From an uncultured Eubacterium sp. (GTDB taxonomy: Bacteria; Bacillota; Clostridia; Lachnospirales; Lachnospiraceae): a DNA stretch of 47,200 nucleotides. This document shows, one piece after another, positions 1-47,200 of this stretch; the stretch's first letter is position 1, and each line of letters begins with the position of its first letter. A program made the translations under genes and the position numbers. The DNA lies in the NCBI GenBank assembly GCA_949959185.1, contig CATLIX010000025.1, forward strand, positions 1 to 47,200, in the 5' to 3' direction. The notes beneath the pieces were generated by a model. It did no database searches. It was given only the letters and a program-made list of their open reading frames with translations, and was not told the DNA's origin.

Positions 1-1
1 G

Positions 2-313
2 AACAGCGGAGGAACGGGAAACCTGTACTATTATGACAGTGCGGGGAAACTGATTTTCCGGAATGCAGGGCAGATCGGAGAAGACGGAAATATCAGCCTT
101 TCCTTCTCCCATGCATCGGACTATGTGGTGGTGGTTGACCGTCCGGAGAAAGGGAAAGAGAGTTCCAAATCAGAGGAAAACGCTGAGAAGACCGGACAGA
201 AAAGAGATACGGCAGAGATTAAGAAGAAAGAAAATCCCGTTACCACCGACAGCGGGGAGAAAGAGGACAGTGATTCCGGTAAGCGGAAGAGTCCGAAGAC
301 AGGAGAAGCATAA
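2..313 (+). CDS. C-terminal end of a cell-surface protein (5' truncated by the window)
   Basis: The frame is open from the window edge to TAA at 311-313 and has no start inside the window, so only the last 103 residues are seen. The first part (NLYYYDSAGKLIFRNAGQIG) looks like the end of an extracellular beta-rich domain. It is followed by a highly charged Lys/Glu/Asp/Ser linker of about 55 residues. The protein stops at SPKTGEA, which resembles a sortase LPXTG-type motif, but the hydrophobic segment and basic tail that should follow are absent. It is therefore probably secreted but not covalently anchored, or the anchor has been lost. Function is unknown. A terminator follows directly. Confidence 0.6.
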   Translation, partial: NSGGTGNLYYYDSAGKLIFRNAGQIGEDGNISLSFSHASDYVVVVDRPEKGKESSKSEENAEKTGQKRDTAEIKKKENPVTTDSGEKEDSDSGKRKSPKTGEA

Positions 314-322
314 TTTTATGCG

Positions 323-360
323 AAAGGCGCAGAGCTTGTTACCAAAGGCTTTGCGCCTTT
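323..360 (+). terminator. Intrinsic terminator after the surface protein gene
   Basis: The arms AAAGGCGCA (323-331) and TGCGCCTTT (352-360) are perfectly complementary, with T-rich sequence after the stem. It lies 10 bases after the stop codon at 311-313. Confidence 0.75.
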
Positions 361-375
361 TCATTATATATATCC

Positions 376-427
376 TTGACAAATATATCGTTATCTGATA
401 TATTTAATATATCGAGTAGCGATATAT
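376..427 (+). promoter_or_regulatory. Promoter and two tandem operators of the padR operon
   Basis: TTGACA (376-381) and TATATT (399-404) are 17 bp apart. Two inverted repeats overlie this core: ATATATC/GATATAT (383-389 and 397-403) and ATATATCG/CGATATAT (407-414 and 420-427). They share the half-site ATATATC and cover the spacer, the -10 box and the expected start. This is the position expected for autorepression by the PadR protein encoded just downstream. The promoter is read directly; the repressor assignment is inference. Confidence 0.7.
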
Positions 428-462
428 CAGGGATTGATAAGTGAGAAACAGGAGGTGGAACC

Positions 463-852
463 GTGGCAGAAAAGCAGACTGCAATGACAGAAGCAGTCTA
501 TTATATTCTTTTATCCCTGCAGCGGCCCAATCACGGCTATGGAATTATACAGAATACGCTGGAACTGACCGGAGGAAGGCTGGAGCTGGGAGCCGGAACC
601 CTTTATGGGGCTCTCAGTACTCTGATGGATAAACAGTGGATTCGGCTGTACAGCGAAGATAAGAAGTCCAGGAGAAAGAAACAGTATATTCTGACAGAGC
701 GGGGACTGCTGGCTTTACAGCAGGAAGTCAGAAGACTGGAGGAACTGGTGGAAAATGGCAGACAGGTATGGTCAGTTAAGGTTTTGGAACCGGAGATTTT
801 AAGCGAAGAGTGTCTGCCGGCAGCACAGGTTACTCTGGGAGGAATATCATGA
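463..852 (+). CDS. PadR family transcriptional regulator
   Basis: This 129-residue protein is a winged-helix DNA-binding repressor of the PadR family. The N-terminal region (about residues 8-80) carries the family pattern: YYILLSLQRPNHGYGI, then GAGTLYGALSTLMDKQWI (recognition helix) and RKKQYILTERG (wing). A short C-terminal helix probably gives dimerisation. The start is GTG at 463, chosen because AGGAGGT lies at 450-456. Its stop overlaps the ATG of the next gene (ATGA), so the two are translationally coupled. PadR proteins with this layout usually repress themselves and a neighbouring ABC exporter; the tandem palindromes at 383-427 fit this. The ligand is unknown. Confidence 0.9.
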   Translation: MAEKQTAMTEAVYYILLSLQRPNHGYGIIQNTLELTGGRLELGAGTLYGALSTLMDKQWIRLYSEDKKSRRKKQYILTERGLLALQQEVRRLEELVENGRQVWSVKVLEPEILSEECLPAAQVTLGGIS

Positions 853-1433
853 GAAAATTCAGATTATATTATGACAAGGAAAAAGAGGAAGCCTGGCTGA
901 ATAAAATGAGCGGCCAGGGCTGGGCCATGACAAATTTTTTTCTGGGAGCTTTTACTTTTGTGCCATGTGAACCCGGAGCCTATACTTATCGGATTGATTT
1001 GCCGGAAATTTCCGGAATGTTTGGCAGACGAAGGGAAGCGAAGAGAGAATATATTGAGTTTGTGGAATCCACAGGGGCAGAATATGTGTGTTCCTGGGCA
1101 GTCTGGGTAATTTTCCGGAAAGAAACAGCGAAGGGAGAATTCAGGTTATATACAGATGCGGAATCCCGAATCCGGCTGTATCGGCGTATTCGGCTGCTGT
1201 TTCTGATATTTTTCCTGTATGGCGTGGGGATATCAGTAACTAATACCTGCAGTTTCCGGAAATATATCAGTGAATCTCTGGCATCCGGAACATGGAATTT
1301 TTTTACCGACGGTGATTTTTTCTGGCTGCCGCCTCTGGCGGCCAGCTATGCTGTCATGGTGCTGTTCCTGTTTTTGACACTGCGTCTCACAGGAAAAATA
1401 CATCGCCTCAGACAGGAAAAAATTTTCCCTTGA
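849..1433 (+). CDS. DUF2812 family membrane protein
   Basis: The protein has 194 residues from ATG 849, which overlaps the padR stop by four bases; a start further upstream would run deep into padR. The N-terminal half (MRKFRLYYDKEKEEAWLNKM, later GWAMTNF and YTYRIDL) matches the soluble DUF2812 pattern, which commonly occurs beside padR genes. Two hydrophobic segments follow (about residues 115-140 and 155-180), separated by a short polar loop. Biochemical function is not known. In such operons it is thought to work with the PadR protein as a membrane-linked partner, which is inference. Confidence 0.8.
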   Translation: MRKFRLYYDKEKEEAWLNKMSGQGWAMTNFFLGAFTFVPCEPGAYTYRIDLPEISGMFGRRREAKREYIEFVESTGAEYVCSWAVWVIFRKETAKGEFRLYTDAESRIRLYRRIRLLFLIFFLYGVGISVTNTCSFRKYISESLASGTWNFFTDGDFFWLPPLAASYAVMVLFLFLTLRLTGKIHRLRQEKIFP

Positions 1434-1480
1434 CAGAAAGCATAATATGTATTATTGTATTATACGAATAGTACAATAAT
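1430..1480 (+). promoter_or_regulatory. Promoter and palindromic operator before the ABC exporter genes
   Basis: TTGACA (1430-1435) overlaps the preceding stop codon; TATTGT (1453-1458) follows after 17 bp. A perfect 9-bp inverted repeat, ATTATTGTA (1451-1459) and TACAATAAT (1472-1480), starts on the -10 box. It differs from the padR operators, so another regulator may bind it, or it may bind PadR in a different form. Confidence 0.6.
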
Positions 1481-1500
1481 ACAAAAAGAAAGGAATAGAT

Positions 1501-2277
1501 ATGAAAGAATTACTACAGGTGCGGGATTTAAAAAAGACGTTTAAAATATCCGCAAAACAGCAGAAGATTCAGAAAACAAAAGAAAAGATTAAGGTAGCGG
1601 TCAATCATCTGACCTTTACCGCGTATCAGGGAGAAGTATTTGGGCTCCTTGGCTCCAACGGTGCAGGAAAGACCACCACACTGCGCATGATGGCTTCTCT
1701 GATTACGCCGGATGAAGGGGATGTGCTGGTGGACGGAACCAGCGTGGTGAAACATCCGGCGGAAGTCCGCAGCAAGATTGGATTTCTCACCAGCGAACTG
1801 AAACTGGAAGAATTTTTTACCCCCAATTATCTGTTCGATTTCTTTTCAGAACTCCATGGGGTGGACAGAGAAACAGCCGCAAAGCGGAAGAGGGATCTGT
1901 TTGACCGGTTTCAGATTTCGGAATTTGCAGAAGTGAAAGTAGCCAATCTTTCCACAGGTATGAAGCAGAAGGTGTCTCTGGTAATTTCCATTGTACATAA
2001 TCCGGATATTATTATTTTCGACGAGCCTACCAACGGACTGGACGTACTGACAGCGAAAGTGGTAACGGATTTCCTGCTGGAACTGAAAGAACAGGGCAAG
2101 ACCATTGTGGTATCCACCCATATTTTCAGTCTGATTGAAAAAATCTGCGACCGGGTGGGCATTATCATTGACGGAACCATGGTGGTCTGTGATACACTGG
2201 AACATTTAACGGAAGAAAAATCTCTGGAAGAAAAATTCTTTGATATTTATGCAGAAAGAGCAGGTGAGGCCATATGA
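1501..2277 (+). CDS. ABC transporter ATP-binding protein, NatA-like
   Basis: This 258-residue cytoplasmic ATPase powers an exporter whose membrane subunit is the next gene. Walker A is GSNGAGKTT (residues 51-59), the signature is LSTGMKQ (150-156), Walker B is IIIFDEP with D174 and E175, and the switch histidine is in VSTHIF. The start ATG has AAAGGAATAG upstream. The C terminus overlaps the permease start by four bases (ATGA). Length and the ABC-2 type permease beside it fit the NatAB/drug-exporter class; whether it moves sodium, a peptide or a drug cannot be read from sequence. Confidence 0.9.
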   Translation: MKELLQVRDLKKTFKISAKQQKIQKTKEKIKVAVNHLTFTAYQGEVFGLLGSNGAGKTTTLRMMASLITPDEGDVLVDGTSVVKHPAEVRSKIGFLTSELKLEEFFTPNYLFDFFSELHGVDRETAAKRKRDLFDRFQISEFAEVKVANLSTGMKQKVSLVISIVHNPDIIIFDEPTNGLDVLTAKVVTDFLLELKEQGKTIVVSTHIFSLIEKICDRVGIIIDGTMVVCDTLEHLTEEKSLEEKFFDIYAERAGEAI

Positions 2278-3461
2278 AAAGCAATATGATGACCGTGATG
2301 AAGAAGGAACTGACACGATTTTTTACCGACAGACGAATGGTGCTTACCACGCTGCTGATGCCAGGCCTTATGATTTATCTCATGTATTCTCTGATGGGTC
2401 AGGGATTTTCCTCCCAGTACGGCGAAGCTGAGGACTTTAAGGCCAGGGTAAAGGTAGAATCTCTGCCGGACAGCATGAAATCCATGTGGAACCAGGATAT
2501 CCCTCTGGAATATACGGAACTGTCGGGAGCGCAGGAAAAGGAAGCAATTCTGGAATCCCTGTCAGAAGGAGAGAGTGCATACCATCTTCTGGTGTCTTTC
2601 CCGGAAGATTTCGATACCATGATAGCAGAATATGAGGTGTCTTCCGGACAGCCTGCTCCGGCAGTGGAGGTTTATTACAATTCCAGCGATACGGATTCCC
2701 AGTCAGCCTATACCATGATGATACAGCTCCTGGACGGCTACGAATCTGCCCTTGCCAATAAATTTGACGTCAATCCAGGAGAAGGGTATGATTTGGCCTC
2801 GGAGGAAGACCTGGCCGCTCAGATGTTTTCCATGATTATTCCCATGCTGATGATGGCCTTTCTGTTCAGCGGCTGTATGGCCATTGCGCCGGAATCCATC
2901 GCCGGAGAAAAAGAGAGGGGAACCATTGCCACTTTGCTGGTAACGCCCATGAAACGAAGCCACCTTGCTCTGGGGAAAATAGTGAGCTTAAGTTTTATCG
3001 CGCTTCTGAGCGGCCTTTCCAGTTTTCTGGGCACCATGCTGTCGTTTCCAAAACTGATGGGAGACGGGGGAACAATTAACGCGGACGTTTATGGCATACA
3101 GGATTATCTGATGCTGCTTCTGGTGATTCTGTCTACGGTTCTGGTGATTGTGGCAATTGTATCCATTGTGTCTGCCTTTGCCAAAAATGTAAAGGAGGCT
3201 TCCGGATGGGTAACGCCCATTATGATTATTTCCATGCTTCTGGGAGTGACTTCCATGGTGGAAAGCCTTTGCAAAACAGAGCCGGTATGGTTTTTAATAC
3301 CTTTGTACAACAGCGTACAGTGCATGAACGGAATCTTTTCACTGAATATGAATATGGTAAATATTGCTGTGACAGTGGCGGCCAATATCTGCTATGCCGG
3401 AATCGGAGTTTTTGTTCTGACGAAAATGTTTGACAGTGAAAAAGTCATGTTTTCCAGATAG
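2274..3461 (+). CDS. ABC-2 type permease, NatB-like
   Basis: The protein has 395 residues. A first membrane helix (about residues 20-40) is followed by a large extracytoplasmic domain of roughly 140 residues. Five more hydrophobic helices then come, with the ABC-2 signature region AGEKERGTIATLLVTPMKRSHLALGKI between the second and third. This is the ABC2_membrane_3 / NatB topology. It is translationally coupled to the ATPase gene and must assemble with it. The substrate is unknown. No terminator is evident between this gene and the next. Confidence 0.87.
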   Translation: MKSNMMTVMKKELTRFFTDRRMVLTTLLMPGLMIYLMYSLMGQGFSSQYGEAEDFKARVKVESLPDSMKSMWNQDIPLEYTELSGAQEKEAILESLSEGESAYHLLVSFPEDFDTMIAEYEVSSGQPAPAVEVYYNSSDTDSQSAYTMMIQLLDGYESALANKFDVNPGEGYDLASEEDLAAQMFSMIIPMLMMAFLFSGCMAIAPESIAGEKERGTIATLLVTPMKRSHLALGKIVSLSFIALLSGLSSFLGTMLSFPKLMGDGGTINADVYGIQDYLMLLLVILSTVLVIVAIVSIVSAFAKNVKEASGWVTPIMIISMLLGVTSMVESLCKTEPVWFLIPLYNSVQCMNGIFSLNMNMVNIAVTVAANICYAGIGVFVLTKMFDSEKVMFSR

Positions 3462-3528
3462 AAAAATCAGTTTTATGCATAGTTTGAAAAAACTGAGCCA
3501 TACTACTGAATAAAAAAGAGGAAATAGT

Positions 3529-4908
3529 ATGGAATCTGTCTGGAAGAAAAATATTGAAATTCCCCGCAGGGGAAGACTGGAAAAGGGACTTCACACGAAA
3601 GTGGCAGTCATAGGGGCCGGCATGGCAGGGCTTCTGACAGCTTATCTGCTGCAGGAACAGGGCGTGGAGACAGTGGTGCTGGAAGCAGGGCGTATTGCAG
3701 GCGGACAGACCTGCAATACCACCGCCAAAATCACATCCCAGCATAACCTGATTTATGGATATTTACGGGAAAAATTCGGCGCCGAAAAGGCGGGAATGTA
3801 TGCCCATGCCAACCAGCAGGCTATTGAGAACTATGCCCGTATCATAGAAAAAGAACGTGTGGACTGCCAGTTCCTGCGGTGCCCCTCCTTTCTCTATACC
3901 AGAGAAGAAAGCCGGAGAGGAGAACTGGAACAGGAGGTGGAGACAGCAAAGTCCCTGGGGATTGCAGCATCCTTTGTTACGGACACAGAACTTCCTTTTC
4001 CGGTGGAGGGAGCAGTGCGGTTTGAGAATCAGGCCAGATTTCATCCTCTGGAGTTTATCAGGAAAATAAGCGAAAAAGTAACAGTCTATGAGGAATCCAG
4101 GGTAGTGCGCCTGGAAAATAACTGTGTGTTTACCGAACGGGGAATGGTGGAAGGGGAGCATGTGGTGTTTGCAGTCCACTATCCCTGGCAGGTTGTGCCG
4201 GGATATTATTTTCTCAGAATGCATCAGGAGCGGAGTTATGTGGTTGCTCTGGATATATCAGAATGGGAACCGATGGAAGGCATGTATCTGGGTCTGGAAC
4301 CGGAGGGGTATTCTTTTCGAACCATGGAACAGGACGGGAGGAGGATTCTTCTTCTGGGCGGCGGGGGACATCGCACCGGAGAGAACCAATCCGGCGGAAA
4401 ATATGAGCTGCTCCGCAAAAAGGGCAGAGAGTGGTTTCCGGGCAGCCGGGAAATTGCCTGCTGGTCTGCGCAGGACTGTATGCCCATGGATAAAGTTCCC
4501 TATATCGGATATTTTTCCTCCGAAATTCCCAACTGGTATGTGGCCACAGGATTCGGAAAATGGGGAATGACGTCATCCATGGCAGCGGCGTCCATAATTT
4601 CTGATATGATTACCGGGAAAACCCATGAAGACGAAGAAGTTTTTGCACCCCGGCGCTTTCCGGTGGCGGCATTGTCTGAAAATTTTACGGAAAATGCCAT
4701 TCAGGCTGTGAAAGGCCTGTCAAAACAGGCCATTTCCATGGAAAAATTTCCGGGTAAATGCCCTCACATGGGATGTAAACTGGAAGAAAATCCGGATGAA
4801 CACACCTGGGAATGCCCCTGCCATGGTTCCTGTTTTACGTCAGAGGGAAAGCTGATAAACGGGCCGGCCCAACATGGACTGGAAGATACTGCAAAACCAT
4901 CCGAATAG
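3529..4908 (+). CDS. FAD-dependent oxidoreductase with C-terminal Rieske [2Fe-2S] domain
   Basis: The protein has 459 residues. The N terminus holds a dinucleotide-binding fold, VAVIGAGMAG (about 25-34), with the family's GGQTCNTTAKITSQHN stretch, typical of DAO-type flavoproteins. The C terminus has a Rieske cluster: ligands C411 and H413 in CPHMGC, and C429 and H432 in CPCHGSC, with C416/C431 as the likely disulfide pair. This fusion is common in Firmicutes; its natural substrate is not established. It is probably cytoplasmic, as there is no signal peptide. The start ATG at 3529 has GAGGAAA upstream. A bidirectional terminator follows. Confidence 0.88.
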   Translation: MESVWKKNIEIPRRGRLEKGLHTKVAVIGAGMAGLLTAYLLQEQGVETVVLEAGRIAGGQTCNTTAKITSQHNLIYGYLREKFGAEKAGMYAHANQQAIENYARIIEKERVDCQFLRCPSFLYTREESRRGELEQEVETAKSLGIAASFVTDTELPFPVEGAVRFENQARFHPLEFIRKISEKVTVYEESRVVRLENNCVFTERGMVEGEHVVFAVHYPWQVVPGYYFLRMHQERSYVVALDISEWEPMEGMYLGLEPEGYSFRTMEQDGRRILLLGGGGHRTGENQSGGKYELLRKKGREWFPGSREIACWSAQDCMPMDKVPYIGYFSSEIPNWYVATGFGKWGMTSSMAAASIISDMITGKTHEDEEVFAPRRFPVAALSENFTENAIQAVKGLSKQAISMEKFPGKCPHMGCKLEENPDEHTWECPCHGSCFTSEGKLINGPAQHGLEDTAKPSE

Positions 4909-4926
4909 ATATCATTTGCATGAGCC

Positions 4927-4960
4927 AAAAAAGCTGCCGCAATTTTGCGGCAGCTTTTTT
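4927..4960. terminator. Bidirectional intrinsic terminator between convergent genes
   Basis: AAAAAAGCTGCCGC (4927-4940) pairs with GCGGCAGCTTTTTT (4947-4960) across a six-base loop. The A and T runs on both sides allow use in both directions, serving the oxidoreductase (+) and the rpiR-type gene ending at 5074 (-). Confidence 0.85.
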
Positions 4961-5024
4961 TTATCTTATAGGAAATACCGTGTTACTGTGAAGTGTTAAA
5001 GAGTATAGATTTCCTATAAGATAA
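4961..5024. repeat. Intergenic palindromic element, copy 1
   Basis: TTATCTTATAGGAAAT (4961-4976) and ATTTCCTATAAGATAA (5009-5024) form a perfect 16-bp inverted repeat around a 32-base centre. A second copy with related arms and nearly the same size lies at 10487-10547. Both sit directly after a transcription terminator, which suggests a dispersed intergenic repeat family. Confidence 0.6.
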
Positions 5025-5073
5025 AGCCTTCCGGGCGGGATGTGCAAGCGCATTCTTTTTTATGTTCTTTCTT

Positions 5074-5931
5074 TTACAGCAGTTTCCTGGTTATGGCTTC
5101 CGCAGTGGCAGTTCTGGCTGCGGCAAACAGCTCCGGATTGCGTTTACAGAATACATAAAAAAGGCATTCAATCAGGAAAAGCTGTCCCACTTTGGCGGCC
5201 ACAGACCCGGACTGGAGCGGACTTTCGTTATAACCGCAGAGCAGGATTACATCTGCAAATTCTGCTGCACGGGATTTGGGAAAGTGGGTAATCAGTATAA
5301 TGGGTATGTTTCTGGTTTTGGCAATACTCATAATGTCTTCCATATCTTTGGTGGAGCCGGAATAGGAAAAAAACAAAATTGCATCCCTGGAGGTTGCCAG
5401 CGCAATATTCATGGCCTGCATATGGGAGTCTGAAATATGGATAAAACGTGAGGAGGCTGTGGAAAAGCGCGCCCAGGCTTCCATGGCCATAACCATGCTG
5501 CCTCCCTGGCCCAGACAGAATATCCGGTCTGCGCAGGAGAGCAGATCCACGGCTTTTGACACATCTCTTTCATCCAGAAGTTCCAGCGTTTCATTCAGGG
5601 AAAGTACATTGGAAGCGTGCAGCTTGTGAAAAACGCTGTTCATTGTATCTTCCGAGGTAATGGTCTCCGGGGAGTCGGAAGGATCCCCCAAATCGGTGAC
5701 ATAAGCTGCTTTTGCCAGCGCCAGTTTAAAATCATTGTACCCGGACAGTCCCAGACCGTGGCAGAAACGGGTGATAGAGGCTTCGGAAACGCCGCTGTTT
5801 TCTGCCAGTGTGGAAATGGAAAGGTACTGGGCCCTGGAAGTGTTGGTAAAAATATAGTCTGCCAGCTTTTTGCCGGAGCGTGTGAGGGAATGATACTGTT
5901 CCGTGATGTATTCCAGAATATTGCCGTTCAA
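5074..5931 (-). CDS. MurR/RpiR family transcriptional regulator (HTH + SIS)
   Basis: The protein has 285 residues. The N-terminal RpiR helix-turn-helix domain (about 1-77) includes LSISTLAENSGVSEASITRFCHGLG. A SIS phosphosugar-binding domain follows (about 120-250; CLGQGGSMVMAMEAW, FFSYSGSTKDMEDIM). It is the last gene of the nagB-nagA-ROK operon, 22 bases after the ROK gene. RpiR proteins sense phosphosugars; Clostridium perfringens NanR, which responds to ManNAc-6-P, belongs to this family. Control of the divergent nag and nan promoters is therefore likely, through the TGAAA/TTTCA palindromes near 8850-8916. That assignment is inference. Confidence 0.9.
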   Translation of the reverse strand: MNGNILEYITEQYHSLTRSGKKLADYIFTNTSRAQYLSISTLAENSGVSEASITRFCHGLGLSGYNDFKLALAKAAYVTDLGDPSDSPETITSEDTMNSVFHKLHASNVLSLNETLELLDERDVSKAVDLLSCADRIFCLGQGGSMVMAMEAWARFSTASSRFIHISDSHMQAMNIALATSRDAILFFSYSGSTKDMEDIMSIAKTRNIPIILITHFPKSRAAEFADVILLCGYNESPLQSGSVAAKVGQLFLIECLFYVFCKRNPELFAAARTATAEAITRKLL

Positions 5932-5953
5932 AATATCGCCTCCTTGGGGGTGG

Positions 5954-6841
5954 TCAGGGGGAGAAGCCGTCCAGGACAGCAGCCCCCAGCATACCTGCCT
6001 GATTGCCCAGTTCTGCTTTTCTGATTTGAATATGGCGGAAGCTGGGTATCAGATTCCGATACAGTTTTTCCTGTACCTGCTGCAGTACGAAGGACTGCTC
6101 CATTACACCGCCTCCCAGAATCGCGCAGGATGGGTTGAGGGTATGGACAATGGAAATCAGGCCATATACAATTTCCATAATCCAACGGTCAATTACCTGC
6201 TGGACCGGCGGTTCCTGCCGGCGTTCAAATATGGCTCTTCCATTGGAAAGGGCAGGATCCAGCTCCATGGCAGCCTTTACCAGGGCGGTGGTGGAAGCAT
6301 AACGCTCATAACATCCGGAAAAAATATCTGATTCCGGATTCCTGTCCTGAGGATGGACGATAATTCCTCCGAATTCTCCGGCGGAACAACTGCATCCGGA
6401 GCAGAGAGTTCCATTGATGAAAATGGCGCCGCCCACGCCGGTTCCGTAAGTCAGACAGACGAAATCTTTCTGCCCGCGTCCCGCTCCGAATACAGCCTCT
6501 CCGATGGCTGCCGCATTCACATCATTCTGCACAGCGGCGGGAACCTGGAATTCCTGTTCCATAATATCTTTTAACATGGTTCCGGTGTAGCCCGGAATAT
6601 TTTCATTGGCGTAAATAATGCAGCCTTTGTCCGGGTCTACCTGTCCGGCAGTGCTGATACCGATTTTTTCAAAAGAATATGTCTTCTTATATTTCCGAAT
6701 AATTTCCATGGCCCGGTTTACCACATGAGGGCCGCCTTTTGCGGCTTCTGTGGCTGTTTCACGGATTTCGGATAAAGCTCCGTTCTGATACAGGCCGGAT
6801 TTGATGGCAGTGCCGCCGATATCAAGTACCATTGTGGACAT
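5954..6841 (-). CDS. ROK family sugar kinase, probable N-acetylmannosamine kinase
   Basis: The protein has 295 residues from ATG at 6841 (MSTMVLDIGG), chosen over a longer frame because AGGAGG lies just upstream of this codon. The ATP phosphate loop is LDIGGTAIKSG near the N terminus; VQNDVNAAAIGE and TYGTGVGGAIF complete the ROK fold. The usual ROK zinc motif CxCGxxGCxE is reduced to SGCYERYAS, as in a zinc-poor ROK subgroup. Lying between nagA and the RpiR gene and facing a nanA-nanE operon, it is the only candidate here for phosphorylating ManNAc. Other sugars are possible from sequence alone. Confidence 0.8.
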   Translation of the reverse strand: MSTMVLDIGGTAIKSGLYQNGALSEIRETATEAAKGGPHVVNRAMEIIRKYKKTYSFEKIGISTAGQVDPDKGCIIYANENIPGYTGTMLKDIMEQEFQVPAAVQNDVNAAAIGEAVFGAGRGQKDFVCLTYGTGVGGAIFINGTLCSGCSCSAGEFGGIIVHPQDRNPESDIFSGCYERYASTTALVKAAMELDPALSNGRAIFERRQEPPVQQVIDRWIMEIVYGLISIVHTLNPSCAILGGGVMEQSFVLQQVQEKLYRNLIPSFRHIQIRKAELGNQAGMLGAAVLDGFSP

Positions 6842-6870
6842 ACTGAGTCCTCCTTGTGTGTTCGCATATT

Positions 6871-8016
6871 TTAATATACGGATACGCCCCTGTGAATGAC
6901 CTGTTTCAGAGCAAGGGTTTCGTCCAGCAGGGCCAGGTTGGCGTATTTGCCTGGCGTCAGGCTGCCGTAGTCTTTCCAGAGTCCAATGGCTTTTATCGGA
7001 TTGGCAGCCGCACATTTCACTGCGCTTTCCAGAGGGATATCCATGTCTTTCACAGCAGTGCGCAGGCAGTCCATCAGGTTTGTCACAGAGCCGGCAATCG
7101 TACCGTCCTCAAGTACAGCCAGATTGCCGCTGACTTTTACGGTCTGGCCGCCCAGATCGTAGGAACCGTCTTCCATGCCGGCAGCCCGCATACTGTCGCT
7201 GATTAAGATAATTCTGTCATCACTGAACAGTTTGAACGTGGCGCGGACCACGGAAGGATGGATGTGCACACCGTCGCAGATCAGTTCCGCCATACAGTGT
7301 TCCTGTTCCGCAGCAGCTCCGATGGGGCCGGGAGCCCGGTGGGTGAGGGGAGGCATGGCGTTGTACGTGTGGGTAAGCTGTGAAGCGCCCAGAGAAAATG
7401 CCTCTCTGGCCGTCTCATAATCAGCAGTGGTATGGGCCAGAGAAATATTGATGGTTCCGCTGTTCTGGCGGATAAATTCCATGGCGCCTTCTGTTTCCGG
7501 CGCTACTACAACGGTGCGGATACAGCCTCCGGAAATATCCTGCAGGCGTTTCAGCATGGCAGTATCGGCCCGATGGATGTAAGCCGCATTCTGAGCGCCC
7601 TTTTTTTCCAGACTGATAAAGGGGCCTTCCATATACAGTCCGCAGAAATCTGCACCGTCCGGACAGGAGAAGTCCCTGGCTGCCTGACAGATCTGAGAAA
7701 GGACTTCCTCAGACATGGTCATGGTGGCAGGAGTGATGGAAGTAACTCCCTGGCGCAGTTCGTACCGGGCAATGGTACGGAATGCTTCGGTGGTTCCGTC
7801 ACAGCAGTCCCTGCCCATGCAGCCATGGAAATGAATATCCGTCAGTCCGGGAATCACATAGCTGCCGCAGGCGTCCGTAACGGTTTCTTCCCCCGGCGCA
7901 GCCTGATATTCTTCTTCCGATACCATTCGGTCGCCGCAGATATAAACAGTTCCGGGAGAAAATACACCTTCCTCCTGAAATACCTGTCCGTGGATAATTT
8001 TGTGTTTTACAGTCAT
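6871..8016 (-). CDS. nagA: N-acetylglucosamine-6-phosphate deacetylase
   Basis: The 381-residue cytoplasmic amidohydrolase removes acetate from GlcNAc-6-P to give glucosamine-6-P. Metal-site HxH is H62/H64 in DIHFHGC; YMEGPFIS, SLAHTTADY, HTYNAMPP and ISDSMRAAG are further family motifs. The start at 8016 (MTVKHKII) is preferred over an in-frame Met at 8052, because the latter overlaps the end of nagB and lacks a ribosome site. The gene sits 17 bases after nagB and 29 bases before the ROK gene, so all are one transcript. Confidence 0.93.
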   Translation of the reverse strand: MTVKHKIIHGQVFQEEGVFSPGTVYICGDRMVSEEEYQAAPGEETVTDACGSYVIPGLTDIHFHGCMGRDCCDGTTEAFRTIARYELRQGVTSITPATMTMSEEVLSQICQAARDFSCPDGADFCGLYMEGPFISLEKKGAQNAAYIHRADTAMLKRLQDISGGCIRTVVVAPETEGAMEFIRQNSGTINISLAHTTADYETAREAFSLGASQLTHTYNAMPPLTHRAPGPIGAAAEQEHCMAELICDGVHIHPSVVRATFKLFSDDRIILISDSMRAAGMEDGSYDLGGQTVKVSGNLAVLEDGTIAGSVTNLMDCLRTAVKDMDIPLESAVKCAAANPIKAIGLWKDYGSLTPGKYANLALLDETLALKQVIHRGVSVY

Positions 8017-8033
8017 AATGGTCTGCCTTTCTG

Positions 8034-8771
8034 TTATAAGATATCGGGACACTGCGACAGGGCTCCCTCATCGGCCACCAGAGTTACATTGCTGTGGAAC
8101 TGCAGGATGGAAGCGGGAACCTGAGGCGTTACCGGGCCGAAAAATGCAGTTTTTACAATTTCAGCTTTGTCCTCTCCGGAAACCAGCACCAGAATACTGC
8201 GGGCGGACATAATGGTCTGTATACCCATGGTATATGCCTGGCGGGGTACGTCTTTTTCAGACGCGAAAAACCGCATGTTTGCCTGAATGGTCCGTTCGGA
8301 TAAAGTTACGCAGTGGGTTTCTTTGGCAAAGGAAGTATCCGGCTCATTGAAACCGATATGGCCGTTGTGCCCAAGCCCCAGAAGCTGGAGATCCACGCCT
8401 CCCACAGAATGGATGATTTCATTGTAATTTCTGCAGGCGGCGTCGCTGTCGGCTTCCGTACCGTCCGGCAGGAAAGTTCTGCTCTTGTCAATATTTACCT
8501 TTTCAAACAGATGCTTGTTCATAAAGTAAAAGTAGCTCTGGTCGTTGTGGCGGGGAAGCCCTTTGTACTCATCCAGATTTACGGTAGTGATTTCCGAAAA
8601 ATCCAGATTCCCCTGATTGTACCATTCCACAAGCTGGCGGTAGGTGCCAATCGGCGTGGAACCGGTGGCCAGGCCCAGGACACAGTTCGGTTTCGTAATA
8701 ATCTGTGCGGAAATAATGTTAGCCGCTTTGCGGCTCATGGCGTCATAGTCTTTTGTTCTGTAAATTCTCAT
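8034..8771 (-). CDS. nagB: Glucosamine-6-phosphate deaminase
   Basis: The 245-residue enzyme converts glucosamine-6-P to fructose-6-P and ammonia, the last step of amino-sugar catabolism. Motifs are GLATGSTP (residues 33-40), TVNLDEYKGL, and GLGHNGHIGFNEP. The start ATG at 8771 (MRIYRTKDY) follows a GGGGGTT ribosome site, and the length matches the family. It is the first gene of the minus-strand operon, with a promoter about 60 bases upstream. Confidence 0.94.
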   Translation of the reverse strand: MRIYRTKDYDAMSRKAANIISAQIITKPNCVLGLATGSTPIGTYRQLVEWYNQGNLDFSEITTVNLDEYKGLPRHNDQSYFYFMNKHLFEKVNIDKSRTFLPDGTEADSDAACRNYNEIIHSVGGVDLQLLGLGHNGHIGFNEPDTSFAKETHCVTLSERTIQANMRFFASEKDVPRQAYTMGIQTIMSARSILVLVSGEDKAEIVKTAFFGPVTPQVPASILQFHSNVTLVADEGALSQCPDIL

Positions 8772-8826
8772 GATAACCCCCATTTGATTTTGAAAACAGG
8801 TGAAAAGTTTATAAGTATCTGCCGCC

Positions 8827-8860
8827 ATTATACCATACCTGTCACGTTCTTTCAATGAAA
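8827..8860 (-). promoter_or_regulatory. nag operon promoter with RpiR-type operator
   Basis: Read on the minus strand, TTGAAA (8855-8850) and TATAAT (8832-8827) are 17 bp apart. The -35 box lies inside TTTCAATGAAA (8850-8860), an inverted repeat of TTTCA/TGAAA. A bound repressor there would block the polymerase. The promoter is clear; the binding protein (RpiR at 5074-5931) is inferred. Confidence 0.75.
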
Positions 8861-8901
8861 TAGATAAAAAAATGTTAGAAATTTTCAAAATTAAAATAAA
8901 A

Positions 8902-8953
8902 TGAAAAATATTTTCAAAAATCTATTGACAAATGGTGCGACTAACTATATTAT
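8902..8953 (+). promoter_or_regulatory. Promoter of the sialic-acid transport operon with operator-like palindrome
   Basis: TTGACA (8925-8930) and TATTAT (8948-8953) are 17 bp apart. Just upstream, TGAAAAATATTTTCA (8902-8916) repeats the TGAAA/TTTCA half-sites seen at the nag promoter, so the divergent operons probably share a regulator. The leader also has ACATGA/TCATGT arms (8972-8977 and 8995-9000) before the ribosome site. Confidence 0.7.
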
Positions 8954-9020
8954 GAAATTACAAAATACATAACATGAGCTACCTGAGATAAAGGTCATGT
9001 GTAAAAAAGGAGGATGAATT

Positions 9021-10404
9021 ATGAAGTATCGTAAAATCCTGGCACTGGCGTTAAGCTGTGTGATGGCGTTTTCTGTTGCAGCCTGCGGAAGCAACGGCGG
9101 AAACAACAAGAAAGAAGACACCACTCAGAAGGAAGACAGCAGTGACCAGAAGGAAGACAGCAGCCAGGCGGATGACAGCGAAGGCGACGAGGGTGCTGCA
9201 GCGTCCGGAGACAGCACAGACATTACACTGTGGACATATCCCATTGGAAACTGGGGAGATTCCGCTACCGTGGACGGTCTGATTGCAAACTTTAACAAGG
9301 CTCATCCGGACATCAATGTAACTGTGGAATATCTGGACTATACCAATGGCGACGACCAGATTAACACTGCCATTGAAGGAGGAAAAGCACCGGATCTTGT
9401 AATGGAAGGACCGGAACGTCTGGTGGCAAACTGGGGAGCAAAAGGGCTGATGGTAGACCTTTCCGATTTGTGGACAGACGAAGCCAAAGAAGCAATTTAT
9501 GATTCTGTGGAAAATGCATGTCAGAACAATGACGGTGTATTCTATGAATACCCCCCTGTGTATGACTGCACATACCATGGCAATCAACAAAGACATCTTT
9601 GAGAAAGCAGACGCACTCCAGTATCTGGATGCGGAAAAAGGAACCTGGACAACTGAGAACTTCCAGAAAGCGGTAGAAGCAGTTGCAGCTTCCGGCCAGA
9701 CACAGGTTGGAGCAGTTTACTGCGGCGGCCAGGGCGGCGACCAGGGAACACGTGCACTGATTAACAACCTGTATGGCGGAACCTTTACCAATCCGGAGCA
9801 TACGGAATATACCGCAGGCAGTGATGAAAATATCAAGGCACTGGAACTGTTAAGCGGAATGGAAGGAATTACCTTTGACGCATCAATTCAGGGCGGCGAT
9901 GAAATCAACCTGTTCTGCAATGGTACGCTGGCAATGGCATTCTGCTGGAACGTATCTCAGGAAAAGAACAATGCGGAAAATCTCAGCTTTGATGTTCTGC
10001 CCATGGCATTCCCCACAGAGAGCGGCGACCCGCAGCTTTGCGGCGGTATCTGGGGATTCGGTATTTTTGACAACGGCGATGCAGCTAAGATTGAAGCAGC
10101 AAAAACCTTTATTGACTTTATGGCAAATGACGAAACACAGGTTGTGGAAAGTGTAAAAGCATCCAGCTACTGGCCGGTAAAAGACCTGGGCAATATCTAT
10201 GAAGGCGATGAGCTGATGACAGAGTATTCCAAATTCATCCCGTTTATGGGCGACTACTATCAGGTTGTCGGCGGATGGGCAGAAGCACGTACCGCATGGT
10301 GGAATATGCTGCAGAAGATTGGAACAGGGACCGATGTGAAAGAAGCGGTAGATGAATTTGTAAGTACCGCCAATGCAGCAGCAGCGGCCGGCGCGGCAGA
10401 ATAG
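9021..10404 (+). pseudogene. Sugar ABC transporter solute-binding lipoprotein, frameshifted
   Basis: The N-terminal part (9021-9602) carries a lipoprotein signal: MKYRKILALALSCVMAFSV, then AACGS with the lipidated Cys. It continues with a family 1 solute-binding domain (ITLWTYPIGNWGDS). In a run of six C at 9551-9556 the frame is lost, and the first frame stops at 9602. The rest (to 10404) continues in the other frame (CMTAHTMAINKDIFEKADAL). With five C the reading is EYPLCMTAHTMAINKDIF and the whole is about 460 residues, normal for the family. Either the gene is inactivated, it varies by slippage, or this is a sequencing error. It would bind sialic acid or 2,7-anhydro-sialic acid for the two permeases downstream. 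Confidence 0.85.
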
Positions 10405-10445
10405 GAAGCAGTGCAGAGATTCTGATATTTTGAATGGAATTTGCG

Positions 10446-10488
10446 CCCCTTCCCGAAGAGTGAATATCTGAGGGAAGGGGTGTTTTTT
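10446..10488 (+). terminator. Intrinsic terminator/attenuator after the binding-protein gene
   Basis: CCCCTTCCC (10446-10454) pairs with GGGAAGGGG (10472-10480), followed by TGTTTTTT. Placed between the binding protein and its permeases, it probably lowers permease expression relative to the binding protein, a common arrangement. Confidence 0.85.
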
Positions 10489-10547
10489 ATCTTAACAGGT
10501 AAGACCTTGTCACGCTAAATCATGAAAGTGTCTTTCCTGTAAGATAA
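10487..10547. repeat. Intergenic palindromic element, copy 2
   Basis: TTATCTTAACAGG (10487-10499) and CCTGTAAGATAA (10536-10547) are inverted repeats with one bulged A. The arm pattern and total length (61 bases) match the 64-base element at 4961-5024, and both follow a terminator. Confidence 0.55.
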
Positions 10548-10562
10548 AAACAAAGATGCACA

Positions 10563-10637
10563 CGCAAATGCAAAGGAAATATGTCGCCAGGGCGACGCAT
10601 TTGCGGCGCAGAATTTCGTAAAACGAAATTCTTTTTT
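10563..10637 (+). promoter_or_regulatory. Nested hairpins and terminator-like stem before the permease genes
   Basis: CGCAAATGC (10563-10571) pairs with GCATTTGCG (10597-10605) and encloses a smaller hairpin, GTCGC/GCGAC (10583-10587 and 10592-10596). It is followed by GAATTTCG/CGAAATTC (10611-10618 and 10624-10631) with six T residues, only 43 bases before the permease ATG. This could be an attenuator or part of the neighbouring repeat element. Confidence 0.5.
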
Positions 10638-10674
10638 ATAAAATTTTGAAGGATGTGGAAAGGGGGAACTTTTA

Positions 10675-11571
10675 ATGAAAAAGAAGAATCCCATGAGCAG
10701 GGCGCTGGTGCGCCGGGAAACAATCGCAGGCTATGCCTTTATGATTCCCAGCCTGATTTTCTTTCTGGGCTTTGTCATTTATCCTATGGTACAGTGCGTA
10801 TTTACCAGTTTTTTTGATTCGACCATGAATCGCGCGGATGTTTTTGTAGGGCTTGCCAATTACAAAGAACTGTTTCAGGATGAAATTTTTATGGGGGCAT
10901 TGAAAAATACCTTTATCATCGTGATTGTTTCCGTTCCGGTTACCTGTATTTTCTCTCTTTGGGTAAGTTCCGTTATCTATGATTTAAAAGGGCCGGTATG
11001 TTCGGCGTTTCGCTGTATCTTTTATCTTCCGGTGGTAACGGGCTCTGTTGCGGTAACGGTGGTATGGAAATGGATGTTCAATAACTATTACGGTATCTTT
11101 AACTATGTGGGAACCAGTACGGGACTGTTAAAACAGAATATTAACTGGCTGGGAGATGAAAGATTTGCTCTTGGGTGCATTATCCTGATTCTTCTCACCA
11201 CCTCTGTGGGCCAGCCCATCGTGCTGTACGTATCGGCGCTGAACAATGTGGACCAGTCTCTGGTAGAAGCTGCCGAAGTGGACGGCGCCACGAAAATGCA
11301 GTGTTTCTGGAAAATCAAATGGCCCCAGATTATGCCCACCACGTTGTACATACTGGTTATTACAACCATCAACAGTTTCCAGTGTTTTGCACTGATTCAG
11401 CTTCTGACCAGCGGCGGGCCGAACCACAGCACTGATACCATTATGTATTACATTTATTACAATGCATTTAAACTGTATCGTTACGGTTATGGAAATGCCA
11501 TGGGTGTAATCCTGGCAATTATCATCGCAGTTCTTTCCGCCGTACAGTTTAAGATGGCCAAATCAGAATAA
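10675..11571 (+). CDS. ABC transporter permease, sugar type (MalF/UgpA-like)
   Basis: The 298-residue integral membrane protein has six hydrophobic segments. The cytoplasmic EAA loop EAAEVDGATKMQCFWKI begins near residue 198, ending in the family's PxxxP (WPQIMPT); this loop docks the ATPase. No ATPase gene is present, so a shared MsmX/UgpC-type ATPase encoded elsewhere is expected. The neighbouring nan genes point to sialic acid or a derivative as substrate. The start follows GGAAAGGGGG. Confidence 0.9.
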   Translation: MKKKNPMSRALVRRETIAGYAFMIPSLIFFLGFVIYPMVQCVFTSFFDSTMNRADVFVGLANYKELFQDEIFMGALKNTFIIVIVSVPVTCIFSLWVSSVIYDLKGPVCSAFRCIFYLPVVTGSVAVTVVWKWMFNNYYGIFNYVGTSTGLLKQNINWLGDERFALGCIILILLTTSVGQPIVLYVSALNNVDQSLVEAAEVDGATKMQCFWKIKWPQIMPTTLYILVITTINSFQCFALIQLLTSGGPNHSTDTIMYYIYYNAFKLYRYGYGNAMGVILAIIIAVLSAVQFKMAKSE

Positions 11572-11587
11572 GGGAGGAGGATGTATT

Positions 11588-12490
11588 ATGGATAAAAAAT
11601 TAAACCGGACCGGCGGATACAAAGTGGTTTCCGTGATTATTATCGCGATTTTTGCTCTTGCATTTGCATTTCCTCTTTACTGGATTATTACAGGCTCCTT
11701 TAAAACACCTGCCGCCATCAATTCCACAACACCTCAGTGGTGGCCTCAGGAATGGGTTATGGATAATTATCAGAAACTGTTCAGCCGTCAGGTAGCGCCT
11801 CTGTGGGAGATTCACATTCCCTTTACAGATACCAGCTTCGCAGGGCCGGAGGTACCGGCAGCCATGCGCTGGCTTCTGAACACCGTGTTTATGGCCGTGG
11901 CGTCCATGATTCTTACCTGTATTACCGCGGCTATGGCGGGATATGCGCTGGCAAAGAAACGTTTTGTGGGACGCACCATCATGTTTTCACTGATTGTGTG
12001 CGCCATGGCGCTGCCGAAACAGGTAATTCTGATTCCGTTGCTGCGGGAAATGTCTTCTCTGGAACTTTATAACACCATCTGGGCGGTAATTTTCCCAATT
12101 GTGGGATGGCCCTTCGGCGTATTCCTGATGAAGCAGTTTGCGGAAGGCATACCGGGAGAAATGATGGAAGCGGCCAGAATTGACGGGGCAGGAGAGTGGA
12201 AAACCTTCTATACCATTGCCCTTCCCCTGATTAAGCCGGGAATCGGCGCGCTGGCAATTTTCACCTTTATCAATTCATGGAACGATTACTTTATGCAGTT
12301 GATTATGCTGAGCAGTACCGATACACTGACCATTTCTCTTGGTATCGCCAAGCTGCAGGCAGAAAATGCCACGGACTTCGGGCTGATTATGGCGGGCGCA
12401 TCCCTGGCGGCTATTCCGATTATTATCGTATTCCTGGTGTTCCAGAAATACTTTACAAAAGGAATTACCATGGGTGCGGTAAAAGGATAG
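11588..12490 (+). CDS. ABC transporter permease, sugar type (MalG/AraQ-like)
   Basis: The 300-residue second channel subunit lies 16 bases after the first, with GGGAGGAGG as ribosome site. Six membrane segments are visible, and the EAA loop EAARIDGAGEWKTFYTI is followed by ALPLIKPG. PLYWIITGSFKT near the N terminus is typical of MalG-type partners. It should pair with the preceding permease to form the pore. Confidence 0.9.
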   Translation: MDKKLNRTGGYKVVSVIIIAIFALAFAFPLYWIITGSFKTPAAINSTTPQWWPQEWVMDNYQKLFSRQVAPLWEIHIPFTDTSFAGPEVPAAMRWLLNTVFMAVASMILTCITAAMAGYALAKKRFVGRTIMFSLIVCAMALPKQVILIPLLREMSSLELYNTIWAVIFPIVGWPFGVFLMKQFAEGIPGEMMEAARIDGAGEWKTFYTIALPLIKPGIGALAIFTFINSWNDYFMQLIMLSSTDTLTISLGIAKLQAENATDFGLIMAGASLAAIPIIIVFLVFQKYFTKGITMGAVKG

Positions 12491-12537
12491 AAGTCCAGAG
12501 AGAACGCAGGACGATTGGAAGGACAGGGGGCGACGTA

Positions 12538-12990
12538 TTGATTTATACAGAACTGGACAGTCTGAAACGCTATCTTGGACTGGGAAAATGTCTGGACAGG
12601 GCCATTGAGTATCTGTGCAGCCATCCGCTGGAAGAACTGGACACGGGCCACTATGAGATTGACGGTAATCTGATTTATCTGAACGTGTTTGAATACGAGA
12701 CCATTCCGGAGGAACAGGCATTTTTTGAAGCCCACGAAAGGTATGCGGATATCCACATAACCATCACCGGAGAAGAACTGGTGGGTGTTTCGGAGCTTTC
12801 CGCAGTTACAGTAAAATCTTTGAATAAAGAAGCAGATCTTATGGAAGTTGGAGGTGCGGTGGAGCACTATATGCATCTGAAACCGGGAAAGGTACTGATT
12901 ACCCTGCCGGAGGATGCCCATAAAGTGAAACTTGCGGTCAAAGAACCCTCCAAAGTAAAAAAGGCAGTAGTGAAAGTATATACAGGATAG
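12538..12990 (+). CDS. YhcH/YjgK/YiaL family protein (sialic acid anomerase type)
   Basis: The protein has 150 residues from a TTG codon at 12538 with AGGGGG eight bases upstream; the frame is open further upstream but runs into the permease gene. The cupin-like fold is suggested by LEELDTGHYEIDGNLIYLNV, EAHERYADIHITITGEE and HYMHLKPGKVLITLPEDAH. The last carries the metal-binding pattern of the family. E. coli YhcH (NanQ) speeds interconversion of sialic acid anomers so that the lyase receives the open form. Its place directly before nanA supports this role. Confidence 0.82.
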   Translation: MIYTELDSLKRYLGLGKCLDRAIEYLCSHPLEELDTGHYEIDGNLIYLNVFEYETIPEEQAFFEAHERYADIHITITGEELVGVSELSAVTVKSLNKEADLMEVGGAVEHYMHLKPGKVLITLPEDAHKVKLAVKEPSKVKKAVVKVYTG

Positions 12991-13031
12991 GTTGACAGTT
13001 GACAGAACAGCTTTGAGGAGTGAGGGAAAAA

Positions 13032-13952
13032 ATGAAAAATACAGAAAAATATCAGGGAATCATCCCGGCATTTTATGCCTGCTACGATGAACATGGCAAT
13101 ATAGACGGAGAGCGGGTGGAACTTTTAACCAGATATATGGTCAGAAAAGGTGTGAAAGGCGTCTATGTGGGCGGTTCCTCCGGAGAATGCATTTACCAGA
13201 GCGTCGCAGACCGGAAACTGACGCTGGAACACGTGATGAAAGCAGCAGAAGGAAAACTGACAGTAATTGCCCACGTTGCCTGCAACAACACAGCGGACAG
13301 CCGGGAACTTGCAGCACATGCGGAAAGCCTTGGAGCAGACGCCATTGCGGCAATTCCTCCCATTTATTTCCATCTGCCGGAATATGCCATTGCGGAATAC
13401 TGGAATGATATCTCTGCCGGGGCGCCCAATACGGATTTTGTCATCTACAATATTCCCCAGCTTGCAGGCGTTGCACTGACCATGCCCCTGTTTCGGGAAA
13501 TGAGGAAAAATCCGCGGGTAGCTGCAGTAAAGAACAGCTCCATGCCTGTTCAGGACATTCAGATGTTCAAGGCAGAAGGCGGAGAAGATTTTGTGGTGTT
13601 TAACGGACCTGATGAACAGCTTGTTTCCGGTCTTGCCATCGGGGCGGACGGAGGAATCGGCGGTACCTATGGAGTTATGCCGGAGCTTTATCTGAAAATA
13701 GAAGAACTGGTGAAAGCAGGAAATCTGGAAGAAGCCAGAAAGGTGCAGTATGCGGCAAACGAAGTGATTTATGCCATGTGCGCCTGCCATGGAAACATGT
13801 ACGGCGTAATTAAGGAAATTCTGAAAATCCGGGAGGGGCTGGATTTGGGCGGTGTAAGGAAACCCCTTCCGTCCCTGATTCCGGAAGATGCAGAGCAGGT
13901 CAGAACGTGTGTGGCTCTGATTGACAAGGCAATGGAACAGTACTGCCGGTAG
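13032..13952 (+). CDS. nanA: N-acetylneuraminate lyase
   Basis: The 306-residue (beta/alpha)8 aldolase of the DapA/NanA superfamily cleaves sialic acid to ManNAc and pyruvate. The Schiff-base lysine is K167 (AAVKNSS), the helper tyrosine is Y139 (FVIYNIPQ), and the pyruvate-carboxylate motif is GGSSGE (47-52). GADGGIGGTYGVMPE favours sialate lyase over dihydrodipicolinate synthase, as do the neighbours. ATG 13032 with GAGGG five bases upstream is preferred to an in-frame GTG at 13020 that lacks a site. Confidence 0.92.
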   Translation: MKNTEKYQGIIPAFYACYDEHGNIDGERVELLTRYMVRKGVKGVYVGGSSGECIYQSVADRKLTLEHVMKAAEGKLTVIAHVACNNTADSRELAAHAESLGADAIAAIPPIYFHLPEYAIAEYWNDISAGAPNTDFVIYNIPQLAGVALTMPLFREMRKNPRVAAVKNSSMPVQDIQMFKAEGGEDFVVFNGPDEQLVSGLAIGADGGIGGTYGVMPELYLKIEELVKAGNLEEARKVQYAANEVIYAMCACHGNMYGVIKEILKIREGLDLGGVRKPLPSLIPEDAEQVRTCVALIDKAMEQYCR

Positions 13953-14049
13953 ATATGTATACAACTGCGCACGGGATGTCAGGCAACATTCCGTGCGCAG
14001 AAGCATTTGGATTAAAAATGCAGAAACAGTGAGTCAGGAGGAAACAGCA

Positions 14050-14754
14050 GTGAAAAAAGAAGAAATTTTTGAAAAAATAAAAGGAAAAGTGATTGTATCC
14101 TGTCAGGCAGTGCCGGGAGAACCTCTGTATGTGGAGGAAAAATCCATTATGTATCTGATGGCCAGGGCTGCAAAACAGGCCGGAACACCGGCCATCCGTA
14201 CCAGCAGCATCCGGGATGTGCTGGCCATCAAAGAAGAAACCGGGCTTCCGGTCATTGGGCTGATTAAAGTACAGTATGAAGGATTTGAGAGTTATATCAC
14301 CCCGACCATGAAAGAAGTGGACGAACTGGTGGAAGCCGGCTCGGACGTCATTGCCCTGGACTGTACGGAGCAGAAGCGGGGAGACGGAAAAACGGTCAGT
14401 GAATTTATCCGGGAAGTCCGGGAAAAATATCCGGAAGCTGTTCTGATGGCAGATATTTCCACCTATGAAGAAGGGGTAAATGCCTGGAAGCTGGGCATGG
14501 ACCTTGTAGGAACCACCATGAGCGGTTATACTTCCTACACACCGAAACTTCCGGGACCGGATTATGAACTGGTTCGGAAACTGTCTGATACCCTGGATAT
14601 TCCGGTCATTGGAGAAGGAAGGGTGCATAGTCCCCGGCAGGCGGTGGAAATGCTGGAAGCCGGAGCCTTTGCAGTAGTGGTAGGCGGTGCAATTACAAGA
14701 CCTCTTGAGATTGCTCAGCGGTTTATCCAGGCAGTGGAAGGAAGGCAGGCATGA
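14050..14754 (+). CDS. nanE: N-acetylmannosamine-6-phosphate 2-epimerase
   Basis: The 234-residue TIM-barrel enzyme converts ManNAc-6-P to GlcNAc-6-P, linking the nan genes to nagA/nagB. Motifs: VIVSCQAVPGEPLY (14-27), PVIGLIKVQYEG, IALDCTEQKR (101-110), LMADISTYEEG, and IGEGRVHSP near the end. The start is GTG 14050 with AGGAGG at 14036-14041; the frame is open further upstream without a good site. The stop region overlaps the next ATG by four bases. Confidence 0.93.
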   Translation: MKKEEIFEKIKGKVIVSCQAVPGEPLYVEEKSIMYLMARAAKQAGTPAIRTSSIRDVLAIKEETGLPVIGLIKVQYEGFESYITPTMKEVDELVEAGSDVIALDCTEQKRGDGKTVSEFIREVREKYPEAVLMADISTYEEGVNAWKLGMDLVGTTMSGYTSYTPKLPGPDYELVRKLSDTLDIPVIGEGRVHSPRQAVEMLEAGAFAVVVGGAITRPLEIAQRFIQAVEGRQA

Positions 14755-15404
14755 TAAAACATATTGTTTGTTTCGGGGATTCCAATACCCATGGTTACTG
14801 TGCCAGGACAGGAGGACGGTTCAGTGAGGAACAGAGGTGGACCTGTCTGCTTCAGAAAAAACTGGGGGAAGAATATCTGATTATAGAAGAAGGGCTGAGC
14901 GGACGTACCACCTGCTTTTCAGACCCCATACACGAAGGACTCTGCGGACTGGACTATATCTATCCTTGTCTGATGAGCCATGAGCCGGTGGATTTGCTGG
15001 TAATTATGCTGGGAACCAATGATACGAAAGAGCGGTTTGCATCTTCCGCCGCCTGCATCGCCCTGGGGCTGAAGCGGCTGGTGGAAAAAGCCATTGCGAC
15101 GGTGGACTGCTGGCGCGGAGGAAAGGCAAATATCCTGATTGTGACTCCTCAGAATATTCACCGGAATTATGCCCATACGGAAATTGCGGAAACCATGGGG
15201 AGCGGATGTGCAGAAAAATCAGAGAAACTGGCGGAAGAATTTCGGAAAATAGCGGAACTGACGGGATGCCATTATCTGGACGGAAATAAGGTAATTTCGG
15301 CTGAACCCAATGACATTGATTATATGCACCTGACTGAGGAAGGACACCGGCAGTTTGCAGAAGCCCTTGCAGAAGAAATTGTAACAATTACGGAAACGTC
15401 CTGA
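14751..15404 (+). CDS. SGNH/GDSL family esterase, possible sialate O-acetylesterase
   Basis: The 217-residue cytoplasmic hydrolase has no signal peptide. Block I is FGDSN with nucleophile S11; G50 lies in GLSGRTT; block III is MLGTND with N90; block V is D190 and H193 in DYMH. The gene is translationally coupled to nanE. Related esterases sit in sialic-acid clusters, where removal of O-acetyl groups would let modified sialic acids enter the lyase step. Substrate specificity is inference from position. Confidence 0.8.
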   Translation: MIKHIVCFGDSNTHGYCARTGGRFSEEQRWTCLLQKKLGEEYLIIEEGLSGRTTCFSDPIHEGLCGLDYIYPCLMSHEPVDLLVIMLGTNDTKERFASSAACIALGLKRLVEKAIATVDCWRGGKANILIVTPQNIHRNYAHTEIAETMGSGCAEKSEKLAEEFRKIAELTGCHYLDGNKVISAEPNDIDYMHLTEEGHRQFAEALAEEIVTITETS

Positions 15405-15487
15405 AGGACTGACGGAGAAAAGGAGGAAAACCATATCATTTATCCATTCAGGAGTAAGCGTGCCCATGTCAGATATCGGGAGAAAAA

Positions 15488-15526
15488 AGAATCCATCGTC
15501 GGTTAGCAGGCGGTGGATTCTTTTCT
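15488..15526 (+). terminator. Terminator of the nan operon
   Basis: AGAATCCATCG (15488-15498) pairs with CGGTGGATTCT through 15521 (one G-T pair), followed by TTTCT. It lies about 80 bases after the esterase stop. Confidence 0.8.
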
Positions 15527-15592
15527 GGCAGAAATCAGTAACAGGGCAGCTCGTCTGAACTGTTACTGAAATCACAAAATTTTCACATAATT

Positions 15593-15635
15593 TTAGCACT
15601 CACCTATTGACAGTGCTAATAAATAGTGTTATATT
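15593..15635 (+). promoter_or_regulatory. CIRCE operator and sigma-A promoter with no heat-shock gene after it
   Basis: TTAGCACTC (15593-15601), nine bases, then CAGTGCTAA (15611-15619) matches the CIRCE consensus TTAGCACTC-N9-GAGTGCTAA at 17 of 18 positions; HrcA binds this sequence. TTGACA (15607-15612) and TATATT (15630-15635), 17 bp apart, overlap it. Downstream there is no ribosome site or frame of useful length before the terminator at 15833-15878 and the prophage. Confidence 0.85.
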
Positions 15636-15832
15636 ACATATAGAACAAAACAGAGGCAGCCGGAAGAACAGAAAAACCTGCTTTTGTTTTGGAATAAAAG
15701 AACAGTGTGATTTGTCAGAATATCTGTCACAAGTACGATTTATCAGTGAAACGATATGTGATGTGGTGGGATAAGGTGGGAAACCCCGAATTATCAAGGG
15801 TTTAAGCGAATTTATGAGAATGAAGCAGGATA
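15636..15832 (+). other. Non-coding stretch between CIRCE promoter and terminator
   Basis: No credible gene is seen on either strand. AAACCC (15781-15786) and GGGTTT (15798-15803) can pair. The stretch would be transcribed from the CIRCE promoter as an RNA of roughly 240 bases ending at 15878. It may be the remains of a displaced operon leader or the scar of an older element. Confidence 0.4.
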
Positions 15833-15878
15833 AGCTGTGACAGCGATTTTGGAAATATTGGTGGTCACAGCTTTTTTT
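15833..15878 (+). terminator. Intrinsic terminator
   Basis: AGCTGTGAC (15833-15841) pairs perfectly with GTCACAGCT (15864-15872), followed by further T residues to 15878. It is the last host-like signal before the prophage. Confidence 0.85.
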
Positions 15879-15899
15879 GTTGGATTTTTAGAAAAAAGG

Positions 15900-15950
15900 G
15901 GGATAACCGTTGGAAGCATTGATTTTTAGCCATTTGTAAACAGTTATCCC
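15900..15950. repeat. Inverted repeat near the phage left end
   Basis: GGGATAACCGTT (15900-15911) and AACAGTTATCCC (15939-15950) are inverted repeats with one mismatch, 27 bases apart. It could be a transposase site, a bidirectional terminator or boundary DNA. Confidence 0.4.
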
Positions 15951-16008
15951 TTTGTGTTAGGTTGTAACCAAATTATAGCAAAATGGAGAGCGATTGTAAA
16001 TAGAGTAA

Positions 16009-16097
16009 GGCGTTATAACATGGCGTTAGAGCGTTACTTTTTTGCTGTGCGGTTTTTGAGAAAGGTCTAAAAAACCTTGATAAAATGGGCGTTAGAG
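16009..16097 (+). repeat. Left-end short repeats, candidate transposase-binding sites
   Basis: GGCGTTATAAC (16009-16019) is followed by two exact copies of GGCGTTAGAG (16022-16031 and 16088-16097). A related GCGTTAC begins at 16032, and its near-complement GTGACGC lies close to the second copy. In Mu, three transposase sites lie within the first 175 bp of the left end, downstream of the leftward repressor gene, which is this position. Confidence 0.5.
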
Positions 16098-16159
16098 AAA
16101 AAGTGACGCTTATTTTTTTATCTAAAAATGTTCTTAACACTTTGCAAAATCGCATCAGG

Positions 16160-16267
16160 AGCAACCGAACAAAGGCACATTATCAAAAAAAGTTGTTCTA
16201 TTGCCCTAAAATTAGAGGTTGTTTCGCATTTTCGGCAAATATTTCCCTTAAAAAGCAACCGAACAAA
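16160..16267 (+). repeat. 14-bp direct repeat between left end and repressor
   Basis: AGCAACCGAACAAA occurs at 16160-16173 and exactly again at 16254-16267, 94 bases apart, flanking a non-coding A/T-rich stretch. This is a candidate second class of end-binding site. Confidence 0.5.
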
Positions 16268-16272
16268 AATAT

Positions 16273-16308
16273 GCTTAGTTTTGGGTTATAAATAAACCAA
16301 AACTAAGC
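16273..16308 (-). terminator. Terminator of the leftward repressor transcript
   Basis: GCTTAGTTTTGG (16273-16284) and CCAAAACTAAGC (16297-16308) form a perfect 12-bp stem 11 bases after the repressor stop, with a T-rich tract beyond on the minus strand. Confidence 0.75.
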
Positions 16309-16318
16309 AAAATAAAAA

Positions 16319-16729
16319 TTATGCTGTTTCAAATGATTTATCTTCTGTCTCGAAATGGGATGATCTGGCAGAGTTCTTTCTTGATTTCTGGGTACGGTTA
16401 TACTTCATTTGTGCCATCATTAGAATCTCTTCCTGATCATCTTCAGAAATTCCTCTAAAGTATCGGATTAAATCATCTTCCACACAATTTCGTATATCAG
16501 AGATTTTTTTTCTTCCTGAATTACAAGATTCTCCGAACAGGATATAGTCAGCGGAGCATTCTAATATTTGAGATAGATTTATAAGTGCAGCTGATGATGG
16601 GAGAATGTGTCCATTTTCAATTTCGCTTAAATTCCCTGTTGAGATACCTGTAGCATCCTTTATTTGCATTTGTGTTATGCGAAGTTCTTTTCTACGTTCT
16701 TTGATTCGTTGACCAATCATAGTGTCCAT
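16319..16729 (-). CDS. XRE-type phage repressor (c-like)
   Basis: The 136-residue protein has an N-terminal HTH_3 domain (about residues 6-62: IKERRKELRITQMQIKDATGISTGNLSEIENGHI). A C-terminal part rich in Asp, Glu, Arg and Ser has no autoprotease motif. The start at 16729 has AGGAGG just upstream. It is divergent from the early transposition genes, as the c gene is in Mu, and should repress the promoter at 16784-16812 to keep lysogeny. Palindrome TATCTTA-AA-TAAGATA at 16761-16776 is a likely operator. Confidence 0.85.
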   Translation of the reverse strand: MDTMIGQRIKERRKELRITQMQIKDATGISTGNLSEIENGHILPSSAALINLSQILECSADYILFGESCNSGRKKISDIRNCVEDDLIRYFRGISEDDQEEILMMAQMKYNRTQKSRKNSARSSHFETEDKSFETA

Positions 16730-16760
16730 ATTGCCTCCTATCTCTATAATCGAAAATAAA

Positions 16761-16812
16761 TATCTTAAATAAGATAATATTGCTTGACATTCTCTTATAT
16801 CGAATATATAAT
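16761..16812 (+). promoter_or_regulatory. Phage early promoter and repressor operator
   Basis: TTGACA (16784-16789) and TATAAT (16807-16812) are both perfect consensus and 17 bp apart. Just upstream lies the palindrome TATCTTA-AA-TAAGATA (16761-16776), with seven-base arms, between this promoter and the divergent repressor start. Related half-sites CTATAATCG (16744-16752) and CGTTATAG (16813-16820) flank the region. Confidence 0.85.
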
Positions 16813-17249
16813 CGTTATAGGGTTAATACTAAACCAATTCAAAAATACCATATCCCATAGATTTTCACAATCTAAAAACAGTCGTTCGACTGGTGGAAAT
16901 CAAAAGCAAATATACAACAAAAGTCCACTAGGGGAGCGCATGCTCCCCGGTGGCAGCATCAACATGTTAGATGATGCTGAAGGAAATGGATTCCTTTTGT
17001 GGCGTAACCACTTTAGTCATGTGGTACTTGTGAGAATCAGAATACTTTCCTGGCAGTCGGCATTCATACTCGGAAGTAACACAATCCGTTTCAGCATTGG
17101 AGGAAACAAGTTTCCACCGCAGTTTGAAGTTTTTAAGGGAAGCGACCACAGGAATCACCCCCTTTCAGGATTTAGAAAATCCTTCAGCATCCATTTTAAC
17201 ATAAATCGTTTCTCATTAACAGGATTATGTTTTGAAAGGAGGCTATCGT
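16813..17249 (+). ncRNA. Long structured leader of the early transcript
   Basis: From the early promoter to the first ribosome site are about 430 bases without a convincing plus-strand gene. The leader holds several stems: CCAC..GGGGAGC/GCTCCCC..GTGG (16925-16953), CAGCATC/GATGCTG (16954-16960 and 16973-16979), AAGGAA/TTCCTT (16980-16985 and 16991-16996). A long-range pair is GATGCTGAAGGA/TCCTTCAGCATC (16973-16984 and 17180-17191). It may control early gene expression; a small gene may also lie antisense to it. Confidence 0.4.
16967..17158 (-). CDS. Possible small protein antisense to the early leader
   Basis: A 63-residue frame runs on the minus strand from GTG 17158, with an AAAGGGGG tract directly upstream; a second GTG three codons in would give better spacing. 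The translation has even composition with four Cys-free blocks and two Cys (TDCVTSEYECRL), then KYHMTKVVTPQKES. After its stop, the minus strand has the GGGGAGC/GCTCCCC stem followed by CTTTTG, resembling a terminator. No family is recognised, and it may be chance. Confidence 0.3.
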   Translation of the reverse strand: MIPVVASLKNFKLRWKLVSSNAETDCVTSEYECRLPGKYSDSHKYHMTKVVTPQKESISFSII

Positions 17250-17426
17250 ATGGCTCACGCATGGGAATTAGAAATCATCAAGGATTGGACAACGGATGAA
17301 ATCAAAAACCGCATATGGGTGGCGATTGAATGCGGACAGCCGATTCCGGGTTGTGTATCAGTAGAAGCGTTGCGAAAAGAGTTAATTAACAGGGGAGAGG
17401 AGCCAGTTGGTTACCACAACACATAA
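17250..17426 (+). CDS. Small phage protein of unknown function
   Basis: A 58-residue protein from ATG 17250 with AAAGGAGG at 17235-17242. It reads MAHAWELEIIKDWTTDEIKN, then AIECGQPIPGCVSVEALRKE, and ends EEPVGYHNT at TAA 17424-17426. In the same frame, directly after the stop, 23 further codons up to TAG at 17496 read like protein (EIWTDEEWQEIPDEEALQRL). The gene may thus have been cut short by a nonsense mutation. No family is recognised; it is the first gene of the early operon. Confidence 0.55.
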   Translation: MAHAWELEIIKDWTTDEIKNRIWVAIECGQPIPGCVSVEALRKELINRGEEPVGYHNT

Positions 17427-17501
17427 AAGGAGATTTGGACAGATGAAGAATGGCAGGAAATTCCGGACGAGGAAGCTCTCCAAAGATTAAATGGTTAGGC
17501 G

Positions 17502-17711
17502 GTGATTGATACGAGTCAGTCAAATACAAGGAAATATTCAGCTTTTGGAAAAAAGATAGTGAAGCAGCTGATCAACAAAAATATGACAGCGAAGCAGCTT
17601 GCGGATGAGCTCGGCACCACACCGCAGTATCTGAATAAAATTATTCATGGCGAAAGAAGTGGGAAAAAGTACATCGAAGCAATAAAAAGCATATTAGACA
17701 TAGCAGCATGA
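17502..17711 (+). CDS. Small HTH regulator (Ner-like position)
   Basis: A 69-residue XRE-type helix-turn-helix protein: MTAKQLADELGTTPQYLNKIIHGERSG covers the recognition helix. GTG 17502 is taken as the start; the spacing to AGGCG is short, so the start is uncertain. It lies just before the transposase gene, the position of ner in Mu, which tunes early transcription and repressor expression. That role is inferred from position and size. Confidence 0.65.
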   Translation: MIDTSQSNTRKYSAFGKKIVKQLINKNMTAKQLADELGTTPQYLNKIIHGERSGKKYIEAIKSILDIAA

Positions 17712-17724
17712 AGGGAGTGATACG

Positions 17725-19797
17725 ATGGCTGAAGCATATGTCACACTCAACGAAGCTGCTGAACTGGAAGGCATTAGATACGATACTATGCGATTGAGAA
17801 TAAGTCGGAAACCGGAAAAGTTTACCGTAACCAAAGAACAGAGAGAAACCGGCGGAAAAGAAATGACAATGGTGGCAGTATCATCCCTGTCCAGGAAAGC
17901 GAGAACAGCATGGAAAGAAAGGGAAAAACTGAAAGCGGTTGCTGAGGCTCCGGTTCGGGAAGCAGAGGAAAAGCCAGAGACTCCCTGGTATGTGGGGGAG
18001 GATATAGACTGGTTCATTGAAAAACACAGCAGTGAATGGTACAGGGCAATGGAGATTGGCAATATTGTCCGGGAGTTCCTAGAATATGACGAGAAGGGAC
18101 GGACGGAATATGCTGAGACTTTTGCACAGGAGAGGCTTGGAAAAGGAAAGCGGACACTGTACCGTTACGCAAAGTCATATATGGAAGCCGAAGCGTGGGC
18201 GGACAGGCTCCACAAAGAGGACGGTGGCAATTATGAGTTCTTCAAAGTCATATGTCTGTGCAGGAAGCCGAAGGAGGCAGGGACATTCCCAAGTTTTACG
18301 CCAGAGGTCAGACAGGCAATCAAAAATATCTGGTTCAATGCGGAGTTTGCACAGAATCAGGGGACAAAGGAAATGCTGTATGACAAGCTGAACATTCTCA
18401 AGAACATCAACAAGTGGGAGAAGATACCTTCCTACCAGTCGGTGGTCAGGTATATCAACTATCTTATGGAAGATGAGAATATGTATAACGCCTGGTATCT
18501 GGCAAGCCGGGGTACTCGTGAATATAAAAACAAAGTTCTGGTGAAAGGAAGCCGGGATACAAAGAGCCTGAAGGTAATGCAGATAGTTATGGGTGATGAG
18601 CACACGTTTGACTGCTGGGTTGCATACACGCATCCAAACGGAAAGGTGACAGCCATCAAGCCACATCTTGCCGCTTGGATTGACATGAGGAGCAGGGTCA
18701 TCATGGGGGATGTCCTCTGCAAGGATGCCAACTCCGACATCCTGAAGCAGAGCCTCCTCAAGATGATTTATTCCGAACCGGGAGGCATTCCGGAGTATCT
18801 CTACATAGACAATGGCAAGGATTACACAGCAAAGACCATGACCGGACGCAGCAGGAATGACAGAAGCGGAATGGATTTTGACGATGAGACCAGAGGGTTC
18901 TATAAGTCAATCGGGATCAAGGATGACCACCGGGCATTGCCATATGAGCCTTGGAGCAAAGGGCAGATTGAGCGTTTCTTCAGTACGGTGTGCAACCAGT
19001 TTACAAAATGGTTCACTTCATATACAGGTACGCTGACCGGCTCAAAGACTTTTGCAAAAGTCAATAAGGATATTAAGGGGATGCTTGAGCGTGGGGAACT
19101 GATGAGCATAGACGAATTTTATCAGGCATGGAGCAAATGGCTGCATGAAGTTTATATGGTAAGGCAACATGGAGGGCTGAAGAAAGCAGGGGAGGAATGG
19201 CTGACACCATTATCCTGTTTTGAAAATGCCGAGCGTTATGAGAAAGCAGTTCCGCCAAGGAGTTATGCAACGATGCTGATGATGAAGTCGGAGAACCGGC
19301 TTGTAAAAAATATAGGGATACAGCTCATGGGCAAGGAGTACCGTTCAGACGAATTGTGCGACTTTATCGGACAGAAGGTGGATATTAAGTATGATCCGGA
19401 GGACATGGCTACCATCTATGTATTCCAAAAGGGAAGGAAGGTATGCGAAGCATATTGTCAGGAACTGCTGCAGATTGCGCCAAAGGTTCCGCAGAAGGCA
19501 CTGGAGGAACATCTGAAGCGTCAGAAACGCCAGCAGAAGCGAGACAGGGAACGTCTGGAAGAGGCGAGGATTCCGTTTGAAGAACTGAATGAACAGTATG
19601 CAGGGTTCAGCGAAACGACAGGAGGAATTGACCTGATGAAAGGGGGCAGGCAGAAGAAAGCGAGGATTGTACAGCTGCCGGGGGACAGGACATTTCAGAA
19701 TGGATTCTGCCCATCCAGGCAGGAAGAACCGGAAGAGGAAAATGAGTATATCAGCAAAAAGGCGGAGGATGCTTTAAAAGCTCTCCGGGCGTTATAA
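17725..19797 (+). CDS. Mu-type DDE transposase (MuA-like)
   Basis: The 690-residue enzyme cuts the phage ends and joins them to target DNA. An N-terminal helix-turn-helix domain (VTLNEAAELEGIRYDTMRLRI) binds ends, and HTH-rich segments follow to about residue 280. The retroviral-integrase-like core has D291 (GDEHTFD), D362 (YLYIDNGKDY) and E416 (KGQIERFF); MuA uses D269, D336 and E392 at nearly the same spacings. The C-terminal 120 residues are charged and helical, as expected for contact with MuB and ClpX. The start ATG has AAGGGAG upstream. Confidence 0.93.
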   Translation: MAEAYVTLNEAAELEGIRYDTMRLRISRKPEKFTVTKEQRETGGKEMTMVAVSSLSRKARTAWKEREKLKAVAEAPVREAEEKPETPWYVGEDIDWFIEKHSSEWYRAMEIGNIVREFLEYDEKGRTEYAETFAQERLGKGKRTLYRYAKSYMEAEAWADRLHKEDGGNYEFFKVICLCRKPKEAGTFPSFTPEVRQAIKNIWFNAEFAQNQGTKEMLYDKLNILKNINKWEKIPSYQSVVRYINYLMEDENMYNAWYLASRGTREYKNKVLVKGSRDTKSLKVMQIVMGDEHTFDCWVAYTHPNGKVTAIKPHLAAWIDMRSRVIMGDVLCKDANSDILKQSLLKMIYSEPGGIPEYLYIDNGKDYTAKTMTGRSRNDRSGMDFDDETRGFYKSIGIKDDHRALPYEPWSKGQIERFFSTVCNQFTKWFTSYTGTLTGSKTFAKVNKDIKGMLERGELMSIDEFYQAWSKWLHEVYMVRQHGGLKKAGEEWLTPLSCFENAERYEKAVPPRSYATMLMMKSENRLVKNIGIQLMGKEYRSDELCDFIGQKVDIKYDPEDMATIYVFQKGRKVCEAYCQELLQIAPKVPQKALEEHLKRQKRQQKRDRERLEEARIPFEELNEQYAGFSETTGGIDLMKGGRQKKARIVQLPGDRTFQNGFCPSRQEEPEEENEYISKKAEDALKALRAL

Positions 19798-19855
19798 AAC
19801 TATTATTTTTGTCACAGGTAAACAGGCACTTAGCAAAGAAAGGTTAGGTTGAATT

Positions 19856-20833
19856 ATGGAAGCATTGAACACATATACAAAGGAAATGACACTCCGGGAA
19901 AGAGTGACGGAAATTCTTTCAGAAATGAAGATGACAAAGGCAGAGCTTGCATTGAAAATTCAGTATTCAAGGAGTGCGGTCAGCCAGTATTTGAGTAACA
20001 AATACAGTTCTGATCCAACGGAGATTGAGTCCCGGCTTATGGATTTTGTGAAGGATTATGAATCAGAGACCGGGAAACAGACGGTCACACAGTATGCCAG
20101 GGGAGGATATGTTCCGCCAGTTAAGCAGAAGATTCAATATTTTGAATCGAAAGATTTTGTGCAGACAATCGGCGTATGCAAGGCCTGTCAGGAAAATATG
20201 GCACTTGGAATCATTGTTGCGAAATCAGGATATGGAAAAACACATACGCTGAAGAAGTATGCGAAGATGCCGAGGGTGGCGTATATCGAATGTGACGATA
20301 CAATGGCCTGCAGGGATTTGGTGGAAGCCATCGAAATCCGGATTGGAATGCCGAAGGGGGCCGGTGGGACGATATGGAGCCGGGTAAACCGTATCAGGGA
20401 CTTCTTCAATGCGAATGAGGGTTATCTGCTTATCATTGATGAGGCGGACAAGCTCATCAATAAATATACGCAAAAGAAGATGGAGATCATCCGGGGCATT
20501 TTTGACCAGTCAGATGTTGGGATTGTAGTTGCAGGAGAACCAAGGCTGGAAGCAGAAATCAAAGGAAACCTTGCCCGGTTTGCAAACAGGATGGATTTCT
20601 ATTACAGGCTGAAAGGGTTGTCAGAACAGGAGGTCAGGGACTATCTGGAGGGATATGATGTGGACGATGCTGCCATGATGGAGTTTATCAGCAGGGCGCA
20701 GAATGCACAGACCGGGTGTTTCCGGCTTCTTGACCGGACACTCAGTAACGTGCTGCGCATTCTGAAGGAAACCGGTCAGACCAGGGTAACCATGAAAACA
20801 GTCAGCCAGGCATCCGGCATGATGATGTTGTAG
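19856..20833 (+). CDS. MuB-like AAA ATPase, target selection
   Basis: The 325-residue protein starts with an XRE-like HTH (TEILSEMKMTKAELALKIQY), as in MuB, followed by an AAA_22-type ATPase. Walker A is AKSGYGKT with K128; Walker B is IIDEAD with D195/E196. Further motifs include GEPRLEAEIKGNLARFANRM. In Mu it coats target DNA, stimulates the transposase and gives target immunity. It lies 58 bases after the transposase gene. Confidence 0.9.
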   Translation: MEALNTYTKEMTLRERVTEILSEMKMTKAELALKIQYSRSAVSQYLSNKYSSDPTEIESRLMDFVKDYESETGKQTVTQYARGGYVPPVKQKIQYFESKDFVQTIGVCKACQENMALGIIVAKSGYGKTHTLKKYAKMPRVAYIECDDTMACRDLVEAIEIRIGMPKGAGGTIWSRVNRIRDFFNANEGYLLIIDEADKLINKYTQKKMEIIRGIFDQSDVGIVVAGEPRLEAEIKGNLARFANRMDFYYRLKGLSEQEVRDYLEGYDVDDAAMMEFISRAQNAQTGCFRLLDRTLSNVLRILKETGQTRVTMKTVSQASGMMML

Positions 20834-20930
20834 AGAGAAGCAGGATATTTGAACTTTGCGGTATTTGCCGGGAATCCGGGTAAGTGTGGCTGCATGGCCC
20901 ATTACCCGCAGGAATAAAAGGAGGGAATCT

Positions 20931-21119
20931 GTGCTCAGAAGGATTGTGATTGAAATGGAAGTGGATGACAGTCCGAATACGCTGGTAAATGATCTTACAA
21001 ATGTTGTGATGGAACACATTGACGGAAACGTGGAATTTACAATCAGCCATGAAATTTTTCCGGAAAAGGTGCCAGGCGAAATCCATGTACCGAAACTTTT
21101 TGGAATAAGAAGGGGGTGA
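20931..21119 (+). CDS. Small acidic phage protein of unknown function
   Basis: A 62-residue protein from GTG 20931 with AAAGGAGGG 10 bases upstream; the frame is open further upstream but without a site. It reads VLRRIVIEMEVDDSPNTLVN, later TISHEIFPEKVPGEIHVPKL. No known domain is recognised. It belongs to the early operon, six bases before the gemA-type gene. Confidence 0.55.
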   Translation: MLRRIVIEMEVDDSPNTLVNDLTNVVMEHIDGNVEFTISHEIFPEKVPGEIHVPKLFGIRRG

Positions 21120-21125
21120 TGCAAA

Positions 21126-21620
21126 ATGGCTGAACCGACAATCCGGATGCTCTGGGGGCTTGCAAAGTCTCAGGAACTCTCCATGACAGATGAAGAGCTG
21201 CACCTTCTGGTGTCAGCTCATACCGGAAAAGACAGTATAAAAGAACTGAATAAAAGGGAACTTGGAAAAATGGTGGGTATCCTTTCCAACATGAAGGATT
21301 CTGCTTTAAGGAAAGAACGGGGCAACAGGCGAGCATATGGAAACTGCGGGACTGTTAATCAGAGGAAAAAAATATATAAGCTGGCGGAAGCCCTGGGATG
21401 GGAGCAGAAAGCCAGGGTGGACGGGCTCTGCAGGAAGATGTTTGGAGTCAGTGTTGTGGAATGGCTTGACTACCGGCAGTGTTCCAAACTGATTGAAGCG
21501 TTAAAAAGTATGGTGGAAAGGGGGCAAAAGAAAAATACAGATGAGCAGGCTGATTCTGGAAAAAAAAGATGGCAGGGTGCAGATTTGGACAGGACACATG
21601 GGGATGGTGGAGCTGGCTGA
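21126..21620 (+). CDS. gemA: GemA/gp16 family protein
   Basis: The 164-residue protein is of the DUF1018 (Mu gp16/GemA) family: IRMLWGLAKSQELSMTDEELHLLV, then NKRELGKMVGIL, and the C-terminal QRKKIYKLAEALGW...RKMFGVSVVEWLDYRQCSKLIEAL. In Mu, GemA affects host gene expression and DNA topology. The last 26 residues are low-complexity and overlap the next gene by 80 bases, so the conserved part ends before the overlap. The start is ATG 21126 after GAAGGGGGTG. Confidence 0.85.
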   Translation: MAEPTIRMLWGLAKSQELSMTDEELHLLVSAHTGKDSIKELNKRELGKMVGILSNMKDSALRKERGNRRAYGNCGTVNQRKKIYKLAEALGWEQKARVDGLCRKMFGVSVVEWLDYRQCSKLIEALKSMVERGQKKNTDEQADSGKKRWQGADLDRTHGDGGAG

Positions 21621-21780
21621 AATGTGCGGAGCTCTGGAACAGATTGTTGGACTGGCTGCTTTCCGGGGAGGAATCCCTCTGGAGGATGTCAAAAGCAACA
21701 TGCTTGACATCTACTTTGCAGCGATGGAAACACTGACAGACCAGGTTATCAAAGAAAAAGGTGAAGATTGTGGAAGCTAA
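21541..21780 (+). CDS. Phage protein of unknown function
   Basis: A 79-residue frame from ATG 21541 that overlaps the gemA-type gene by 80 bases. The nearest good site, GAAAGGGGG, is about 16 bases away, so a start at Met19 or Met21 (MGMVELAEMCGALEQIVGLA) is possible. The second half looks like a compact helical protein (PLEDVKSNMLDIYFAAMETL). No family is recognised. Its end overlaps the next gene by 20 bases, supporting operon membership. Confidence 0.55.
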   Translation: MSRLILEKKDGRVQIWTGHMGMVELAEMCGALEQIVGLAAFRGGIPLEDVKSNMLDIYFAAMETLTDQVIKEKGEDCGS

Positions 21781-22153
21781 AAAAGAACGCCTGACACAGA
21801 GGGAAAAAAAGCGGAATGCTAAAATTAAAAAGGAGCTTCAGAAAAAGGGGGTTGTTCCACCGGATAAGCCAAGACTAAACCGGAAGAAATTTATTGATGA
21901 GGCAATGAAGGAATGGAATGACAGGCCGGAGAGCTGTATGTGGGAATACTATCTGATTCGGGCATTCGGATTTATCATAGCAAAAACGGAAAGAAGGAGT
22001 TTGAGAGTATCGCAGGAGGCGGTGGGTGCTGCCAAAGTTTTGAAACTTGCCATAAGGCTTCACCAGTTCAGTGACAAATTGAAGAAAGAAGGCAGAACAG
22101 AGTATACAGTGTCTGAGCAGTTGGAATATATCAGGGACATTCTGGAGGCATAA
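21761..22153 (+). CDS. Phage protein of unknown function, lysine-rich N terminus
   Basis: A 130-residue protein from GTG 21761. Residues 7-45 are strongly basic (KKERLTQREKKRNAKIKKEL). The rest forms amphipathic helices: RKKFIDEAMKEWNDRPESCM and VSQEAVGAAKVLKLAIRLHQ. A DNA- or RNA-binding role would fit the basic part, but no domain is recognised. It is linked by overlap to the previous gene and lies 15 bases before the next. Confidence 0.55.
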   Translation: MKIVEAKKERLTQREKKRNAKIKKELQKKGVVPPDKPRLNRKKFIDEAMKEWNDRPESCMWEYYLIRAFGFIIAKTERRSLRVSQEAVGAAKVLKLAIRLHQFSDKLKKEGRTEYTVSEQLEYIRDILEA

Positions 22154-22168
22154 GGAGGGTCAGCCATA

Positions 22169-22573
22169 TTGAAAAAGATACTTTATATCTGCAATCGGTG
22201 TAATAAGGAAATCAGGACAGAGGGGGCATATATCATTCCGCATTCCTTTGATCTTATGACAGGTGAAATGTTAAAAGAGGCAGAAATACTGGATAAGGAT
22301 GTCCATTTCTGCATGGGATGTGCAAAGGAAATTATGGAGGAAATATTAAGACCGTCAGAGGAAAAGCCACCGGAGAATATCAGGAAGGCAGGGAAACGTC
22401 CCAGGAAGGGTGAGCGGTTGGATGCAGGGAAAGTTATGGCTCTGCATCGGACAGGGTGGGACAATGCGAAGATAGCTGATGAAATGGGTGCCACTGAAAG
22501 GCAGATATACCAGTGTATCCGTTATCAGATAAAGAAAATGAATTTGGGCAGTGAACCGGATGGGAAGGAGTGA
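22169..22573 (+). CDS. Zinc-finger plus HTH phage protein
   Basis: The 134-residue protein starts at TTG 22169 with GGAGGG upstream. Residues 7-56 contain two CxxC pairs (CNRC near the start, CMGC about 40 residues later), a likely zinc site. The C-terminal third is a helix-turn-helix (DAGKVMALHRTGWDNAKIAD, then EMGATERQIYQCI). It probably binds DNA; target unknown. It overlaps or abuts the next gene. Confidence 0.6.
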   Translation: MKKILYICNRCNKEIRTEGAYIIPHSFDLMTGEMLKEAEILDKDVHFCMGCAKEIMEEILRPSEEKPPENIRKAGKRPRKGERLDAGKVMALHRTGWDNAKIADEMGATERQIYQCIRYQIKKMNLGSEPDGKE

Positions 22574-22577
22574 GAAA

Positions 22578-22835
22578 TTGAAAAACAATTATAAAAAGGT
22601 ATCCAGTCACGGTTCTATTAACATTCCGATTGCAATGAGACGGGAAATAGGGCTGCAGCGCGGTGATCCGATGGAAGTATCCCTTAATAATGGCGTGATT
22701 ACAGTCAGGCCTTACATGCCAAGATGTATGTTCTGTGGGACGGACGGGGATGTCAGCCTGCTGTTTGGGAAGGGAATCTGCCCGTCATGTGCACAGATGG
22801 CCGCGCAGATGGGGGAAAGGAGTGAACGAGGATGA
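22578..22835 (+). CDS. AbrB/SpoVT-like protein with zinc-ribbon tail
   Basis: The protein has 85 residues from TTG 22578, chosen because GGAAGGAG ends seven bases earlier; an ATG at 22551 would overlap the previous gene. VSSHGSINIPIAMRREIGLQ, then GDPMEVSLNNGVITVRPY, is the swapped-hairpin AbrB pattern. CMFCGTDGDVSLLFGKGICPSC gives two CxxC pairs. It is a likely small DNA-binding regulator in the early region. Confidence 0.6.
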   Translation: MKNNYKKVSSHGSINIPIAMRREIGLQRGDPMEVSLNNGVITVRPYMPRCMFCGTDGDVSLLFGKGICPSCAQMAAQMGERSERG

Positions 22836-23521
22836 TGGCAAAGGAATGGAAGGAACTGGAAGATGCAGCACTGGTCAGTGAAGCGGTAAGACTCGACCGG
22901 GAACAGAAAAAGTGCAGGAGGGAGCTGGACGCAGTGAAAGCTGAAATCCAGACAAGGGGACTCCGGGTGATTGAAGACCGGAATACAAGGTATGTCAAAT
23001 ATTATTCACCGGATGGGAGTGCTGCAGTGACAGATACACAGAGTCTGGACATCCTGAATGTGGACAAACTGAAGGGACTTATTTCAGAAGGTGTCTGGAA
23101 ACAGAACGTGACAGAGATCACGAAAACAGACTATAAGTACAAGCCAGTGCTTGAGCGTGTGCTGAAAGCGATTTTTACCGGTGATTACACATTTGAATAT
23201 TCTCTGGAGGAATTCCTTGAGGAAAGTATGCCGGTCAGGCCGGATGAAAAGCAGAAAAAGCTGTTGCTGAAGAAATTGAAAGGCGATTATGCGAAAGACA
23301 GGGATACGCTTATCAGTGTGTTTGGTTATGAAGATGAGGGGGCTGCACCGGATTTTGATGTGGAACTCTGGTTCATTTATAAAATCAGGAACGGAGAGCT
23401 TATCCGGGCAGTTCTTCCGGAGGAATTTCTGGATCAGACAATTCAGGATATCAGAAAGTGCCTGATAGTGGAGTCCAAAACAGGTATTACAATTGATTAT
23501 GACAAGGAGGAAACAATATGA
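22832..23521 (+). CDS. Phage protein of unknown function, coiled-coil N terminus
   Basis: A 229-residue protein whose start overlaps the previous stop (ATGA). Residues 5-45 form a helical, coiled-coil-like segment (AVRLDREQKKCRRELDAVKA). Then comes a beta-rich region (RYVKYYSPDGSAAVTDTQSL) and a charged, helical C-terminal half. The first half resembles phage recombination or host-nuclease-inhibitor type proteins in style only; no assignment is made. It overlaps the next gene by four bases. Confidence 0.6.
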   Translation: MMAKEWKELEDAALVSEAVRLDREQKKCRRELDAVKAEIQTRGLRVIEDRNTRYVKYYSPDGSAAVTDTQSLDILNVDKLKGLISEGVWKQNVTEITKTDYKYKPVLERVLKAIFTGDYTFEYSLEEFLEESMPVRPDEKQKKLLLKKLKGDYAKDRDTLISVFGYEDEGAAPDFDVELWFIYKIRNGELIRAVLPEEFLDQTIQDIRKCLIVESKTGITIDYDKEETI

Positions 23522-24513
23522 TTTCAAACAGCGGACATGATGAAAATGGAAGATACAGCGGAGGGAAAGCAGGAGATCAGACGGGGAAGGAATGGGCAGT
23601 CAGGAGCTGGTATAACCGGCCGTGGAAATGTGTGCTGAGGCATCCGGAACCGGCGGTCAGGGAATTGCTGGCAGAACTTGCCGAAAAAGCTGCAGGCAAT
23701 GACAATATTGGTTATGACCAGGGGCAGAGACTTACCTACTGGAATGAACTGGTGAAGGCAGGATATGATCCTGCTGCAATCAGGACGGGATGTGAAGCAG
23801 ACTGTTCCTCCGGTGTGATGGCGAATGTCAAAGCGGCAGGATATCTGCTCAATAATGCAAAATTGAAAGGAGTTACTGTTACCAGTACACATTATATGCG
23901 GAAAACGCTCAGTGATGCGGGATTTGAGATACTCACTGACAGTAAGTATCTGACCAGTGACAGCTATCTTCTCAGGGGAGACGTTCTTTTGAATGACGGG
24001 GCGCATACAGCAACCAATCTGACAACCGGTTCCGGTGCTGTGGAAAGTACAGGGGGAAAAACGGAAAGCGGTGAAACAGCAGGCTTCCGGAGCACTGTCC
24101 GGGAATTCCAGGAATACCTGAATCGTACATATAAATCTGTGCTTGAGAAGCACCGTGGCGCATTACTCAACGCAGATGGGATATATGGGACAAAATCAAG
24201 GGGAGCGGCTTTGTGTGCATGGAAATATGAAATGAATAAGCGAAAAGTTGGATATACCTTTGATCTGTCAAACAGTAATTTTGGCAGCCAGTGCAGGAAA
24301 TATGGGAATAAGGCACTGGTGAAAAAGGGTTCAGGAGGCAGGTTTGTATACCTTATGCAGGGGATTCTCAGAGTAAAAAGATACTATACCGGGGAACTGG
24401 ATGGTATTGCAGGAACACTGACGGAGTCCGCTGTCCGAAAATGGCAGAAAGACCGCCATCTGTCTGTGGACGGGGAATGCGGAGCCAATACATGGAATTC
24501 ATTATTTAACTGA
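23518..24513 (+). CDS. Endolysin: NlpC/P60-like peptidase with peptidoglycan-binding domain
   Basis: The protein has 331 residues. The N-terminal catalytic half has C96 in ADCSSGVM and H163 in NDGAHTA, the Cys/His layout of phage NlpC/P60-type endolysins, with LLRGDVLLND just before the His. The C-terminal part (about 240-331) has PG_binding_1 pattern: LVKKGSGGRFVYLMQGIL, then ELDGIAGTLTESAVRKWQKD, GECGANTWNSL. There is no signal peptide, so a holin is needed. It lies in the early region before mor, whereas in Mu the lysis genes come after mor. Confidence 0.85.
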   Translation: MISNSGHDENGRYSGGKAGDQTGKEWAVRSWYNRPWKCVLRHPEPAVRELLAELAEKAAGNDNIGYDQGQRLTYWNELVKAGYDPAAIRTGCEADCSSGVMANVKAAGYLLNNAKLKGVTVTSTHYMRKTLSDAGFEILTDSKYLTSDSYLLRGDVLLNDGAHTATNLTTGSGAVESTGGKTESGETAGFRSTVREFQEYLNRTYKSVLEKHRGALLNADGIYGTKSRGAALCAWKYEMNKRKVGYTFDLSNSNFGSQCRKYGNKALVKKGSGGRFVYLMQGILRVKRYYTGELDGIAGTLTESAVRKWQKDRHLSVDGECGANTWNSLFN

Positions 24514-24529
24514 GAAAGGGGGAAGAGTT

Positions 24530-25111
24530 GTGGCATATTATTATAATGCAGATGGCAGATTCAGGAAAGAATCCAGCCGGGAGTATAAGACGGAAAAGGG
24601 TGCTGTGGAAAAACTGCAGAAGGAAGGCCGAGGTGCAGTCTTTGATGAAACCGGGCAGACGGTGCTTTCGCTTGCAGATAAAGGAGAGGTTCCTGAAGGG
24701 GCTCTCGATACAAATGAAGATGGCAGTGTCCCGGCATACAATGAGGAAAATGAGCAGGTCGGAATGGCAGATTCTGAAACTGTTGCAGAGGCAACAGGGG
24801 AGTCCGTAAGCGATACAGAGATGTCTGAAGGTGCAGCGTACAGGCAGGAGCAGCCGGAGGAAGAACAGCATGGGCCGGAAGAACCGGAAAGGGCAGAGCA
24901 GCCGGACAGAATGCCTTTTATTATACAGACCACCTGTGATTCACTCCGTATCCGGGCAGGGGCCGGGAAAAGTTACCATATCATGGGATATCTTCGGGAA
25001 AAAGCCGGAAATAAGAAAAATCATACCATTGTGGAAGAAAAGGATGGATGGGGTAAACTGGCAAGCGGAGAAGGATGGATAGAACTGGCTTTCACCAGAA
25101 AGGTAAGTTGA
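24530..25111 (+). CDS. SH3b-domain phage protein
   Basis: The protein has 193 residues from GTG 24530 after AAAGGGGGA. The N-terminal third reads AYYYNADGRFRKESSREYKT, with no recognised domain. A Glu/Pro-rich linker (about 85-130) follows, then a bacterial SH3 domain (FIIQTTCDSLRIRAGAGKSY, GYLREKAGNKKNHTIVEEKD, GWGKLASGEGWIEL). SH3b domains bind peptidoglycan, so it may assist the endolysin just upstream. Confidence 0.7.
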   Translation: MAYYYNADGRFRKESSREYKTEKGAVEKLQKEGRGAVFDETGQTVLSLADKGEVPEGALDTNEDGSVPAYNEENEQVGMADSETVAEATGESVSDTEMSEGAAYRQEQPEEEQHGPEEPERAEQPDRMPFIIQTTCDSLRIRAGAGKSYHIMGYLREKAGNKKNHTIVEEKDGWGKLASGEGWIELAFTRKVS

Positions 25112-25124
25112 GGAAAGGCTGATT

Positions 25125-25484
25125 GTGATGGATGAGGAACTGTTGAATGAATTGATTGAGGATACCACTATGGAAGATATTGGGGAACGGTACAGGGAGA
25201 TTGTTGACCTGATCGGTATTAGAAAGTTTATATTGCTGAGCAACTATGCAAGAGGTGACGAACTGTATTTTCCAAAGGTTGAAAATGTGGTCAGTCCTGC
25301 GAGAAATCGGAGAATCAGGAAGGAATTCAACGGTTACAACAGCAAGGAACTGGCGGACAAATACAACCTGACAATTAAGCAGATACAGAACATCATGAAA
25401 GATGAACCGCCAGTCGGTCAGATGTCCATTGAAGAATGGATGAGTTGTGCCGGAGTCAGTTCCGGCACAACTCATCCAGAGTGA
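25125..25484 (+). CDS. mor: Mor-type transcription activator
   Basis: The 119-residue protein (MMDEELLNELIED) matches the Mor/C family: a dimerisation part followed by a C-terminal HTH, NSKELADKYNLTIKQIQNIM. Mor activates the next stage of Mu transcription from a promoter lacking a good -35 box. Its 3' end overlaps the minus-strand XRE gene by 29 bases within a perfect palindrome. The last residues (CAGVSSGTTHPE) are encoded by that palindrome and look unconserved. The candidate target promoter is at 26025-26084. Confidence 0.85.
   Translation: MMDEELLNELIEDTTMEDIGERYREIVDLIGIRKFILLSNYARGDELYFPKVENVVSPARNRRIRKEFNGYNSKELADKYNLTIKQIQNIMKDEPPVGQMSIEEWMSCAGVSSGTTHPE
25439..25476. terminator. Perfect 16-bp palindrome at the mor/xre convergence
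   Basis: GATGAGTTGTGCCGGA (25439-25454) pairs with its exact complement at 25461-25476 around a six-base loop. It holds the 3' ends of two convergent genes. It resembles a bidirectional terminator but lacks clear T runs. Confidence 0.6.
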
Positions 25485-25635
25485 CGTTTAATGCGTCAGC
25501 AAGTTTGATGAGCGTGGAGACTCTCCCATCTCCACGCTTTTCCAGATCTTCAATGGTTCGGATGGATACCCCGGAGAGCCGGGAGAGTTCCGGGACGCTC
25601 ATTTTTTGATTTTTCCGTATTTCTCTGAGTTTCAT
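25456..25635 (-). CDS. Small XRE-type regulator, convergent with mor
   Basis: The protein has 59 residues from ATG 25635 with AGGAGG at 25646-25641. It is almost entirely a helix-turn-helix: MKLREIRKNQKMSVPELSRL, then SGVSIRTIEDLEKRG, and KLADALNVTLDELCRN to TGA at 25456. It is the last of three small minus-strand genes and probably represses their promoter, whose 17-bp spacer holds CCACG/CGTGG. The cassette is transcribed against the late genes, so it is likely expressed in the lysogen. Confidence 0.8.
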   Translation of the reverse strand: MKLREIRKNQKMSVPELSRLSGVSIRTIEDLEKRGDGRVSTLIKLADALNVTLDELCRN

Positions 25636-25644
25636 GTGTGCCTC

Positions 25645-25746
25645 CTAAAATAAAAACAGGTACCATGCAGCCAGTAAAGCAACCGGGAGCAAAAACATCA
25701 GGATACGGGCAATGAGGCCCATAAATTCTTTTGAAAATTCTTTCAT
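25645..25746 (-). CDS. Tiny single-span membrane protein
   Basis: The protein has 33 residues from ATG 25746: a basic start MKEFSKEFMGLIAR, then one strong hydrophobic helix ILMFLLPVALLAAWYLFLF to the end. Its stop lies in the ribosome site of the XRE gene, so translation is coupled. No strong ribosome site precedes it. Size and topology resemble toxin-like or superinfection-exclusion peptides, but no family is recognised. Confidence 0.5.
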   Translation of the reverse strand: MKEFSKEFMGLIARILMFLLPVALLAAWYLFLF

Positions 25747-25811
25747 AGTTGAATTCTCAAGGGAAATGTGATATTTTTATGTCAGGGAGGGTGGGGCTTT
25801 CGCCCCTGCCC

Positions 25812-25946
25812 TTACCTGAGTGAGTAAATGAGGAAGAGTATCACACCGGCCAGTGAAGATACTTTCCAGGCGAGTTTGATAAGCTGGTCAAGCAGTTTAT
25901 TGAGCTCCCTGGTTACTTCCGTCATTTCCCTGATAATGTCCCTCAA
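25812..25946 (-). CDS. Small membrane protein with coiled-coil N terminus
   Basis: The protein has 44 residues from TTG 25946 with AGGAGGTGA seven bases upstream, an excellent site. The N-terminal half is an amphipathic helix (IREMTEVTRELNKLLDQLIK); the C-terminal half is one membrane span (VSSLAGVILFLIYSLR). First gene of the minus-strand cassette, directly behind a strong promoter. A GC-rich hairpin, GTGGGGC-TTTC-GCCCC (about 25790-25806), separates it from the next gene. Unknown function; possibly an exclusion or toxin-like peptide. Confidence 0.6.
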   Translation of the reverse strand: MRDIIREMTEVTRELNKLLDQLIKLAWKVSSLAGVILFLIYSLR

Positions 25947-25969
25947 GATTATCACCTCCTTACAAGTAT

Positions 25970-25998
25970 ATATTACCACGCATTTACGTGGTTGTCAA
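25970..25998 (-). promoter_or_regulatory. Promoter and operator of the minus-strand small-protein cassette
   Basis: On the minus strand TTGACA (25998-25993) and TAATAT (25975-25970) are 17 bp apart. The spacer contains the inverted repeat CCACG/CGTGG (25976-25980 and 25987-25991), a natural site for the cassette's own XRE protein. Confidence 0.8.
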
Positions 25999-26024
25999 TG
26001 AAAATATTACATTTTTTCTTTGTT

Positions 26025-26084
26025 TTCGGGAAATATTTTCCCGAAACGTTTCCCCTAAAAAGTTCATAGGAAATGGCATAGAAT
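26025..26084 (+). promoter_or_regulatory. Candidate Mor-activated late promoter
   Basis: A perfect 9-bp inverted repeat, TTCGGGAAA/TTTCCCGAA (26025-26033 and 26037-26045), is followed by the -10-like TAGAAT (26079-26084) without any -35 box at the right distance. This is the pattern of activator-dependent Mu promoters, where Mor or C binds a dyad upstream of an unaided -10. All late genes lie downstream. Placement is inference. Confidence 0.45.
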
Positions 26085-26118
26085 AAGCATGTAACGAAGG
26101 TTACATGCTTATTTTTTG
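26083..26118 (+). terminator. Strong hairpin with T tract before the late genes
   Basis: ATAAGCATGTAAC (26083-26095) and GTTACATGCTTAT (26100-26112) form a perfect 13-bp stem with a four-base loop, followed by a T tract. It would stop read-through from the early genes, but it overlaps the candidate late -10 box, so one reading needs revising. CTTATTTTTTGC then occurs twice in tandem. Confidence 0.7.
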
Positions 26119-26150
26119 CACTTATTTTTTGCCCGGAAGGAGGAATTTAT

Positions 26151-26489
26151 ATGGCAGAATTTATGACACAGATTGGAGTACAGAACATGACAGCAGCACT
26201 CGGAATCCTTATGGCGTTTATAGGTGTGTGTGCATTTCTTACTTCGATTGTCACAGAAGCTCTCAAAAGTATTGAAAAAGTCAACAGGCTTCCCACGAAG
26301 CTGCTCTGCTATATCGTGGCGTTGGTTCTTACAACCCCGGTATTCTGTGCAATGATGGCATACCTGAAGCAGCCGGTAGAGTGGTTCATGGTATTTGCAT
26401 CATTTCTTGCTTCGTTTGTGGTTGCAAAGGTCAGCATGAATGGATGGGACGATGTGACAGAGCTTGCACAAAGGCTTATCCGGAAATAA
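26151..26489 (+). CDS. Holin-like membrane protein
   Basis: The 112-residue protein has three hydrophobic segments (about residues 15-36, 48-68 and 75-92) and a short charged C terminus (DVTELAQRLIRK), a class I holin-like topology. AAGGAGG lies upstream. It is the first late gene. The matching endolysin lies 2 kb upstream in the early region. No exact family is recognised, so the holin role is inferred from topology and the endolysin's need for one. Confidence 0.6.
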   Translation: MAEFMTQIGVQNMTAALGILMAFIGVCAFLTSIVTEALKSIEKVNRLPTKLLCYIVALVLTTPVFCAMMAYLKQPVEWFMVFASFLASFVVAKVSMNGWDDVTELAQRLIRK

Positions 26490-26500
26490 GGGGTGGTTCT

Positions 26501-26893
26501 ATGGATTATGTAATCACTTTTTCGGACATAATGGCTGCTGTTATTACACTTGGAATCAGCGTGATGGGTTTTTTTATAAAGCGGTGGTTTGATGGGATGG
26601 AGCAGCGTAACAAAGAAACACAGCAAAAAATTGAACAGGGCAACAAAGCAATTCAGGAACGGATTGAGAAGAACGATGCAAAAGTGAATGAGCGTATTGA
26701 CAGACTGGAAGAAAAGACGGACAAGGACATCGAAAATATCAAGCAGGAAATCAATGATATTAAAGGTGACTTCGCCACAACCTTTGTACTCCGGGAGGAT
26801 TTCTTCCGGGCAATGAACGGAGTGGAAGACAAGGTCAAGAGCATGGATGGAAAACTGGACAGGCTGCTCCTGATGAATACGGAAAACAAGTGA
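26501..26893 (+). CDS. DUF2730-like phage protein: membrane anchor plus coiled coil
   Basis: The protein has 130 residues from ATG 26501 after GGGGTGG; an upstream in-frame extension runs into the previous gene. One N-terminal membrane span (about 10-27: MAAVITLGISVMGFFIK) is followed by a long coiled coil (NKETQQKIEQGNKAIQERIE and onward). Mu-like phages carry such a protein at this position, between lysis genes and DUF3486. Function is unknown. Confidence 0.7.
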   Translation: MDYVITFSDIMAAVITLGISVMGFFIKRWFDGMEQRNKETQQKIEQGNKAIQERIEKNDAKVNERIDRLEEKTDKDIENIKQEINDIKGDFATTFVLREDFFRAMNGVEDKVKSMDGKLDRLLLMNTENK

Positions 26894-26904
26894 GGTGAAC
26901 AGCG

Positions 26905-27219
26905 ATGACAGACATGGAACAGGCAGAAGTAAATCAGAATAAGGCAATCAGGGGGTATATTATACGCTGTTTGGTTAAGGGGTTCAATAACACGTCCCTT
27001 ACAAGGCAGATTTCCAATGCTATGATGGCAGCCGGTCTTATTATATCCCCGGATATCAGCAAACATCTCAACTATCTTCAGGGAGCAGGATATATTGAGT
27101 TTACTGGTGAAAAGGTCACCGCCTACACAGCCTATGCAAAAGATGCGGTTATCCGCCTCACGAAATCAGGCGTAGACCTTGCTGAAGGAACCATTGATGA
27201 TCCGGGAGTGGATGTTTAA
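26905..27219 (+). CDS. Mu gp26-like winged-helix phage protein
   Basis: The 104-residue protein's helical N terminus (NQNKAIRGYIIRCLVKGFNN) and a winged-helix-like rest (SKHLNYLQGAGYIEFTGEKV, VIRLTKSGVDLAEGTIDDPG) match the small protein found just before DUF3486 in Mu-like phages. Its last base overlaps the next start. A role in packaging or transcription is not established. Confidence 0.7.
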   Translation: MTDMEQAEVNQNKAIRGYIIRCLVKGFNNTSLTRQISNAMMAAGLIISPDISKHLNYLQGAGYIEFTGEKVTAYTAYAKDAVIRLTKSGVDLAEGTIDDPGVDV

Positions 27220-27782
27220 TGGGAAAGCAGCGGACACGAACAAGAATATCCTCAAAAATTGACGAGCTCCCTGAAGAACTGAGATTGAAGGTGGATGTGA
27301 TGCTTGCGGACACTTCCAACACATACGCCTATATCAGTGAATTTCTAAATAACGAAGGGTATAAAATATCCAAGTCAAGCGTGGGGCGGTATGCCACCAG
27401 AACCAATACCGCCACACAGAGGCTGCTTGAAGCTCAGGCACAGACAGAAAAACTGATTCAGGTTGTAAAGGATAATCCGGAAGCAGATTATACAGAGGCT
27501 GCAATCATGATGATGATGAGCGGTCTTGTGGATAAGGTGGCAATGGCGGAGGAAGAATTCAGCGAGATGCCTCTGGATAAAGCAGGGAGGCTTATAGCAT
27601 CCTTATCCCGGACAAAAGTATATAAAGACCGGGTAAGGCAGGACATGAAGAAAAAAGCGGACATTGCATTCAGGCAGATGGAAACGGAAATGATGGCGGT
27701 TATTAAGAAAGATGCGGAATCTGCAGAGCAGCTTAGAAACATTCTGACCAAAGCAAAAGAGAGGATGATGGAGGATGATTGA
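27219..27782 (+). CDS. DUF3486 family protein, terminase small-subunit position
   Basis: The protein has 187 residues. The N-terminal HTH region (SSKIDELPEELRLKVDVMLA, YISEFLNNEGYKISKSSVGR) matches DUF3486 (Mu gp27). The C-terminal two thirds are helical. In Mu it accompanies the large terminase gp28 and probably recognises the pac end. It overlaps the terminase gene by eight bases. Confidence 0.85.
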   Translation: MGKQRTRTRISSKIDELPEELRLKVDVMLADTSNTYAYISEFLNNEGYKISKSSVGRYATRTNTATQRLLEAQAQTEKLIQVVKDNPEADYTEAAIMMMMSGLVDKVAMAEEEFSEMPLDKAGRLIASLSRTKVYKDRVRQDMKKKADIAFRQMETEMMAVIKKDAESAEQLRNILTKAKERMMEDD

Positions 27783-29541
27783 AATTGATGAATGGCTCCG
27801 GGAACTGGATGAGGAACCAGATCAGGAAATCATTGACCATGCAGCCTATCAGAAACAGCTTTTTATAGATTATGTATCAAGAAATACTGATAACTGGCAG
27901 AAAAGGGAAGAACTCCGGGAGCGTTTTGAAGCAGGGGAAAAGATAGAAGGCGAGAAAGGACTCCGGAAGGAACTGGCAGCATTTGACCTTGGATATTTTG
28001 GAAGGGCATACCTCTCGCATTATTTCAGGAGAAAATCCCCGCCATTCCATGAGGAACTGGATGGCATATGGTCGAAAGGGGTATTGAAATCCAGAAATCC
28101 AACAAAGGCTGCGAAAGAAATTTCAAGGCTGAAGGGTTCCAGACAGGTGATTGCTGCCCCAAGAGGACACGCCAAGAGTACAAATTTCACATTTAAGGAC
28201 ACGCTTCATGCGGTTCTGTACAGATACAAGCATTACTGCATCCTCATTTCAGACTCCTCCGAACAGGCAGAAGGTTTTCTGGAGGATATTAAAACAGAAC
28301 TGGAGGAAAATGGGGACATCATTGAAGACTTTGGTTCTTTGAAGGGAGATAAGGCATGGCGGTCAGGCGTTATTCTCACAAAATCTGACATAAAAGTGGA
28401 GGCAATCGGTTCAGGAAAAAAGATCAGAGGTCGTAAACACCGCAACTGGAGACCGGACTTGATTGTCCTTGATGATATAGAAAACGATGAGAACGTAAAC
28501 ACGCCGGAACAGAGGCGGAAGCTCAAGTCGTGGTTTGAGAAGGCAGTGTCAAAAGCCGGAGATACCTATACAGACATTATGTATATTGGGACAGTCCTGC
28601 ATTATGATTCCCTTTTGAACAACGTGCTTCAGAACCCAAGGTATCACGCTAAGAAATACAGGGCGGTTATTTCATGGGCGGTCAATCAGGAACTCTGGGA
28701 TGAATGGGAAAGCATTTACACCAATTTATTCAATGAAAACCATGAGGATGATGCGAAAGCCTTCTATGAAGCGAACCAAGAAGCAATGCTTGAAGGGGTG
28801 GAAGTCCTGTGGGAAGATAAGCTCTCCTATTATGACCTGATAGAAATTAAGGTAACAGAGGGTGAGGCATCATTTAACAGTGAGCTGCAGAATGATCCGA
28901 TTGATCCGGACAATGCAACTTTTAACCCGGAGTGGTTTGATTATTATGAGCCGGAGCTGATGGACTGGAAAAACCCTGAGTATATCTTTATAGGTTCTAA
29001 TGATCCTTCACTTGGAAAAAATAAAAAGTCTGATACAAGCTCCATTATCAATCTGGCACTGTCAACTAAGACCGGATATATGTATGTGGTGGATGCTTCG
29101 GTGGAAAAACGGAAACCCGATGTCATTATTCAGGATGTCTTTGAAATGTCAAAGCGTCTGAAGAGGGACTATGGAAAAGGATTTTATAAGTTTGGGGTGG
29201 AAACGGTTCAGTTCCAGTTCTACTTCAAAGAGGTTATGGCACAGAAATCAGTGGAGGAAGGGGAGTATATTCCAATCGAGGAAATACAGAGCACAGTCAA
29301 TAAGGTGCTGCGTATTGAATCCCTTCAGCCGGTAATAAAAAATAAATACTTGAAATTTAACAAAGAACATAAGACGCTGCTGAAGCAGATGCAGGAATTC
29401 CCTATGGGAAAAAATGATGATGCCCCGGACGGACTGCAGATGGCGGTACAGCTTGCACAGACGGTCAAAGGGATTGTAAGCAGTACAAAGTATCAAAGCC
29501 TGATCAAGCGGAAGTTCCGTATGGGGAAAGGAGCCTACTAG
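27775..29541 (+). CDS. Terminase large subunit (Mu gp28-like)
   Basis: The 588-residue packaging motor has an ATPase with Walker A APRGHAKST (K134) and Walker B LIVLDDIE (D233/D234). The nuclease domain has D410 in GSNDPSLGKNKKSDTSSI and later acidic residues (NDDAPDGLQMAV, with the DAPDG motif of terminase nucleases). It acts at the portal vertex. Length is normal for the family. Confidence 0.92.
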   Translation: MIEIDEWLRELDEEPDQEIIDHAAYQKQLFIDYVSRNTDNWQKREELRERFEAGEKIEGEKGLRKELAAFDLGYFGRAYLSHYFRRKSPPFHEELDGIWSKGVLKSRNPTKAAKEISRLKGSRQVIAAPRGHAKSTNFTFKDTLHAVLYRYKHYCILISDSSEQAEGFLEDIKTELEENGDIIEDFGSLKGDKAWRSGVILTKSDIKVEAIGSGKKIRGRKHRNWRPDLIVLDDIENDENVNTPEQRRKLKSWFEKAVSKAGDTYTDIMYIGTVLHYDSLLNNVLQNPRYHAKKYRAVISWAVNQELWDEWESIYTNLFNENHEDDAKAFYEANQEAMLEGVEVLWEDKLSYYDLIEIKVTEGEASFNSELQNDPIDPDNATFNPEWFDYYEPELMDWKNPEYIFIGSNDPSLGKNKKSDTSSIINLALSTKTGYMYVVDASVEKRKPDVIIQDVFEMSKRLKRDYGKGFYKFGVETVQFQFYFKEVMAQKSVEEGEYIPIEEIQSTVNKVLRIESLQPVIKNKYLKFNKEHKTLLKQMQEFPMGKNDDAPDGLQMAVQLAQTVKGIVSSTKYQSLIKRKFRMGKGAY

Positions 29542-29554
29542 GAGGTGAAAGGCG

Positions 29555-31132
29555 TTGGCAAAGAAGAAAAAGAAAAAAGAAAAACCATTCAATCCTGAAA
29601 TGGATACCGGACAGGGGAAGCCCGTCCGGGCAAGGGTGGCTGTGGGGGATGTCAATGACAAATATTCTACCTATCCGTCCAACGGACTGACACCAAGGAG
29701 GCTTGCGAGAATATTCAGGGCAGCAGATGATGGGGATGTGTCAGAGCAGATGGAACTGTTTGAAGAGATGGAAGAGAAAGACCCCCATTTATTTTCACAG
29801 CTGCAGACAAGGAAACTGGCTGTCACCGGTCTTGATTGGGAGGTGCAGTCATTCAGCGATGAAGAACTGGACAAAACGGTGGCTGACTTTATAGATGAAC
29901 AGCTGAAAGGGATAGAGAACCTTGATGATATATTCATTGACATGCTGGATGCCATCGGCAAAGGCGTGAGCGTCATGGAAATTGAATGGGGAATTGACAC
30001 AGACGGTTCAAATGTCATTGAAAACATTGAGTATGTGCATCCGAAAAAACTTGTCTGGAACAGCCAGACAGATGAAATGGAAATCTGCACGAGGGAATTT
30101 CCTTCTGGCGTACCCCTTCCTGAAAATAAGTTTGTGGTGCATAAGTATAAAGCGAAGTCAGGACACACGAGCCGGAACGGAATACTCCGGGTGGTTTCAT
30201 GGATGTATCTTTTCAAGAATTATGATGTGAAAGACTGGGTTGCCTTCTGCGAGGTGTTCGGGATGCCCCTCCGGTTGGGAAAATATAGTGCAGCAGCTTC
30301 TGACGATGATAAGAAAGCACTCATGGAAGCTATTTACAGTCTGGGCAGCGATGCAGCCGGGATTGTGCCGGATTCCACTTTGATTGAGTTTATCGAAAGC
30401 CAGAAGACCACAAGTGTTGAGATATATGAAAAACTTGCAAGATATTGTGACGAACAGATGAGCAAGGCAGTGTTAGGGCAGACGCTTTCCTCTGATTCAG
30501 GGGGAGGCTCCTATGCACAGGGGAAAGTCCATAACGAAGTCAGGCATGACCTGACGGTTGCGGATGCAAAGGCACTTGCGGTCACCATCCGAAGGGATAT
30601 CATCAGACCTTTAGTGGAATATAACTTCGGTTATAACGTGGATATACCGTTTTTCACGTTTGACTGTCAGGAAGCGGAAGACCAGAAGGAAACAGTGGAC
30701 ATATATAAAATCCTTGTATGTGATATGGGACTGAAAATCCCGGAGAGCCACATTTATAAAAAGTTCAATATCCCAAAACCGGAAGATGGTGAAATGGTGC
30801 TTGAACCAAGAGAGATTCCCCGGATGCAGCAACCACAGCCGGATAATGAACTGCTGACGCATAGCCTGAAACAGATGGCAAGGGCGGAACAGGAACAGAT
30901 AGACGCTATGGCAGCGGAGGCGATGAAACGGGCAGAGAGTGCTTTTCAGGGGATGATGAAGCCAATTCTTAACATTGTTGACACAGCGGATGATTTGGAA
31001 ACGCTCCGGGAAGCCTTGAAAGATGATAAGGTGGTAGGGAGGCTGTATGAAGAAATGGACTCTCCTGAACTGGAGGATGTGCTGCATCAGGCAATGTACT
31101 TGTCAGAACTGATAGGAAGGAGCATGGAATGA
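29555..31132 (+). CDS. DUF935 family portal protein (Mu gp29-like)
   Basis: The protein has 525 residues from TTG 29555 with AGGAGGTG eight bases upstream. Mu portal motifs include LTPRRLARIFRAADDGDVSE, ITGLDW-type VTGLDWEVQSF, and RGILRVV-type RNGILRVVSWMYLFKNYDVK. A long helical C terminus with Glu and Gln follows. It forms the ring for DNA entry at the head vertex. The N terminus is a lysine run (MAKKKKKKEKPF). It overlaps the next gene by four bases. Confidence 0.9.
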   Translation: MAKKKKKKEKPFNPEMDTGQGKPVRARVAVGDVNDKYSTYPSNGLTPRRLARIFRAADDGDVSEQMELFEEMEEKDPHLFSQLQTRKLAVTGLDWEVQSFSDEELDKTVADFIDEQLKGIENLDDIFIDMLDAIGKGVSVMEIEWGIDTDGSNVIENIEYVHPKKLVWNSQTDEMEICTREFPSGVPLPENKFVVHKYKAKSGHTSRNGILRVVSWMYLFKNYDVKDWVAFCEVFGMPLRLGKYSAAASDDDKKALMEAIYSLGSDAAGIVPDSTLIEFIESQKTTSVEIYEKLARYCDEQMSKAVLGQTLSSDSGGGSYAQGKVHNEVRHDLTVADAKALAVTIRRDIIRPLVEYNFGYNVDIPFFTFDCQEAEDQKETVDIYKILVCDMGLKIPESHIYKKFNIPKPEDGEMVLEPREIPRMQQPQPDNELLTHSLKQMARAEQEQIDAMAAEAMKRAESAFQGMMKPILNIVDTADDLETLREALKDDKVVGRLYEEMDSPELEDVLHQAMYLSELIGRSME

Positions 31133-31857
31133 GCGAAGCTGCCTATGGACTCACTGGTGATTTCATGTTCAAAGAGGCAGTTGAGTTTCTGAGAAAAAAG
31201 AAACCGCTTACTGCAACGGAATATAAGGCATTGGACAGTGAGTACCGGGCAAAAGCGTTTACGGTATCAGGATATACAAGCCTTGAGGTTCTCCAAAAAT
31301 TCCTTGATGAACTGACGGATGCCTGTGAGAACGGTAAGACAAAGAAAGAGTTCATGGATACCATGAATGATTTTCTGGAACGCAACGGATATGAGGGGTT
31401 AAACCCATTTAATGCAGATGTGATATTCCGTACCAATATGCAGACAGCATATAGCGCAGGACATTATAAGAGCATGACGAACCCCACGACAAAAAAGCTG
31501 CGTCCGTATTGGAAATACGTTACTGCAGGGGATGGGGAAGTAAGGGAATCGCATGCAATGATGGAAGGAAGGATATATGCAGCAGATGATCCCATTTGGA
31601 ATATCTGGTATCCGCCAAACGGATACCGGTGCAGATGCTCAGTGATAAGCCTTACCAAAAAACAGGTGGAGCGTTCAGGGGAGCCGGTAAGCAGGGGACT
31701 TCCTTATGATGTGGATTATTCCACAGGAGAAGTCCTTTATAAGTATCCGGATAAAGGGTTTTCAAACAACCCGGCAAAGGATACATGGAAACCTGATTTG
31801 TCAGGTGTTGATCCGAACCTGAAGAAAGCATTTAGGGAGAGGGAGAGCGGTAAATAA
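31129..31857 (+). CDS. Minor head protein, Mu gpF-like
   Basis: The 242-residue protein carries the phage_Mu_F pattern: IFRTNMQTAYSAGHYKSMTN, then RPYWKYVTAGDGEVRESHAM, and IWNIWYPPNGYRCRCSVISL with its conserved Cys pair. It is involved in head morphogenesis near the portal. It is shorter than Mu gpF, as often in Firmicutes. Confidence 0.88.
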   Translation: MSEAAYGLTGDFMFKEAVEFLRKKKPLTATEYKALDSEYRAKAFTVSGYTSLEVLQKFLDELTDACENGKTKKEFMDTMNDFLERNGYEGLNPFNADVIFRTNMQTAYSAGHYKSMTNPTTKKLRPYWKYVTAGDGEVRESHAMMEGRIYAADDPIWNIWYPPNGYRCRCSVISLTKKQVERSGEPVSRGLPYDVDYSTGEVLYKYPDKGFSNNPAKDTWKPDLSGVDPNLKKAFRERESGK

Positions 31858-31982
31858 TTCTGAACGCACAGAAACGCCTGTGTGCGGTTTTAACTGTATC
31901 AGGGTAAATATTCCTTTGCAGTAAGGAAGAAAGGGGCGTTATAACGCGTAATAACGCTGTCAGAAAGGGAAATAAAAAGGAG
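31858..31982 (+). other. Intergenic stretch before the protease gene
   Basis: It contains the short inverted repeat CGCACA/TGTGCG (31865-31870 and 31881-31886) followed by a few T residues, a weak terminator. The palindrome GCGTTATAACGC follows (31936-31947), including GGCGTTATAAC, which also occurs at the phage left end (16009-16019). Confidence 0.45.
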
Positions 31983-33020
31983 ATGATGAAGTTGGAGGGA
32001 ATTGTAATATGCTCCGGTGGCATGGTGGATGTGGAAGGCGTACCGGAGGAGATAAAAATCCTTCCCCTCGGACATGTGCATTCGCAGAAGGGTGATTTTG
32101 AGGTTGATGATGAGAGTGTTGATTTAATCCGGAAACAGTTCAAGAGCCGGAAGTTAGACCTTGTAATTGACTATGAACATCAGACGCTCAAAGATGTACA
32201 GGCTCCGGCAGGAGGATGGATTGAGGACATTTACAAAGGGGAGGATGCGGTTGTCGCAAAGGTAAAGTGGACAGACAAAGCAAAGGAATATCTCCGGAAC
32301 AGGGAATACCGGTATCTTTCACCAGTAGTCATGGTAAGGAAAAAGGACAGGAAAGCAGCAGCCATCCACTCCGCTGCCCTGACAAACACACCGGCTATTG
32401 ATGGGATGTTCGCAATCGTGAATTCCATTGATATATCAAATTATGAAGAGGAGGAAACACAAATGGATCTGAAAAAGTTGGCACAGCTGCTTGGGCTTCC
32501 GGACACAGCAACGGAAGAGGATGTTGAAAAGGCACTTGCAGCATTGGCAGAGGCATCAAATGAAGCAAACAAAGGCGATGAGGACAAGAAGGAGAGCAAA
32601 GATGCAGAAGAAGCTGTACCGGTTGCAAACTCTGTTGTATTATCGCTGCTTGGTTTGAAGGCAGATGCAAAGACGGAAGATGTGGCTACAGCCATTATGA
32701 AACTTTCGGCAGGGACGGGAAATGACGAGGTGCTTGCCCTGAAGGAAGAACTGAAGGAACGCAATGCAGAGGACATGGTGCAGATGGCTCTGAAAGAAGG
32801 GAAAATCACTGCAGCACAGAAGGAATGGGCGAAGTCCTATGCCCTGAGCGATAAGGAAGGGTTCAAGTCTTTTGTTGACAAAGCACCGATAATTGTCCCA
32901 CAGGGCAAAATGGAACTGAAGGATGCCCCGGCAGACAGCCATCAGGATTATGATATGGAAATCCTGAAAAACTGCGGTCTTTCAAAAGAGGATGTTGAAA
33001 AATATTACAAGGAGGATTAG
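31983..33020 (+). CDS. Phage protease and scaffold (Mu gpI-like)
   Basis: The protein has 345 residues. The N-terminal protease domain (about 1-160: FKSRKLDLVIDYEHQTLKDV, AGGWIEDIYKGED, YRYLSPVVMVRKKD, ALTNTPAIDGM) matches the Mu prohead protease. The rest is an acidic, helical scaffold (LGLPDTATEEDVEKALAALA). In Mu a scaffold is also made from an internal start. AAGGAG lies directly on ATG 31983, so TTG at 31992 with nine-base spacing may be the real start. Confidence 0.88.
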   Translation: MMKLEGIVICSGGMVDVEGVPEEIKILPLGHVHSQKGDFEVDDESVDLIRKQFKSRKLDLVIDYEHQTLKDVQAPAGGWIEDIYKGEDAVVAKVKWTDKAKEYLRNREYRYLSPVVMVRKKDRKAAAIHSAALTNTPAIDGMFAIVNSIDISNYEEEETQMDLKKLAQLLGLPDTATEEDVEKALAALAEASNEANKGDEDKKESKDAEEAVPVANSVVLSLLGLKADAKTEDVATAIMKLSAGTGNDEVLALKEELKERNAEDMVQMALKEGKITAAQKEWAKSYALSDKEGFKSFVDKAPIIVPQGKMELKDAPADSHQDYDMEILKNCGLSKEDVEKYYKED

Positions 33021-33022
33021 TC

Positions 33023-33406
33023 ATGGACAGAGTAGGAAACCAGAAACTTTCAGGAATGGATATCAATATCCCGGTAGCAGCCGGTGCAACGATTACCGAG
33101 GCAGTAATGGTTGCGGTAGGTACAGACGGTTATGCGGTGGCAGCATCCAAGACTGCCGGTCTTACCATTGCAGGATGTGCAATGAGGCATACGGACAATG
33201 CTTCCGGCAGCAATGGGGCTGTGTCAGTTCCGGTCAGGAGAGGGGCATTTGTGTGGGATAATGATGGAAGCATAGAGGAAACGGATATCTTAAAGGATGC
33301 GTATGTGTCTGATGAGAAAACCGTCACAATCACAGCAGAGGGTTCAAGCAGGGCAGGGAAAATCCTTGCAGTTGATACCGATGGCGTGACAGTAGAGATG
33401 TTATAG
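33023..33406 (+). CDS. Capsid decoration-type protein
   Basis: The protein has 127 residues and is Ala/Thr/Val-rich with beta-strand character: NIPVAAGATITEAVMVAVGT, SKTAGLTIAGCAMRHTDNAS, and TAEGSSRAGKILAVDTDGVT. Its size and place between protease and major capsid fit a DUF2190-like head decoration protein. The start is two bases after the protease stop with AAGGAGG. Confidence 0.7.
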   Translation: MDRVGNQKLSGMDINIPVAAGATITEAVMVAVGTDGYAVAASKTAGLTIAGCAMRHTDNASGSNGAVSVPVRRGAFVWDNDGSIEETDILKDAYVSDEKTVTITAEGSSRAGKILAVDTDGVTVEML

Positions 33407-33417
33407 GAGGTAGCAGA

Positions 33418-34323
33418 ATGATTGTAAATCAGGCAAGTTTGAAGGGCTTGAATGTAAGTTATTCCGCGGCTTACAACAAAGCCTTTGAGGGTGTTAAGAG
33501 CAATTATGAGAAGATTGCCACAACAGTACCAAGCACAACAGCGGAAACCAATTACAAGTGGTTAGGGCAGATTCCGCAGATGCTGGAATGGATGGGTGAC
33601 AGGGAAATCCAGAGCCTGTCTGCATATGATTATACTATCAAAAACAGAAAGTTTGAAATGACCATATCCGTGCCGCGGGATGACATTGAAGATGACCAGT
33701 ATGGGATTTATACGCCGCTGTTTTCCAATATGGGCGAATCCGCGGCACAGCATCCAAATACACTGTGTTTTGGTGCATTAAAGGCCGGATTTAAAGAAAA
33801 ATGCTATGATGGAAATCCTTTCTTTGCGGAAAACCATCCATCCGGGGAGGGTGGAAAAAAGACAGTAAGCAACATTTCCCACAATAAGCTGGACGCAGGT
33901 TCTTATATGGCAGCAAGGGCTTCCATGATGAGTCTTACCGGCGATAAAGGAAGGAGTCTGAACCTGGTACCAAATCTTCTGGTGGTTCCTCCGGGAAATG
34001 AAAAAGCCGGTCGGCTGATTCTGGAAGCTGACCAGATTAATGGTACTACCAATGTATTGAAGGGTACAGCAGAACTGCATGTGGAAACAGAAATTGCAGA
34101 CATGCCGGAGGCATGGTTCCTTCTCTGCACAAACCGGTTCTTAAAGCCAATCATTTTCCAGAAAAGAAAGGCAATCAAAATGACTTCCCTGACGAAAGAT
34201 GATGACCAGAATGTATTTATGAGGGATGAATTTGTATGGGGTGCAGATGGACGTTCCAATGCCGGATATGGCTTCTGGCAGATGGCGTATGGTTCTGATG
34301 GCACAGAACAGGCACAGGGTTAG
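33418..34323 (+). CDS. Major capsid protein (Mu gpT-like)
   Basis: The 301-residue protein shows Mu gpT motifs: GLNVSYSAAYNKAFEGVKSN, WLGQIPQMLEWMGDREIQSL, YGIYTPLFSNMGESAAQHPN and GNPFFAENHP. It is the main head shell subunit, made in high amount, with AGGAGG just before ATG 33418. Confidence 0.93.
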   Translation: MIVNQASLKGLNVSYSAAYNKAFEGVKSNYEKIATTVPSTTAETNYKWLGQIPQMLEWMGDREIQSLSAYDYTIKNRKFEMTISVPRDDIEDDQYGIYTPLFSNMGESAAQHPNTLCFGALKAGFKEKCYDGNPFFAENHPSGEGGKKTVSNISHNKLDAGSYMAARASMMSLTGDKGRSLNLVPNLLVVPPGNEKAGRLILEADQINGTTNVLKGTAELHVETEIADMPEAWFLLCTNRFLKPIIFQKRKAIKMTSLTKDDDQNVFMRDEFVWGADGRSNAGYGFWQMAYGSDGTEQAQG

Positions 34324-34336
34324 GAAGGTGAGACAG

Positions 34337-34795
34337 ATGGCATATTGTACTGCAAGCGAAGTGCTGGACATGCTGAAGGCGGATATGCTGAATGCGATTA
34401 TCGGTGATGGCTACATAGAAGATGAGAAAGAGCGGATTGAAGCAGTCATGCCATATGCAGAACAGGCTGTTGATGATGCACAGGCGGAGATTGACGGTTA
34501 TCTTGCAAAACGGTACAATGTACCGTTTTCCAGGACACCTGAAGTTATCAATAAATTTGCAAAAGATATTGCATTGTATAATCTGGTATCCCGGAAGGGC
34601 GTTGACGAGAATGAGCGCGAAAAGACATACCTCACAAGGTATAATGCTGCTGTTGCATTCCTGACCAAAGTTGCGGAAGGGAAGATAGACATAGGTGTGC
34701 CGGAGGGGTATTCCACAGAGGATGCAGCCAAGAACGGATTTTCCATGAAAAGCGCAAGGCGGACATTTACCAGGAACAGCATGAGAGGGTGGTGA
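34337..34795 (+). CDS. DUF1320 family protein (Mu gp36-like)
   Basis: The protein has 152 residues from ATG 34337 with GGAAGGTGA upstream; a longer frame enters the capsid gene. MAYCTASEVLDMLKADMLNA, DAQAEIDGYLAKRYNVPFSR and FAKDIALYNLVSRKG match DUF1320, a head-tail connector-like protein next to the capsid gene in Mu-like phages. Confidence 0.87.
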   Translation: MAYCTASEVLDMLKADMLNAIIGDGYIEDEKERIEAVMPYAEQAVDDAQAEIDGYLAKRYNVPFSRTPEVINKFAKDIALYNLVSRKGVDENEREKTYLTRYNAAVAFLTKVAEGKIDIGVPEGYSTEDAAKNGFSMKSARRTFTRNSMRGW

Positions 34796-34799
34796 GCAG

Positions 34800-35288
34800 A
34801 TGTCTTCCATATCGGTAAGATTAGACGGGGAAGTGGATGAACTGCTTGCCAGATTGAAACAGATGTCCGGCATTGACAAGGCCGGAGTGATGAATGCCAT
34901 TGCCGAAGGACTGCGGACTTCTACAGTAGAGCGGTTTAGCTCGGAGGAGTCACCGGAAGGAATCAGGTGGAAGCCATCTATCCGGGCAACAAGGCAGGGT
35001 GGCAGGACACTTACAAAATCAGCAGGCCTGAAGAACTCAATTAAGGCACAGGTGGACGGAACCGGTGCAGCGGTAGGAACCAATCTGATATATGCAGCAA
35101 CGCATCAGTTTGGAGATGAGAGAACAATCAGGGCAAAGAAGGGAAGATACCTGCGGTTCCGGATCGGGGACAGATGGGTGAGCATCCCTTCTGTCCGGGT
35201 AAATATCCCAGCCAGACCATTCCTTGGAATCAGCAAAGAGGATGAAGAGGAAATCAGGGCGATACTGGATGAAATATTCGAGGAATAA
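34800..35288 (+). CDS. Virion morphogenesis protein (Mu gpG-like)
   Basis: The protein has 162 residues. Motifs of phage virion morphogenesis/tail completion proteins: GIRWKPSIRATRQGGRTLTK, NLIYAATHQFGDERTIRAKK, and INIPARPF-type VNIPARPFLGISKEDEEEIR. It joins head and tail. It lies four bases after gp36. Confidence 0.88.
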   Translation: MSSISVRLDGEVDELLARLKQMSGIDKAGVMNAIAEGLRTSTVERFSSEESPEGIRWKPSIRATRQGGRTLTKSAGLKNSIKAQVDGTGAAVGTNLIYAATHQFGDERTIRAKKGRYLRFRIGDRWVSIPSVRVNIPARPFLGISKEDEEEIRAILDEIFEE

Positions 35289-35291
35289 AGA

Positions 35292-35783
35292 ATGAAAGCA
35301 GAAAGAGATTTTTTGGTTCAGAAACTAAAAGATGCAGGTATTCACGGGAAAATACACGAATCCATGAAAAGCCTGAAAAACTGCAATGAGGTTCATGTGG
35401 GTGCGGTTCTCAGGACAGGGGAAGATTTCACTCGTTCAGGCTCAAAAAAGAAATATACAGACCAGGAGGGGCATCGGAAACAGAGGAATAAACTGTTTGA
35501 AAGGACTTCGGAACTGCATGTTGTCATAGCCGATACTGACGAAGCCAAGGTAGAGGAAATACTGACAAATTTCCTGAAGAACATTTCCAAAGGTCTTGAG
35601 GTCAATGGAAACTGGGTGGATATTGAGATTGGAAAAGCGGACTGGGTGGAAGGGGATGACAGCATCCTGAAGAGTAAAATTGCAGTGGAATTTGATGTTA
35701 TCCTGACAGGAGGTATTTATGTGGATACAGATGTAATTGCAGCAAAAATCGGCAATATTGAAGCAGCAGAGAACAGGGGGTAG
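35292..35783 (+). CDS. Tail terminator-like protein
   Basis: The protein has 163 residues. ELHVVIADTDEAKVEEILTN, VNGNWVDIEIGKADWVEGDD and AVEFDVILTGGIYVD give an alpha/beta protein at the place of Mu gp37-type tail terminators. The name rests on position and fold style; no strong motif is recognised. Confidence 0.6.
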   Translation: MKAERDFLVQKLKDAGIHGKIHESMKSLKNCNEVHVGAVLRTGEDFTRSGSKKKYTDQEGHRKQRNKLFERTSELHVVIADTDEAKVEEILTNFLKNISKGLEVNGNWVDIEIGKADWVEGDDSILKSKIAVEFDVILTGGIYVDTDVIAAKIGNIEAAENRG

Positions 35784-35788
35784 ATAAA

Positions 35789-35992
35789 GTGGAAGGACAG
35801 AAAGAGAACTGTGCGACCATTGAAGAGTTAAAAGCAGTGAACGGGACATCGGATGCAGTATTTGAAGGTGTCAAAGCTGACAACAGCTGGAAAACCGGGA
35901 AAATGGTTACAGAAAAAATCTATCAGGAGGCAGTGGATGCCTTTGGAAAAGCACCAATGGACGGGAGAAAGGTGAAAAAAGATGTTCAGTGA
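35789..35992 (+). CDS. Small phage protein before the sheath gene
   Basis: The protein has 67 residues from GTG 35789. It reads CATIEELKAVNGTSDAVFEG, WKTGKMVTEKIYQEAVDAFG. Its end overlaps the sheath gene by 11 bases. Mu-like phages often have a small protein of this size before the sheath; function unknown. Confidence 0.6.
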   Translation: MEGQKENCATIEELKAVNGTSDAVFEGVKADNSWKTGKMVTEKIYQEAVDAFGKAPMDGRKVKKDVQ

Positions 35993-37406
35993 AATCAATG
36001 TTGAGGTGGAAGATGGGAACCTTGGGAGAAATTCAGGTACAGCTGCACAGGTACAGGTAAAAATAGGGGTGTCAGATACGGAAAGCAATACACCGGTTCT
36101 GATTACTAATACCATGAAACCGGAGGACATTAAGAAAAAATTAGGATATACGCCACTGGCAGATGCGTGTATAGATGCCACTGAGAATGGATTGAAAACA
36201 ATCTATGCCATTCCCGTGAAAGCAGATATTCCCGGAGAAATCGGGGAAGTAGTGCATACCGGAACCGGAGAAGGAATCTTTGAAGTGAATGGAACCCCGA
36301 ACAATTCCTACGATGTTGTTATTCAGATTACCGGAACCGGGGATGCCAATGAAGGCAGTTTCCGTTACTCCATTGACGGGGGAAATAATTTTTCGGAGGA
36401 GTACACGATCCCACCTGGAGGGAAGTATGATATTTCAGGTACCGGACTGTTTTTGAATTTTGGGGATGTCACTTCAGACGTAAAGAGCTTTATGGAAGAA
36501 GATGCATATTCCTTCAGTACAACAGCACCAACAATGAATAATGCCAGTGTGCTGAAGGCAGTGGAAAAACTGACTGGATATAACAAAGTAGTTGAGGTAT
36601 GCCATATTGTGGGGATATCCACAAAAACTTTATGGGCGGCATTGCAGAGTGAGGCAGAGGAATTTCTGACGACGTACCGGAAACCTTTGATTTTTCTCTG
36701 TGAGGCAAGGCCCTGTGCCGAAGGGGAATCTCCGGAAGAATATATGGCTGCCATGGAAGCAGAACGGAAAGGAATCAGCAGTTTTTTTATCTGTATATCC
36801 CTTTCCTGGGCAATTTATCAGAGGAAAGACTTCCGCATACAGAATATTAATCTTGCAGGGGTTATTTCCGGACTGATTGGAAGGGCAAAAGAAAGCCTTT
36901 CTGTTGGATGTGTGGAGGAATTCCCTGTCAGTTCGGGAAAACTGCTCAGGCTCTTTCCGGAGGGTATTGAGGATTACAGCAGAGAGCTGGATGAAATGGG
37001 GTATACTGTATTTCGCCAGTATAGCGGAAAAGAAGATTTCTATGTATCCAATGCAAATGTCATGGCTCCTGTCGGGAGTGATTTTCCGTATGTGGAAAGC
37101 GTTCGGGTACTTAACAGGATCATAAGGGAAATAAGCAGGAAAGCGACCGATAAAATTCAGACAGAAATTGATCCGGGTAATCTGGAAGGAAGCGTAAAGG
37201 CCATTGAGGCGTATCTCAATATTGCAATGGAAGAATGTGAAAAAGATAAAATTATCAGTTCCGGGGAAGTGGCGATTGATACAGAAAACCTGAACATTCT
37301 TGCAGATGAAACACTGCCTGTGGAAGCAGCATGGGTTCCTATGGGTACAGTCAGAAGATTTAATATCCGCTTTACAGTAAATAATCCGGCAGTATCCGGA
37401 AACTGA
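35982..37406 (+). CDS. Tail sheath protein (DUF2586-like)
   Basis: The protein has 474 residues. The N terminus GNLGRNSGTAAQVQVKIGVS, central VVEVCHIVGISTKTLWAALQ, RKPLIFLCEARP and C-terminal FPYVESVRVLNRIIREISRK identify the contractile sheath subunit. The phage is therefore a myovirus like Mu. Confidence 0.88.
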   Translation: MFSEINVEVEDGNLGRNSGTAAQVQVKIGVSDTESNTPVLITNTMKPEDIKKKLGYTPLADACIDATENGLKTIYAIPVKADIPGEIGEVVHTGTGEGIFEVNGTPNNSYDVVIQITGTGDANEGSFRYSIDGGNNFSEEYTIPPGGKYDISGTGLFLNFGDVTSDVKSFMEEDAYSFSTTAPTMNNASVLKAVEKLTGYNKVVEVCHIVGISTKTLWAALQSEAEEFLTTYRKPLIFLCEARPCAEGESPEEYMAAMEAERKGISSFFICISLSWAIYQRKDFRIQNINLAGVISGLIGRAKESLSVGCVEEFPVSSGKLLRLFPEGIEDYSRELDEMGYTVFRQYSGKEDFYVSNANVMAPVGSDFPYVESVRVLNRIIREISRKATDKIQTEIDPGNLEGSVKAIEAYLNIAMEECEKDKIISSGEVAIDTENLNILADETLPVEAAWVPMGTVRRFNIRFTVNNPAVSGN

Positions 37407-37425
37407 AGACAGGAGGGATAGAAAT

Positions 37426-37869
37426 ATGACAAGACAGCTGATCAATGGGAAATGCTATGACTGGTCGAGTGTGACCGTCAGTGTACCGGGAATGGACAGT
37501 ATTGAATTTCAGGAAATTTCCTACGATGATGAACAGGAGCTGGAGCCGGTATATGGAAAAGGTGGAAGGATCAGGGGATATGGAACCGGTAATCAGAAGA
37601 ATTCAGTAAAAATATCATTGCTGCGGGAAGACTTTGACGAAATGTGCCGTATTATTCTGAGCACAGGCTGTAAACATTTTTATAAGTTTGTAATTGCTCA
37701 GATTACAGTAAGCTATGCAGATGAGGGAGCCCCTACTACAACAGATGTACTTACTAATGTAATATTCTCGAAACGTTCCTTAAAGGTAGCACAGGGGGAC
37801 AAGAGTATGAAGGTTGACCTTGACGGTGTGGCGATGGGCGGTATCAAAATGAATGGCCTTTGTGCTTAG
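37426..37869 (+). CDS. Tail tube protein
   Basis: The protein has 147 residues. NGKCYDWSSVTVSVPGMDSI, EPVYGKGGRIRGYGTGNQKN and VSYADEGAPTTTDVLTNVIF match the tube protein that follows sheath in myoviruses. The ribosome site AGGAGGGA lies 10 bases upstream. Confidence 0.85.
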   Translation: MTRQLINGKCYDWSSVTVSVPGMDSIEFQEISYDDEQELEPVYGKGGRIRGYGTGNQKNSVKISLLREDFDEMCRIILSTGCKHFYKFVIAQITVSYADEGAPTTTDVLTNVIFSKRSLKVAQGDKSMKVDLDGVAMGGIKMNGLCA

Positions 37870-37902
37870 TAATTATTATTTACAGAAAAAGGAGGATATA
37901 CC

Positions 37903-38316
37903 ATGGAAACAGAAGGAAAAAAAGAAGTACAGGAAATAAATTCAGCAGAAAAAAAAGAAATATGGCTGCCACCGGATGAAAAAGAGAAGATGGAGCAGCT
38001 CAGGAAAAAGTATAAGGAGATGGATGGAAAAATCTATGAAATTGAGACATCCATTCAGGAAGATGATGAAAACGAAACAGAGTTTGATTTTATTTTCAGG
38101 AAGCCGGGAACGCCGTCTTATGACAGATATGTAAAGACTTCCGGCACTTCCGGTACAAGGGCATTAAAAACATTTGTGCTTGACAATATCTGCGATGAGC
38201 AGCGTGACGAACTGAAAAACACTCTGGAGGAATATCCGGCAATGGCAATCAGTCTTGGTGAAAAGCTCCTGAATATGCTTGGCCTGTCTAAGGATACTAC
38301 GGTAAAAAAGTTATAG
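37903..38316 (+). CDS. Tail assembly chaperone, short form
   Basis: The 137-residue acidic protein: KEIWLPPDEKEKMEQLRKKY, TEFDFIFRKPGTPSYDRYVK, DELKNTLEEYPAMAISLGEK. It lies between tube and tape measure, the place of lambda gpG and Mu gp41. Near its end the heptamer A AAA AAG (38304-38310) is in the correct frame for -1 slippage into the next frame. Confidence 0.85.
   Translation: METEGKKEVQEINSAEKKEIWLPPDEKEKMEQLRKKYKEMDGKIYEIETSIQEDDENETEFDFIFRKPGTPSYDRYVKTSGTSGTRALKTFVLDNICDEQRDELKNTLEEYPAMAISLGEKLLNMLGLSKDTTVKKL
38304..38310 (+). promoter_or_regulatory. Programmed -1 ribosomal frameshift site
   Basis: A AAA AAG is the canonical X XXY YYZ slippery heptamer in the frame of the short chaperone, with AAA and AAG as zero-frame codons. 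The stop TAG follows six bases later (38314-38316). The -1 frame is open from 38292 to 38540. Confidence 0.88.
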
Positions 38317-38540
38317 AGGAACACTCGGAACAAATTAAACATAATATTGTGGATTATGGCAGGCTGCTGGTATATCTGTATCTTCCAAAAGAAATGATTC
38401 CGGATGATTTTGAACATGTGAGTTTTGATGAATTTTTCCGTTTTATCGGAATGGCACAGGCAGCAAGGGAACTGCGGATAGAGGATATTGAGATTGGTGT
38501 GAACAAAGGATATGTGGAAGCTCATCCGGATACTCAGTAA
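38304..38540 (+). CDS. Tail assembly chaperone, -1 frame extension (GT-type)
   Basis: Reached by -1 slippage at 38304-38310, the new frame reads VIEEHSEQIKHNIVDYGRLL and on to VNKGYVEAHPDTQ, 76 residues. This gives a fused product of about 212 residues. A separate start at GTG 38349 has no ribosome site, which supports the fusion. In lambda and Mu the long form binds the tape measure and recruits tube protein. Confidence 0.8.
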   Translation, partial: KKVIEEHSEQIKHNIVDYGRLLVYLYLPKEMIPDDFEHVSFDEFFRFIGMAQAARELRIEDIEIGVNKGYVEAHPDTQ

Positions 38541-38541
38541 A

Positions 38542-38569
38542 AGCCATGCTTCCATGTGGAAGTATGGCT
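38542..38569 (+). terminator. Hairpin between chaperone and tape measure
   Basis: AGCCATGCTTCC (38542-38553) pairs with GGAAGTATGGCT (38558-38569), one G-T pair, loop ATGT, then TTT. It may be a partial terminator or an RNA-stability element. Confidence 0.55.
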
Positions 38570-38596
38570 TTTACCATGGCGGAGGAGGTGAAGGCT

Positions 38597-41392
38597 ATGG
38601 GTATGGAATCTGTATTTCGTCTTTCTGTGGTTATGGGAATGCAGGATAACCTGACAGCTCCGCTTTCAGGCGTTACCAGCAGTGTAACAGATACAGCAAA
38701 AAAGCTGGATGATGCGTTTGGAACGGTTCAGAAAGCAGGGGCTGCACTTGCCGGTGTAGGAGCCGGTATCACAACAGCGTGTATTGCAACCGTAACGTCA
38801 ACTTTTGATACGCAGGATGCCCTTGGTGAACTTTCTTCTCTGGGAGTTACAGACTTAAAGGCAGTCGAAGATGCAGCAAAGAGTTTTTCAGATACATGGG
38901 CAGGAACAACGAAGAGTGATTTTATCACAGCATCCTATGACATTAAATCAGGTATTGCTTCCCTGACAGATGAAGGCGTGGCACAGTTTACAGAGCTTGC
39001 GGCACTGACCGGGAAAGCGACAAAATCAACTACTGAAGAAATGGGCTCACTGTTTGCAACAGGATATGGTATCTATAAAGGTGCATATGATGATATGTCA
39101 GATCTGGAATTTGGGGAGATGTTCTCTGCCGGTATATCAACAGCAGTTAAAAATTACAAGACAGCCGGTTCTGAGATGGCAAGTTCCATTTCTACACTGG
39201 GGGCAACTGCAACGAATAACAAGGTACCATTGGAAGAACAGCTTGCAGTTCTGGGACAGCTTCAGACAACCATGAGCGGTTCAGAGGCAGCAACAAAATA
39301 CAAATCTTTCTTAAATCAGGCCGCATCTGCAGGAGAAAAACTGGGCTTATCTTTTGTAGATGCCAATAACCAGCTGCTATCCACACCGGAAATTCTTGCA
39401 GAGTTGCAGGGAAAATATGGCGATACCATAGATGCAGTGGAAAAGCAGCAATTGAAAGAAGCCTTTGGAACAGATGAAGCAGTAGCCATGATTGACCTGC
39501 TGTATAATGACATAGACGGGCTGTCAGGTGGCATCGACTCAATGGCGGAAAGTATGAAAAAAGGCTCTGCTGTCACGACAGAAATGGCAGAGGCTATCAA
39601 TAATACACCGGCACAGAAATTTCAGGTACTGAAACAGCAGATACATAATAATGTGGAGGAACTTGGAAACGGGCTTCTTCCGGTTGTTAATGAAGCAATG
39701 GATAAGGTAAGCGGAGTCATACAGAAAGGCTCGGAGTGGATCAGCAACAACCAGAAAACTGTACAGACAATAATGAATATTGCTCTGAAACTTGGTGGTG
39801 TTTTAGTTGTGTTGGGGACAGTCATAGGCATTGTCGGAACAGTGGGGAAGGTAATATCGTCAGTAAAGGGTGCAATAAAAGCTGCAAAAGCAGCATGGTC
39901 AGTATTAAGCGGAGCTTTTGCAGCCTCACCGGTCGGGTGGGTTGTCATAGGAATAATAGCCCTGGTGGCAGCATTTATAGTGCTATGGAACAAATCAGAA
40001 GCTTTCCGGAATTTTTGGACAGGTCTGTTTGAGAAAGTCAAAGGGGCGGTACAGAGTGCATGGGATTCACTGCAGCCGGCACTCCAGAACCTGGGAGAGA
40101 AGCTCATGGGGCTGTATGAAGCAGCAAAGCCGATTTTGAAAGTCATTGGTACAATTGCCGGGGTTGTGGGTACTGTATTAGTCGGAACTTTTATTGGGGC
40201 CATACAGGGTATTCTTGCAGCACTGACACCTCTGACAAATGCATTTTCCAGTCTGGTGTCATTTATTACCAATATAATTAATGCAATAGTAGCACTGTTT
40301 AAGGGTGACTTTGGGGGAGCCTGTGACTTTCTGTCAGCAGCAGTTGGCAACGTGAAAGACTTTTTTATCAATGGATTTGATGCTATTTTATCATTTGTCG
40401 GCGGATTTGCAGACGGATTTTTGAACGTGGTCGGCGGTGCGTTATCAGCTGTTGGGATTGATGCTTCAGGTACAATTTCAAAAATCAAGAGTACCGTTTC
40501 AAACGGACTGAATGCGGTCAAGGGATTTTTTGGTAACATTATGGGAGCAGCTGCAGAGACAGCGAAGCAGAAGCTGAACAATATCAAAAGTGCCTATGAA
40601 TCCAATGGTGGAGGAATTAAAGGTGTGGTGGCAGCGTCACAGGAGGCAGTGAAAGGTTGCTTTACAGCAGGGCTCTCTTTTATCGACAATCTGACAGGAG
40701 GGAAGCTCACAGCCATAAAGAATAAATTCACGGATGGTCTGAATGGGGCAAAAAATGCAGTTACCGGTGCGCTGGACAGCATCAAATCCGGTTTCCAGAG
40801 CAAACTGGATGCAGCACATGCCATTGTCACCGGAATAATAGACAGGATAAAAGGCGTGTTCAATTTTAACTGGAAACTTCCGGAACTGAAACTTCCTCAC
40901 ATTAGTGTGACAGGAGGAGAGGCTCCATTCGGAATTGCAGGAAAGGGTTCGCTTCCCAAATTTGATATCCAGTGGTATGCAGATGGCGGCGTGATGACAG
41001 CCCCTACAATCTTTGGAGCAGCCGGAGGCAAGCTGTTAGGCGGAGGCGAAGCCGGAGATGAGGCAATCCTTCCATTGTCTGCATTGTGGGATAAGTTAAA
41101 AATATTCATTCATAATGAAATGGATCAGGATGGAGATAAGAACCGGGGCAGTGTTGGTTCGGTCATATCCGCACTGACGAGGAAAGAACCAGGGACGCCT
41201 GAGAGCAAAGAAAAGGTAACAGAAAGAGACATACAGGAGTTAAAGTCCGGTAACGGAAAAGGAAATACAATCATCCAGAAACTGGAAATCAGAGTTGATG
41301 TCGAGAAGATAAAAGACCTTCCGATGCTGTTCAAACTGATTGATGAGATTAAGGATGCACAGAATTCCACAGATGAACCGGTAACAGCCTAG
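38597..41392 (+). CDS. Tail tape measure protein
   Basis: The protein has 931 residues from ATG 38597 with GGAGGAGGTG just upstream. It is Ala/Ser/Gly-rich and helical (TDTAKKLDDAFGTVQKAGAA, TTEEMGSLFATGYGIYKGAY). Hydrophobic segments lie near residues 400-460 and 510-560 (GWVVIGIIALVAAFIVLWNK). FGAAGGKLLGGGEAGDEAIL near the end is the typical conserved tape-measure tail. It sets tail length and guides DNA injection. Confidence 0.92.
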   Translation: MGMESVFRLSVVMGMQDNLTAPLSGVTSSVTDTAKKLDDAFGTVQKAGAALAGVGAGITTACIATVTSTFDTQDALGELSSLGVTDLKAVEDAAKSFSDTWAGTTKSDFITASYDIKSGIASLTDEGVAQFTELAALTGKATKSTTEEMGSLFATGYGIYKGAYDDMSDLEFGEMFSAGISTAVKNYKTAGSEMASSISTLGATATNNKVPLEEQLAVLGQLQTTMSGSEAATKYKSFLNQAASAGEKLGLSFVDANNQLLSTPEILAELQGKYGDTIDAVEKQQLKEAFGTDEAVAMIDLLYNDIDGLSGGIDSMAESMKKGSAVTTEMAEAINNTPAQKFQVLKQQIHNNVEELGNGLLPVVNEAMDKVSGVIQKGSEWISNNQKTVQTIMNIALKLGGVLVVLGTVIGIVGTVGKVISSVKGAIKAAKAAWSVLSGAFAASPVGWVVIGIIALVAAFIVLWNKSEAFRNFWTGLFEKVKGAVQSAWDSLQPALQNLGEKLMGLYEAAKPILKVIGTIAGVVGTVLVGTFIGAIQGILAALTPLTNAFSSLVSFITNIINAIVALFKGDFGGACDFLSAAVGNVKDFFINGFDAILSFVGGFADGFLNVVGGALSAVGIDASGTISKIKSTVSNGLNAVKGFFGNIMGAAAETAKQKLNNIKSAYESNGGGIKGVVAASQEAVKGCFTAGLSFIDNLTGGKLTAIKNKFTDGLNGAKNAVTGALDSIKSGFQSKLDAAHAIVTGIIDRIKGVFNFNWKLPELKLPHISVTGGEAPFGIAGKGSLPKFDIQWYADGGVMTAPTIFGAAGGKLLGGGEAGDEAILPLSALWDKLKIFIHNEMDQDGDKNRGSVGSVISALTRKEPGTPESKEKVTERDIQELKSGNGKGNTIIQKLEIRVDVEKIKDLPMLFKLIDEIKDAQNSTDEPVTA

Positions 41393-41406
41393 AGGGAGGG
41401 AAGCCC

Positions 41407-41961
41407 GTGCTTTTAGTTCAGGAACACTTAATAAAACTTGGAGGCGTGAAGCTCTCCGGTCAGATGAAGAGCATTGACATTTCTGAAGTTGCAACGATTG
41501 AGAATATAGAGGATGACAAAGGAAAAACAAAGGCCAGTCAGCCAACAGGATATGAGGCAGCAAAAATTTCTGTTGAGTTCATTTTAGAAGATTCCAGGAA
41601 AATGACACAGATAGAACAGATATCCGCTATGCAGAGGCTTTTCAAACCATACAGGCAAAAGAAAGCAAAACTCCTGAAGGTTGTAAATGAGGATTGTGCA
41701 GCACGAGGCATCTCAAAAGTGTATTTTGAGAAACTCGGTACAAAAAATGAAGTGGCTGAAAGTGAAAGGACTGCTACGTTGGAGCTGCTTGCTCCAACAA
41801 TAGCAGGAATTAAGCTGAAGCCATCCAAACAGGCAAAAGCAATAAAGAAACAGCTTAAAAAAACTTTTGGAAAGTCTAAAAAAAAGAAAAACAAAAGTCC
41901 GTCTGCTAAAAAGCGTTCCACAGCTGCTGCAAAGCAAAAGGCGAAAAAGCTGATTAAGTAG
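41407..41961 (+). CDS. Baseplate-associated protein with lysine-rich tail
   Basis: The protein has 184 residues from GTG 41407. VQEHLIKLGGVKLSGQMKSI, ISVEFILEDSRKMTQIEQIS and TATLELLAPTIAGIKLK form a compact N-terminal part. Residues 140-184 are an unusual Lys/Ala/Ser tail (KKTFGKSKKKKNKSPSAKKR). It lies between tape measure and hub, the place of baseplate/DNA-circulation or LysM-type proteins; exact family not recognised. Confidence 0.65.
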   Translation: MLLVQEHLIKLGGVKLSGQMKSIDISEVATIENIEDDKGKTKASQPTGYEAAKISVEFILEDSRKMTQIEQISAMQRLFKPYRQKKAKLLKVVNEDCAARGISKVYFEKLGTKNEVAESERTATLELLAPTIAGIKLKPSKQAKAIKKQLKKTFGKSKKKKNKSPSAKKRSTAAAKQKAKKLIK

Positions 41962-41972
41962 GAGGTTCGGAG

Positions 41973-42764
41973 ATGGAATATAAAAGGTTAATCAGCCCGG
42001 AGTTCCGTATCAGCACAAAAAAGTATGAAATAACCAGTGGCATGGAGGTGGAGTGTTTCAGCAGCCGGGAGTCCCGGTCGGACTGGTGCAAAGTAGAACT
42101 TACATCTCAGCTTCAGGGAATTATGTCATATGAAGATATGGAAAAAGCCATAGTGGAACTTGGATATGGGGATGACTATGATATTCTCCTGCAGGGGTAC
42201 TGCAGAAGGACTGAGGGCGATTACTGGAAGGAAATTATGATCCGGGATGCCATGATAAAGATTGAGAGGACTGAAATCAAAGGAACTTTTACCTTCTGCA
42301 CCCCACAGGACATTATCCGGTATGTGCTGGCACAGGCAGGGATTAAAGAATACCGGTTGAATGAAATGGAATATGGGAAAAAAGATACGTTTATTGTAAA
42401 TAAACAGAATGGGATTAAGGCAATAGCGCAGGTTGGAAGTACATGGGGGATAGATAATGACTTCTTTTTTCAGAATGAAATCTTTTATTGGGGATGCAAA
42501 CCAGAGCAGGAAGCCATCTATGTTCTGGAGGAGAGTGAAAACATACTTTCGCTGAAAAAGTATGGTGAACTGTATGAGATAGAAACTTTTGGAGTGCCAT
42601 GGATACATCACAGTCAGGAGGTAGAAGTGTTACATTCAAAATATTCGGGAACTGTAAAAGTTGAAAAGACAATTATTAAGAGTGATATAAGAGGATATAC
42701 AAGAATGTATATTTATTTCAAAGGAGGAAGCCAGAATGTCAGATATGCTCCGGAAGTTTGTTAG
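41973..42764 (+). CDS. Baseplate hub protein (gpD/gpP-like)
   Basis: The 263-residue protein's ISTKKYEITSGMEVECFSSR, CKVELTSQLQGIMSYEDMEK, DIIRYVLAQAGIKEYRL and IKAIAQVGSTWGIDNDFFFQ follow the pattern of phage hub proteins that sit at the tail tip. It overlaps the spike gene by 29 bases. Confidence 0.75.
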   Translation: MEYKRLISPEFRISTKKYEITSGMEVECFSSRESRSDWCKVELTSQLQGIMSYEDMEKAIVELGYGDDYDILLQGYCRRTEGDYWKEIMIRDAMIKIERTEIKGTFTFCTPQDIIRYVLAQAGIKEYRLNEMEYGKKDTFIVNKQNGIKAIAQVGSTWGIDNDFFFQNEIFYWGCKPEQEAIYVLEESENILSLKKYGELYEIETFGVPWIHHSQEVEVLHSKYSGTVKVEKTIIKSDIRGYTRMYIYFKGGSQNVRYAPEVC

Positions 42765-43032
42765 AAAAGAGGTGGAAAAACAGATTCAGGAAAAATATCC
42801 TCATATGCGGCAACCTTCAGGGGTGTATGCAAAGGTTATGCATTCGGAGGAACGCAGTGGGAAGTATGTGTGTACGCTCAGGATTCTTAATGAATCTATG
42901 AACGTGGATAATGACATTCCGGAAATACCAAATGTAAAAACAGATATCAGCCTCATGCAGGGAGAAATAGTGGCAATTCTCTTTTTGTACGGAGGAAACA
43001 CAGTGTTTGTTTTGGGGAGGTATGCGTCATGA
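42736..43032 (+). CDS. Baseplate spike/assembly protein, gpV-like OB fold
   Basis: The protein has 98 residues. A helical start (LRKFVRKEVEKQIQEKYPHM) precedes a small beta-barrel (GVYAKVMHSEERSGKYVCTL, MQGEIVAILFLYGGNTVFVL) typical of the OB domain of phage spikes. It lacks the long beta-helical tip of Mu gp45, so it is a reduced form or needs a separate tip. Confidence 0.7.
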   Translation: MSDMLRKFVRKEVEKQIQEKYPHMRQPSGVYAKVMHSEERSGKYVCTLRILNESMNVDNDIPEIPNVKTDISLMQGEIVAILFLYGGNTVFVLGRYAS

Positions 43033-43454
43033 CGATAGTGGGTGAAGATAATACAGATATCCGGCTGGATGAAAATGGCCAGCCGGTTCCTGATAAAAAC
43101 GGAGATTTTGCAACTGTGTCTGGTGATGAATGCTGGGAACAGGATTTGAGGCTGGAGACGCATACAGAGGAAGGAGAACTGTTTTATGAAGATGCAGATG
43201 GCGATGAGTCATATGGTTTTGGACTGTCAGACTTTGTCCATGCAGAGAATGATGAGTTTACACAGACGGAGATTATGCAGCGTGTCAGGGGCAAACTTGC
43301 CAAGAGGACATACCTTGATCCGGCAAAAACCACGCAGGAGGTAACGTTTCGTGATGGCATATATTATGACAGTGTATCCATCTCAAAGAATGATTCCAAT
43401 GATGAATATAACATGGAATTGTCAACGGAGGAAGTGGAGGTTGAGAGGGAATGA
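43029..43454 (+). CDS. Baseplate wedge protein, gpW/gp25-like
   Basis: The 141-residue acidic protein: ECWEQDLRLETHTEEGELFY, GDESYGFGLSDFVHAENDEF, EIMQRVRGKLAKRTYLDPAK. It overlaps the neighbours by four bases on both sides and directly precedes the J-type protein, as gpW/gp25 proteins do. Confidence 0.78.
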   Translation: MTIVGEDNTDIRLDENGQPVPDKNGDFATVSGDECWEQDLRLETHTEEGELFYEDADGDESYGFGLSDFVHAENDEFTQTEIMQRVRGKLAKRTYLDPAKTTQEVTFRDGIYYDSVSISKNDSNDEYNMELSTEEVEVERE

Positions 43455-44590
43455 TAAGTGAAGAAATACTGAATAAAGTCTGTCCGGTTCCGGATGAAGA
43501 AGCAGTGATGGACAACATCCGGTCTGAACTGGAGGAAAAAGGATTTGTCATTAACAATTTTAACAAAGGTGGTATTTTCTATCTGATTATCAGAATATTT
43601 GTCACAATTTACATAGAACTGAAGGAACTTGCCCGGACAGTCATCAATAACCTGTTCTGGAAACATGCGGACGAAGACTGGCTGGAAATAAAAGCTGCTG
43701 ATTATGGAAAGGGCAGGAAAGAGGCTGTAAAAACTCAGGGTTATATAACCATATATCGTACAGAATTTCAGAGTGCCCTTCAAATTATGAAAGGCCACAT
43801 GTTTAAAACCCTTCCGGATATAAACGGAAAAGAACTGAAGTTTTATGCGGTCGATACAACAGTAATTCCTGCCGGTGAAAAAATCGGAAAGGTTCTGGTA
43901 GAAGCGGAAGAAAGTGGAGCCGGATACAATGTAACAGAAGGGAAGATTACTGTTTCCATGATATATCTGGAAGGTGTGGAATCAGTAATAAATGAGGAAA
44001 ACTGGCTTTATCTGGAAGGTGCAGACGTGGAGTATATTGAAGACTTCCGTGAGCGGATAGGGGAGTCATGGTCTGAACTTGCAGAACTGACAACCGAGGA
44101 TAAGCTGAAGAATGTGGCGAGGAAAGTCAGCGGTGTACTGGATGTAAAAGTAAATGCGCAGCATCCAAGGGGGCAGGGAACTACGGACATCATTATTACC
44201 GGGACGGGCGGAGAAGCAACTGCGGAACTGCTCAGACGGGTGGAAGAGGCAACCGCTTATCTGAAGGGGAATTATGATGATTTTCTGTATAAATCGTCCA
44301 TTGTTATAGAGCAGGATATATGTCTTACACTGTATATTGCAAGAGATGCGGCAACGGAAGGGGTGAAGGAATCAGCAGAATATATTATTCAGGATGTCAT
44401 GCAGCTGGACAGAAGGGAAGAAATGAACTGCCTGTATATAGATGATATTAAGTATGCCCTGAAAAGAGGAATATCAAATTATAAAAGGACAGAATTTAGA
44501 AAACCTGAAATGGATATTGAACTGGATAAAGAAAAAGTTGTAATGCCGGGAAAAATCGAAGTAGATGTCCGCAATATCGGAGGAATATAG
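43451..44590 (+). CDS. Baseplate J-like protein (Mu gp47-like)
   Basis: The 379-residue protein matches the Baseplate_J family: VINNLFWKHADEDWLEIKAA, YGKGRKEAVKTQGYITIYRT, GAGYNVTEGKITVSMIYLEG, DVKVNAQHPRGQGTTDIIIT. It forms the outer baseplate ring that connects to fibres. Confidence 0.9.
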   Translation: MISEEILNKVCPVPDEEAVMDNIRSELEEKGFVINNFNKGGIFYLIIRIFVTIYIELKELARTVINNLFWKHADEDWLEIKAADYGKGRKEAVKTQGYITIYRTEFQSALQIMKGHMFKTLPDINGKELKFYAVDTTVIPAGEKIGKVLVEAEESGAGYNVTEGKITVSMIYLEGVESVINEENWLYLEGADVEYIEDFRERIGESWSELAELTTEDKLKNVARKVSGVLDVKVNAQHPRGQGTTDIIITGTGGEATAELLRRVEEATAYLKGNYDDFLYKSSIVIEQDICLTLYIARDAATEGVKESAEYIIQDVMQLDRREEMNCLYIDDIKYALKRGISNYKRTEFRKPEMDIELDKEKVVMPGKIEVDVRNIGGI

Positions 44591-44592
44591 AA

Positions 44593-45339
44593 ATGTTTGA
44601 GGATTTTTGTGAGTATATGTATTACCTCCTTATATCACCGTTTAAAAAGGTAAAAAAGAAAATAAACCAGTGGCATATCCTTTTTGGGGTACTGGGAAAA
44701 TATTTTGATGATGCAATGGAAAGCCTCTATTCAGCCGGAGAGCAGACTATGCTGGCCACATGTGACCCTGTGATGTTACAGGTTCATGCGGACGAGAGAC
44801 ATATAAACAGGTATGCCGGGGAGGAAATTGAAAATTTTCGCGCCAGAATTGCCATGTATGGGGAAATATGCAGGCTGGGAGGAACAAATCAGGGAATCCT
44901 CCTTGCGGTGAAGACACTGGGCTTTGAGGATGTGGAGATAAAAACTGCAAAGGAACTGAAAGGAAATCCCGAACGGTGGGCGGAGTTTTATGTCCTGATC
45001 AGAATGGAGCTGGAGTGGCCTTATCCAATTTCCTTTGATATTCTGAAAAAGAATGTCAGAATCTGGAAAGAGGCAGGTGCAAAGGATAATTACCAGTTTA
45101 TTCTGCATTCTGCAGAACTGACGGGAAGGGCGGAGGAACTCTGCCGGGTTATATTAAAAGAGATAATTGTAAATGAAAACAGGCCGGATACTAAAACGGT
45201 TCTTCTGCTGGAAGCAGAGAATACGGAAGATACGGAACTTGGGATAGATATAAAAAATAATCTCTGGTATCTGGATGGTACATATGATTTAGATGGTGCG
45301 AAAGTGCTGAATGCATATGAAATAAAGGAGAAATTGTAA
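44593..45339 (+). CDS. Tail protein, Mu gp48 / gpI-like
   Basis: The protein has 248 residues. YLLISPFKKVKKKINQWHIL, NRYAGEEIENFRARIAMYGE and LGGTNQGILLAVKTLGFEDV match the protein between baseplate J and the tail fibre. It is likely the fibre-attachment component. Confidence 0.75.
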   Translation: MFEDFCEYMYYLLISPFKKVKKKINQWHILFGVLGKYFDDAMESLYSAGEQTMLATCDPVMLQVHADERHINRYAGEEIENFRARIAMYGEICRLGGTNQGILLAVKTLGFEDVEIKTAKELKGNPERWAEFYVLIRMELEWPYPISFDILKKNVRIWKEAGAKDNYQFILHSAELTGRAEELCRVILKEIIVNENRPDTKTVLLLEAENTEDTELGIDIKNNLWYLDGTYDLDGAKVLNAYEIKEKL

Positions 45340-45717
45340 ATGAAAAGTATAATCACGTCAATAGCAAAGAAAAAACTGATTCAGGCAAGAAAAGGAGAGA
45401 TATCCCTACCTGTGATTGCAGGAATTGCCGTAGGAGACGGTGCAGAAGATGAAACCGGGGAATTAAAAGACTTATCTGCAGAAGATTTTTTATTGAAGAA
45501 TGAACTGCTGCGCCGGGAATACTGCAAATGTGAAAAAATATCAGATACATGCTACAGATATCGGATGGAACTGTCTGCAGATGAGCTGGCAGGGAAAAAA
45601 ATAAATGAAGCAGCTTTATATGATACAGAAGGAGATTTGCTGGCAATCCGGGTGTTTACCGGAAAACAGAAAGATGGGGACATGGAAATGGCGTTTGAGT
45701 ATGATGATAAGTTTTAG
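45340..45717 (+). CDS. Fibre-adjacent tail protein
   Basis: The protein has 125 residues. It begins MKSIITSIAKKKLIQARKGE, then LPVIAGIAVGDGAEDETGEL, and ends in MEMAFEYDDKF. The start abuts the previous stop. N-terminal tail-collar-like pattern (GIAVGDG) is common in proteins that precede fibre genes. No firm family. Confidence 0.65.
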   Translation: MKSIITSIAKKKLIQARKGEISLPVIAGIAVGDGAEDETGELKDLSAEDFLLKNELLRREYCKCEKISDTCYRYRMELSADELAGKKINEAALYDTEGDLLAIRVFTGKQKDGDMEMAFEYDDKF

Positions 45718-45731
45718 GACAGGAGGAATAT

Positions 45732-46607
45732 ATGATGGAAAATTTTGAAATACCTGAAAATCCTGAATATACAGAGCAGATTCGTAAGTTTAAGACAACA
45801 GACAAGGCTCATGCAGACTTGTTCAATGCAACATTTCAGCTTCTGTTTAATAATGAGGCATTCCTGAAAAAAATGCTGGAGAAACAGGGGATTGATATAC
45901 AGGAAAAGTTTCAACAGAATTATGAGCAGCTTACAGGATATACAGATACGAAGATAGGGGAGCTTATAAATGGCGCACCAGAAACGTTAGACACTATAAA
46001 AGAGATTGCGGATGCGATTTTAGAAAATGAGACAATCGTGGAGGCCCTTAATGAGGCAGTTGGTAAAAAATTGAATAAAGATGGGGATTTAACTGATACG
46101 ACAGTGACATTTATTACTGAAGATGAGGAAGAGCCGAACAGATGGAAAAATATAGGGAAGTTAGTCACTGGAAAGATGAAAGATATATTAAATCATGTTT
46201 CCATCATGTCAAATAATTTAAAATATTTGAAAAAAATGTTAGGCTCTACGGATATTACAAAACTGGCAGATGGGACAGTTACGGGAGCGATTAGTAAGTT
46301 AAACACGGATTTGATCGGGAAATCTCCAATAAAAATTGGAACATCAGAAACATCTTTTTGCAATGCAGCAGGCGGAGCCGGGATAACAAGTGTATTTGCA
46401 ACTCTTGATAAAATTCACAGAGAAATCAGCAGTACGGAAAACGGTTTCCATAATACTACTGCTGTTGGGCCAATATATGGTATTCTGTTGCAAAAAACCG
46501 ACAGTAGCGGGCAGAGCTATAGTGGTATCGCCTTTAGCTACGCAACCATGGCAATTGTATATTTTGCTTATGTTGGAGGAACTTTCTATATTAAAGTTTA
46601 TGGCTGA
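45732..46607 (+). CDS. Tail fibre protein, currently expressed C-terminal variant
   Basis: The 291-residue protein's N terminus (residues 1-190: FKTTDKAHADLFNATFQLLF, TDTKIGELINGAPETLDTIK) attaches to the baseplate and is helical. The site coding LNTD (46300-46310) marks a switch point. After it comes a C-terminal domain (IKIGTSETSFCNAAGGAGIT, then IVYFAYVGGTFYIKVYG) that probably contacts the host surface. A reversed alternative C-terminal cassette follows 8 bases after the stop, and the same 11-bp site is at its far end. Inversion would swap the receptor-binding part. Confidence 0.85.
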   Translation: MMENFEIPENPEYTEQIRKFKTTDKAHADLFNATFQLLFNNEAFLKKMLEKQGIDIQEKFQQNYEQLTGYTDTKIGELINGAPETLDTIKEIADAILENETIVEALNEAVGKKLNKDGDLTDTTVTFITEDEEEPNRWKNIGKLVTGKMKDILNHVSIMSNNLKYLKKMLGSTDITKLADGTVTGAISKLNTDLIGKSPIKIGTSETSFCNAAGGAGITSVFATLDKIHREISSTENGFHNTTAVGPIYGILLQKTDSSGQSYSGIAFSYATMAIVYFAYVGGTFYIKVYG

Positions 46608-46926
46608 AAATATCACTAAATCCCGGAAGCCCGGATATATGATACACTACCCCTTACATAATATCCCTGCTCATGTGTAATATTTGTCCAGTCACTATTG
46701 TAAAAAACAAAATTTATTCCATTGATTAACATCCTTCCCGTAGTCAGTCTGTCCGGCCCTGCGTGTATAACAGCTATTTCCGTCACCGGTCGCCCCAGAG
46801 GGATATATTCAGCCGGAATAATGATATTATCTGAAATCGTATAATCATACAAGTCGATTTCAACATACTTTCCAACACAGTGAATAGTTATCTTATCGCT
46901 AAGTCTGACAGTAATATCCGTGTTTA
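46300..46926. other. Predicted invertible segment bounded by inverted TAAACACGGAT sites
   Basis: TAAACACGGAT at 46300-46310 (+) recurs as ATCCGTGTTTA at 46916-46926 (-). In both copies the site encodes L-N-T-D in the frame of the adjoining fibre C terminus. Inversion of the 600-bp segment would join the common fibre N terminus in frame to the other cassette. Confidence 0.7.
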
Positions 46927-46963
46927 GTGAACTGTGGAAAATGGAAGCCGGGAACCGGGAAAG
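46616..46963 (-). pseudogene. Silent alternative tail-fibre C-terminal cassette (no start codon)
   Basis: On the minus strand the frame is open from the stop at 46966-46964 to TAG 46618-46616. No ribosome site or good start is present, so it is not expressed alone. It reads HSSLNTDITVRLSDKITIHC, then IIIPAEYIPLGRPVTEIAVI and GRMLINGINFVFYNSDWTNI. This is a fibre-type C-terminal domain with no visible similarity to the expressed one. LNTD marks the crossover site. It is functional after inversion. Confidence 0.75.
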
Positions 46964-47021
46964 TTAGTTGAAAAACAGGACGTTTTGATATGGTATGATT
47001 GTGCCGGAGGTGGTTACAGTT

Positions 47022-47200
47022 ATGGATATAAGAGAACAGATTATACAGAAAGTCATGGAGGCTCTGGAAGGCCGGGTAGAGCGGGAGACAGCAGACCTTG
47101 TACAGGATGTGCTGGTTCTGGAACTGAACCGGTATGAGGTACAGGAACGGTGTACGGAGGTGTCGGTGCCTGATAACAGCGCGGAACGTATGCTGAAAAA
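47022..47200 (+). CDS. Probable tyrosine-type recombinase (3' truncated by the window)
   Basis: From ATG 47022 with GGAGG at 47006-47010, the first 59 residues are visible: MDIREQIIQKVMEALEGRVE, then DLVQDVLVLELNRYEVQERC and DNSAERMLKK. This resembles the N-terminal lead of Lachnospiraceae XerC/D-type integrases, before the SAM-like core-binding domain. The catalytic part lies outside the window. Next to the inverted fibre cassettes, it is the obvious candidate for the inversion enzyme. Confidence 0.6.
   Translation, partial: MDIREQIIQKVMEALEGRVERETADLVQDVLVLELNRYEVQERCTEVSVPDNSAERMLK

Follow-up and report, generated by a model that had tools for sequence, protein, structure and literature searches.

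Judged by its features, the described system nearest to the locus analysed here appears to be the Rin shufflon of Bifidobacterium prophages, rather than the G segment of phage Mu. In Rin, a tyrosine recombinase works with an 11-bp site in an array that has one constant and several variable ends, and virion DNA shows other arrangements than the prophage (PMC6109161); prophages of Eggerthella lenta are reported to have a comparable system, with a repeat of 8 bp (PMC8778435). The Gin, Cin and Min enzymes are serine recombinases (PMC6109161), and PsrA of the pneumococcal cod locus is a studied invertase of hsdS, the specificity gene of type I restriction systems (PMC7096588). Among the matches listed in a search of open-licence PMC papers, none had a title or abstract on an array of this kind from a Mu-like phage or from a phage of Lachnospiraceae. 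A catalogue of gene-altering inversions has reportedly been compiled by Milman et al. in 2023. From the observations set out below, we consider it highly probable that the present locus is a shufflon by which a temperate, Mu-like phage varies its tail fibre, flipped by a recombinase that is encoded between its two pairs of cassettes. It differs from the Rin system in the Mu-like carrier, the position of the recombinase gene between cassette pairs and the kinship to hsdS invertases.

The window, i.e. the whole stretch of 47,200 nucleotides that we analysed, is an entire contig (C25) of a genome in 114 contigs, and its end falls within the recombinase gene. Its final 77 bases (47124-47200) recur in reverse at the end of contig C8 (77916-77992); the assembly contains no third exact copy of this 77-mer, the other match being a copy on C67 with 94% identity, and the overlap looks like the typical leftover of a k=77 assembler at a branching point. 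Support for the join that is independent of the overlap comes from a genome of the same species (G026, 5 contigs), because its empty insertion site shows both host flanks contiguous: the window up to 15706 adjoins the reverse complement of C8 from 2955 onward, with a 6-bp overlap. A lost short contig, perhaps a second recombinase copy belonging to a related prophage on contigs C18 and C23, would account for the break inside the recombinase gene.

The joined prophage (Table 1) has TG...CA ends; its start can be read as TGTGATTTG and its end as CTACA, with AACAG on either side, which is probably a 5-bp target duplication at Mu-type ends, the exact end base being our probable choice. In addition to the MuA- and MuB-like proteins it encodes GemA, Gp27, Mu F, the Mu I protein and gpT, followed by a tape measure, baseplate J and Tail_P2_I proteins. 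MuA and MuB, Mu-type head genes, TG...CA ends and a short target duplication together mark the carrier as a Mu-like myophage resident as a transposable prophage, as a preliminary description drawn from the window had proposed, and its host is probably a gut bacterium. A D12 adenine methylase and an HTH protein lie at the right end of the prophage, on C8 between S4 (76392) and about 75039. Mu has DNA-modification genes near its right end, and the present array likewise stands at the end of the tail genes with a DNA-modification gene after it.

Table 1. Features of the prophage and its fibre array (positions are those of the window unless C8 is named)
Feature	Position	Strand	Remarks
Mu-like prophage, left 31.5 kb	15706..47200	+	continues on C8 from 77915 down to about 75039; ~34.4 kb in total
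MuA-like transposase	17725..19797	+	Pfam Mu-transpos_C 2.9e-18, DDE_2 7.2e-12; PHROG transposase 3.6e-95
MuB-like ATPase	19856..20833	+	AAA_22 9e-15; PHROG DNA transposition protein 3.5e-58
Baseplate J-like protein	43451-44590	+	Pfam and PHROG
Tail_P2_I-like protein	44593-45339	+	Pfam and PHROG
Tail-collar-fibre-like protein	45340-45717	+	PHROG match only; no Pfam family
Tail fibre gene, present state	45732..46607	+	ORF; constant N terminus 45732-46298, cassette A 46299-46607
Putative recombination site S1, TAAACACGGAT	46300..46310	+	codes LNTD; heads cassette A
Silent cassette B	46616..46927	-	103 aa from LNTD; 12 open codons upstream
Putative recombination site S2, TAAACACGGAT	46916..46926	-	inverted relative to S1; heads cassette B
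Tyrosine recombinase	47022..47200, then C8 77915 down to 77096	+	332 aa in total; ATG 47022
Putative site S3, exact copy	C8 76973-76963		heads cassette C
Putative site S4, AAAACACGGAT	C8 76402-76392		heads cassette D

Read across the join, the locus has four cassettes and four sites around a central recombinase gene, in the order S1>A> <B<S2 (rec>) S3>C> <D<S4. Cassettes A and B meet tail to tail, with stop codons at 46607 and 46616, and the stop codons of C and D overlap. The open frame upstream of the cassette runs for 196 codons at A and for 12, 38 and 21 codons at B, C and D, respectively, so that cassette A alone is joined to a start and an N terminus. S1 and S2, inverted at the junction ends of A and B and both reading LNTD in frame, are the only two exact copies of TAAACACGGAT in the window, where 0.01 are expected and none of 100 shuffles reached two, and the ATG of the recombinase gene at 47022 follows 95 bp beyond the site. 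For cassettes A and B, their two sites and the start of the recombinase gene, our analysis bears out the preliminary description. That description had also equated the layout with the Mu G segment, and here it fails, since a two-state switch of the G type is ruled out by the two further cassettes on C8 and the enzyme gene lies between two pairs. In 15 kb of C8, the pattern WAAACACGGAT has two copies (0.01 expected; 0 of 200 shuffles), and the pattern TAAACACGGATNT has seven exact matches genome-wide, six of which are in the array or in related prophage pieces (C8, C18, C23, C67 and two on C25), while the seventh, on C54, lies inside an apparent ABC-transporter gene and reads like a chance copy.

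The arrangement is that of a shufflon, in which a single constant N terminus is accompanied by several silent C-terminal cassettes and a site stands at the head of every cassette. The N-terminal part of the fibre has no Pfam family, and its best named match among tail-fibre PHROGs is at 2.6e-8. Comparison of cassettes A-D with one another gave no matching pair at E 1e-6, and of seven cassettes searched against Pfam and PHROG six had no family, the other one (from L068) matching a fibre-repeat family. A close relative of cassette B (98% over the first 45 residues) is joined to a fibre N terminus in locus a of Eubacterium sp. 14-2, a strain with two arrays, the other of which we call locus b. 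In the viral_contigs collection, the fibre N terminus and cassette A have distant or no relatives, and cassettes B and D match only records of taxon 2563367179, the copy there matching Eubacterium sp. 14-2.

Two domains are recognised in the recombinase, Phage_integrase (PF00589, 2e-37) and, at the N terminus, a SAM-like one (PF13495, 6e-8), and its nearest solved structures are XerC-like 4a8e (1.5e-30) and XerD 1a0p (8.6e-27). Alignment to these two structures places the six catalytic residues of a tyrosine recombinase (R, K, H-x-x-R, H, Y) at R201, K225, H289, R292, H315 and Y324, in the numbering of a 341-residue reading. Judged by domain and residues, the product is a tyrosine recombinase of the XerC/D-like kind and is complete; the preliminary description had predicted such an enzyme and proposed to look for R...H-x-x-R...Y in the rest of the gene, all of which is present once C8 is joined. 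A Pfam scan of 25 window ORFs, which are a subset of the prophage ORFs, gave no serine recombinase.

From these observations, we hypothesize that the recombinase joins a forward with a reverse site, which would invert the DNA between them and place a new cassette behind the sole fibre N terminus; because the site encodes L-N-T-D, the exchange would keep the reading frame. Exchange between S1 and S2 would lead to expression of B, and exchange between S1 and S4 to expression of D, with the recombinase gene turned round; exchange between S3 and S4 would swap C and D, and C would then be reachable in two steps. S1 and S3, like S2 and S4, are direct repeats, and deletion should be possible too. The array is presumably active in the present strain now, and the exchanged tips plausibly alter what the phage binds, with a change of host range.

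The likeness to Rin is one of features: a phage-borne XerD-like tyrosine recombinase, a constant N terminus of a putative receptor-binding protein with silent C-terminal cassettes, and a site that is short and asymmetric (11 bp, or 8 bp in E. lenta) and at which rearrangements occur. Unlike Rin, whose rix site is TTCCCTAACCC and whose gene stands at the outer cassette edge (PMC6109161), the present array has TAAACACGGAT and a gene between S2 and S3 that some of the inversions would turn; the Rin carriers are integrase-type prophages of Actinobacteria, whereas here we find a Mu-like phage and other Lachnospiraceae myophages. With the Mu G segment and Gin, P1 Cin and p15B Min the array shares its apparent purpose, the provision of alternative fibre ends. 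It differs from the G segment in that the adjoining gene encodes a tyrosine and not a serine recombinase, and in having four cassettes instead of a two-cassette S/U switch.

A scan of the genome_contigs collection with the recombinase gave 16 loci. Of these, 14 have 61-95% identity and carry labels of Lachnospiraceae or related Clostridia, whereas two are at 31-32%; a scan of IMG/VR gave five loci at 71-91% identity. The named hosts include Eubacterium sp. 14-2 (two copies), Petralouisia muris, Parablautia sp. and Acetatifactor muris. We inspected 19 loci including the present one, of which 17 have sites (55 sites), while no site was found in L058 and L062. Six of the 19 show the complete series S1> <S2 rec> S3> <S4 (the present locus, L050, L051, L054, L055 and L068), and L060 of Acetatifactor muris DSM 23669 is an eight-cassette array with eight alternating sites (2247-11243). 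Ten other loci have one to four sites, several on contigs that end nearby, and in L056 every recognised site is on one side of the recombinase. Neighbouring sites are opposed in 37 of the 38 pairs from the 17 loci with sites, the one same-orientation pair being in L063. In the 13 loci where both can be seen, the recombinase gene points away from the fibre N terminus in 11 and towards it in two (L060 and L070), as inversion between outer sites would give. By eye, L060 also has a second, partial recombinase-like ORF at 4835-5287.

The count of sites leaves out L066 (identical to L051), the two loci lacking a site, the TAAACATGGAT copies with short frames in L056, the second copy of an exact 642-bp duplication in L063 (which, if kept, adds a same-orientation pair) and, as spurious, one pattern match each in L055, L061, L067 and L068; the second site of L053 is tallied as silent despite 134 open codons upstream. 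Sites were searched with the pattern AAACA[CT][GCA][GA][AG][ATC] followed by in-frame N-T/M, so that the constancy of positions 2-6 and of the frame is partly built in. A T at -4 (52 of 55 sites) and a purine-pyrimidine step at -1/0 are free of this bias. In all 16 loci with at least two sites, positions 2-10 do not differ from site to site within the locus. Position 11 varies within six of these 16, and position 1 is T in 13 of 13 expressed sites and T, A or G in 31, 8 and 3 of the 42 silent ones; this variation disfavours a site of exactly 11 bp, and we provisionally take the strict core as the 9 bp of positions 2-10, with degenerate flanks. The restriction of expressed sites to T at position 1 may be a coding constraint.

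The array module is not tied to Mu-like phages, and other Lachnospiraceae myophages carry it too. Matches to MuA were found in four of 11 genomes or records searched (G000, G001, G007 and G424), and none in Eubacterium sp. 14-2, which has two such arrays; its locus b is preceded by tail genes with a YQBQ-like protein and baseplate J. The signature TNNRYTAAACACNGATNT gave 38 pattern hits in 12 of 29 genus genomes, against two for the reversed control. Two-cassette loci with both sites and no adjoining recombinase match were also seen: L142 (G004 C1 49784/50451), L143 and L144 (G003) and L072 (G026 C1 712172-712989). G003 and G026 have such site-bearing loci though neither genome has a recombinase match. 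All of these two-cassette loci, L142 included, are possibly locked remnants, or arrays served by the enzyme of another prophage.

Rearrangement with exchange at the site occurs in public assemblies of relatives. In Eubacterium sp. 14-2 (G004), locus b lies on a 2.2-Mb contig (C1), and a scaffold of 4351 bp (C4, with an N gap at 713-3483) holds the same cassettes rearranged. The 767-bp C/D segment is 100% identical in the two (C4 3504-4270, C1 591936-592702) and its flanks are exchanged, a left match of 34 bp being to the outer flank of S4 and a right match of 95 bp to the outer flank of S3, both at 100%; the segment is therefore inverted exactly at the sites. C4 1-616 corresponds to the A/B segment with one mismatch, and there the fibre N terminus is joined to B and not to A. 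This N terminus is 96.6% identical to that of locus b, and four mismatches fall within the last eight bases before the site, so that the left half of C4 may derive from a sister prophage. At locus a, runs of N (L050 6156-6610 and 8159-8368) abut sites at three of four edges, which hints at mixed reads, masking being the alternative.

Three phage tails (G001 C258, G009 C12 and G007 C17, the last with a MuA homologue as well) share 99.2-99.8% identity over 2.5 kb as far as the site, beyond which each has a tip of its own: of the first 100 positions after the site, 28 match between G001 and G009, and 25 between G001 and G007. The prophage on C18 and C23 occupies the same chromosomal place as an allele in G026 (pieces of C18 at 99.2-100% and C23 at 99.7% identity, with some insertions and deletions); both flanks agree through TAAACACGGAT, the DNA just inside differs on either side and, because each holds different cassettes, this is an exchange at the site and not a clean flip. 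We discarded a reading of C18 and C23 as both orientations within the present strain, since the end 77-mer of cassette D that they share is equally explained by two copies of D. The comparison of related genomes that the preliminary description had proposed thus yields other arrangements, with exchange at the predicted site; its invertible fibre switch stands as far as rearrangement of tips at the site in relatives is concerned, while its two-cassette extent does not, the real array having four. Points that speak against the shufflon reading are the direct repeats S1/S3 and S2/S4, the one-sided sites of L056, the same-orientation pair in L063, the site-bearing loci of genomes lacking a recombinase match, and the lack of a family match for six of seven cassettes.

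Could the cassettes instead have been swapped between phages by homologous recombination or gene transfer, the repeat being a conserved linker and no inversion taking place in culture? Related cassettes are indeed found in different phages and strains, different cassettes occupy one locus in G000 and G026, and LNTD is coding sequence. However, identity ends at the 11-bp site or within a base or two of it, and such a site is far too short for homologous exchange, and silent cassettes without a start retain both site and frame, in alternating orientation. Moreover, Eubacterium sp. 14-2 has identical DNA in both orientations within one strain, and the recombinase lies between sites in all six full four-site loci and in the eight-site L060, with one-sided L056 as the exception. 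We therefore regard exchange between phages without inversion as very unlikely.

The enzyme responsible might also be another one, such as host XerC/D or the invertase of a type I restriction locus, the gene at 47022 then having a different role, e.g. integration. Integration is a role that this phage does not need to fill, because it has a MuA-type transposase and inserts by transposition with a short target duplication. Further, enzyme and site diverge together: AAACAC-type sites accompany homologues at 60-100% identity (17 of 19 loci), and other repeats surround some homologues at ~40-53%. Although the genome does contain other tyrosine recombinases, e.g. a 40% homologue on C10 beside an apparent hsdS, and G003 and G026 have site-bearing loci without a recombinase of their own, we find it very improbable that a different enzyme acts here. 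Inversion by the encoded recombinase is most likely.

More distant homologues were sought in 397 family genomes, 48 of which gave matches at E 1e-60 or better, at no more than 53% identity apart from the present genome. L047 and L084 contain HsdM and HsdS (Pfam) together with a large ORF, by eye HsdR; their central recombinase, a ~40% homologue, has four alternating sites around it, with the sequence TAAACAATAAT or TAAATGATAAT. This four-site layout was seen in three of eight hsdS-type loci scanned (L047, L083 and L084, the other five being L046, L048, L049, L082 and L085). L046 is the 40% homologue in the present genome (G000 C10 57980-58969); its neighbours are hsdS-like by eye, and no repeated sites were found around it. 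At L115, L116 and L118, which lie beside phage-like or tail genes (Baseplate_J confirmed for L116), there are other repeats near the recombinase, and of the 29 loci L086-L114 five have an hsdS-like motif in their short flanks, the others being left unclassified. In a tree of 55 rows (21 labelled tail, 11 hsdS, 22 unlabelled and one outgroup), the 11 hsdS rows fall in one 100/100-supported branch together with nine unlabelled rows; the labels change four times for tail and five times for hsdS, and neither is one clean clade. We stress that the labels are our own: L058 and L062, lacking a site, are presumed tail, L046 and L048 were labelled by eye, and L083 is presumed hsdS, a motif scan having found none in it.

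The present array is like some of the hsdS invertase loci in its four alternating sites and central recombinase, and the sites there also begin with TAAA. It is unlike them in its target, which there is a DNA-specificity subunit and not a fibre, and in the sequence of the site; here the constant part is a tail-fibre N terminus that follows baseplate genes, and the Pfam/PHROG search gave no HsdS match in cassettes A-D. The kinship meant here is that to homologues of the L047/L084 type. In our judgement the evidence is evenly balanced on whether one tyrosine invertase family with one four-site architecture shuffles both fibre tips and type I specificity, the module having passed between phages and defence loci with site and enzyme co-diverging. 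If so, attack and defence in Lachnospiraceae would be diversified by the same machine, and the phage form would have its enzyme gene inside the array, itself turned round by inversion.

In the place of Mu's Gin, this Mu-like phage carries a probable shufflon with a tyrosine recombinase, so that a single lineage of the virus can probably vary its attachment target. Arrays related to it are found repeatedly in phages of Lachnospiraceae, few of which are cultured. TNNRYTAAACACNGATNT provides a simple searchable signature of such arrays, and through the kinship with hsdS invertases the origin of this switching becomes testable. To judge from the contig ends and gaps seen here, the arrays break assemblies, so that fibre tips may be missing or wrong in databases. 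One candidate for an assembly effect is L045 (G007 C25), where an exact 642-bp duplication comprising the end of a fibre N terminus, a site and a cassette (7837-8478 and 9607-10248) flanks a truncated recombinase; the assembler may have merged two states of the array here. In the present genome, C67 (L010, 3071-3866) carries a decayed copy of the array, with a recombinase fragment, one site and a cassette fragment. Between that site and the gene lies a repeated element of ~0.1-0.4 kb, which also occurs twice on C13 (L012, record 28850-29820) and on C19 (L013, record 25196-25629) and whose product seems, by resemblance, to be a very small membrane peptide and may be a type I toxin.
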